Shown one piece after another: positions 1-64,000 of a DNA stretch of 64,000 bases. The DNA is from Hexactinellida sp. DTS-2022 (lineage: Eukaryota; Porifera; Hexactinellida). The notes beneath the pieces were generated by a model. That model saw only the letters and a program-made list of their open reading frames with translations. It was not told where the DNA came from and ran no database searches. The stretch is from positions 6,014,001-6,078,000 of the forward strand of contig JAPNXP010000009.1 in assembly GCA_028753945.1 (NCBI GenBank), read 5' to 3'. Positions within the stretch are counted from its first letter, which is position 1, and each line of letters begins with the position of its first letter. The translations under genes were made by a program, and so were the position numbers.

Positions 1-272
1 ATTCAGTTTTTATTGAAATGGGAGTTTTGGAGAATGCTGCATCACCAACGCCTAAATAGTAATAAATAATTATAACATTATGACTCAATTAAATCCTGTA
101 CGCATTACATATGTAACTAATTACACACCAGCTATAGCAGATAGGGATACAGGAGTGAGTAGCGGAGTTGAGTTGAGTGACGGAATACTCCCTGTAGACC
201 CAGAGGGGTACAGGGTAGGAAGCAGAGCGGAACCTAGCACAATTAATTAATTAATAAGAGTAGTATAGTACA

Positions 273-2859
273 TTATTTTTTTAAGGTTGAGACCTTGGTG
301 TAAGTCAACGCTGTAGCGGCCGCGGCCGACCCGAATCGTGGTGTAACTCCGAAAAATATTTGTGCAAAATTTACACCAAGATTGGCCTTATAAAACCCTT
401 GGTATAGAACTGTTGTTATAATGGGATTAGCAGTTAGTGTAGTACCTGAGGGCTGTAGGATTAGGAGTGGCTGTTGCTGCGTGGAATCAGCAGTTTGGTA
501 GACAGTAGGAAATATGTGGGGAGAGAAGGTGTGACCTTGAGAGGGCAAATGGGGTGTGACTGAAACTGGTATGAGTGAGGGACTGATATCTGCCGCTGTG
601 GTACTGATGAAGCTGTCAGAGCTATGTTCATCAGAAGATGAGTTCGGTTTGAAAATACGAGATTCGGTATCCATAGCAGAGAAAATCGGCATAGCTGGAC
701 CGATTATATTATTCCGAACATTTAATGGGTTGGGTTGACTGTTGAGATGTGAAGTCATGGCAGTGAGAAGAAACTTCTCTTTTTTCAACTAAAGATGGAC
801 AGTAATAATCCCCGCAATATAGATGATTATTATCAAATATTCTATTGTAATTCCTTTGTACTAAATACAATTACATAATAGTAAGACCAATAAAAATGCG
901 CTAGGAATTTGTTTAACTATGCTACAATAAATGAAAAAGATTACCAATACATATTATTGATACTTAGTAAATTAATTAAAAGGCTTAAAAGCTAAAAAAT
1001 AGTAGCATCATCCAGACTGTGTTTAGAAATAGATGATTACAGGAGGAAAATAATTTTATGTTTAAAAGGAATGCTTGTATAAATATTTATGTTGTTTTGG
1101 CAACATTTAACGGGTAGTCATAATTAATTTCGCCAAAAAAAGCAATCATAATCCAGATTTTGATATTAGGAATGTAATGACATTACACCTAGGAATAGAT
1201 AAACTTTGTTGCGCAATAAGAGTCCGATTTTGTAGCAATTTACCTGCTGTTCAAGATGAGTAACCATATTTTTCTGATACCTAACTTGAGCAGTAGATTT
1301 TTCGTCGAGTATATGAGTGTTTTTTATATGTCTAGAGAAAAAGTAAATAAAACATTTTATAAATAAAACATTTTAATAAGTAAAGTATTTCCAGATCGAA
1401 CGTACTGAATAAAATCTGATAGAATTGTAAAGTTTTCAGTGCATCCAGGCCATCTACACTGTTGATCTGAATATAGTACATCGTTTACAACAGATTCTAT
1501 AAATAAAGATTTCATGATTAAAATCTCATGTTAATCATGTGTATTAACAATTAAAACAATTTATGTTTTCATAGATAGCATTTTCTTCGAATCGTATTAT
1601 TTACCTGAAGTAGTTGTATTATTGTGAAGCCTCTCGTTTCTATTGGAAAACATTAATTTTATCAACTCTTGTTTAGTACTAAAATGCAATATAATAGGAA
1701 ACGAACATACTTATGGGCCAATCGCTTTTCCGATTTATCTGTGCAAATCGATACATGCAATTGTTGCAGAACATCAGAAGAGGCGTACCTCAGATCAGGA
1801 GAAGATCTTCTAGCAAGCTTGCCTAGTCTAGGTTTGTCCAGAGGCAATGATGTTGGTTTCTGATAATGGTGTAGCTGTCCAACTGTCAGAAACTGCTTGT
1901 AGGGAGAATGTGAATCCTCCAGTTCATTTTTCTCCTTCTTGATGAACCTGGTGTCGCCAGGACTAAGTCGTCCTTGATTAGATGAAGGATAGAGAGGGTG
2001 AAACATAATACCCTAAAATAGAATCTATTGAATGCAGAAACACTCACAACAACAATACAAAAGATTCTTTAGGTTAAACAATCAAAATGAATATTTATAG
2101 AAACGAGTTGGAAGCCTATATTTTGGGTAAATAACATACCTGAATACGTAAACAAAGAAAGTATCTTATTATGTAATCAACAAACAACACGTAAACAAAT
2201 CCTTTGTAATACCAATAAATGAATCAAGACCAAATCAAGACTAAATTTAGACATTTGGATGAAACAAAATACACTAAATTATTGTATTCTGCATACGAAT
2301 ATAAAAGGCATCATAAAGAACTTGTGTGTCGCAATTACAGAGTAAAGCTCTTCAATTGAAATAAAAGTAATTATGGTAAGGAGAACTTTGTGATTTATTA
2401 AGTTATCACTAACAATATAAATGTCTATAAATTACCTCAGGTAGATGTTCTACAGCGGGAGAGAACTGGACAACTTGTACGAGATTCGGAATGTGTACAT
2501 CAGACGTGGGAATGGATCCGTTGATGTGTTCGATGGCAGCGGGGGTGGGTGGGTTAGAAGTGATGGCATGGATCTGCACGGGCTCAGGCATCACCAGATT
2601 ATTAGAATTCAATCCTAATGCCAACACAAATAATAGCAGAAGCACTCAATAATAAATATAAAATACACTTACCAGTTGATGCAGTAATTTTGCCATTTCC
2701 ATCAGCTGCGTTATTACCATTCCCGTCCAAGACAGCTGTCATTGCCAGATCAGTGACTATGTTGTTCCAGAGCTCTTGAATGCCGCCGCTTGTTATAACT
2801 GTCGTGTGGTTCCGATTCGGAACGCATTCTTCTGAGATCACACCACAGTGGTTGGACAT
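273..2859 (-). CDS. Six-exon gene, unknown 419-residue low-complexity protein
   Basis: Not recognised. Six exons join in one consistent frame: 2673-2859, 2436-2614, 1711-2012, 1605-1639, 1244-1284 and 273-788. The junctions show GTAAGT, GTAATT, GTATGT and GTAAAT donors and TAG/AAG acceptors. The start is the ATG at 2859. The predicted 419-residue protein is rich in Ser, Thr, Pro, Asn and Gln, with no signal peptide or clear membrane segment. A basic stretch encoded by exons 3-4 is followed by HLEQQLKKEKFLL, whose Leu residues recur every seven positions, so a divergent leucine-zipper factor is conceivable. However, the spacing from the basic residues does not match a standard bZIP. The 35-bp and 41-bp microexons are the weakest part of the model; the four larger exons are better supported. 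Product function is left open. Confidence 0.5.
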
Positions 2860-4012
2860 TTGAATTCAGTAAAACTTTGAGGCTAAAATAAATATAGTAA
2901 AGTTTTAAAACAGTTGTGTAAATCATTAATAAATAAATATTAAAAATAACTATTGTTTTCAGAACAAAGAGAGAAAAGAGCCTATTTATGTTATTGAGTG
3001 TGGCCACTAAACAACATTCCTTGCAACAAATATACTAGAGAATAATGTTGCAATTCTAAGCGTGGTATCTGTATAATAGACAAAATAACAGATTATATCT
3101 TCACGTATTAGTAAGTTTGTATTGATAATTCAGTTTAAATGGCAATAGAAAGTCAATAGCCTATAATCACAAACACACCAAATGCATAATTACTGACTTA
3201 GCCTGTAGCTATGTACAAAACAATATAAATAGAAATCTGCATAACATTATCCAAGTGCAGGAGCTACAATGCAATCACTATTGTTAGTCTCTAACTAGTA
3301 TTATCCGTACAGCTTGTGTGAGTAGGTATTATGTTGCTTGCTTGTGGTTATTTAGATTTACAGTTCATAATGCATGTGCATTCCTATTCAAACTTGTTGA
3401 TGGTACTAGGTTTCTACATGATGCCATCAATACACCTGATATAATTAATAGACAAAACTAGTTAATAAGTTAACAAGCGGTGGAATACAACAGTTAATGC
3501 AAAAAAAGCATTCTTTCATATTTATACGAAATTAAATAAACTGAGTCTAGTCACATATTTTAGAGTATAAAAGGCAAGAGAATCCAAAAAAGGCATTTAA
3601 TTCATATTATTTAGGTTTTGAATGAAGTGCGGTTAATTTACGTTCAAAATATGTTATTTTAAAAGAAAATAGAATTATCGCAGTGAAGCATTGTATCGAA
3701 GTCAAGGTTCTCTAGTGTATAGTTAATATTGAATATATATTTACTTGTTCATAGAAGCAGCAAGTTGTGAAAGTTATGAGCAGTGTAGGGTGTTTGGAAT
3801 CCATCTAACATGAGAATGTGGAATAACATCATCTGCATCTAACGAAGTAAGTGACTTCACAACTAAACCAAATACAAATTGACAAAGAATCTATAATGTT
3901 ATTATCAGTATACAGAATTAGACTAATTAGAAGACAGTTCGTTGCATTACTAGGGTTGTATGGTTAAAACAAATTCATTTCTAAATATTGAGAGAAAATA
4001 ATTTGTTAATAT
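2860..4012. other. Intergenic, no gene seen
   Basis: AT-rich spacer between the unknown six-exon gene and the ICT1 homologue, both on the minus strand. No long open frame, RNA gene or clear repeat was found. The upstream promoter of the six-exon gene should lie near 2860-3200, but no distinct motif stands out. Confidence 0.5.
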
Positions 4013-4582
4013 TTACTCTTTTAAAAATTCCGGATTAACTGTTTCGGACATTTCTTTCTTCTTCGCGGCAATAAGTTGATGTTTTCGGGCCGATCTAGAT
4101 TTCTTTTGTAAAAATTGTTTCCTTTCCTTAATTTTGAGAATAGTGTGACTTGACAAATGGTGTTCAGTTTCGTTCGCTAGTTCTAGAATTTTCTTTAATG
4201 ATTTTAATAACTTATTATGATTTAATTCTTGCGTGCGATACTCCTGACATTCCAAAATCAAAACACCATCCTTGTTAATGCGGTTACCTTCCTGCTTCTC
4301 AAGCTTTTGTTTGGCTAATTCACTTAACCAGGTACATTCTGGAATGTTAAACTTCACTCTAACCTTTGTATTTCGCTTATTAACATTCTGGCCTCCAGGG
4401 CCAGAGCTTTTTATACACTCAGTTTCTAATTCAGAAAGTCTACTTTTCAATTCCTTAGCGAAGTTCGCATAGTATTCTGGGGATTCAATTGAACTAAGTT
4501 TAATTATAAGTTTAACTGAAAGAAGTGATCTTATTGAATGTGAAAACGTCAAAAGATTGCTTCCCAACGCAGAATATATCAT
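4013..4582 (-). CDS. MRPL58: Mitochondrial ribosome-rescue hydrolase (ICT1/MRPL58 homologue)
   Basis: A single-exon 189-residue protein with the class I release-factor core SGPGGQNVNK. The GGQ catalyses hydrolysis of peptidyl-tRNA. The downstream block ending GNRINKDGVLIL matches the ICT1 family better than the codon-specific release factors, because no stop-codon recognition domain is present. In known members this protein is a mitoribosome subunit that frees stalled ribosomes lacking a stop codon in the A site. The C-terminal tail is rich in Lys and Arg (KERKQFLQKKSRSARK), as expected for the helix that enters the empty mRNA channel. The N-terminal 30 residues are hydroxylated and basic with few acids, suiting a mitochondrial import signal. 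The start is the ATG at 4582. The gene lies 810 bp downstream of ZNF598 on the same strand. Confidence 0.9.
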   Translation of the reverse strand: MIYSALGSNLLTFSHSIRSLLSVKLIIKLSSIESPEYYANFAKELKSRLSELETECIKSSGPGGQNVNKRNTKVRVKFNIPECTWLSELAKQKLEKQEGNRINKDGVLILECQEYRTQELNHNKLLKSLKKILELANETEHHLSSHTILKIKERKQFLQKKSRSARKHQLIAAKKKEMSETVNPEFLKE

Positions 4583-5392
4583 CTAGTGTATAAGTTAATC
4601 TCACGTTAATCTCACCTTTGTCAATTCAAACATTATTCACAGTTCTAATTGAGAGATTGTTAAATGCTTCGCTAAGCACATTTTCCTTCACTAATCAATC
4701 TAAGGGTCAGTAAATATTTTTTCCGATAACTGCAGAGTTATAATCTCTTCTTTAGAACTCATATAAAGTTGTCCTTAACTGTTGGTAATATACTACTAAT
4801 TGGTATTTGATTATCTATAATAAACTGATAGAGTTCTATTGTTTGTTGTATAAACAAGAATCAATAATTTGATAATGACAATGTATTCAGCTCAACAATA
4901 AGAGGCATTGGAATTTCAGTAATCACAGTTCAACACATTTATCAGGCTACAACAGCTGCTCAAAGTACCACATTAATACTACGATATAGAACTGTAAGCC
5001 ACAAACTAAATACATAGTGCAAAGGTAGAATAGATAGCCTAAATTTGAATAGTTTGCAGTATTAAATTGAGTCAAACTCAAACAGTTAAACTCACAAGAC
5101 AGCTGCAAATGTATATAATTTAAATAGCGTGAATTATTAAATAGAAACGAAATAAATAATACAATGACAGCATGTATAAAGTTCAAGGTTTTAGCGAAAT
5201 GCTTTTCTAATTCCAATACCACAAATAATACTAAACATGAATAGACAATAGCACTCGCATGCAAGAAAGACACACAATCAATTGAAATATTTGTGGAAAT
5301 TCTCGTCACATTTGATTCAATAGCGATTCTTATATTCTAAGAAAGCAATCAAATGCTGGCAAAACTGTAAAGTGATTTTGAATAATTGTGAC
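4583..5392. other. Intergenic, no gene seen
   Basis: AT-rich spacer holding the 3' flank of ZNF598 and the 5' flank of the ICT1 homologue. A hydrophobic open frame on the minus strand at 4947-5309 has no family resemblance and is judged random. Confidence 0.5.
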
Positions 5393-8300
5393 TCAACAAA
5401 GCGCAGGAAATTCGTCTTCAGTTGAGTGTGTTCCTTTGTGATCGATAGCGTCGCTCGGCAGGTGCACTTGGGCGCAGGTAGGACAAGTATCGAGCTGAAT
5501 GCGTGTAGGTTTGGACCAGGAGGAGGTAGCGGAAGGGAGCGATAGGAATGCGACTGCCGGGTACAAATGATGCTTTGCTTCCAGGAGCTCTTGTTGTAAC
5601 CCAATGTCAGGGAGTAGGACCAACGTCTCTGGGAAAATGGTTGAGAATCTGTCACCAAAAATAGTTTTGAAATATTGTAAAAACTCATATACGGGAAGAG
5701 TTTTATTTATCAAGTTCTGATAGTTCTTATAATATTGTTTAAGTTCATCGTTCACATTAAAGCTTGACGCGACGTGAGTCTCAAGAGCGCTTTTTCGCAT
5801 TTGATATTTATTCGGGGGCTGCCACTGAGCATATGGCACCAGAATGGCACTAGGTGGCTCGGGAGGTGCAGTACGAGCTCTAGAAGAACTCATTTCATTC
5901 TTCTTATGCTGAGTTTCAGGAGCTGGCCAAGTTGCAGGCTGCGGCTTCTCTCTAGCTGTAGCTGGAGATGGTTTGTAGTCATTGGAATGTGGAGTGGGAT
6001 TAATTGGAGGCGAATCGTTATGTGGAAGTGCAACGCGGGGATTTCTAGAGGAACTAATCTCCTTTTTCTTATGCTGAGTCTCAGGAAGGAGAGCTGGCCA
6101 TTTCTTAGCTGCAGACTGCGGCTTCTCTCTGTGTGGAGACGATTCGTGGTCATTGGAATTCATTGGAGGTGAATCATTAGAGTGTGAAATAAGAGGCTGT
6201 GTGGGCGTAACATAGGGAGTTCTATAAGGTTTCATTTCCATTTCCTTCTTCTTGTGGTGAGTTTCAGGAAGGAGAGCTGCAGACTGCGGCTTCTCCCTAG
6301 CTGGATACGATATGTGGTAATTGGAATCTGAAGTGGGGTTAATTGGAGGTGAATCGTTAGACTGTGAAGTTATGTTCTCCTTTTTACGCTGCTTATTGGA
6401 TTTCTTTCCTGCCTTACCCAGTGAAGGGGCAATGGGCTGTACTTGTTGTTGTTTTTCAGTTTGAAGAGGAACAGCGATCGAATTTCCACCGCAGAGAGCT
6501 GGAAACACATCCTCGTATGTCTTTTTCCTGAGCGGAGCTTTTGTGGCCTCAGACACGGGATCTTGAGGCTGAGGCTGGGACTTAGGTTTGGACTGAGATT
6601 TAGGTTTGGACTGAAACTGCTGCTTCTGAGCTCTGGCTGCCTCAGGCTTAACAACGTCTGAATAGGGAGAGGGAGCGGGGGGTCTGGCAGATTGAGTAGG
6701 CTGGTTCAATGGGAATTGCTGCCGGGATTGCTTGGGTATGCCAAGAGATTGGCTATAGGAAAGTGCGCTATTTCTATCTACTGGTCTGCTACCTAGCTCG
6801 CTACCACTCGTGGCAGTGTGGACATTTACTATGGATACTGGGTTAATTGTATCAGCTTCAATTTGAGGCCAATTGTTGGCTAAATTAACAGGAGATTGTG
6901 CGAGTGTATCGGCATCCCAGGAAACGGGATCACTTGGTCGTTCATTGGGTTTTGTGTTATTTTCTTTGTTATCCACAGTCCGGGGAGGTTCAATAGTAGT
7001 TTCTTGATTTGGACAGTGTTCTTCATTTTTGAAGTTAAACTCGCTCTGATTAGTTTCTGTAGCAGGTTCGTCATTGTTATTCTCTGTCTCCTCGGTATCA
7101 CTCAACTGATCAGTTCTGTCATTATTCTGGTCGGTTTTCCGATCTTTCCACTGTTTTCTATTTCGATTTCCTTGGTCCGTTTGGTGAGCCGAAGCATAAT
7201 TGAATTCTATATCAACGCGTCGCAGATTCTTAGCCTCGTTCTTCCTAAGGTCTCCTGCGTGAACAGTCGAGACGTGAGCTTTGAAATCTATCTCGCTAGC
7301 GAACGCAGTTGTGAAAACCTCCTGTTTGCAGTCGCCTCGCTCGCACAGGAAATGTTCTTGTTTGAAGTGAATGCGGAGTTCCTCTGTGTTACTGTAGTAC
7401 ACGTAAGTATTGTTTCTCTCACAGATGAAGCACCAGAAGTGACACTAAACCCAACACACAATCATAATAGAAACAATAGACATAACAATAGAGTGTAACG
7501 TACCTGGTGCAGATGCTCGTATAGAGTTGAATCGTCCAAAAACCGATCTCTACAGAACTTACACAAAGGGTGACCATGGTGTCCAGGTGGATCCAGCTTA
7601 CTCTCGCCCGTACCATCTTTGTGCTTATTCAGGTCTTCCCACGAATAGAGTCGCATTTCAAATATGAATTGTTTGAGTCCCTGCATGCAGACATGGCAGT
7701 AGTATAGCTCGTGTGCGGATTTTAGATGTCTTTCCAGCTGTCTCTTGTCGTTACGTGGGGGCATAAACGGGCAGTCTTGTACGGGGCATGTGTAGTTAAA
7801 CAGATTGTCTATCAGTCCCCTATTGAGAGGGCGGAGTAGGGAAATCTTAAAGTTCTCGATACAGTCTCTGATACAGGATCCGATGAGATCCCTGTACACA
7901 GGACTAGGGGTATTGAGCTGCAGTATAATAACTGGATTCTCCTCGAAGGGGGTGCGGCATATCGGGCAGTGCTGGTCCTCACAGAGTATCTGCAGACGAA
8001 TGCAGCAGAGGTGACAGTACAAATGCTCGCAAGGAGTGAGAGCGAGAATCTTAATTGTTCCGTAGCAAATAACACACTCGTCTCGAGACCTCGGGGCGTC
8101 CTCCTTGCTGCTGCTGGTCGAGGAGCACCTGGAGCGGGGCTTGGGCGGTTCTCTCCATTTTACGTAGAACGGGTCTGAAGTCTGTCGATCTACGATGCCT
8201 CTGGGAGAGACAGGCGAGCGGGCTTCTTTTTGGTAATTCTTGTTATCGCTGGGATTAGAAAAACGTGGTTCACTCCTTTGGTTATACCTGCTGGGATAAT

Positions 8301-8898
8301 TGCGATACTTTGAGTCTGATTGCTGTCTATCTATGGGCCCAGGATCGTGTGCCCCTTGAGGTCTATGGTCAGGTCTGTGGTAACTACTTTCGCTGGTGGG
8401 ATATTGGTTATCGAAATGTTGTGTGTCATGTCTCTGTGGATACCGGTTAGCAGACTGGTGATACCTGGAGTCCCGCGTGTGAGAAGAGTCTCTACTGTCT
8501 CTATTGGCTTCGTATCTCGGTTCCCTGTACTGTCTGGGATTCTCTCTATAGCCCTGATCAAAGTGGTGAGGAGGAGAAGATGCATTATACTCTTGGTCTC
8601 TGGAATTATCTCTGGAATATTGGGGTCTCTCATCTCTCTCGTGCTTACGCGGATACTGGCTATCGTTTCTAGGTTGATACTCCCTAGTATAGTTGTAGTT
8701 GTGAGACGGGGGTTGGCTGTGGAAAGTACTGCCTGTATCTGATGGCTGATAATCGGTGTTATCTCGGGGATATTCAGAATGCCGAGGTCTATACCCCTGT
8801 TGGTAATTCGGCTCTCGAAAGGGGCGGTCCTGTCTCTGTGAGGGCGCTTGAGGCATGTCCTCGGGATAGTAAGAATCGTGCCAACTGTTCCGATCCAT
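5393..8898 (-). CDS. ZNF598: RING E3 ubiquitin ligase ZNF598/Hel2, ribosome quality control
   Basis: Two exons (7504-8898 and 5393-7444) flank a 59-bp intron and encode about 1148 residues. From about residue 270 there is a C3HC4 RING (CVICYGTIKILALTPCEHLY and onward to CPICRTPF). A chain of C2H2-like fingers follows, including CPVQDCPFMP, HPLCKFCRDRF and, across the junction, CHFWCFIC and FLCERGDC, the order seen in ZNF598/Hel2. The family ubiquitinates small-subunit proteins of collided ribosomes. The C-terminal half is disordered, has proline-rich repeats and carries two FPALC motifs, one at the extreme end, which is a ZNF598 hallmark. The frame upstream begins with TTG; the first ATG, at 8898, is taken as the start. 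Unusual: about 270 residues of Arg/Tyr/Gln/Ser-rich sequence precede the RING, which is near the N terminus in the human protein. Confidence 0.93.
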
Positions 8899-9337
8899 TC
8901 CAATTACTTTCAATTAAAACTATGTCATATGTTATTTGATGAACAGGTATGGATTAATGGTTAATAAACCGTAATATTATACTCGGTATATAATTTGTGT
9001 TTAATACACACATATATAATTCACTGAAGCAAGCTTAAGCAATTCATCATTGGGGGTGATAAATAATCTCGAAGATTGGTTAATTTGAAAAATGATGTGA
9101 TGGATTTCAGATGGAATTCCAAAAGAAATCATAACCATAATTTACAAATATTAATTTAATTAATTTAATAGAAACTAATGAGTAGCGAGTTCGTGGTTTG
9201 AATTAAAACAATCAAAATTTATCGCAAAACATAATTGAGATGGTTGACGATTTTATAACAATACAAATCTAAGTTCGGAATGATATATGGTGAAATCTTG
9301 CAATATAAATGTAGAAGGACTAGAAAAGAGTTGGGAA

Positions 9338-9800
9338 GAGAGGCGCATGAAGGTGCGGCATTTCCGCACGCGCACTATAGTATTATTATAGTGGGCATTT
9401 TGGTTAGGGCTGAAACGAATATACAGAATATTAGAATATTCGACGAAATGATTCAACGAATATTCGTTCGTTTCTATACGAATATTCGTAAACTACTTTT
9501 TGACAACAACATTACTTTTGTTTAGATTCGAGAGATCGTAATTATAAATTCCTAACTTAGCTGAGTAATAATTAACTTGTGTCTGATGTACTTTGTAACT
9601 ATTATTAAACTATTGTAACATTAAATTAAGTCCACAGTATTTTGAGCCTTGAATTTGATTTAATGCTTAGTCATCAAAACGAACGAATATTTGAATATTC
9701 GTTCGTTACATTTCGAATATTCGTCTCAGCCCTAATTTTGGTGGACAATTTATTTTGGGTGCGGCCTGTACCCAAGTGCCGCACCCTGGCTACGCCTCTG
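9338..9800. mobile_element. Older inverted-repeat DNA transposon relic interrupted by a MITE
   Basis: The left end (AGAGGCGCATGAAGGTGCGG) and the reverse complement of the right end (AGAGGCGTAGCCAGGGTGCGG) are alike over about 21 bp with a few differences. They bracket the younger element at 9405-9734. The ends begin close to CAGAGGCGTAGCC, a terminus style common in hAT-type nonautonomous elements. The 8-bp flanks do not match, so the insertion is old or one end is eroded. No transposase frame is present. Confidence 0.45.
9405..9734. mobile_element. hAT-type MITE with perfect 8-bp target duplication
   Basis: A 330-bp element. It begins TAGGGCTGAAACGAATA and ends as its near inverted complement, TTCGTCTCAGCCCTA. 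Both sides carry the identical 8-bp duplication ATTTTGGT (9397-9404 and 9735-9742). Subterminal sequence repeats GAATATTCG several times on both arms. The 8-bp duplication and inverted ends fit a nonautonomous hAT element; no transposase is encoded. Confidence 0.8.
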
Positions 9801-10288
9801 GCACTGGGGTATTGCAATAACCAGGAATTATTGTATTCATTTTTAAATATCAGTAAATTTAGTCATAAGTAGCTCCACCTACCTAACTGAACAAACAATG
9901 CGTTCGGTTAGGTAAGTTGCAGTTTAATTATAATTATAAATTAAAATTATGTATATGAAATACGATATCAATTCCATAAGTAAAGCAAATATCAAGATAT
10001 CTACAAAGGGTATTTTAAGTCTGTTAGCACAGTGGATAGGTATTCCAGAAAAAAATAATAAATTTAAATTCCAAATACACATGGAAACTCCTAGCATTTT
10101 AAATAATAAGATCTCTGAAATATTGCATAAGTAAAACTATTCTGAACCCAACGGCAGTGCAAATAGCTAGGTAATATAATATGTAATAGATATGGCTACT
10201 CGGGGACAGATCAGTTGCAGATATATATATATATGTATAAAGAGTACATATAAATACTGAGATAAATCACAATTTGTCTGAAACTGTG

Positions 10289-10318
10289 CAACAACAACAA
10301 CAACAACAACAACAACAA
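10289..10318 (+). repeat. (CAA)10 microsatellite
   Basis: Ten perfect tandem CAA units in intergenic DNA. No associated open frame that would make it a coding repeat. Confidence 0.9.
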
Positions 10319-10702
10319 ATTAGATACTTGATCTGGAATATAGCTTACAATGTCAAAGGTTAGACTTTGTTGAATAATTATTATGATAATGTATTGACCA
10401 TATAAAAATAGTAAGTTCAGAGTTCTCAAATAATAAAATATTTTAGTTTCTAGCTACTACATTTTTCATATAGATAATCTATGTTGTTATATAATTAACA
10501 AGTAAAGTACTATATTTCAATTTTCAGACTACTGTTACGCAGGATTTATTCGTAAGAAATAACATAACTTGCTTGTATAAGTCACAAGTATCAGGGGTGG
10601 CAAGACATTTGATGTCAATTTTAGTTTGTCGTATATATGTTTGTTTGTCAAGAATTAACTGGAAAGTCCCAGTAAGCTGAATCTGTACCTAGATATAATT
10701 TC

Positions 10703-10738
10703 CACTGGGACAACAATTTATTTTTGGTTGTCCCAGTG
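10703..10738. repeat. Perfect 12-bp inverted repeat (hairpin)
   Basis: The arms CACTGGGACAAC (10703-10714) and GTTGTCCCAGTG (10727-10738) are exact reverse complements separated by a 12-base AT-rich loop. It could be a transposon-end remnant or a small structured RNA. No poly-T tract typical of a terminator follows, and no function is assigned. Confidence 0.6.
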
Positions 10739-11204
10739 CATCTATTATTTATAACGAAATATTAGTATGACGTAACACGATAGGCGTATTAGGCTAACCT
10801 ATATAACCTCCAGTTCCGGTGGATTGAACTGGAGATTTCAGAAAACAAGTTAAATAATCGTGAAACAAAAAAACAAATTAACTCATGTAAGTAACTCCGG
10901 ATATGAACGAACAAAGCTCGCGAAGCTGACTTTACAATAAAGTAATCCGTCCCGAAGCGACCGATACCGAAGGGCTCGTATTTGTGAATATTCTGCTTGC
11001 ATACTTGATTATTCAAAATATTAATTGTTTGTAAATTATCCGCATTCCTATGTAACATGCTCCAGACTAGATTAATAACTGTTTTTAAACATTAATCATA
11101 TTATCCCACAGCAGGGATATTCTAGAATAATCATTTATCAAATATTAATTGCAAATGATTTCATCTCAAGTACATAAGTTGATAAATGTTTATGATCTAA
11201 CTAA

Positions 11205-12947
11205 ATGGGTAATTTAAAGGTAGTAACATCTAAATTTGTACTAATATAATACTAACTATAGAAATTGCGAAATGAGAGATGTCAGCGACCACCGAACACG
11301 GAAGAAAGCTATGAGATTCTACCCACGGGATTAGAAGAAACAAACACTAAAAGTAGAGATAAGAAATTCGCAACGCTTAATCCAAGAGAGAGAGATTATA
11401 AGCACAATCCAGTGGATAGAGGATTCTCAACCAGCGATCGTATTGTCCCAAATAACCCAATTCAAGGATGTAAAGAAGTTATCGCGGCCGAAAACAAGCA
11501 ACAGAAAATGAAAATCGTATCAAGAATATTCTCAACGAAGCAAAAAGTTCCCAAGGGAGAGGATAAGAAAAAAGTTAAGGAAAACAACGGTTACGAAATA
11601 AATTCTCCAACCGAAATGAATTCGAAAAGGTTAAATTTTGATTGTCAATTCCCCCAACCAAATGGTCCCGTAGGAAATAAAGGGTTCAGTGATGAACTCA
11701 AACAAGTAAAGTATGAAATCGAATTCTATGAGGAAATAGACAGTATAAGTCAGCCACCAAAAGAAATGATAAATCCTTCCAGGTCCCCCATGGGTAGACT
11801 ACCATGGTACGCTACAAATGGTCAGATGTTTGACTCTACCGGAGCACCGATAGAAGAACAGAAACCAGGAATAGAAGGGCCACAGGAAGACTATATGGAC
11901 ATGGAACCAGGTGGATATCAGAGGAGTCAAGAGCTAAAATTAAAGCTGTATGACGAGGTACCGGACGAGGCACCGCTGCCACCAATTAGAAAAACCATTA
12001 GCTATGCGACCGTGCATTCGCATGCACTTCCAATTCTGCGGAAACAATATCATAACAAGATGCCGAAAGCCCCAATGAGAGTAGATTCGAAACGGACAGT
12101 AAATAAAATAAGTAAGGCGGAAGAAAAGTTTACGAAAGCGAGCAGTTACGAATCGGTGGTTAACGTGAACCCATCAATAAGTCACCTGAAGAAAGTTGGG
12201 TCGGGATTCCTACCCGACTTAGTCACAAAGGCGATCAACAACCGTCCCACTGACCTGCCAGACAAGGAACTAAGTGAGGCCCTATCAAGGAGGAAGGGAA
12301 CAATGAAAATCCTGAATACCACAGAGGAAGAGCCGAAGCAAACTACTTCTCATAGTAATGACAACCAACAAGTATTTTATAAAGTATGCGATGTGCTAAC
12401 AAGCGATAGAAGCAGGAAAACAGTAGCTAGCCCAACAGAGGTGAGGAGCCCAGCTGAAGAAACAACTGTAAAAGTACCCAACAATTCGAAGCCGATAAAT
12501 CTTAAACCCACTCTTCTACTCAAGAAAGTTAACCCAGAAACACCTCCAAGAGGGACACTACATAAATCCAAATCAGAAAGCAGTACTCCAGCATCGAATA
12601 ATGAGCAAAACACAGAAGACCAATGCATGCCGCAAAAGATGCTCATCAACAGGATGGCAAGAGAGAAACGTGCACAGAGTGTGATAAAGAAGGAGCCCCC
12701 GCCCATCCCAACAAAACGAAGAAGTTTCTGCAAAGAAGCGTTGAATAACAATACAAGCATGGAAGATAAAAGTGTGTTGGAAGAGAAAAAGGTAATAAAC
12801 AACTTTGTACAGGATCTAGAGAACAAACTTGGTTTGAACCAGAAGAGCATGTTGGACAGCTTCTCCTCAAAATCTTATTTCCCCAAACAACTCAACGACT
12901 ATCAGGATCCACCGATGAATCTCAAGCATGTTGAAAGTACCAAGTAA
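11205..12947 (+). CDS. Probable myristoylated, tyrosine-motif adaptor protein (novel)
   Basis: The long frame at 11262-12947 has no early ATG. A short upstream exon (11205-11219) encodes MGNLK and ends at a GTAGTA donor; a 42-bp intron with a TACTAAC branch-point-like sequence then joins it in phase. The predicted 566-residue protein starts MGNLKK, a fit to an N-myristoylation signal with adjacent basic residues. It is highly charged and Ser/Pro-rich, with no folded domain recognised. Several tyrosines sit in SH2-ligand-like contexts: YEIL (residue 22), YMDM (216, the YxxM form bound by PI3-kinase regulatory subunits) and YDEVP (235). There are proline-rich segments such as PPPIPTKRR. A scaffold role beneath the plasma membrane is inference. 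The terminal AAGTAAGTAA could be read as stop TAA or as a GTAAGT donor into further exons. Confidence 0.6.
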
Positions 12948-13424
12948 GTAATAAGAAACAATGTAGGAAAAATTTATGGGGTGAAGTTCATTAGTGACGA
13001 ATTTGCAACATTGTATGATGCAAATAGTATTTCTTAGGGAAAACAGGGAATTATATCACAATGAAATCATACTTTATGAAATAGACATTAAATAGCAACA
13101 ACGATGATAAATTATTAATATTAAATTCTCCTAATTTAGTTCTCAAAATAAACTGTATTACAATCACCGTTTCTGAAGAAAAAAGACTGACACGAGGATA
13201 GAATCAACAACCACGCAAAACGTAATTAATAATATTGTAATTGCCAAGGACTTCACCATGTGGAAGAGTAATTGTATTCTTGATACATATTAAGGTTAAT
13301 TTCCCCCCATTATTGTATTATCACCTTTTTGTATTGAAAATTATTTTATTTGTGTTCTAACTTCTAATTGAATAATTACACTCGATCTAATAAAATTCTA
13401 TTTTGATTTTCGGGGTACAAATTA
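12948..13424. other. Convergent 3' intergenic region
   Basis: AT-rich spacer between the plus-strand adaptor-like gene and minus-strand HACL1, whose 3' ends face each other. No gene seen apart from a poly(A) signal candidate on the minus strand. Confidence 0.6.
13345..13350 (-). terminator. Candidate poly(A) signal AATAAA for HACL1
   Basis: AATAAA on the minus strand, about 75 bases downstream of the HACL1 stop codon at 13425. Confidence 0.5.
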
Positions 13425-15606
13425 CTAAATTTTCGATTTAGTAAGCCAGAAATGTTCTTGCGGTTTTCTCTGGGAGAGAGGACTAATCTCAATATTAACA
13501 ATTACAGGCAGTTTCTTAGCTGCGAAATCTGACAGGCATTGCTTAAGCACACGTTTCAAATCTTCGGGAGTTCGCACATTGTATCCCTCGCATCCGAAAG
13601 CCGGGGCAATTAGATCGTACCTGGTGCCTGGCTTCAGTGCTACTGGAGGTAACGTTAGAGTGGGAGGTCCGAATTCAATGCATTGTTTCCATGAATCCAT
13701 GTCAAGGCCGAAAGATATTCCTGAATTATTAAACACAAGACAGACAATCGGAAGCTCATACCTGGCGGCAGTTTCTATCTCCATGGCAGAGAAGCCGAAA
13801 GCGCTGTCTCCCTCAACACAAACTACCTGAAAGTTAAATAAAGTTATTATAAAAATATTAATATTAGAAGACAGTAATGGAAACTTACCGGCCCAATTGT
13901 CAAATGATCATACTTATTTCCACCAAATTTCTTGATTGTAGCAACTGCAATAGCAAACCCTATTCCCACCCCCATAGTGCCATAAGTCCCAGCATCCAGC
14001 CTGTGTCCCGGGTAGTGTGTAGACAGCATAGTGCGTCCTATGTCCATGGTGCTAGCGCCCTCACTGACAACCACACTCTCTCTAGGCAGGAATTCGGACA
14101 GAATATCGAAAGCGCAGTAGAAGTTCATTGGAACAGAGCGATCGCTTATTAGATCCTTATTAACAACGCGGTTTTCTTCACATTTCGCGAGTATAGATTT
14201 CCACCAAGTGGTGTTCCTCGAGTATTTGTAACTTTCCTGCCTGAACAGCTGAGTTAGCTGCGGTATCACAGCTCGCAGGTGTCCGCTTATAGCAACCGTA
14301 GCCGGCACATTGGAATGCAGCTCCTCCGCACAAATATCAATCTGAATCACATGCACCTGATAGGGTGAATGGAATGCAATTATATACGATACATAACTGG
14401 CATTTCAATGTAATTAAAGAATTATTTTATTAATTACATTGGATTTGAATCGGGGTGGTAACCCGAAGTGCAGCTGCCAGTTGAACCTGGCGCCGAGAAG
14501 AATTATGACGTCACAGGATGAGATGGCCAGAGAGCGAGCAGCGCCCACGCAACAGGGGTGTGTGTCCTCCAACACTCCCTTTCCCATTGGGGTAGGGAGG
14601 AAGGGCAACTGGGTTTGGTTAATGAACTCTCTCACTTCGGAGCTGGCTCTGGCCAATACACAGCCCTTTCCTATTAAGTATAATTGTAAATAAAGTCTGT
14701 ACTAATCAGTTTATTCACGCTAAACTAGGGATGATGTGCAGTATACTCTCTTTAAAATAACACGAACATCAGGGATCGTCAAAATGTGCTCGTATTATCC
14801 GGAGTCACTTACATGCATTTGTATAAGCTAGGGAATTAAACTTTATACTCTTACGGGGAGTCTTACCCAATATATCGCCTTATCCGTCTTCGTATTAAAA
14901 GAGTCTACTGTACATTCTGACTTACCAATGATCACCAGAGGATTACTGGACACAGAGATCTCCTTGTAGCAGTCCCTAATGCTGGAGAGCGGCGCTAGCG
15001 AGAGAGGAGGTGAGGGACAACGAGGGGGGAGAATTGGAATTTTTGGTAGTTTCGCATTAATGATATCCTCGGGTAGATCTAAGTATACAGCACCCGGCCG
15101 CCCGTAGGTAGCCAGCCTCACAGCTCTCTCGACGCAGGAAGGAATCGCGTGGACAGAAGCAGGGCGGAGTGAAAGCTTGCAATACGGAGATGCGAATTGT
15201 ACCTGGAAAGGAACACAATTTTATTGCTTTGTTATGATAAATATATTTCAATAGTAACCTGAGGGGACTCTTGGAACGCACCACGCCCCTCCTGGCTTGT
15301 ATTAGACGCGCCTCCTATCACAATAAGAGGCCAGCCATTAGCCTGCGCATTCGCCATCCCAGCGAGAGAGTGCACCAGCCCAGGCCCCGAGACACACAGA
15401 CATACGCCCGGTTTGTCCGTCAGATATCCGACAGCAGAAGCCGCGTAGGAGGCCGCCTGTTCATTTCGCATTGATATGAAATGTATGCCTTGTTGCTGGC
15501 AGGCCGAGGCCACTTCTATAACCGGAATGCCGACTATGCCGAACATGAACTCTACACCCTGCGCTTGGAGAGACAAGGCCAACACATCTGCACCGGTCAC
15601 ATTCAT
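13425..15606 (-). CDS. HACL1: 2-hydroxyacyl-CoA lyase 1 (peroxisomal alpha-oxidation)
   Basis: Five exons (15259-15606, 14926-15202, 14438-14670, 13889-14356, 13425-13826) join in phase to encode 575 residues, close to the 578 of human HACL1. This thiamine-diphosphate enzyme cleaves 2-hydroxyacyl-CoA to formyl-CoA and a shortened aldehyde in phytanic acid alpha-oxidation. Visible marks are the glutamate that activates ThDP ([12 protein letters not shown]), SGPGLVH, the central block [11 protein letters not shown], and the Mg/ThDP site [12 protein letters not shown] through NNSG. The protein ends TKSKI; the final SKI is a variant of the SKL peroxisomal targeting tripeptide. The exon 2 donor is the GTAAGT at 14925, as homology requires (VIIG joined to KGCVLA). 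Reading past it runs into a MITE. The start is the ATG at 15606. Confidence 0.96.
14737..14912. mobile_element. Degenerate TA-flanked pogo/mariner-like MITE in HACL1 intron 2
   Basis: The right end reads, on the minus strand, TACAGTAGACTCTTTTAATA. The left end is its eroded inverted copy. Internal sequence TCGTATTATCCGGAGT is shared with elements at 26556 and 51603. It occupies 176 of the 255 bp of this intron. Confidence 0.65.
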
Positions 15607-15944
15607 TGCTAGCAACTAATACGAACTTACTTATACTCCAACCATACAGCAATGTGTAATCACCGGATTAAACCGGCAACACGAAAAACAATAATCTTAT
15701 CTTTTGATGTAATCAGAAACAGACTGTAACTATACTAATCTAATAACAGGAATCTGCTTAAATAAAACAGTGTACACATTAGCTACGTATTATAATAGTA
15801 AGATTTGAGAAAGTTGTTACATTTGCAAGCTACATCAAACTGAGTGCAATTAGCCAGATAAGCGAATTAGCCAGATAGATCTCGGCCAGTGCTCAGCGGT
15901 CTCCTTAGAATAACTAGAATTAATTGAGAGAGAGATGGCGTTAG
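15607..15944. other. Short spacer between PSME3 and HACL1
   Basis: 338 bp of AT-rich sequence carrying the PSME3 3' flank and the HACL1 5' flank on the same strand. No gene or clear motif seen. Confidence 0.5.
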
Positions 15945-16709
15945 TTAGTACATAGAGCTAGTATTGGTGTTGCGTGGAGTTTTGATCTTCTCCATGTTCT
16001 TCAACATGATGTCATAGACCGTAGCGTAGAGGTTACGCAGCTCTGCGACGACGATCTTTAGTGAGTAGAACTTCTTCTCGTCCATCTCTGCCAGTGCTAC
16101 TCTGTAGTCCTGTAGGCCCGGGTACTTTATACACTTTGACGCTATCTTCCCTCTGCTGAGGTAGTAGCGGGAGAGGCTGTCCAGGAGACTAGAGGCTTCT
16201 GTCTCGGAGCGGGATATCTCGCTAAGCGCTTCCTCCTGGACACTGACCCCGAAGTTGTTACCGTCCTCAATGCGTGGGATCAGCAGCTCTATCCACAGCT
16301 TTAGCGTGTTCAGCTGCTGAATGAGAGTCAGGATGTGCGGCTTTACGGCAGCAGATATGCGCTGCAGCTCAAGGTTAGTCTGAATGCTGCCAGACATGCC
16401 GGTCTGGGAAACGGATGCCTCGGACTCATTCGAGTTATCTCCGTCCTCTACTTTCCGCTTCTTGGCTCGCATTCGCGCCTCCACGCAGTTCTCTCCCTTC
16501 CCGTCTTCCTGACTGCCAGTCGAGTAGAAGGTAGTGCCGAGCTTAACTCGGTTGAGAGCCGGGTCATTGAATAGGTCAGAGTTCAAAAGTTCAGACAGCT
16601 CAATCACTTTTGTTGGGAACTCATTGCGTAATATATCTTCCGCAGTTGTTATGAACTTAGTGCGGAATTCGATTACTCTCGGATCGTGTATTTTCAGATC
16701 TTCACTCAT
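15945..16709 (-). CDS. PSME3: Proteasome activator PA28-gamma (REGgamma)
   Basis: An intronless 254-residue protein. The strongest match is IPRIEDGNNFGVSVQEE, which in PA28 proteins is the activation loop that opens the gate of the 20S proteasome. It is followed by the C-terminal helical core (SRYYLSRGKIASKCIKYPGL, then DEKKFYSLKIVVAELRN). The final residues TSSMY resemble the tail that docks into the proteasome alpha ring. A nuclear localisation motif KKRKVED lies in the linker, which supports the nuclear gamma form over alpha or beta; single-copy PA28 in invertebrates is usually gamma-like. The frame extends upstream to a TTG, but the ATG at 16709 is the natural start. The gene sits 339 bp upstream of HACL1 and 385 bp downstream of the antizyme-like gene, all on the minus strand. 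Confidence 0.95.
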   Translation of the reverse strand: MSEDLKIHDPRVIEFRTKFITTAEDILRNEFPTKVIELSELLNSDLFNDPALNRVKLGTTFYSTGSQEDGKGENCVEARMRAKKRKVEDGDNSNESEASVSQTGMSGSIQTNLELQRISAAVKPHILTLIQQLNTLKLWIELLIPRIEDGNNFGVSVQEEALSEISRSETEASSLLDSLSRYYLSRGKIASKCIKYPGLQDYRVALAEMDEKKFYSLKIVVAELRNLYATVYDIMLKNMEKIKTPRNTNTSSMY

Positions 16710-17093
16710 TTGCAAAGAACAGTTCTATGTGAATACTTATCTAATGTAAATTGACAAATCACAACAATAAATAATCAAAAGTACTTAAAATTTTATACTC
16801 ATCAAGCTTATACTTTATCTAAGCCTTTTAATTGGCAATTATCCTATTTGCAGGACTGCTTTATCAACAAGAAACCTGTAAAGCCACAATAGAACTATCG
16901 TCATTAGGCAAACCCTGGTACTAAGTATACAATGTAGCATTCATTCTTAAACTATGTAGGGGCAAAGTTTCACGAGGAGTATAACGGTAAATAAACTAAA
17001 CAAATGTACATCAACAGCAACCCTCTAATAGAAATGAAGAGTGAATAAGCAGCGTTTAAAAGCAGAAAGCTGTAACGATAGAATAGGATTAGT
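16710..17093. other. Short spacer between the antizyme-like gene and PSME3
   Basis: 384 bp of AT-rich sequence. No gene or sharp regulatory motif seen. Confidence 0.5.
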
Positions 17094-17712
17094 TCACTCT
17101 AGCTTATAAACCAGACAGGAGTACTCATCAGGAGACAGAGAGTCGCAAGGCCATCCTCTCGAGTCAGGTGCCACCAGTTCGAAACCCAACAACCTGAGTG
17201 TTCGCATGGAATGCATAACCTCCTCGTGTCCGTAGGGCGAGCAGAGCGGGCTGCTGCGAGAGAGCAGTGCGAACAGCTGAGTGGCCTCCAGACGCAACTC
17301 AATGAAGTCGCAGAGAGCGACCAGGCTCTCTTTCCGCAGAGAGAGGAGGTCCTGGTGCGAGGAGAAGAATAGGAAGACTCGCTTCTCTGTCAAGAGGAGG
17401 ACGGTGCCCTCGGAGCCCGGCGTCTCGGAGGAGGAGAGCAGCCGCAGCTGGGAGGGGGCCAGGGCCGCGGGCCGGACAGGGGGGAAGCAGACATGCTTTG
17501 CGTCCGGAGCAACGAACCGGATAATTTCGCAGAAAGGTAGACTCTTGGAGAGGTGTGAGAATGTCTGGGACAGCAGGGACCTGGGAGGCGGGGAGGGGAA
17601 GGCGGATTTGCAGAGCGGGATGAGAGGAATTTCTTCGGTACAGACCGAAGGTACCTGCACCGGGACTGGTAGGGAGCTATTTTGCAGTTCCTGTGGTATG
17701 CGGGGCCATGAA
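17094..17712 (-). CDS. OAZ: Ornithine decarboxylase antizyme-like protein (+1 frameshift ORF2)
   Basis: The long frame ends KESLVALCDFIE, then MRTLRLLGFELVAP, then PDEYSCLVYKLE. This is the order of the antizyme core (compare KDSFAALLEFAEEQL, LLRTFSFLGFEIV and PDACFMAYTFE in human OAZ1). Antizymes bind ornithine decarboxylase monomers, direct them to the proteasome and limit polyamine uptake. ORF2 has no usable ATG upstream of the conserved core, as expected when expression needs a +1 ribosomal frameshift. A good acceptor (CTACTCTCAG) precedes ATGGCC at 17709, which opens a ten-codon frame one base behind ORF2 and ends AAA TAG C. Shifting +1 there would enter ORF2. Oddities are the TAG instead of the usual TGA, the very short ORF1, and a hydrophobic stretch (TVLLLTEKRVFLFFSS) before the core. 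The 5' exon was not found. Confidence 0.65.
17677..17682 (-). promoter_or_regulatory. Candidate +1 frameshift site AAA-TAG
   Basis: On the minus strand, GCA AAA TAG C closes a short ATG-initiated frame and sits where a +1 slip would place ribosomes in the antizyme ORF2 (next codon AGC). Metazoan antizyme sites are mostly a sense codon followed by TGA. A TAG stop with an AAA P-site codon is atypical, so this is a hypothesis. Confidence 0.35.
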
Positions 17713-17939
17713 CTGAGAGTAGACTTGGTGGTAATTGTGAATGGGTGAGAGTAGAGGCCAGATTGATACAGAATATACAGTACAATGGATATAACGCTGT
17801 CACTATATAAGCTATCGTAAAGATACAAGAGAAATACAGAATTCCAATACAGAATAATGTAAGAAAATTGTAATAATTATAGACATCAGAAATAAAAAGA
17901 CAATAAAATCCATATAAAAATTAAAAAATTCAAACAACC

Positions 17940-18742
17940 TTATAGCAGAGAACAAGGACAGAGCTTCTTTTTAGAAGGCGTAATTGGAATTCGAGATGAA
18001 TTCATTTCGCGGATTAGGCGTATAAAAGGGTCTAATATATTCTCATTTAATTTCGCAGAAGTTTCAAAGAAGTTACACTCCCATTCTCTCGCCTGTGCGT
18101 GTCCCTCTGTCGTCTCTACCTCCCTCTTAGCCACCAAGTCCAACTTGTTACCAACCAACACCATAGGAATGCGTTCTTGAGCCTGACTCGAAATTGATTT
18201 CTTTGTCTCCATTAAATCTTCATATAGCTTACTCTATAAAAACAGTTGATAATTAATAGCAAATAACTGTTACAGTAGAACCTCCATAATACGACCCTCT
18301 ATAATCCGGAAATAGCAGAACCGACACTTTCTTCATCCCAATGAGTTTCGAACTATGCATTAGAACCTGCATTGGTAATCCTACACTTTTTCCTATCCCA
18401 ACGGTGTCGCATTATACAGGTTCTACTGTACAAGTAATGTACCTTAAGAGTTAGGAACGTGTCCCTATCGATGAGAGAGAACACGAGCATGTAGCCAGCA
18501 CCACTACGGTTGTAGTAAGTGGTGAGAATATCCCGGAACGAATCCTGTCCCGCTGTGTCCGTAATCTCAACCTCCAGCATCACGCCATCCACCTCTGTCT
18601 CGCTCCTATAAATACCCTCGATCGTAGGGTCGTACGAGTCTACGAACTCGTATCCCATGTATCTGTGCGTGAGGGAGCTCTTGCCCACTCCCCCCTCTCC
18701 GATTATTATAATCTCGTATAGGCGGTCGTGTGCACTCGCCAT
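17940..18742 (-). CDS. Ras-family small GTPase A
   Basis: Two exons (18443-18742, 17940-18233) encode 197 residues. All Ras signatures are present: GEGGVGKSS (P-loop), YDPTIEG (switch I effector region with its Thr), DTAGQD (switch II, with Asp in place of the catalytic-region Glu of Ras), NKLD (guanine specificity) and ETSAK. The tail CPCSLL ends in a CaaL box, predicting geranylgeranylation, and an extra upstream Cys could be palmitoylated. It belongs to the Ras/Rap/Rheb branch, but the exact orthologue is not clear. The 209-bp intron is mostly a 160-bp MITE. The stop lies only about 230 bp before the antizyme-like exon on the same strand. A second Ras-family gene lies 1.5 kb upstream. Confidence 0.93.
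18271..18430. mobile_element. TA-flanked pogo/mariner-like MITE in Ras-A intron
   Basis: A 160-bp element with inverted ends TACAGTAGAACCTCCATAAT (left) and its counterpart ending GGTTCTACTGTA (right), both bounded by TA. It lies wholly inside the intron, leaving about 49 bp of host intron sequence. Confidence 0.8.
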
Positions 18743-20250
18743 CTACCGACTAATACAAATATCATAAAGCTTAAATACCAAATACGTTTCCAGAGATAAC
18801 TTATACATATCTTAATCACGCAAATATAATAAACATAACAGAAATACTTATTACAGGCGTAGGCTTACTTTTATGCTGTATTGAAAGATAAAATTATTTT
18901 CTATTAAATTAACACATGCAAATTCTCTCTAAATTAAAGCCCTACCAATCTGTAACCACCTACAAAAGGCCTACCAATCCCATCCCGAGATTCCATTCCT
19001 AACAATTGTGTGTTGAATAAAGCCTCGGGGCAGTGAAGCGCTCATTACCAATTGTGAGTACCTGCACGTTTGGAAGTACAAATCAAACTTGGAGTTACTA
19101 ATTAGCCCTCATATATTCATATATTTGCCATGGTCTAACGCAGTGGTTCCCAACCTGGGGTCCACGGATGGCTGTAGGGGGTTGCAAAATGTATTACGGT
19201 CAATGGGAGGGGGTCCACAGAATGACATAGGGGTCCACGGTTGAAAAAGGTTGGAAATCGCTGGTCTAACGCAATAGGTTAGATTCTCCTTGATACACTA
19301 CCCTCATCTCCTGCATAAGTTTCCTAAGACACAACTCTCTATGACACTATGGACACTTCGTCGAACTACCATGCTAGTAAACAGCAAGCGGGAATTAATC
19401 CCTGCAAACAAACTTTTGAAATACAACACAAGTTTCCAACAATCTACGGTGCGAAGTATCGCCTTATATTCATGGTATTAGAGTATAACCACTTTCTGAC
19501 TAAATCAAATTTTGCTTTAATTAATTAGAGTGTCTAATTGGTAGAAATATGTAACCTTTCCAAAAAGAATTTGCATTTACGTACAAGCTGCACTTGTCGT
19601 ACAAACTGTCTGGATTTATGATGATGCGGTTACTCATAAATGTAGGTATTCCAAGAATTTAGCTAAGTTGCATAATTGCTTATCAATCAAGATACGAATT
19701 GCGTTGATTCGACGGACTATCGACCCGTTAATTAATTAATTAAAGACGTCCTAAAAATAATTCACCCAACTTTCAACTCAATAATAGAATAATAGTGGCC
19801 CAAACTTTACTGTATAACTAACGCGTGCTTGATTATACTGCAGAGCATTAATTTGGCAAGTACGTATCTAGATACGTAATACGGTAACTAAATATCGGCG
19901 CGAAAAAATTACTATTAACATGTTTTGTCTGAAATATTGCGTGTATTAAATGTCTGTATTTTGACGTTCAATCATATATTATAATATTTGCTAACAGCCA
20001 TATAATCTACCATTTGTGATGATACGCAGGTCTAATTTGAGCGTTAAACTCTGAAACAAATATTGTGTCTAAAATTATGAAAGTAACCTGATAACCAACC
20101 AATAACAAATCACGAATATATAGAAACAGCAAAATATATAGAGTGTCATTATCTAGGTTAAGCTTAGGTCTCTAGCTGTAGTTATATGATATAATATTTA
20201 CACTTGACAGTATTAAATATACAACTAATCTGGGGATCCAAGGGAATTGA
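18743..20250. other. Intergenic between the two Ras-family genes
   Basis: AT-rich spacer. Apart from the MITE at 19141 no gene is supported; the open frame at 19290-19481 shows no family features. Confidence 0.55.
19141..19263. mobile_element. hAT MITE (CAGTGGTTCCCAACC type) with 8-bp duplication
   Basis: A 123-bp element beginning CAGTGGTTCCCAACCTGGGG and ending with the inverted form (GGTTGGAAATCGCTG). Both flanks carry the identical 8-bp GTCTAACG (19133-19140, 19264-19271). This terminus is widespread among hAT (Charlie-like) nonautonomous elements in animals. Confidence 0.9.
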
Positions 20251-20920
20251 TTAAAGTAGGGTACATCCTGTCTTTTTCTTTTCAGCTCCTTTCTTACTTC
20301 TTTTAGATTTAGAAAGACTCTTATTACAAACGGGACTAGAGCACTTCATTTGCCGCACCAAAGCTGTGAACGCTTCCTCAATATTAACTCCCGTCTTTGC
20401 GGAGCATTCGAAGAAAGGGCACTCATTTCCGAATCCCCTGGCGAGCTGCATTGCTTCTGCGGTTGAAACACAGCGTTTCTCCGCGCGGTCCGATTTATTC
20501 CCAACCAACACAACAGGGACAAATTCCCCCACGCCTAGGTCAGGGCTTTTGGTATCGCAAAGACGAGAATACAATTCCTAAGGATATAACAAGCTAAACT
20601 AAATAGACAAACAAATAACCAAACACAAATCATACCGTAAGGGATAGAAATGAGTCTCTCAGATTAATAGCATATACCAGCATGTACCCAGCCCCTTCAG
20701 TGCTCATGTACATTTCTCTCAGATGATGGTAGCCCTCTTGTCCCGCGGTATCTATCACTTCCAACCGTACCACCTCCCTATCGATTATTTTCTCCATCGT
20801 GAATGCGTCTTCCACCGTAGGATGGTACTCGTCCTCGAACCTGTCTTCGTAGAAGCGGAGAGTTATCGAGCTCTTGCCTACACCTCCGTCTCCAAGGATT
20901 ATTATATTATACGATGACAT
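20251..20920 (-). CDS. Ras-family small GTPase B
   Basis: Two exons (20636-20920, 20251-20577) separated by a 58-bp intron encode 203 residues. Motifs in order: GDGGVGKSS (P-loop), HPTVEDAF (switch I), DTAGQE (switch II), NKSD and CSAKT. The tail is a polybasic stretch (KRSKKGAEKKK) ending in CTLL, a CaaL box predicting geranylgeranylation and plasma-membrane targeting by charge. The upstream in-frame GTG is passed over for the ATG at 20920. Like Ras-A it is Ras/Rap/Ral-like without a confident one-to-one assignment. The shared strand and shared intron position just after the YMLVF/YMLVY segment suggest that A and B arose by tandem duplication and then diverged. Confidence 0.93.
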
Positions 20921-21192
20921 CACAATACAGTGTGTAGCCTAAATGGTAGGGTTATACTATTGATCAAACGAACAACTAGTGTGTTTAATGAATAAACTAA
21001 TTAATTATTCCCTATGGATTGATAACGCTTCCAAAGGATCGAATATTGTAGTCAAAATGCTCAAAAAGGCGTGTATAATTTTCGGGAAATTTTGCGTTAC
21101 GTTAATAAATGGATAATGAGATCTATAAAAATAATAGCTAGTTTCTATTTGCAAGCATTTATAAATGTTGTTGATGGAAATAATAATAATAA

Positions 21193-22697
21193 TTAAGCAT
21201 TAGTCTCCTGGGATGAATAATTCTGAGTGGTCTCCTGTGACGTAATATACTGTGTGGACTCCTGTGTGGAACAGTGAGGAACGTACTCTATCTTCAGCCA
21301 ATATATCGAGAGTCTACAGACCCCGTATTGGTGCTGGAACCTACATCTCCTGCAGTATAGAGTGTTGTTCTCCATCTTAAGTTGGATATTTGTATTTATC
21401 TCACTCCGTAGGTCGTGGAGAAGAAGGTCCCAAACCTCGCTTTTCTGCCAGTAAGTGGAAACGATGTCGATGTCTTTAAAATCATGGCCGTCAGCTAAAC
21501 ACGCGTTATAAGGACGTTGGTGCATGCGGCGTAGTGAGTGTGTGAATGTCTATGAAAAATATACGTTTATTTGCTATCATCATACTTAAGATCAGAGTTC
21601 TATGAACTAATAAACATAAAATGGTCACTTAAGCAGTATCGAGTTCCAAAGTACGTGTACTATTCTCTGAATTAATAAACAATAACAACAAACAAACAAA
21701 CTAAGTAACAAATGAACTTTAATTGAGTTTAAGTAAGTGCATGCAGCTCTCATGTAGATTCTAATGTAACATTGCTTTGGAGCTTATAGTAAAGTACAAT
21801 TGTTGTTTGTTGTAAGTTTGTTTATGTTTGTCTTTAATTAACTGGAAACTGTACACCCTAATGACCTTAAGATGTATTGTAATGCTATACGGCTACATAC
21901 GTGTACTGTTATTAACTCACATTCTGCGGAACACTCTGAGAATCAATACTGTTCTCAAATATTATGGTTGGCATGGCAATCATGACATCAGTCTGCAGGG
22001 TGCCCTGTCTCTGTACAGGGTTGGGAGGAACCAGTATTTCCCCCGTAGAGCCCTGAGAGTCGTTACTTGCTTCATCCTCAACATGGGAGCGAGTGTGGAT
22101 TGTTTGGTCTGTTGGTTTATGAAGCGGATATGTATTGAATGGAGTAGCCGATATGTGTCGCTTGTTTGCTATCGACAGGATTACGCTCTGCTCCAGCTTT
22201 GTGTATGCAGGTCCGAGATACTCGCGGTAGCGTTTTATTATCTTAGCGCCGATCTGGGAAGGGTGGCCTCTCAGAAGATCCATTAGAGACGAGATCTATA
22301 ATATAAAGAATGATATTATACATAAGGAGATCTAGAATATAGAGACTCAACTAATGATATTGTACATACGAATAATCCTATTGAAAGTTACCTGGTAATA
22401 CTCTGCTTCAACCAGAACAGGAGGGATATCGTTGAGCGAAATTGTAAACTTAATTGGGTCTCGTAGGTAATTTAGAATGTAGGAGAAGTGCTTCCCTTCC
22501 CGGTCCAGGAAGTAGCGACCCTCTGAATCCTGGTCCAAGGGGTAGCACCCGGAGAACATGGTAGCGAGCATACTGTCGGGAGAGGAGAGGAGCGTAGACA
22601 GCCTGGTCGTGAAAAGAGAACCTCCGACATTCAAAGATACGATTGAAGGGAATTGTACAATCTCTGATGACGAGTTTTGTACTGGGATAGAAGCCAT
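21193..22697 (-). CDS. KCTD-like protein with T1-type BTB domain
   Basis: Three exons (22392-22697, 21921-22295, 21193-21549) join in phase to encode 345 residues. The N-terminal SLNVGGSLFTTRLSTLL, then SMLATMFSG and YFLDREGKHFSYILNYLRD are the potassium-channel-tetramerisation BTB fold used by KCTD proteins, commonly as cullin-3 adaptors or oligomeric scaffolds. The middle is Ser/Thr/Gln-rich. The last exon has a cysteine-containing block (LYCRRCRFQHQYGVC) and ends in repeated TTQ/SQE residues. No channel membrane segments occur, so this is not an ion channel. The precise KCTD subgroup is not assigned. Confidence 0.85.
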
Positions 22698-23442
22698 TTA
22701 TCACACAAGATAAAAGCTAATACGCACTTGGTCTTAATTTAATAACTAAATACGTACAAACTGGTAAAATGTCTGCAACAAAATTAAAATTTGCTATCGG
22801 CTAGTAAAGAGATGTTAAACTTGTTTAGAAATAAATTATCAAAATGTATGAGCCAACGTGTTTGTCTAATTAGACTATTAAGGAACCACGTGGCCAACGT
22901 ATAATTTTCCTGCATTTTATAAACGGCTAAGTGATAAATCGATTACTAAATTGGTCGATAAGAAAACTTGTGAAACAACTAAGCTTTTGAATTAAAGAGT
23001 TAATTGATATTAATTAGAATATAAATAATAACAGTAGAATGAATAACTCGTGGTTCCTGAACCGGCTAGTGGGCTAGACACAACAACCTTCTAACCCCAG
23101 ACTAATCCATTAATGCAAATTGCTAAAAAAGTCACTAATTAGCAATTATACCTACCTACATACATTTTGTGTTTGGCATGTGTGCTCGATACTACTCGAG
23201 GTAACTTATCTATAGAGATTAAGATTTCGGTAAACCTAACAATTAGCAGATAAAAACCGCGAATGCTGACATGTTGATAATCCACGCGTTCTTCTGATAA
23301 CAATGTCCTTGTAAACAGAAAATTATTTAAAATTAAAATGGGGCAATAAAATATATTTGAATACAAGCAAAATAAAACGTTATTTACCACAAGAAGTTGA
23401 AGAATATATTGAACTTCTCTATAAGTGTTTACAGCAGAAGAA
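22698..23442. other. Intergenic, no gene seen
   Basis: AT-rich spacer between ECT2L (3' end) and the KCTD-like gene (5' end), both on the minus strand. No repeat with clear ends or RNA gene identified. Confidence 0.5.
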
Positions 23443-26400
23443 TTAGTTAGTAAGAGACGTAAAACATTCAAGGAAAGCAACTTTCTCTTCTTCAGAGATA
23501 AATGCAACTTTCCATACTTTCCTAGCTCCCTTTATCTCACAACCAACTGGTGACATGGCACCTGAATTAAACTCACGGATTGTAATTCTATTCAACCCAA
23601 TACTGTCAATGAACTCTTCCTCGGAACTAACCTGTGTAGAGAACCCGTGGTGAGACTCCTTAACTCGAGACAGAAGCAGTGCGTCGGAGAAAACATATAT
23701 CTTGAGGGAGTCTATCGACTCGATATTACTTTCTGAGCCTTGACGCGTGGACACCATTAACTCAGCTCTCCAGCTTCCCTGTAGCTCTCTGCCGGTCTCC
23801 ACCAGCAGTGGGCAGCCTCTGATAGCGCTAGCCAGCGAGACGAGCTCTCTCTCGCAGGCGGCTCGCTGCTCCAGGCAGGTCGCCTCTGTGAGGAGAGAGG
23901 CGAGACGCGCCAGGGTGACACCCGCGTCCTTGGTGTCCGGGTGCGCATCTGGGGTCAGGCTGAGGAGGGAGGCGAGCAGCTGGTAGAGACTGCGGAGGCG
24001 CTGGAGGGGCGCCAGCAGGAGCGCGGGAAGAGAGGCGTGGCACGTGTACGGCTGCTCTCCCGCTCGGCGGAGAAACACACGCAGCCGCCCCGAGCCGTGC
24101 ATAGCCTGGTTAAGCGTACGGGTGAGTGCGGGGTAGTTGAACACGTAGTTCTTGTAGGCCGTGAGACTGGAGAGGAGACTGAGGATGAGCGGAACAGCTG
24201 TGGGGGCAGAGCCGCTCTCCCATCTGGTCAGCAGGGAGTCCAGGTGTGTCAGCTGTTGGCTGGAGGCCTCCTTAAGCACCTGGATGTCTGCGAACACTAT
24301 CTCCAGCTCAGGAGTCGTGAGGCCGGTCGGTTGGGAGAGACTGCTCTCAGCTGCGTCCCTCAGCGGCTTCTGGTACTCCTGCAGTGCGAGGTGCAGCATG
24401 TGGTTGTACGTGAGCTCCGTGTGGAACCACTCCCACAGCACGCGCCCCCGTCTGTCCTTAGGGGGCACGAAACTGCCCCACTCAGTCAGGTTGTGTCCCC
24501 AGAGCATGGGGTAGCAGAGCCGCTGGGAGAGGCCGGTGCCCTCGAACCAGCGCCAGGTGCCCGCGCTGGGCCCGAGGAGGTGCGCGGGCCACACCTCGGG
24601 AGCTACAATGGGGTGATACTCCTCCAGCTCTTCTCCCTGTCTCAACAGACCGATTACGTCATCGCTGAATGCACCACTGTCGAGCTGATCGCTAACGACG
24701 TCATCTACATACTTGAGCAGAATGGGTCTGAGCTTGTCAGTCATCATGACCATGTCGCTGCTGGGCCCGAGACCCAGCGCGTGGTGCACCGCCCGCCCCG
24801 CCAGGGATCCGACTATCTCACGCCTGGCACTCCTCAGGAAGCGACGCAGATGTGTCTCTATCTTACGGAGAGATTCGGTGGCAGATTCCGCGAGGTGGCA
24901 CCAGGAGAGGAAGCCGGTTATAACGAAGTAGAGGGCGGGAGGGGTGAGGGCGGGCGCAGTGCTCACGGCCACCTCCTCCGGAGACTGGGTGGGGGTCACC
25001 CAGGTCCACTCCTCATTCCGTAGGGAGTACAGCGCCGTGAGGGAGGAGGGACAGCTGACCGGCAGCTGCAGCAGCCGCGACAAAGCGCAGAGAGAGTGCA
25101 GACGGGGGTGCGAGCTGTCAGCCGGGGGCGCGGGAGAGAATATGTCGATCCGAGAGCCGAGTCCCGTGGGGAGAATGCAGGCTCTTATGAATGAGATAAA
25201 GTCAGCGGACTCCTCCCCACTGGTGTCCCCCTCCCAAGAGGGGACATAGGAACCTGGGTCCACTAGATTGGCCCTCGGACCGAACGCTACGATCGAGTGC
25301 AGCGGCATGCAGTTGGAGGCGAGGGGGGAGAAGAGGGCTAGGGAGCGGGCTATGCGTCCGGCCAGCAGCGAGTCAATGCTCCGCGAGAGGGAGGGGAGGG
25401 TGGCGTCCGAGGGGCTGAAGACCAGACAGAGTGCATCGGGTTGCGCGGCCGCGGCCAGCAGCTGCCAGGAGAGGAGGCTGGAGGGGAGCAGCAGCAGACG
25501 CGGGTGGTAGAGCGTGGGCAGCCCGCGGGCCAGACTGCAGTAGTCAGTGTGCGGATACACGTAGTAGTGCAGGTCCCGCGTGGCGGGGGGCAGAGCTAAG
25601 GAGCTGTAGTAGCGGGAGGGCGGCGAGTAGAAGAGGGGACTCTTCTCGTCCGACAGACCGGCCACCTTGTACCAGGGGGCGTCCGGGACAGACAGGTCGG
25701 ACACAGGCACGGGTCTAAAGGTCTCCCTCTCCTCTGGGGCAGTGGGGGCAGGGCTGGGCCTGACAGAGCTGTCAGCAGGCTCGGACCCCAGCTTGAGGGT
25801 GTCGGTTAGCTTCTGGGCGCGTTTGTCTGGGGACTGAGGTCTCAGCTGGGAGGAGCGGGGGGATTGGGAGGCGGAGGCTTTGCTGTAAGCGCGAGAAACA
25901 GAGCTGTAGGTGGAGGGGTGCAGAGAGCCGTGCTTCTGTATGTCGGCGCTCCTGTGCATAGGCAGAGAGCCCTGGCAGAGAGAGCGCCAGCCCTTCTCGA
26001 GATCATCGGGAAACGGGTCTGGGTCTAGCCAGGGCTTGTGTTCCCCTTTGAGAGAGAGGTCCTGTCTCTGCGGGGAGAGGTAGAAGGGGAGAGAGGGCTC
26101 GAGCTGAGTGGTGCGCTGCTGGGAATCAGCTGATGACCTATTTCATACAAGTATATTATGCTAACTTAGCTTATTAATCAATAATAAATTAATAATATAA
26201 TACAATGTAACATTATTTAACTAAATAGTGCTTCTGAATAAAAGTAAGATACTTACTGAGAAAGTCCTAACAAATGCTGATTGTCTACATTATCCCAGTC
26301 TTCCTGCTGTATTACTGGAACAGACCGAGTGAGAGAGGACTGCTTTGTTCTGAGGTGTTGGCTGGAGAGGGGGAGGTGCACCCCTGAGGGCGGGGCCATC

Positions 26401-29400
26401 AGACAGGCCACGTAGTGCTGCTTCCAAGCCCCGTGCTGCTTGGGGAGAGGCGAGTAGTGGAGGTACCACCCCCGCTCCACGCACTTGGGCTGCCAAACGG
26501 ACTCCTGCTCCGACAGCCAAAGCCAATGCCAACTGACCTAATAGTAATAATTTATATACGGGAGATTCTTGTTAATAAGAATACCTGGAGATTTGTTCGT
26601 ATTATCGGAAATTAATATGAACGGTGTGATTTGTATTGAGAAAGCACTGAAGGGGATTTAAACTGTTCGTATAATGAGGTTCTACTGTATAGTTGTGCAA
26701 GAGCTACACTAACCCATTAATTTAGCTTTACAATTTGCAATAGAATATGACAAGTCATAGCATGCTATGAACAAGTGTAAATTAGATATGATGGAGTAGA
26801 ACATTGTAACTAATGGAGTGAACACCGTATAATAGAGCCGACAAATTAGGATTCTGAAAATTATTCCAGTAAGGAAGTAACTTCAAGTCACCTTCATTAA
26901 GATATAGCAATATTAATTGTGCATCTACAGGAATTCTATACATTCCTAGAAGTCCCAAAGCTGGTTCATAAAACGTATCACTTATGTGTCTACTGTAGAC
27001 AGATGGGCGCGCTATATAAAGCCATGACTGAAAATAGGTAATAAATGATTAATTAATAAGTGAAATGAATAATTAATTGCGTAGTTTGGGACACAGGTGT
27101 AGTGCAGACATAATTATTTATAAATATTTATAATTCATGTCTTGAGGTAATAGACAGGCAATGTGATACAACTATGCTCTCATTATTAATTTAAGCAACT
27201 ACGTTCCATTATTATGATTAGAATATAAAATATGAAATTAAGGTATTAAGGTAATTATTGTAATTATCGTATGACGAAACACAAATTAAATACAAATTAA
27301 AATTATAAGGAAGTGTTAGTGGAGATGACTGAAATCGAATGTCATTCTGTCATATTATGTAAGCAAAATTAAAAGGAATTAAGCAAATGTAGTAATGAAA
27401 GCAGATTCTGCATAAATCGCTAGTTTGGTGGTACACCGAAGCAACGGAGTTTCTCAGAATATTGTGTAAGTCTACGAAAGAACTACTGTCTACTAGGTAA
27501 TTCGATAAGAAGAGCAGTTTCTATAAAAGCTCTACCATTAACTACGCTCTACATTAATTCATGAAATGAATTTTACTTGTATATAAATACTAGTTAATAT
27601 TAATTAAATTTAATTAATTAACCGAAAAAGAGTAATGTCTCTACACAGTGCGCCTTACGGATCGACAGATGTTCTCTATTCACCGCCTCAGCGGCCGTAC
27701 ATGCGGGAGAGGTCCTTAACCCTTCCCAGGAGGAATAAAACTAAATTCAAGAACAGAAACATAACACTAGTCAACACAACTTCTTACGAAGAAAATAAAC
27801 AATTGAACAGTCAAGATGAAAAAAATAGATTAAGTTCTGTATCGAGTGACGGGAATAATAAAACTTCTGAAAATACTGGTGAGAATTGGAATAAACTGAA
27901 GGCATTGACGAGACAAGTTGAGGGCATGAGGGGCGTAGCAGACCATCTTTTCCCATCTGTCGAAGTAAGCAATTGATTCATTTTGTATTCCAAATTATAA
28001 GTTAGCCAGCAGATTTAACCCCATTTTTGTTAGGTAATTAAATGCAAGGAGTTCGTGATAGATGATGAAAGCACTGCGTACGAGGAGGAGGTACTTAAGC
28101 TGAGACAAACAATTGAGGAACAAATGATAAGAATGAAGGTAGATAACCAAATTCAGAAATTATTTATAAAATTGTTAAAATAATTTGTAATTTGCAAAAT
28201 TTATTTGTAATTTGCTAAATTACATAATAATAAATTTTTATAAATATTTAATCACAGACTCACTGGGATACACAAGGTTCGAGACACAACTCTGTCAGCA
28301 ATGAGGAAGACTTTATGTTCGAGCAGATGAGATTCAGTATATCGGATCTATTCACTAGGATGAAACCAATAGTAGAAGGACTTGTTCCGTCTGTTGAGGT
28401 AAGCAACCATAAAATTAATATCATATTACATCTGGCGGCAGGAATTAAACAGTGTGGGTTCAATTGTATAGGGAGAGTTTATCATGACAAGAGCACGTGT
28501 TGATGAATTGAAAAATCAGATTTCAAACCTGGAAACAAGTGTTAGGCAACTTGCGCAGACCAGCAAATCTCCTCCGAGACAAGCGTCTCGACAGTTCCAT
28601 AGAGCCTCACCAGGATACGAAGAGCTGACGAAGTCTGTACCCATCTCCTGGGGCAGACGGACTTCCACTCTAGCGAATGAGAGCGAGTCACGAATTAGAG
28701 AGCTAGAGGAAGAATTACAGCAGTCTCTGGGAAGGGAAGAAGCTCTGCAATTCAAACTGAAAGAATTAGAGGAAAGGAAAGACTATCAAATTAGCAAAAT
28801 GGAAGAACAAAGATCAGAACTGGAAGAGCTACTGATTCGCTCAGGAAACCGAGCTAAGAAATCCAGTCAAGAGGTATACGCCCTAAAAATGCAAGTAACG
28901 AAGCTAGCAAACGAGGCAGAGGTGAGAGAACACCAGCTGGGTGTGTCGGAGCGAAAGAGAACAGATCTCGAAGCGCAGCTCGTAGTTAGACGTGGGAATG
29001 AAATGAGGGAACAAGTTGGCCAATTGCGCGCCTCACCAGACACGCACTATATATACAAACCAGAGGGCATTGTATACAGAGGCAATACGCCAGTAACAAA
29101 ACCGGTCGAGCCACCGCAGCAGTTCATCCAAGTTAGGAGCCCGCGTAGAATGTCGGTTTCGGTTTCCAAAGAGAGGCACACTTCTGTCACCAGTCAAGGC
29201 TCCTGTCTGGATTCCCCGCGCGACAGAAAGCAAGTGGCGTTTCGGAGCGAAGTCCCAAAGATGGGCTACAACATGCAAATAGGGAGAGAGTACAGAGGAG
29301 AGACTCCGCAGAGATACTTGGTTGGAGCATCATAAACGCGAAACTCCCCACCTTATCATTTTGAGCTAAATAAAAATTTACGTGTTGCAAAAAATACTAC

Positions 29401-30377
29401 ATAGAAATACGTGTACATTCTGGCCTACATTGCATATGCTGCTTTATTTTGCAAATAATAGCATTGTTAATTCAATAAACAAAAAACTAATCAAATGAGT
29501 TTTCTTAGAACAAGGGTAATTATTTAAGGCATATTATAGTGCAAAAATTACACTATAATTTCTGCTATTAAACTCTAATTTCGCAACGTTCACTGTTATG
29601 TCATAGGGAATATTTTAAATCGGTCATAACATGACCCTCTAATTTCTAACATTACGCTTTAATCGAATCCTCAAACACTGGGTATAGCAGCATACCTGGG
29701 AACACCTGCACAGGGACCTGGGGTCGAGAAGGGTGAGAATCCGAAGTGAGATCTCTCTTGTAAGAACATTTGTAAAGTCCAACTGTTCCTTCGGTGCTTT
29801 CAGCTCTACGAGAGAAGCAAGCTGCAGGAGTTCTTTGGGTTTAAAGCAAACACCCAGAGAGGATAGAAACCTAAATATGATATTAGTGGAAATACCTTAC
29901 AACCAGTGTATTATACAGCCATTTGTAAATACGCTCCTAATCCTGGTCTGATCCTATTTTCATACGCTTAAATCACAAATTAATGTTGCAGTATAGGAGA
30001 GGATTCCAAATTTTCGCACTCCTAAATTCAAATTTTCCAAAAAACATGCTCCAAAAGGAGCGTCTCGTGCTCCTGGATAATTCCTTGCTTACAACTGTTG
30101 TTTTCCTAACTTACTTTTTTCGCTGACCATCCGTCCACCCGTTAAACCATTCCAAACACAGTTCCATTCTCTCTTTGAACAGTGCCTTAGCACTGGGGGC
30201 CCCTGTCCCATCGGTATAAGCACGAACAGCTGTACTATGGATGCTAGCGTGGCTGGCTGAGAGGACAGACATCTGTTTGAGAGACGCGTGCGACAGCTGG
30301 GAGATAGAGAGCCCCGCTGGCCGCACGCTTGTGTGGGAGTACGTAGGCTCCATAGCACTTACAGACGGAATGCTCAT
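23443..30377 (-). CDS. ECT2L: ECT2L-type F-box plus Dbl-homology RhoGEF
   Basis: Four exons (30115-30377, 29696-29870, 26257-26537, 23443-26137) join in phase to give 1137 residues. The N-terminal MELCLEWFNGWTDGQRKK matches the leader of FBXO16/ECT2L proteins. The F-box follows across exons 2-3 (LDFTNVLTREISLRILTLLD, RSLCRCSQ, VSWHWLWLSEQ), then WKQHYVACL. The last exon carries a mid-region and a Dbl-homology domain at about residues 815-1010 (FHTELTYNHML, then LTAYKNYVFNYP), and a PH domain at the end (IYVFSDALLLSRV). ECT2L is the known animal protein that pairs an F-box with a DH domain, so a role joining SCF ubiquitin ligases to Rho-GTPase activation is inferred. The DH-coding part is unusually GC-rich. 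Intron 1 is mostly a MITE, and the 3.2-kb intron 2 contains a plus-strand gene. Confidence 0.9.
26556..26689. mobile_element. Degenerate pogo/mariner-like MITE in ECT2L intron 2
   Basis: The right end reads ATGAGGTTCTACTGTA with a terminal TA. The left end is an eroded inverted match, and the internal TTTGTTCGTATTATCGGAA is shared with the copy at 51603. Confidence 0.55.
27635..29335 (+). CDS. Coiled-coil protein nested in ECT2L intron 2
   Basis: Four exons (27635-27964, 28034-28138, 28258-28398, 28472-29335) join at phase 0 throughout and encode 479 residues. The protein is not recognised. It has a basic, disordered N terminus; short predicted helices (YEEEVLKLRQTIEEQ); two similar segments ending in P(I/S)VE at exon ends (HLFPSVE and EGLVPSVE); and a long heptad-rich coiled coil from MTRARVDELKNQISNLE through RIRELEEELQQSLGREEAL to about LEAQLVVRRGN. 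The tail is Ser/Arg/Pro-rich. Such a layout is common in centrosomal, ciliary or cytoskeletal linkers, but that is only analogy. The whole gene lies inside an intron of ECT2L on the opposite strand. A poly(A) signal follows at 29369. Confidence 0.8.
29369..29374 (+). terminator. Poly(A) signal AATAAA for the nested coiled-coil gene
   Basis: AATAAA 34 bases after the stop codon of the nested plus-strand gene and still within ECT2L intron 2. Confidence 0.7.
29904..30087 (-). mobile_element. 183-184 bp hAT MITE, copy 3, filling ECT2L intron 1
   Basis: Read on the minus strand it begins CAAGGAATTATCC and ends ATAATACACTG. It is flanked by perfect 8-bp duplications CTTACAAC (29896-29903 and 30088-30095). 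It is near-identical in sequence and length to the copies at 42261 and 47807. It makes up 184 of the 244 bp of the intron. Confidence 0.92.
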
Positions 30378-30597
30378 TGTATGGGATAGCTAGCAAAGTT
30401 AAGACAACGCCCTCTTATAAAATCATAGCTACACAATTATACTTGAGTCAGTATACTTTACTAATAAATAGAATCACTCATGCTAAGAATCTACATACAA
30501 TCTACAAATTTGCAAAGTCGATAAATATATAATGTTACAGATAAAACCTAAAGTCTACTAGATTCTAGAACTACAGTTCGCTACGAAAATAACTAAA

Positions 30598-33500
30598 CTA
30601 GGATGCCATGGCAGGATCGAGTGTGGCTCCCTTGCCGACCCCGGCTCTGACGATCCTAATGGGCAGACCAGATCCGATAACTGCCTCTCCTCTATTCACC
30701 AGGTCCAAGGCTAGATCCACACTCGACTTGTGCGCGAATTCTACAAGAGCATATTTCGCAGAAGCAAAGCTTCCTCGTTTCTTATGTTTCTCTACTTTGA
30801 CTGAAATGATTGCTCCGCATTTGGTGGTGTACAGGAGTCGCTTTACCATCTCTAAGCTTACGTTTGCAGCCAGGGGCGTCAGGTAGATCGTGCGTTCTAT
30901 CCGCTCGGGGTCCAGGTACTCGGCGCGACGAGACAAATCGAATTCTAGCTTCTTAGTCGAATCTCTTATTAGGCCAACAATAGTGACTAGCGTCTCGTAC
31001 TCCAAGTTATTCCCGGCTAAGAGGAGCTCTCTCACGGAAGAGTTCTTGGATTCAAGTACCGTCTTGACTAACTTTATAGAGAACTCGTCAGGGATTAAGT
31101 TGAATTTGAGCTTAAGACTCTTAAGAGTCGAGTTTTCTTGCAGAGCCTCGCAGATGAGACCAGCTCCGCGTTTCCTGACTCTGTTCATTCCCAAGTCGAA
31201 TATTTCGAGGGACTTATTAACGCGCAGCGCTGCTGCAATCTCTACTATCCCTGGTACATCGAAGTAGTTACAGAAGATGGAAAGATCGCGGATGCAGCAA
31301 GTAGGGGACTTGATGAGTTCCGCGAAATACTTAGCTCCCGCTGCATGGAGATCATTGTGATCGACTTTCAGAATTTTCAGATGAGTGTTGCTCTTAAGCC
31401 CTTCACATAGGATGCGAGCCCCGTGTCTACCGAGGTCATTGAATGACAGATCCAGCGTATCTAGTATTGGGTCAGAAGCTAGGTATTCCGCGAGGGGGGC
31501 TGTTGTGTTAGCGTTGAAATTAGAATGGGATAAATATAGCTCTTTGAGGTTGCAGAATATTTCGCCGAAAATCCTCACAAAGAATTTGCGCTGTTTCTCA
31601 CTGGTGAGCTCTTGGAATTGGTTACCAGATAACTTGAGTATTTCCAAAGAAGAGGATTGTTTCTTCTTTTCCTTATCAAACAACTGTAACGTACTTTCGA
31701 ACGTGTTCATTGCCATGCTATTGTTTTCCAAGTTGAGTTCTCTCAATGCACATTCTTTGCTTAGAAGACCGACGGCAAGAACCTTATAACTAACCATACC
31801 AGAAGACCCCAGATCCATAGTATCAATCGTAGTGCATTTTGCAAACTCTTTCATTACCGTATTATTCAGGAAAACACCGATCTTAGTTTTCCAGAAATTC
31901 ATTGTTTTTAAAGAGACGTTCAGCTTGAACAGTTTCACTAATGCCACTACTAGCTCGTTAGAATCCGCCACACTACTGCTGGGCGAGAAGTTAATTTCTG
32001 AGAGATTCACGTGTTCAATTACGTTGCTATAGGCGAGGTTTTTCACTACAGCTGCGATACCTGAGGACTGGAATAGATTCTTGCTGAGGTTCAGAATGCG
32101 TAGGTTCTTCTTAACCAGTAATCCTTCAGACAAGTTTTTAACACCTGCATCGTTTATCTTACAAGCTCGTAAGTTAAGGTGTGTTAGGTTAGGCAGAGAG
32201 CGGTGTTTCATTAAGAGTTCTGCTAACATTTCTGTTCCTTTCATCCCTAGGTTATTCCCCTCTAGATCCAGCTTATAGAGACGGTCAGAAGTCAGATGAC
32301 TCTCTGCCAGAGCTGCTACGCCCGTCTCGGTTATGTCGCTGTAGCGCATGTCTAGCACTTCCAAGGAACCAGAGGCCTTCTCGAGACCCTTTATCAACTC
32401 TTTGAATCCTCTTTGACCCAATCCGACCTCCCCCTTTATAATCGTTAGATGAGACAAATTAGTTAGCTTCTGTAGCATTCTGGCGATGAAGTAGAACTGG
32501 GATTTAATGTTGTCCGGCCTGAAAGTAGTTATTTCGAAGCGTTGAATGTATTTACTGCAAATCTCAGTTGTTTTGTAGAGACTGTTAAAGTCGGGATTGT
32601 CATTCAGCTTCGATATAAGCTCCTGTAGAGAATACTGCAAGTAGAGCTGTCTCCATGGCTTAGTTAGCTCAGTGTAATCCTGTGGCAGTTCTGAAAACCC
32701 GAACCGAATATCGGTCAGCTTTTTCCACTCATCCTCTTCATCGAGAAGCTCGTACTCCTCTGTGCCCCCGCTCTGCACTACCATTTCATTGAGAGGCTTG
32801 ATACTGCCGAGTCGCTGCTTCTCGAACTCTTCCGGTGACACCACCTCAATGCCACGGTCTCTATGGTACTTCTTTTCAGCGGAGTACGAGACTGCTGCTC
32901 GCAGCTTATCATTAATCTCGTCATCCGAGCTCACTGGGTATCTGACCATCTCGAAGAAGCGCTTATACGTGCTAACTTCTAGCACCTTTTCCTTCTCGGA
33001 TATAACCTGGTCGATGACTGCAGGAGGGATTCTCCCTAAGTGCAGGTCATACTGCTTAGCCAGGTCCTCCACTGTTCTGCCCGCTCCCGCGAAGAGATTC
33101 GAGAAGGTCAGCAGCATCATCAGCAGGCGATTGGAAGCTCGCGTCACTTCGAAACTCTTCTCAGCGCGGAATTTGTCAATCTCAGGATTGGGCTCACTCT
33201 TGTCCAACTTTGGAAATCTCTTGGTGACCCAGTACACGTTCCTAGCCATGGTCTCCTCAACATACGCCCTACACAGCTCCTCTGTCCAGGTGTCCCCGGA
33301 CATCAGCATCAACACAAGGAGCTCTGCCACGCTCGCGATAGCGTCCTTGTCTCTGTTCTTCGCGTCCTCAACAAAGCGCTTCACAGCTAGCTTACAGTCC
33401 TGCTGTAACTTGGCGTCTTCAATGGCCAGCTGCAGGAATATCCTGTGCATATACCCGAAAGCGCTAAGGGAACGCATGGCCTTAGCACCGCTACGCTCTA

Positions 33501-34659
33501 GGAACTGCAGTGTGAGCTTAATCAGACATTTGGGGAAGAAGTCCAGAGGCATGTCTCCGTTGTAGGAGTCAATGAGAGGAGCCCCCGTGTACAGGCGTGC
33601 TAGCGACGTTCTGATTAAGTGCTTGCATTTAGTGTAGTGGGAATCTACAAGGTAGAGTGGCATTAGGTAGGAGAAGTTCTCTCCGAAAGCTTGTTTTATT
33701 TTGAGTCCGTTGAACGCGTTGAGAGAGATAATATCGGGTGAGCAGTAGACGGTCTGGATCTTCCCAGTACGTACGTTCTTAGAAATGTTTATGCCGAGTC
33801 CGATGACTGCCTCTTCGTATGTTTTCTTTGTGAAGAAGCAGACTGCCCACTCGGCGCCGATCTGCTTGTCGGTTATCTTCTCGCTGAGGAAGCTGGCGAC
33901 TCGAGTGGGGTCGTTGCGAGGGGGACAGGGGTGTCTGGGTCGGTGCTTGCTGGTGGAATCCTCGTACCTGAGACTCTGTTCGACCGAGCCACTCACAGCA
34001 GTCAGCCACTTGCGCTTCTCGTTTTCGTAGCGGTCAAACGCCACATTCTCGAGTGCATTCTCGACGGTGCCTTGGAAGAGCAGACTCTGCAGCTGCATTA
34101 GGATGGACAGGGCAGTGTACTCGGGGGTCCACACTTCGTAGCGGTTGGGAATAAGTCCAACTCCATTGTAGGCAGTCAAGAACGGGAGTGTGATTATCTG
34201 GCCGGACACACAGGGATGGTGGATACGCGTTAACATGCGCATACTAGGGGGACTGCGAGGGTAGTTAGCCGGGAAGTCAATTGTGAAATGAAATATTCCT
34301 CCTTCGTACTGGGTATCCTCAGGGCCAAATATATTTCCTCTCCACTCGAAGAAATCGTTAGGCAGAGGAGAGATGCTTACAAAGGGCAGGGGCGAGTTCC
34401 TAACCTCAAGGTAATCTTTGAAAAGACGCTTAATCGGACTGGTTAGTTTGGTTACATCTTGTTGCGCCTCGTAAGAGGCAAAGTTGAGCCCGTCTAGGCT
34501 TGTCAAATCAGACCCTGTACCTTCTGAGTGTGTAAAAAATACTTTTTCAAAATTTGTTCGCTCCCCTCTGGGGGCTCTGCCGCCTTGCTCGGTTCTAGGA
34601 GCTCTGTCGCCACTCGAGTAACCGCCTTTTCCACGTCCACGAGATCCACGTCTTGACAT
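30598..34659 (-). CDS. Single-exon UBC-like / leucine-rich repeat / RRM fusion protein
   Basis: An intronless 1353-residue protein with an unusual domain order. Residues 1-40 are RGG-type (GSRGRGKGGYSSGDR). A ubiquitin-conjugating-enzyme fold covers roughly 70-240 (DFFEWRGNIFGPEDTQYEGG, then FPANYPRSPPSMRMLTRIHH and EVWTPEYTALSILMQLQSLL). The canonical HPN triad reads HPC, and the position of the catalytic cysteine aligns with Ile (SGQIITLPF), so it is probably not a classical E2. A long helical middle part of about 450 residues is unrecognised. Ribonuclease-inhibitor-type LRRs run from about 740 to 1240 (LTHLNLRACKINDAGVKNL and many others). The C terminus is an RRM-like fold (RTIYLTPLAANVS, AKYALVEFA) resembling that of La-related proteins. 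A link between RNA and ubiquitin pathways is inference. Confidence 0.85.
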   Translation of the reverse strand: MSRRGSRGRGKGGYSSGDRAPRTEQGGRAPRGERTNFEKVFFTHSEGTGSDLTSLDGLNFASYEAQQDVTKLTSPIKRLFKDYLEVRNSPLPFVSISPLPNDFFEWRGNIFGPEDTQYEGGIFHFTIDFPANYPRSPPSMRMLTRIHHPCVSGQIITLPFLTAYNGVGLIPNRYEVWTPEYTALSILMQLQSLLFQGTVENALENVAFDRYENEKRKWLTAVSGSVEQSLRYEDSTSKHRPRHPCPPRNDPTRVASFLSEKITDKQIGAEWAVCFFTKKTYEEAVIGLGINISKNVRTGKIQTVYCSPDIISLNAFNGLKIKQAFGENFSYLMPLYLVDSHYTKCKHLIRTSLARLYTGAPLIDSYNGDMPLDFFPKCLIKLTLQFLERSGAKAMRSLSAFGYMHRIFLQLAIEDAKLQQDCKLAVKRFVEDAKNRDKDAIASVAELLVLMLMSGDTWTEELCRAYVEETMARNVYWVTKRFPKLDKSEPNPEIDKFRAEKSFEVTRASNRLLMMLLTFSNLFAGAGRTVEDLAKQYDLHLGRIPPAVIDQVISEKEKVLEVSTYKRFFEMVRYPVSSDDEINDKLRAAVSYSAEKKYHRDRGIEVVSPEEFEKQRLGSIKPLNEMVVQSGGTEEYELLDEEDEWKKLTDIRFGFSELPQDYTELTKPWRQLYLQYSLQELISKLNDNPDFNSLYKTTEICSKYIQRFEITTFRPDNIKSQFYFIARMLQKLTNLSHLTIIKGEVGLGQRGFKELIKGLEKASGSLEVLDMRYSDITETGVAALAESHLTSDRLYKLDLEGNNLGMKGTEMLAELLMKHRSLPNLTHLNLRACKINDAGVKNLSEGLLVKKNLRILNLSKNLFQSSGIAAVVKNLAYSNVIEHVNLSEINFSPSSSVADSNELVVALVKLFKLNVSLKTMNFWKTKIGVFLNNTVMKEFAKCTTIDTMDLGSSGMVSYKVLAVGLLSKECALRELNLENNSMAMNTFESTLQLFDKEKKKQSSSLEILKLSGNQFQELTSEKQRKFFVRIFGEIFCNLKELYLSHSNFNANTTAPLAEYLASDPILDTLDLSFNDLGRHGARILCEGLKSNTHLKILKVDHNDLHAAGAKYFAELIKSPTCCIRDLSIFCNYFDVPGIVEIAAALRVNKSLEIFDLGMNRVRKRGAGLICEALQENSTLKSLKLKFNLIPDEFSIKLVKTVLESKNSSVRELLLAGNNLEYETLVTIVGLIRDSTKKLEFDLSRRAEYLDPERIERTIYLTPLAANVSLEMVKRLLYTTKCGAIISVKVEKHKKRGSFASAKYALVEFAHKSSVDLALDLVNRGEAVIGSGLPIRIVRAGVGKGATLDPAMAS

Positions 34660-35472
34660 TTCAGACTAATCCGCTAATGTTATATAAACTGACCGAAAAA
34701 CTGCTTATTCGTATGCAAGTGAGTTTAGGTAAACAAAGTAACCATTTTTGCATAATAATCCATAAGGTTCGAATTTGTCCGGATACATACAATTAGCAAT
34801 TACAGCGAAGTTAAAAGTACAAGTTGAGTAATAATATTTGGCAAAAAGCTGATGGAAACTTATTAAAACTTAAAAGACTAGTATGCAAATTTCAAATATT
34901 TTTCTAGAATTCCTGATGTAATCTAAAATTTGCATTAAATTTATAAATTATAATTAGTTTGTTGAGCAACTATGACATGAGCATGAGCTGTAAACTTAAA
35001 AATAATTGGTTTCAAATCTGTAGATGTAGACACACGAGTCAATATATGATCCAATAAATAAATAAACAAAATCAGTCTTGTATTAAATCTAGAGCATTCT
35101 TTCAATTTCTATAAAATTTGTTTGAAATCTAAAAATAGTTAACCACCATAAGTCCACACAAGTTAAATTATCGATTCGATTGTGCTATAGTGGTGCCATA
35201 TAATTAAAATCAATGAAATTATGTAAGAGATTCGTGCAGCAAATGTCTGAAATATTTTAAAGTCTGTAGTCCACAATTGAGCAATGGAGCTAATCAAGAA
35301 TCAGGTCGAGCCTTAAGTAATTAAAGTTGAGCCTAAATACATGTAACACAATATTATATTATTGGTGATGTTGAACTTAATTTAGACTGATTATTCCCAA
35401 ATTAGACCTAACAATGTAAGTGACGTAGCAAATGAGATAAGTTGATTATGGAACTAACTCTAGAGAGACGAT
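34660..35472. other. Intergenic, no gene seen
   Basis: AT-rich spacer between the 3' end of CTP synthase and the 5' end of the UBC/LRR/RRM gene, both minus strand. No open frame of note. Confidence 0.5.
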
Positions 35473-44618
<9,146 letters not shown>

Positions 44619-45127
44619 AGCTCAGAAATTAAATTAAAATAGAGATAAAGTAAATAGTATAGAGAGTTCACTTCAAAATATGTCTTGTACAGACATTCCT
44701 AATTCCTAAAAACGGTAACTAATTTTCACGAAATGGAGTACTTTATAGGATGCATCAATAGTGTATAGACAATCGGAAATATACATTTTTAATGAGATTA
44801 AATTCCATCGTTATCGGTCATTGATTATTCGTTAATAATTTCCCCTAGCTTTCAATCATACCGTTCTCATGTTAGTATTCTCTACAAAATAAGTTATATA
44901 ACATTTTAGGACTGGTTCAATGTAACAGAAAAACATAAATGTAAAATATAAACTGTGAATTACTCAAGAAACAAACAAAAATAATTGAACAATTAGGGGT
45001 CAGACAAATTGACACTTTCCTTTTAATTAATTAGGTAACACATGAGCATCAAACTCTCTCAAAAAGACAGATAAAATAAGTATGTATGTAGGACGCTATA
45101 CAGTAGTTATCTACACATTAGGGGCAA
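44619..45127. other. Intergenic, no gene seen
   Basis: AT-rich spacer between CTPS (5' end) and the VOPP1-like gene (3' end), both minus strand. It should hold the CTPS promoter; no distinct motif noted. Confidence 0.5.
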
Positions 45128-45682
45128 TTAATCCTGGGCAGGGTATGCTTCAACAGTGTAAATATCTCCATATTCCGGGGGCTTTTCTTCCACCACCTTA
45201 TCTGATTCACGTTTCAGTTTTTCCATTTCTGGGGAGTATGGAGGGGGGGTGTCCTCGACCACTGTCATCATTAAGACATCGCGCGCGCTACGGTCTCTCC
45301 TGGAGACCGATCTAATAGGCCGACTTCTCTCTATCACTGGAACTGCATCGGTACTATCTACCCGACTAGCAGTCGAGGATTTACAAATGCCATTACAAGC
45401 TGCACAGCTGCATTTGCATAGGAAGTATGCCACCACTATAAAGCAGCAGATTAGACAGGGCTGAGTTGCTATCGTTGTGAACACAGATCCGGCGACACAA
45501 GAGGAACCACACACAGTGCCATTCGTTTTGGCTGGCACGGTGTATACATTGGAATAGCGGTTGTAATACCTGTATTTGTAATAATAGTTGATGTACCGCG
45601 TGTATCTCTCTCCCTCAGCTGGGGAGGGCAGGTGTACAGCGAGCAAAGCGAATAAGAAAAGGAATTTGATTATTGGTTCCAT
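45128..45682 (-). CDS. VOPP1/WBP1-like single-pass membrane protein with PPxY motifs
   Basis: A single exon of 184 residues starting at the ATG at 45682. It has a hydrophobic signal peptide (KFLFLFALLAVHL) and a short Tyr/Arg-rich ectodomain. A membrane segment with clustered cysteines follows (CLICCFIVVAYFLCKCSCAAC), likely palmitoylated. The cytosolic tail carries PPPY and PPEY. PPxY motifs bind WW domains of NEDD4-type ubiquitin ligases, as in the VOPP1/WBP1 and Shisa-like groups, which share this layout. Orthology is not proven because the conserved part is mainly architecture. The start lies 196 bp from the divergent sperm-tail repeat gene. Confidence 0.7.
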   Translation of the reverse strand: MEPIIKFLFLFALLAVHLPSPAEGERYTRYINYYYKYRYYNRYSNVYTVPAKTNGTVCGSSCVAGSVFTTIATQPCLICCFIVVAYFLCKCSCAACNGICKSSTASRVDSTDAVPVIERSRPIRSVSRRDRSARDVLMMTVVEDTPPPYSPEMEKLKRESDKVVEEKPPEYGDIYTVEAYPAQD

Positions 45683-45878
45683 TTGTGTTCCTTGTTGGAT
45701 AATACTGAACTTATACCTAAACTATAAAGGATTAGATCAGCAAATATTACTAAGTTGAAAGTAATACATTACTATGGATCCATTTTATAGAAAATGGCTA
45801 ATAATAAAAGCTATTATAAAATAATAACTAATTTACGACTCCTCTTTCTTTTCAAGTGTGTCTGTGAAGTAATTAGGA
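45683..45878. promoter_or_regulatory. Putative bidirectional promoter region
   Basis: Only 196 bp separate the divergent start codons of the VOPP1-like gene (minus) and the PG-rich repeat gene (plus), so promoters for both must lie here or overlap the genes. No specific motif is claimed. Confidence 0.45.
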
Positions 45879-48694
45879 ATGTACGGGAGAGCAAATAGGC
45901 AGTTGACTGAGGCCAGTAGCTCCACTGCTAAGCAGGTGGGGCCCGGGTCCTATGAGCGGAAGGACCTTCAAATGTGTCCCAAGATGTCCTATAGTCTCGG
46001 GTTCGCCCCCTTCCTCTCCATGGCCGACCGAACCACTTTCCTAGACATCGATGAGGAAGTTATCAAGACTCCAGGCCCTGCGCACTATATGCCCATGTTC
46101 GCCTTTGACCACGTGAAGGGAGGCCGGTCGATGGACAGCAAGACGCAGCGCTTCCGGAAGAAGAGCATGCAGATACCCGGGCCAGGGACCTACACCACCA
46201 GCAAGTCAGCTGATTGGATAAAGAATCGCTCTCCCGCGAAGGGAAACGACCTCGGCAGCGGCATGGGAATGCAGATAAGCTCTGCTGCTAAAGCCCGGAC
46301 CCCGATTCGCAGGACCGGGGGCGTCAAGTTCCTACGTCAGTCCGTGGCCCCCTCGATCCCCTCCACCGGCCAGGCGTACGGCTACGAGGAGACAGGCGAG
46401 GGGTTCCTGATACCGCACACGGCGCCCGGATGTGACGCCTCGATGGGACCGGCCTACTACCACCCCAGCTATAGGGAGACACACACCACCAATAAGTACT
46501 AATGCACAGTATCTCGTTAGATAGACGTTACACTTGTTTGTTAGGTATAAAGGTTGTCACTTCGCAGCTTTGACAGGCGATAGAACTAAGTTTGAGGGCA
46601 GAGAGGGCCCGGGACCAGGGGATTACCAATCCGTAGACCCTCCCCCTGTCCGGACAAGCCAGCCGCCAGACTCGCCTGAGCCCAGCGTCAATCCGCACCC
46701 CAACTATCCGTCTCGCTCTAGCAAGGGAGAGATCCCTCGGTACCACGAGCTGGTGGTGTTGGAGAGCGAGAAGAAAGCTGTCCCTGGTCCAGGTTCATAC
46801 CTACTCCCCAGCCAATTCGAAGACACTAGTAAGGTACGGTCAAACCGGTTTTTTCTAACTAATCGATTTTTTCTAACTCACTATTTATTCTACATGCATA
46901 AAAAATTCCAATTTTGTTTTATTTTCAATCGGTTTATTATAATTATCGGATTTTTCATACTATATTTCCACGTAAAAATTGGTTAGAAAAAACCGGGTTC
47001 GACTGTAGTTAGCTAAGTACCCTATTCAATACACTATACCATGCATACATATCTCACGCAGGTAACTGAGACTAACGAAGAGAGACCCCCATTCGGCTCC
47101 TCCGCCCCTCGGTTCTCGGACGGGAATGGAAAGACCCCGGCTCCTGGCTCCTACGACGACCCGCGCACCAGTCTGGACGCTATTCGGCGCATCAGCGGAA
47201 TGAAGAACACTCCGTTCGGGCAATCAGCTGTGAGATTCAAGCCTCAACATCACATTAGGTCAGTTCGTTATCATCGATCGTGTGCCTCCATAAGTAGGGC
47301 CCAAAAAATCTGGAATCATTTCAAAATTTTCAAATTAGTAAATTAGAACTAAATTCGTAAAAGTTGGTTTATGGATATCACCTATAAGGGATCCTAGAAT
47401 GTATTTTTCGGAGAATGTTGAAATCAGTAACCAGGACTATACTAACTCCTAAGCTTAGCTTATAGAGTCTGTCTAAACTTACAATCTACAGACAAACGCC
47501 TGGTCCTGGTGCGTACAACAACTGCCCAATAAATAGCATAACAGCTGAGCTCAGTCGCAAGGCTATCCTGGAGAGCTGTAGGAAGGGAGCCTTTGGGACC
47601 ACCACGCCGCGCGTACTGCCTCTCTCCAAGAAGCAGGACGCTATCATCCCTGGTCCGGGTATGTACGAGCCCAAGGAAGAGCCCACTGGCGAGTACCACA
47701 GTGTTATTGCTAAGAAGAAAACCGCAAACTTTGTTTCCACATCGAAACGCCTGCACTCTCCCCCTCCGATCGTGAGAGACATTCCTCCGCCAGGTATGGT
47801 AGCTAGCAAGGAATATCCAGGAACGCGAGACGCTCCTTTTGGAGCATTATTTTTGGAAAATTTGAATTTAGGAGCGAAAATTTGCAATCCTCTCATATAC
47901 AGTAACATTAATTTGTGATTTAGGCGTATGGTAATTGGATCAGACCAGGATTAGGAGCTTATTTACAAATGGCTGTATATATTACACTGGTAGCTAGGAT
48001 GCGTTTATTAGTATAATTACTGAGTGCAGGTTCTTATGAGGTCGCCACGAGCTACGATATGACGCAGGGGAAGGAAGGCTCTCATTTCGTGGGTCAGGCT
48101 AGCGGCCCCTTCCTGACGACCTCCAAGAGATTCCTGAGACCCAAGGACCCCCTCCCCGAGACGACAGACCCTGACAACCCGGGCCCTGGAATGTACGAGA
48201 CGACTGAGCCGGATCTGTTGTCGAAGAATGGAAAGAAAGCCAGCAAGGCCTCTGGCCTAATTGTTACCAGATCGAAGAGGTAAGTTAAGGTGGCAGTTAA
48301 TTATCCCACAATTCGTGTTATTGCATTTGTAGTGTAGTATAGCTTATACTACAGATTTCTAAACAAAATATTAAAAACACTTTTATTCCATATTTTCAAA
48401 TGTGACACTTTCAAAAATTATATCCCCCTAAGATTCCTATATAATTCAATCTCTTTCTGGTAACAAATTACCCATTGCGAATATAGGTTCTCTGATGTTA
48501 AAACCGATGTCCCGGGGCCTGGCTACTACCAGTTCCACCCTACAGTAGCATCCAGCGTCCTCAAAGGTACATACAACGCTTCTCTGAATAACCCATTACA
48601 CACAGCTGATCACACGGGACTAATGAACAAGCACTCAGCGCCCAACAGGAGCAACTCAGCCAACAAACCCTCTCAGGTTGTTGTGGTCCAGTAA
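45879..48694 (+). CDS. Sperm-tail PG-rich repeat protein (STPG/ODF3 family)
   Basis: Six exons (45879-46495, 46545-46833, 47062-47258, 47492-47793, 48030-48279, 48487-48694) join in phase to give 620 residues. About ten copies of the PG-rich repeat occur: VGPGSYE, TPGPAHY, IPGPGTY, GPGPGDY, VPGPGSY, APGSYDD, TPGPGAY, IPGPGMY, NPGPGMY and VPGPGYY. They are spaced by basic segments of the type FGSSAPRF or FVSTSKRL. This is the STPG/ODF3 (CIMAP) layout, whose members bind inside or along ciliary and flagellar microtubules. The protein is long for the family, so it resembles multi-repeat STPG members rather than the 250-residue ODF3. Introns range from 49 bp to about 236 bp. Two of them (46834-47061 and 47794-48029) hold MITEs, one abutting the splice donor. 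Confidence 0.9.
46835..47007. mobile_element. TA-flanked MITE abutting a splice donor in the PG-rich gene
   Basis: The left end TACGGTCAAACCGGTTTTTT and the right end, whose reverse complement is TACAGTCGAACCCGGTTTTT, form inverted repeats of about 26 bp. The flanking dinucleotide is TA on both sides. The first TA lies within the donor GTACGG at 46834, so the element's end supplies part of the 5' splice site. Confidence 0.8.
47807..47989 (+). mobile_element. 183-bp hAT MITE, copy 2, in the PG-rich gene intron 4
   Basis: It begins CAAGGAATATCCAGG and ends ATATTACACTG. Perfect 8-bp duplications GTAGCTAG flank it (47799-47806, 47990-47997). Same family and length as the element in the IRF intron. 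Confidence 0.92.
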
Positions 48695-48698
48695 TAAA
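48693..48698 (+). terminator. AATAAA overlapping the PG-rich gene stop codon
   Basis: The stop TAA at 48692-48694 is part of TAATAAA. If used as the poly(A) signal, the mRNA would have an extremely short 3' untranslated region. A further AATAAA about 85 bases on is an alternative. Confidence 0.4.
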
Positions 48699-49045
48699 CG
48701 AACTTACAATAATATATCTGTTCTTATGGTGTATATCTATTCAACCCGATCTCTTATATATCCAAATTGATAATATTTATAATAAACTATTATTAATTAC
48801 AATTGCTAATATTTCCTTACCAGGCTAAGCATCTATCCATAGTTATTACTCAGTATTGCTATTTGTATTGTTTACACTCTGCTAGGATACCAATACATGC
48901 ACTAGTTATTTCACTAGGATGGTAAACTCCCAAAACATTCGTTTATGCTCTAATTACTTGTTTATCACCAAATTAGAAGTTTAGTGTCCCACTTATTCTG
49001 CTAACAATTCATTTATTTATGGTAATCTATACGTGACGTCACACC
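48695..49045. other. Spacer before the giant repeat gene
   Basis: 351 bp of AT-rich sequence with the 3' end of the PG-rich gene and the 5' region of the giant gene. No gene seen. Confidence 0.5.
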
Positions 49046-52000
49046 ATGGATCGTATAATATTTTGCATTTTGCTCCTGATCTGTCTCTGCATTCCTGCAA
49101 GCGCTCAGATCCAAATATCCCAATGGGAGCTGGACCTGAACTCCGGGATTCTCCGCTTCGAGATCGCCGGTCTCTCCACGGTGGACATTACCGGTCTGGA
49201 CTGCACCAAGCTGCGTCTGCTGGGCAGTAGAGCAGCTGTGGGCGTGACAGTGCCGGATGTGCAGCTGACTGGTTGCGAGTCAGCTGTTTCCCTCAGCAAC
49301 GAGTTCTCCTTCCAGCTGTTGAACGGAGATCTGGACAGCGTGAAGCTAGCCACTGGCATCGCCACTCAGATAAGCAGCGCCTATCTGAGTGTAGACACCG
49401 GAAACGGCGTGACTGATGGAACAAACGAGCTACAAGCCTACTCCCAACAGGAGGCTGTACAGGCCTCTCTTTACACGGTGTGTTACACTATTATAACTTA
49501 TAAGCCCTTCGGTCTATTTCGTTTTGCTATAGACATATTTTTGAATCCAAGTTTTAGAAATTAATTATATAGATTTACCTATGTACAAATTGCTTGTTAT
49601 TACACTTATTGTCATAGCCTGACACTACTGCTCCTGCCATTATCGATGGAGGCTACACTCTGTTCGATCTGAACACCGGCACGCTAACGCTCAGCTTCTC
49701 GGAGCCCGTTCTCGTCTCGAGTCTAAGGAGCTCGGCTGTGAGCGCCCCCTCCAACAGCACCCTCAGACTGCAGGCTCACTTGACACACCCTCCTTCACAG
49801 GAGCATTACTATGACGTCACTATTCTCAGCTGTTCGTCGTGTGTCAATGGGGAGACTCTGCAAATAGAGATTGGTTACCAGGACCTGAACGCTATCAAGT
49901 TGAAACCACAGGTAATAACAACAAAATGAAACTGAATTATACAAATAACTTATATAGAGCTCAGCTCTAGTAGAGTTCAGTTTTTCAGTATGTGTATTCA
50001 GGTACTGAGAAGGGGTAAGTTTTTCCCTGAGTTTGAAATTAACCTTTAGAAAGTAAGCCTGGGCTTTTAGTATGGGAAAAAATCTGAACTCTACTAGAGC
50101 TCAGCTCTATATAAGGATTCTCTGAATTATATACATTCCATTTGCTAGGTGTGTACTGACATCAGTGACTGCTGGATAACTATTCCAGCTCCTGGAGATC
50201 TCCTCACGGACATGATTGGTGTCAATCTTAGTCCGTTGCCTAGCGACCTCCCTGACACCCGAAGAACTCCTCTGGCATTCGTGGCAGACACAACTTCACC
50301 AGAACTTGTGTTCTTCTATTTGGACCTTAGCAATAGGACCCTTACATTGGTATTCTCCGAACCTGTCAGAGTACAATCTCTAAGAGCTACTGGACTCACT
50401 CTCCTCTCTAGTCCCTCTCAATCTCATGAGGATTATGTACACACATTCCAATCTCTCAACCCGGTATCTACGGACGGGACAACAGTGGTCTGTATCATAA
50501 GCAGTGATGACGTCAGTGCTATTCTCATCAGGACTGGCCTGGCGGTTTCAGAAGTAAGTTAACTCCAATCAATTAATGCAATATATTACTACCACTATTC
50601 CTCAGAATACAACCTACCTGAGTGCTACCTCTGATACGATCCGGGACCTAGCTCTCTCTCCTAACTCACTGGAGCCTGTCCCTATCTCCGACCCCCTCCA
50701 GGTCTCCCTATTCCAGGGGGACACCTCCTCTCCCTCCCTCCTCTCTTTCGACCTGGACTTCAACTCACACACGCTCTCTCTCACCTGGGACGAGCCTACT
50801 CTTCCTGGCTCCTTACAGCCCAGTAAGATACTAATAAACAACAACACTGCATCAACAGCTCCCGCCTACAGGCTCACTGGAGGTATGCTCTGTGTTATTC
50901 GCTATACTATGGTTGTGTGACTAGTCGCTAGGTGTCCTGCTGACTCCCACTCACATCGGATCTGTGACCACACTGCTCCGGTTGAACCAGCTAGACGTGA
51001 CTCAGCTCAAGAGCTCCTCCTCTCTCGCTACCTCCGCCGGCAACACGATGTTGCTAGCAGAGTCAGGCGCTATATACGATACTTCCAACGTCCCAAGTCT
51101 CAATATCCCCCTATCAGCGTCTCTACAGGTATTGATTGTAGTTGTTATGCATTATAATCTACAGGAGACGCTTGTTAATACGGGATCAGTAGACCGCCAT
51201 AACTTGTTCGTGTTATCTGGAAATTCGTATTAATCGAAATCATTCGCATTACTTGACTCGTTAATTGACATTAATTGATATCTCAATTCGTTTCGTAGGT
51301 GACTCTGCTAACAGCTGACATCACGCCTCCTCAGCTGATTAGCTTCTCTCTGAACCTAGACTCTGGTCAGCTGTTTCTAAGCTTCAGTGACGCCGTATCA
51401 GCTGCTAGTTTCCGCGGGGACGCCCTCACTCTCCAGTCCTCGCCAGCCTCCGTCGCGGGGCGGTACGTGACTCTCTCCAGGAACGGGACCTATCCCTCTC
51501 CTGTCACAGATGGGTTTGTGTTAGCTGTCACAATATCCCCGTCTGACCTAAACAGACTCAAACAGGTATATCCCTATGAGTCATTAATTAGTTCATGCAC
51601 AGTACAGTAGAAACTCGTTAATACGAACACCAACGGACGGTCCAAATTTGTTCGTCTTATCCGGAGTTCGTATTAACCGGAATAATACAAATTGAAAGCC
51701 ATTATAGCTAGGGACCTGATTTTGTGTAAATTCTGTTCGTGTTAACCGTGTTCGTACTAACGAGGTTCTACTGTATATAACTAATTTCTATTTTAGAACG
51801 AGTTCGTTGGTAACTCCATTAATGACACCTTCCTCCGACTGGCCGCTAGCCTGGTGGATGACCTCTACGGCGTGGACGTGATAGCCATTACGGATGGACA
51901 GGCACTAAAAGTCGCATTATTCGTTTCAGACTTCACACGACCTAACATTCTGTTCTACTCTCTGGACCTGAACGCTGGGATTCTCCTCCTCTCATTTGAT

Positions 52001-55000
52001 GAAGCTGTGAGCAATTGTACTTACCCATGGTTGCATACAATTATTCCCCTTATATCTAGGTTGACACGAACAGTCTGTCAGCCAGCAGCATTGTGCTGTT
52101 CTCCGCTACCGACTCAGTGCGACTCTCCGCGCCCGCTTCCATCCAGCCTCGGAACGCGGACAGCATCATGTCCCTGCTTCTCTCCCAGCAGGACACCAAC
52201 GCCATCAAGCTCAGCAGCAGTATTGCCACTTCCGTTGCTAACACATTCCTTAATGCCACTGCTGTTGCTATTCTCGACACTTCCGGCAACCCCCTCACGC
52301 CCATCTACAACCTGTCTCCTCGCGACTTATCCTCCGACGCGACTGGCCCTGCTCTCCTCGAGTTCGATCTCGACATGAACACCGGGCAGCTAGTGCTGTC
52401 GTTTGACGAAGTTATACTCGCCTCTTCGGTGCAGGTACGCTGCTTAATTACACTGAATAGCTATATTACTTATTTATATGACATCACTTTCTAGCTGACT
52501 GGAATCACAATGGGAGATCGGCGTAGCATCTTAGGATTCAGCTCCTCTCACACGCTCACTCCCCTGAGTCAGATATCTCTCTCTAGCAGCAGCGTGCTGT
52601 CAGTCTCGCTCTCCACTCAGGACCTGGATAGCGTAAAGATAGCTGGAGTGGGCATCTCTGTACAGTCCACCTACATTAGTCTCTCTGAGCTCACAGCCAC
52701 GGACATGAGTGGGAATGCTAATCAGGGAACTGGGACAGCTGCAGAGTTACAGGTCTCTGCTCTCACGGCAGATGCTACGAGCCCACTCCTCCTCTCTTTC
52801 GATCTGGACCTCAACACGGGAATCATGGCTCTTAGCTTCACAGAGGCTGTGACAGCTAGCAGCTTTGTCCCGTCTCTGGTCGCCCTGCAATCCGATCAGT
52901 TCGGGACAGGGAGCAGTCTCTCCCTCTCCGAGGGCGTGCTACTGGGCGGAGACGGGCCTCTGCTGCGGCTACAGCTCAGCACTGGGGACCTCAACCTTCT
53001 CAAAATATCACCTGTAGCCCGTGACAGCTTTTCAACATACTTGTCTTCTCCCAATCCACTCGTGCAAGACTCGGCAGGAAACCCAAATGTTGTTATTCAG
53101 TCCTCGCTAGCTTTGCTTGTTCAGACATACGTATCTGATAATACGAGCCCTGAGGTCAGTAATGTTATTATTTGATTCTTAATGCATTCATGTTTATATA
53201 CTCTGTATCAGGTGCTGATGTTTTCTCTCGACCTACAAGCCAGGACTCTCTCTCTTGTATTCAGCGAGGCAATACAGATCTCCAGTCTGAGTATCAACCA
53301 GTTTTCTATTCAAGACAGACAGCTCACTCCCTCGCAGTCCTTCTCACTCACCTCCAGCTCTTCCACACTGTCGTCTGACGGTACAGACATCTCTATAGAC
53401 ATCTCTAATGCCGACTTTAACAGTATTTCTGCTCTGGAGCCACTTGGCACCTCGATAGAGGACACTTTTCTGACAGTCACTACGAATGGAGCGCAAGACT
53501 TTGCTGGCAATAACATAGTGCCGATACTATCTAGCTCCGCTCTCCGGCCGCAGAACCATTCCCTCGACAGGACCAGTCCCCTGCTCACTGCGGCTAGTCT
53601 GGACTTAGACTCGGGCGTTCTGAGGCTGGAGTTCGATGAGACGGTCTCACTCGAGAGTTTTACTCCCAGCTTAATCACACTACAGAATAGCGCTTCCGGC
53701 CCTACTCAGTCCATCACGCTTTCTGGCGGTGTTAGCACTCGGCCGATTAGCACTGCTATTCTCCTACAGCTCCTTGACACTGATACGAACACGATTAAGG
53801 CTCTGACAAACTTATTAACAGGCGCTACAAATTCTTTCATATCGTTCCCTTCATCCCTATTGCAGGATATGCACTACAATCCGATCTCACCAGTGTCTCC
53901 ATCAGCTGCGAGAGCTATTTCTCCTCTCACGCCTGACACCACAGATCCTGTCCTGTACAAGTTTGATTTAGATCTCAACACAGGTCTCTTGTTGCTATCG
54001 TTTGACGAGACGGTTGACTTATCCACTTTATCTGTTTCCTCTCTGACTCTCCTCTCTTCTCCCGGAACTTCCTCTCCAGCCTTGGTGCTCTCCGATTCTG
54101 TTCCCTCCTCCTCTGGTCTCCTACTAGAGGTCTCCCTCTCCATAGACAGTACACAGCTGGAACTACTGAAGCAGAGAGATATCTGTCTCACTTCTGACTC
54201 TTGTTTCCTATCTGTGAGTACAGCTTTCTTGCAGGACACGAATTCAAATCCTATTTCCACGATCCCGGTATCTGCTCCTCTGCCAGTGACAGAGTTTATT
54301 CCAGACACAACTCAGCCTGCGTTGCTGAGTTTTGACTTATTTGATTTGGATTCTGGTGGCTTGATCAGTTTGCAGTTCTCGGAAATAGTCCGTTCATCCA
54401 GTTTCAACCCAGAAAGCATTACCTTGCATGAGAGATTCTCGAATTCTCTAACGAACCTAGTTATCTCTCCACAGTCTTACTTACAGAGCCCAGTATCCGA
54501 TCTGATTATCAATCTCACACTCAGCAATTACGACCTGAGTAGAATTAAGCTTGACCCTATCCTCTGTATCTCTCCTAGCTCCTGCTTCCTGAGTATCGAC
54601 TCTCAACTCGTCGCTGACCAGTCGGGTAACCTTATTTCCTCAGCTCCTGCCACTCGGTATCAGCCAGCGCTATTTGTATACGACACCACGGCTCCCTCTC
54701 TCGTGGAGTGGGAGATAAGCCTAGCTAGCACTGGATTGGCAGTTTTTGTGTTCGATGAGATTATCTCTGAAGTTTCTTTTGACAGTTCTAAATTAGTCTT
54801 TCTGAACCCTCTCGGCACAAACGGTACCTTCAGTCCCTCTAGTGGTGCTATCACCAGGTCTTCAGATGGATTCTCTATTGTGTACGCATTCACGCAATCG
54901 GATCTAGATGGAATCAAGATTTCTGAGCATATCTGCACTAGTATAGAGGACTGCTATCTCTCGTACACTCTAGCACTCGTCACTGACGTCAGCAGTGTGC

Positions 55001-58000
55001 CGGTTGAATCTAGACCTGTAGCCTTAGCTCTACAGACCATTAGCTATTCCCCAGACATTATTTCCCCTTATCTAGTTTCCTTTACACAATTTAACTTGGA
55101 AACTCGTTCTTTCAACTTGCTCTTTAATGAGCCAGTGAATATATTAACTGCGGTACTGACGGACATAACTATCATAAAACATCGATATATATATGTGTAC
55201 ATTACACTTAATGGCGGTGAGATTGAGTGGGTAGATGCATACAGGAAAGAGGTTTGTTTACTTACATTATTTTTAACATTTTGTTAATTTTTCATTATTT
55301 ATAACATTTTGTTAATTTTTCATTATTTATAACATTTTGTTTATTTTTCATTATTTATAACATTTTTGTTATTTTCGTAGGTACGCGTTTACTTGACTCG
55401 AGAGGATTACAGGTCGTTTCTCCAATGGGTGGATCTAGCCGATAACGCACACACCACTTCGGTATTCTACCCATCTGGCATGATACGGGATATGGCATTC
55501 AACCCAGTCTTAGAGATAACCAACCTTTCCGTTGTACCTCTAGAGATTCATGGATTTATTAGCGACACATCTCTCGCTTCTCTGATTGCTTTCGACATCG
55601 ATATTAGCAACAATACTTTAACATTGGAATTCAGTGACGTTGTTAGGAGTGCCTCTTTGAATACGGTTGGTATAACACTTTTATCTCAGCCTCGCTTGAA
55701 CTCTACCAGCCACCAGTTCGCATACAATGCTACTGAAATCAACCCAACTGTTCTAGCTCCTGTAGATGCTGCCAGGGACTATTATATCATTTTGTCTCAA
55801 CTGAAGGCCCCACCCCCAGGTCTGGCTGCTCCTAATGACGACTTTAAAATAACATTTAAAGGGAAAGATTTCAATGAGATAAAAATCCTGACAGACCTAG
55901 CTACTTCTAATGTCGATACATTTATTCTTACCTCAGAGGACGTTGTTGTTGATATTTATGATAGAAATGTAGTCTCTTCGGAATTCTTACAAGTGCGGTC
56001 ATTCTATCCAGACTTTGTGCCTCCCAACTTAATTGCATTTACACTTAACCTAACTTCTTCCACTGCTACGCTCACATTCGATGAGCCTGTAAACCCGTCA
56101 TCTCTGATAGCGTCTAGGATTGTATTCCAGAACGCTGCTGTCCCGACTGTGCAGTATCGACTGTCTGATTCTATTAACTCTGGTGCTACAATTGGTATTT
56201 CAGTGTTTGTATTGGTGCTCGGGTATAAAGATTCAAACGCTCTTCTGTCTATCTCCAATTTAACAGAAAACCTCTCCACTACCTTATTGAGACTGGACTC
56301 AGGTGCGCTTTCAGATCAGAACGGAAACCCTTGCAATTCCATTCCAACCAGTTCTGCTATTTCAGCTACTTCATTTACACCGGACACAACTCGCCCTTAC
56401 CTCGTATCCTTTGACCTCAATCTCAATGATAACTATCTGTCTTTGTATTTCAACGAAGCCGTGAATCCCTCCACATTTAATCTGTTAGCTATCACTTTAC
56501 AGAATGCTCGAAGTATTAATGAGAGTACATTTACCCATACGCTATCCTCCGTTTCTTTTGTGTATACTCGTAGCTATGACGGCCTCGTTTTCATAACACT
56601 CGTAGACGCGGACCAGCTTTTGCTAAAATCCTTATTTACACTCTTTGCTAAAGTGAGCAACAACACTTACATTTCATTCCCAGAGTATACCATACGGAAT
56701 TATGCGAATCTTTATGTTGAGGCTGTGAGTCCGTACAATGCTCGCGAAGTGAATAACTTGATAGAAGACCTAACTTGCTACGCCACTCAAGCAAGTGTGT
56801 ATATTCCTGACTCTACTCCGCCGATTCTGGAAGCATTTGATATAGACTTGAACACTGGACAATTGGAATTCTTCTTTAATGAAACTGTTAACCACTCTTC
56901 CGTCTTCCTGCCGGCTGTAACTCTGCTGGATGCTGCTACCAGCCCTCAACACGAGTACCAATTGAAGTTTATTGGAGAGGTGTTCAGTCCTCGTAACAGT
57001 GAGAATCTTACTATGTTTATTAGCCAAGAAGATCTCATATTTATTAAAGATAACCCAAGCTTGTTTATATCTACCGGTAGCTCTCAGCTCTCTTTCACTC
57101 GATTGTTTATACAGGACATGTCCGATAACTCGATTGAAGCTGTTGATTATGCAGCAGCTATTCAAGCACGCGAATTCCAAAGGGACAGTTTTGGACCTCT
57201 GCTCAATAGCTTTTCACTTGATTTGGATTTGGGGCTAGTCAATCTCACTTTCAACGAACCAATAAATGTGTTGAATTTTAATCCCGATTCAATCACAATA
57301 CAAAACGCGGTTATTCTCGCCTCTCAGAACTTTACTCTCACTGGAAATCAGGGACCTATTTCCGTCAACTCTCCCGCTACTATACTAAGCTTTACCATCG
57401 AGTCAAATGATTTGCTAGTTCTCAAATCGATCCCGGATCTCGCTACCTCCGTTAATGATACATTTCTAACTCACACAGACTCTCTCATCCGCGACAAATC
57501 TCCCCCCTCTGGCAACAGTATCAGCGCTATCAGTGTAGGAATTCGCGTTTCTGAATTACTGTCCGACACCACAAGACCTAATCTCGTTAGTTTCCCATTT
57601 CTCGACCTTAATGTTAATCAGTTTGTTATTTCTTTCGATGAGCCGATGGACACTCGATCTCTGCTTCCGGAGTTTCTCACATTTCATGCCTCGCAAGGCG
57701 GTCCTATTTCGATTCCCCTCACAGGGGGCACATTTGTATCTTCCTCTGAACTGGATAGAAGTATCGTCATAGAGCTCAATCAAGCAGATAGATTCTCTAT
57801 CAAGAACAACTCAAATATCGCTACCCAACCTTCTAACACATTTATCTCGACAACTTCCCAATTAATTAATGACACAACTGGAAACCCTGTGAATACCATT
57901 CTACCGGCTAACGCTCTCCAGTACAACTTCTTTGCTATTTTACCTGACACGACAGGTCCTCTTGCCACAGACTGCCATCTCGACTTGGACACAAGAATGT

Positions 58001-61000
58001 TGTCACTCACATTCGATGATCCAATTGATCCCATCACTCTGAGTCTCTCAAGGATAACTCTACATCGAACTAGCGACGGGACTAATCCAGATGATAGCTA
58101 CGAATTCCAAGACACAGTCATTTCCAGCTCTCCTCCTGGCTACTCACTTGATGTGGCTATCACAGAACGAGATTTTAATGGTATTAAAGTTGAGGCATTC
58201 GTAGCAGTTGACGAGAATACGACTCATATTTCTATGTTGGCCGATACGGTACGAGATCTATCGAACAATCCATCTGAGTCAATCCTGTCTACCTCTGCTA
58301 TAACGTGTTCCCAGTACACCCCAGATAAGGCCGCCCCCTATGTCACTCTCTGGACTCTCGATATGGACTCCACCCCCACTCTCACAATCGACTTCTCAGA
58401 GACGGTGCAGCTGGATAGCTTGCAGCTGGACTCTTCGCCTATCACACTAGTGGGGCTACAGGGCCAGCTGTTCAACTTGACAGGCGGCGAGTTCAATAAA
58501 TTACCAAATTCCCCCCGGGTAGTAATTTCTCTAACCATTGAGGACACAAACGCGATTAAAGAGCTGCTATTTCTGGCTACGAATATTGACGACACATTCC
58601 TATCTGTTCTTGCTGGTGCCATGTTTGATCTAGACAGCAACCCTCTCCAACCAATAAATGTATCTCACCCATTGCAAGTTAGTATGTTCACTGCAGATAC
58701 CACGAGTCCTAACCTACTCTATTTTAACATTGATATGGATACTGGCCGGCTCTGGCTGACCTTTGACGAGATAGTGAATGGCAGCACTCTTATTCCGTCT
58801 CTGATTGGAATCCAGCATACCATCCAGCCCGATCCTCCGCTATACAGCTTCACAGGCGGTGATTTTCCTAACGGATTCAGCACCGTTACTTATCTCAATA
58901 TAACTATTTCTGATCTTAACGAGATAAAGCGACTTGAGGGCCTCTCTGTCTCTAACCTTACAACCTATCTTACCATGCGAGAAGGTGCAATTATGGATGT
59001 TATTAGTGACTTATCGTCCAACCCAGTTAATGAGATATTTAACACGGGTCCTATAAAAGTAACAAGATTTATTCCTGATACCACAAACCCGATCTTCTTT
59101 AGATTTTCTCTTAATCTCACCTCTGAATCTCTCTCTCTAACCTTTGATGAGACGGTAAGTTTTATTAATTTTAACTATATTTAACCATTTATATCACGAT
59201 TAACTCTCATTAGTAGTAGTCTGTGTACGCTAAATGAGACGTCTGTATTATTTTATCACATAGGTTGAGTCGTCTTCGTTCAACGTATCAGACATTCGTC
59301 TACAATCTATCATGAGTGGTAACTTTACTAATCCAACATCAATCTTTCGTTACCTCACATCTACGGGCCCTTATCCCAGTGCCCTCCTAAGCCAAGATTC
59401 TACTGTTCTCACAGTTGGGCTAGGACAGGATGATCTCTACGCGTTCAAGAAATATCCGAAATTTGTATCATCGGCAATGACAACTTACCTTTCTTTCAGT
59501 GAGAAACTAGTTACGGATATGAACTCAAATCCTGTGTTACCGGAACTCACCTCTCCTCTTCCATTTCCTCACAGTTTTTATTCTGACACGATCAGGCCCT
59601 CTCTCTTATCCTACACTATAAATCTTACTTCGGAGTTGTTGGTTCTGTCATTTTCAGATATCGTCAATGCCTCTTCTCTGGACATAAGCGGTATATCTGT
59701 GCAGAGTGATGCCGCGAGGCGGTCCACTACCGAATTCTATGTTCTTTCTCCTGTCTCTAGCTGGGGCTCCACTCAATACGACTCACTAGTCACTGTGTAC
59801 CTCGGCCTGAGTGATCTGAATGAAATTAAAAAGCTGAGAGGTCTCGCTGTTGATGGGGCCACTACATATTTGGCTTTTGAAGCTAAGACGATTGAAGATA
59901 TGAATAGGAATCAGTTGAATCCAATCGATCCATCTCAGGCTTTGGGCCCATTGAGTTACTTTCCCGATACAACTCGCCCTATACTCCTATACTTTGAACT
60001 GGATCTCGAGCAACATTTAATTATACTTTACTTCTCCGAGACTGTATTTATTGATACATTGAATGTGTCAGAACTCAGTTTGCAGTCCACTGCGTTTGGT
60101 GGAACATCCTACAGCTTGAGTGTCAATAGCATTAGTATTGACTTGGATGGGCCTCGTATGACTCTTTCTCTCGATCAGACAACGGATGTGAATTCTCTCA
60201 AACTTCTAACAGACCTGGCTCAGAGCCCTAACACTACATTCATTAGCATTACTGAGAATTTTATATTGGATGCATTCGGGAATAAAATAGTTTCCATAGA
60301 GAGCTCCAGTGCACTTCAGGTGGTCTCGTATCTTCCTGATGTTACCGGTCCTTATCTGCTTGGATTCGATTTAGACATTGATTCAGCTGTTGTGACTCTC
60401 TCTTTCAACGAACCTGTCTCTTATAGCTCTCTGGTATTTACAAGATTGAGATTTCACAGCGATTTACTTGGGCTCTCTTCTGTTGTGAACATATCTAATG
60501 GCACTCGTATCCCCCCGAATGGATTGGAAATCAAATTCAGATTAACTGTGCTCACTCTCAATCAGCTAAAACTCGATCGAGGCGTGGCTACGCTACTAAT
60601 TAACACCTTTATTTCCATTCAATTAGGAGCCATATACGACCTAGCACTAGTTAGAAACCCCGCGTTTGAGAGCACTTACGTAGTAACACTATTGACACCA
60701 GACACAACTCCACCTAATCTTCTGTACTTCCATACCGATATGAATGTTGGTGTACTCACTCTAAATTATGACGAAGTTGTAGATGCTAGCACATTGGATC
60801 CAACTACATTCACATTGACAAATTCTCAGAACCCAACTGAGACACACACCCTAACTGGAGGAGATACAACTAGTCCGAATGGCCTACAAGTCCTTCTTAA
60901 TCTAACTGTGCAAGATTTAAATACTCTGAAACAGATGGAACAACTCTATACGGAAAGGTCGAATTCCTATCTCACGTTCTCATCTCTAGCTATAAATGAT

Positions 61001-64000
61001 ATGTCTGGTAACCCTGTCACTGCCATTTCAACTTCCTCAGCTCTTATCACCTCTGTATTAATCAACGATACCACAAGGCCTGTGCTACGTACATTCGAAT
61101 TTGATTTAAATTTGGCACAACTAACTCTCAATTTTTATGAAACGATCGACATCTCAACGCTAAGAATTGATCAGATATCACTCCAGCAGTCTTCTGACTC
61201 TCTTGTTTCTCACACACTCACAGACGGGTATGTGGTCTCACTCGAGGACGACATCTCTGTTAAATTCAACCTCACTCTCCCAGACCTCAATCGGATCAAA
61301 GCACTCCAGATTGCCATAACTTCCGCTACAACTTGGCTTACGTTGACAAATGATACTATAAGAGATATGAATGGCAGGAGGATAGTGGAGATTACAAATG
61401 GCTACAACGCAAGGCTGGTAAACACCTTCATTCCAGATGTCACAGATCCTGTGTTACAGTATTACGACTTGTTTGTCAATAACGGTACTATCATGCTACA
61501 TTTCTCTGAGACAGTCAATGCATACTCTCTTGATGTCTCACAACTCTTCATTCAGCCTTCTCACAATGAAACTGATCCCCTCCTAACTCACTCCCTCTCC
61601 CTCCCATCTCACACACCAACTGGCTACAGTCCTGATGTACTCGTGTACATCTCAGTTGAAGATCTCAACGAGATAAAGAGACTTACCAATCTGGCTGTAT
61701 CTTCCGATACAACATTCTTATCGCTTACTCCCTCTGCAATCAGGGATATGAGTGACAATCCTGTCACGCCTGTCTCTGAATTAAACGCATTGCAAGTGAG
61801 AAATTTCGCATCTGACATATCTCCCGTAGCGTTACGTGGGTTTGACTTTGACTTGAACTCTGGTGTGATTACACTGAACTTCTCTGAGCCTGTGTATCCA
61901 TCTACTTTGAATATTTCTCAGTTTTCATTTCTATCACAATCAAACATTTCTCTCGGAGGGAGTAGACTGATATTGTATGGGTCAGCTCTTACACTTGAAC
62001 CTACAACATCCCTACGGGTACAACTGACTCTAGAAAATCTCAATGAAATTAAGAGACTCTCCTCTTTAGCCACTGCTGTCAGGAATACATTCCTTTCCAT
62101 CACAAAGCACGCTATACAGGATACGAATTATAATTCCATAGTCGCTATTCCTCCTATCAGAGCTCTCCAGGTCTCTACTTTTGTGAATGATATGACTTCG
62201 CTTCAACTCGTTAGCTTCAATTTGGATCTTTCGAACAACACTTTAACTGTTTTCTTTGACGAGACAGTAAACGCTTCAAGTCTCATGGTTGTAGAGCTCA
62301 CATTTTTTGGAACAGACAACCTCACCCTTGGGCCTGAATACACCCTCACAGGCGGCGTTTCTAATTCTTCTGATGGAACTGTTTTGGTAGTGGATTTAAC
62401 TAGGAATGACCTCAATGCTCTCAAAGAAGATTTGCAATATTATATTAGTGACACAACAACCTTCATCTACCCTACTAGTAGCTTCATCAGAGACATGAGC
62501 GGGAACTTTCTCTCACAGCCGCTTGTTCCTATAGCTATTTCCATTTTTAATCCTGACATTATTCCTCCCAGAATTGAGTCTGCTTTTCTAGACATGAACC
62601 AGGGCATTTTAAGTCTGTCCTATGACGAGGTTGTTCTCGGATCTTCTCTGAATGTGGAAGAAGTGTTCATACAGGCTCGAATAGGCGCTACAGATAATGA
62701 ACAGCGATTGCGTCTCAACCGAACCCTCGGATCAGCTGATCAGACGGGGACTACCGATGGAGTAGATTCTGAGATATCCATTCGACTCGGGGCTAACGAC
62801 TTGAACGAGTTGAAGAGACTCACACAGATCGCTATGAGTCTCAACAGTACCTATTTATCTTTCTCCCAGTTCTCTATTGTAGACACGAATGGAAATAAAG
62901 TTGTCTCTCGCCCCTACAATAATCCATTACAAATTAGTGACCTCGTATTTGATATAACTCGTCCTAGATTATTATCATTCGATATCGACATGAACTCCGG
63001 ATACCTCGATCTAACTTTTGACGAGACAGTTAACGTGAGTAGTCTAGTTCACACGGAAATAACATTACAAGGAACCGAATCGTTTATTCAATCAATGACA
63101 CACTCCATTCTACTGAGTGGTGGTACTACGCTATCTCTGTTAGATTCGACTCAAATACAGTTCGTTATAACAACTGAAGATTTGAACCAAATCATGTTTT
63201 TGCAGTTGCTTGCTACCTCAATTAATGACACTTATATCGCAATTACGAATCACACTATTAGAGATATGAATAATAACTATGTCTGGGCGGTCTCCACTTC
63301 TTCTGCCATTCCTGTAACAGATTTCAAACCGGATACAACAAGGCCTAATTTAAACCAATTCACACTGGACATGAATCTAGGCATAATTACAATCTGGTTC
63401 TCTGAGACTGTTAATGCTAGTTCTTTGTACATCTCTTCCCTCACGCTACAGGATTACACGACTGCTGCTTCTAACTACACACTCACAAACAGCACCTCCT
63501 CCCAAACAGACTCGACCACCCTTCTAGTTTATCTATCATTCACAGACCTTAATGCTATCAAAAGCAATCGATATATTGTTACTTCACGTACCGATACTTT
63601 CCTTAGCTTTCCACATACACTCGTGTTGGATATGATTGGGAATTGGGTAAATCCTAGGCTAAATGGGTTTGCTATCCAAGCTGCTAACTTCACTCGAGAT
63701 TTCATCCGGCCCCTTCTCGAGGACTTCTCTCTTGACATGAACACTGGAGTATTAGTGCTCACCTTTTCAGAGACGATTGACACCAGAAACTTTAACGTAA
63801 CACAAATAACTCTACAGAGCATCCAGATCTATAATTCCTCTCTTACAGAGCAAACTTATACTTTGAGAAATACTTCTATCCTGGGAGAGGATTATTACAT
63901 TATTCCTATACAGCTAGGATATGAAGATATCAACAGTGTCAAGCAGCTCTCAGAACTCGCTACCTCAGTCTATACCACTTATGTTGACTTCCCCTGGACA
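49046..64000 (+). CDS. Giant secreted/surface protein of about thirty Ig-like repeats (partial at 3' end)
   Basis: Twelve exons join in phase: 49046-49477, 49618-49911, 50149-50553, 50606-50882, 50932-51128, 51299-51565, 51797-52006, 52060-52434, 52495-53154, 53212-55251, 55381-59154, and 59264 to the window edge without a stop. At least 4556 residues are encoded. A signal peptide opens the protein (FCILLLICLCIPASA). The rest is one repeat of about 140 residues, roughly thirty times. Its consensus runs DTTRPxLLSFDLDLNTG, LxLSFDETVNxSSL, a variable loop with LTGG, DLNxIK, then TFLS and DMSGNPV. The beta-strand pattern resembles bacterial SbsA-like Ig domains. Many NxT/S sites occur. A few repeats carry a close Cys pair. 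Function is unknown; an elongated extracellular or adhesive rod is inferred. The C terminus lies beyond the window. Confidence 0.9.
49949..50115. mobile_element. MITE with 31-bp inverted ends in giant gene intron 2
   Basis: The left arm begins CTTATATAGAGCTCAGCTCT and the right arm is its inverted copy with one difference, ending AGAGCTCAGCTCTATATAAG. The arms include CTAGTAGAGTTCAG on both sides. The target duplication is ambiguous because the tips read TTATA/TATAA. It fills most of the 237-bp intron 49912-50148. Confidence 0.75.
51160..51268. mobile_element. Degenerate pogo/mariner-like MITE in giant gene intron 5
   Basis: The left end TACAGGAGACGCTTGTTAAT and the internal TTGTTCGTGTTATCTGGAA match the better preserved copy at 51603. 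The right boundary is approximate. Confidence 0.5.
51603..51775. mobile_element. TA-flanked pogo/mariner-like MITE in giant gene intron 6
   Basis: The left end is TACAGTAGAAACTCGTTAAT and the right end is its inverted copy, finishing GAGGTTCTACTGTA. Each is bounded by TA. Length 173 bp, within the 231-bp intron 51566-51796. Best-preserved copy of the TTCGTATTA family in this window. Confidence 0.85.
55275..55375 (+). repeat. 28-bp tandem repeat in an intron of the giant gene
   Basis: About 3.6 copies of a 28-bp AT-rich unit start at 55275, 55303, 55331 and 55359. They fill nearly all of the 129-bp intron and run up to the acceptor TTTTCGTAG. Confidence 0.85.

Follow-up and report, generated by a model that had tools for sequence, protein, structure and literature searches.

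Animal matrix and adhesion proteins are usually described by a kit comprising Ig/FN3, cadherin, EGF, laminin and collagen. Titin is intracellular, is made up of I-set Ig and FN3 domains and is encoded by hundreds of exons; PKZILLA-1 is a modular synthase of 45,212 aa; and the cores of the sponge aggregation factors combine tandem Calx-beta repeats with a Wreath domain. The SbsC/SbsB proteins of Geobacillus surface layers (S-layers) are lattice proteins with a few Ig-like domains. The extenders of the RTX/BIg adhesins (MpAFP/MpIBP, MhLap, AhLap and SiiE) are described in PMC7493085, PMC5466336 and PMC4083281 as long tandems of acidic beta-sandwiches of ∼100–125 residues with conserved acids at the domain junctions.

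The 64,000-nt stretch analysed here (the window) corresponds to positions 6014001–6078000 of contig C18 in a hexactinellid sponge genome of 112.4 Mb and 18 contigs. It contains the first part of a gene whose giant product is of the S-layer Ig type by predicted fold, resembles the extenders of bacterial giant adhesins in design, and by sequence stays below the cut-off of every curated family searched. The family thus uses an Ig type other than that of the animal kit, with bacterial surface layers as the best solved matches of its predicted fold, and does so at a titin-like scale.

As in the RTX/BIg extenders, tandem beta-sandwiches connected by short linkers are predicted, and the 121 repeats and 1.72 MDa of the window protein compare with 120 repeats and 1.5 MDa for MpAFP. 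The differences are a C-terminus with TIG domains instead of RTX, predicted secretion via a signal peptide, and a higher divergence of the repeats, which are identical in MpAFP and 65–90% identical in MhLap. With SbsC/SbsB (PDB 4uic, 4uj6, 2ra1, 4aq1) the protein shares the predicted Ig-like fold at an identity of 8–11%, but here 121–395 domains lie in tandem and the gene is an animal one with introns. Titin is likewise a giant tandem-Ig polypeptide, and super-repeats occur in part of the array of a paralogue on contig C12; however, the present protein is predicted to be extracellular, is of another Ig type and showed no I-set Ig or FN3 match in the stretches scanned (parts of the window, 25 repeats and C12 pieces), while the C12 paralogue has one 147-kb coding exon where titin has hundreds. 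Fibrocystin/PKHD1-like proteins have TIG domains in common with the window protein, which differs in carrying only three, at the C-terminus of a non-TIG main body, with no evident transmembrane segment. PKZILLA-1 and giant bacterial ORFs share with the C12 paralogue a length of tens of thousands of residues, but the latter is a structural repeat array of 49,073 codons in one exon.

Structure of the gene

Contig C18 was read past the window, and a repeat profile derived from the C12 paralogue was mapped on all six of its frames. The gene starts with an ATG at 49046, encoding MDRIIFCILLLICLCIPASA, and its 14 exons sum to 46,959 nt including the stop codon, specifying 15,652 residues. In window coordinates, which for exons 12–14 run beyond the window, the features are as follows (exons 3–14 derive from splice joins):

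49046..49105, + strand: signal peptide MDRIIFCILLLICLCIPASA (translation, hydropathy; cleavage after ASA is a guess)
49046..49477, + strand: exon 1, signal peptide and divergent first repeat (profile map, splice joins)
49115..64000, + strand: Ig-like repeat array with a period of ∼124 aa (profile map)
49618..49911, + strand: exon 2 (GT–AG splice)
50149..50553, + strand: exon 3
50606..50882, + strand: exon 4, followed by a phase 1 intron after YRLTG
50932..51128, + strand: exon 5
51299..51565, + strand: exon 6
51797..52006, + strand: exon 7
52060..52434, + strand: exon 8
52495..53154, + strand: exon 9
53212..55251, + strand: exon 10
55381..59154, + strand: exon 11, 1,258 codons of repeats
59264..64000, + strand: exon 12, portion within the window, running on to 68245
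68310–79750, + strand: exon 13, beyond the window
79869–97473, + strand: exon 14 including the stop codon, beyond the window

The coding portion within the window amounts to 13,668 nt, that is, exactly the 4,556 codons that the original prediction had given as a minimum in frame; following the contig to a stop codon, as it had proposed, leads to position 97473. Fourteen discontinuities were found between repeat matches. One (92823–92899) remains within a single open frame and was kept as an insertion rather than counted as an intron, while a GT–AG intron of 49–237 nt can bridge each of the remaining 13. Twelve of these putative introns sit within a repeat (some near its edge), which the joining completes; the exception (49478–49617) lies between repeats 1 and 2. 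In view of the 13 GT–AG joins, 12 of them completing a repeat, all exons are assigned to one gene. A 28-nt tandem repeat in four copies (55265–55375) is located inside the putative intron at 55252–55380.

A signal peptide had been proposed at the start of the protein, and MDRIIFCILLLICLCIPASA is indeed the 19-mer of highest hydropathy (2.64) among the 15,652 residues. Another 13 19-mers score above 1.6; they fall in about four places, every one of them within a repeat, and none lies after the array. Read from hydropathy rather than from SignalP or a transmembrane predictor, the sequence indicates a product that is secreted by means of a hydrophobic signal at its N-terminus and that has no evident membrane anchor.

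Repeat array and C-terminal region

The gene specifies 121 repeats arranged back to back, the last ending at residue 15,209, with no inter-repeat gap of more than 30 residues. Within the window 36 repeats begin and 35 finish, so that the earlier estimate of about thirty copies was slightly low, while the repeat length of 140 residues given with it must be replaced by a period of ∼124. The start-to-start distance is 120–129 residues in 95 of 120 steps in this gene, and in 317 of 394 in the C12 paralogue. Single window repeats matched the C12-derived profile with E values as low as 9.4e-33 (the best among the matches listed), whereas the remaining minus-strand frames of the C12 region reached only 0.27; the repeat matches are therefore not due to chance. 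The mean inter-repeat identity is only ∼28–29%.

Past the array, the C-terminus consists of three TIG domains (Pfam E 1.2e-27) followed by a Calx-beta-like stretch and the stop codon. In the Pfam search of the last 693 residues the Calx-beta-like stretch was the only one and fell below the cut-off (15.1 bits versus 27; E 0.024), and there was no RTX match; in place of RTX nonapeptides and a type I secretion signal, the protein has an N-terminal signal peptide. When compared with its own genome, the TIG-bearing C-terminus matched itself and, weakly, one TIG gene on contig C5.

Searches for related families

Pfam, NCBIfam and PDB sequences were searched with repeats, frames and a 25-repeat profile. 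A confident match to a described family had been named as a result that would refute the original reading; none of the three collections gave the repeats more than a sub-threshold or chance match. The SbsA-type bacterial Ig-like family Big_5 (PF13205) gave at best 16.2 bits (E 0.018; curated cut-off 23.6 bits), and at E ≤ 5 it was seen in two of 25 window repeats (best 0.012) and in none of three C12 pieces of ∼3,330 aa. Like several more, including one to a 6-cysteine protein (E 0.37), the matches of repeats to Big_5, Big_12, MalM and GH5_C were dismissed as sub-threshold or chance and provide no evidence of membership. No cadherin match appeared when stretches of the window and the 25 repeats were scanned with Pfam, a result at the sequence level that is compatible with kinship at the fold level. 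The same scans of window stretches agree with the earlier view that transmembrane, EGF, FN3 and cadherin units are absent, the three TIG domains lying beyond the window. With a 1,371-aa query, no close relative was found in the contigs of 84,980 prokaryote species, nor a close viral one in IMG/VR, in a search that detects close relatives only. Titles and abstract beginnings of the open-licence literature yielded no description of such a protein, a weak negative, and the word 'giant' is absent from the available portion of a Tethya paper (PMC11347921).

Predicted fold of the repeats

AlphaFold2 models were obtained for two segments, the alignment for the second consisting of six non-overlapping triples from 17 initial ones:

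63332..63697, + strand: single repeat, pLDDT 95.9, best solved match SbsC
62555..63697, + strand: three tandem repeats, pLDDT 84.2, pTM 0.74

The similarity of the single-repeat model to the SbsC/SbsB-type Ig fold clearly exceeded that to unrelated structures in the fold search. The original prediction had likened the fold pattern to bacterial SbsA/Big-type Ig domains and suggested modelling one repeat; the model bears it out, since each repeat is predicted to fold into a compact beta-sandwich, with the Ig type of the S-layer proteins SbsC and SbsB. Neighbouring repeats are predicted to be connected via a short linker, which was confidently modelled. The architecture and fold class of the window protein are well supported. 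In BFVD, the top match was a viral 'Ig-like domain protein' (E 1.6e-4, TMq 0.51). Foldseek matches of the three-repeat model to GhpA, antibodies, NCAM, titin and SbsC had TMq values <0.2 and were considered generic beta-sandwich chains, not relatives.

Paralogues on contigs C12 and C4

Two repeat queries against the same genome rendered at least 166 and at least 144 matches, of which only the best candidates were scored. Among the matches listed, the repeat family is confined to C18, C12 and C4:

C12:3526958-3674176, − strand: paralogue, open frame of 49,073 codons (147 kb)
C4:3194195-3229643, + strand: gene whose frames include one of 566 and one of 11,202 codons
C4:3118446-3120059: short stretch of these repeats, separate from the C4 gene and containing an in-frame TAG; it may be a copy in decay or a gene broken by an intron

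The C12 frame contains no stop in 49,073 codons, versus ∼2,987 predicted from base composition, and is among the longest unbroken frames known to us. It encodes 395 repeats (5.39 MDa) with no gap of more than 50 residues between them, and a normal intron can therefore hardly hide inside it. Its 3′-end lies mid-repeat, at a GT that is a possible donor and which, judged by eye, has the same phase as the window-gene intron after exon 4 and lies within one codon of its position. No exon completing the last half repeat was detected within 22 kb downstream (best E ∼1, short frames), nor a signal-peptide exon within 24 kb upstream at the thresholds used. The frame therefore represents a minimum or a truncated gene. 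Just downstream of it are retroelement-like pieces with zinc-knuckle and reverse-transcriptase-like frames (by eye; C12:3521941-3523360, + strand, and 3524895-3526433, − strand), adjoined by a PDZ-containing syntrophin-like frame (by eye).

The highest pairwise identity was 48% among the 389 C12 repeats of at least ∼100 residues. Recent repeat duplication being nearly absent (no pair above ∼48%), the sequences suggest that such an array can long persist without homogenisation. The first ∼60 C12 repeats show a five-repeat super-period, with a same-phase identity of 34.8% versus 27.9%, and repeats 11, 16 and 21 stand out as its Cys-rich member; the whole-array contrast gave a z of 10.2 versus 300 permutations. 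The super-period was not seen in later C12 segments or in the C18 array.

We tentatively propose that the C12 paralogue may be a single secreted chain of no fewer than 49,073 residues, with 395 Ig-like domains and a mass of ∼5.4 MDa, encoded by one 147-kb coding exon; it would be longer than titin and PKZILLA-1 and possibly the largest animal protein. It would then belong, with the C4 gene and the window gene (15,652 aa), to a family not described before, namely extracellular cables on the micrometre scale (up to ∼1.9 µm for C12), locked by Ca2+, for which an animal has used an Ig fold of bacterial S-layer type. If expressed, the frame could set a record for an animal polypeptide and coding exon, and the translation, secretion and folding of >5-MDa chains would become testable questions. 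Three further giant uninterrupted frames, TIG-rich and of 4,697, 4,720 and 4,710 codons, are located at C5:289090-294696, C5:1100623-1106232 and C7:2285365-2290335; the genome seems prone to giant exons.

A conserved acidic triad and its possible role

Acidic residues at repeat positions 1, 25 and 101 were counted in 504 near-complete C12 and C18 repeats (516 minus those with <100 model positions). D1 was present in all 494 repeats aligned there, D/E25 in 497 and D101 in 498, with all three in 487. For the part of C4 analysed, D1, E25 and D101 occurred in 16 of 16 distinct repeats (19 rows, less three duplicates from overlapping loci). The rare losses are linked for E25 and D101 (P = 3e-5) and for D1 and E25 (P = 2e-4); joint loss of D1 and D101 was not significant (P = 0.11), nor was that involving the comparison positions 13 and 73. 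As the 25 strongest covarying pairs include 5–25, 6–24, 26–102 and 28–102, E25 and D101 are probably close together near the start of the domain.

The type I Ca2+ sites of SiiE are built from three aspartates, of which the preceding domain supplies one and the following domain the other two (PMC5466336). Four extender tandems are compared in PMC7493085, all with Ca2+ in their linkers, and MpAFP spans 190 Å per four repeats (PMC4083281). By analogy with the type I Ca2+ sites of SiiE and with the RTX-adhesin extenders, we infer that the window protein would bind Ca2+ between its domains and form a stiff rod. In this secreted, extracellular rod the near-invariant D1 (in the linker), E25 and D101 would come together at the N-terminal pole of every domain and would hold Ca2+ between that domain and its predecessor. 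Ca2+-rich sea water would then lock the chain into a stiff rod ∼0.5–0.6 µm long (∼0.57 µm for 121 repeats at ∼4.75 nm, a rise borrowed from MpAFP). The rod might hold the TIG/Calx-beta-like end, which is the likely binding head, at a distance from its anchor; alternatively, it might serve as a cable or spacer across the extracellular matrix. On the reading that we consider probable, the secreted protein is stiffened by Ca2+ and acts in the extracellular matrix or the cell coat as a spacer or cable whose binding head is the TIG end. An uncharacterised extracellular filament or adhesion protein had been suggested originally, and the signal peptide, the 121 repeats and the lack of an evident anchor support this. 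The family suggests convergence between animals and bacteria towards Ig rods stiffened by Ca2+.

Alternatively, the protein could be an adhesion or aggregation molecule whose repeats or N-glycans bind other cells or other copies of the protein, like the sponge aggregation factor or the giant adhesins of bacteria, rather than a mainly passive extender. Such a role would suit a secreted, acidic product with a mild enrichment in N-glycosylation sequons and a C-terminus bearing TIG domains and a Calx-beta-like stretch. However, that stretch is single and sub-threshold, RGD occurs just twice in 15,652 residues, and no single binding surface is evidently kept, since the repeats average only ∼29% identity; we regard this explanation as unlikely. 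Still less likely is an elastic extracellular spring with titin-like mechanics, its extensibility arising from individually unfolding Ig domains. Hundreds of beta-sandwiches in tandem, and the titin-like super-repeat of period five in the first ∼60 C12 repeats, are what a spring would have, but long linkers are absent (no gap >30 residues in C18 or >50 in C12) and the conserved acidic triad suggests stiffening, not slack. If an S-layer or adhesin gene had recently been acquired from bacteria by lateral transfer, the predicted SbsC/SbsB-like fold and the weak Big_5/Big_12 matches would be accounted for; this is made very improbable by the 13 putative introns, the C-terminal TIG domains, the three dispersed paralogues, an inter-repeat identity of only ∼28% and the lack of a close relative of the 1,371-aa query in the prokaryote contigs and IMG/VR, an ancient transfer being possible. 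That the array is non-functional or mis-assembled is hardly credible, for although the C12 frame stops mid-repeat with neither continuation nor signal exon in the flanks searched, it lacks every one of the ∼2,987 stops predicted, offers no near-identical repeats that an assembler could multiply, and is accompanied by consistent splice sites in the window gene.

Neighbouring genes in the window

Just upstream of the giant gene and on the same strand, positions 45873–48700 (+) contain a probable multi-exon sperm-tail PG-rich (SHIPPO/STPG-like) gene, recognised by a Pfam match for its first frame and by eye for the remainder. An interferon regulatory factor (IRF) DNA-binding domain is encoded at 41497–42246 (+; Pfam E 2e-32); IRFs are not known outside animals, and the domain thus points to an animal host. 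The cathepsin-like frames of the genome that were read in a search for a silicatein-type sponge marker carry the usual Cys. A 1,353-codon frame at 30598–34659 (−) joins leucine-rich repeats to a ubiquitin-conjugating (UBC) domain and an RRM match below threshold, which is, as far as we know, an unusual combination. Finally, a RhoGEF-domain exon of ∼838 codons is present at 23443–25959 (−), where a 2-kb block of 64% GC lies within a region of ∼40% GC.
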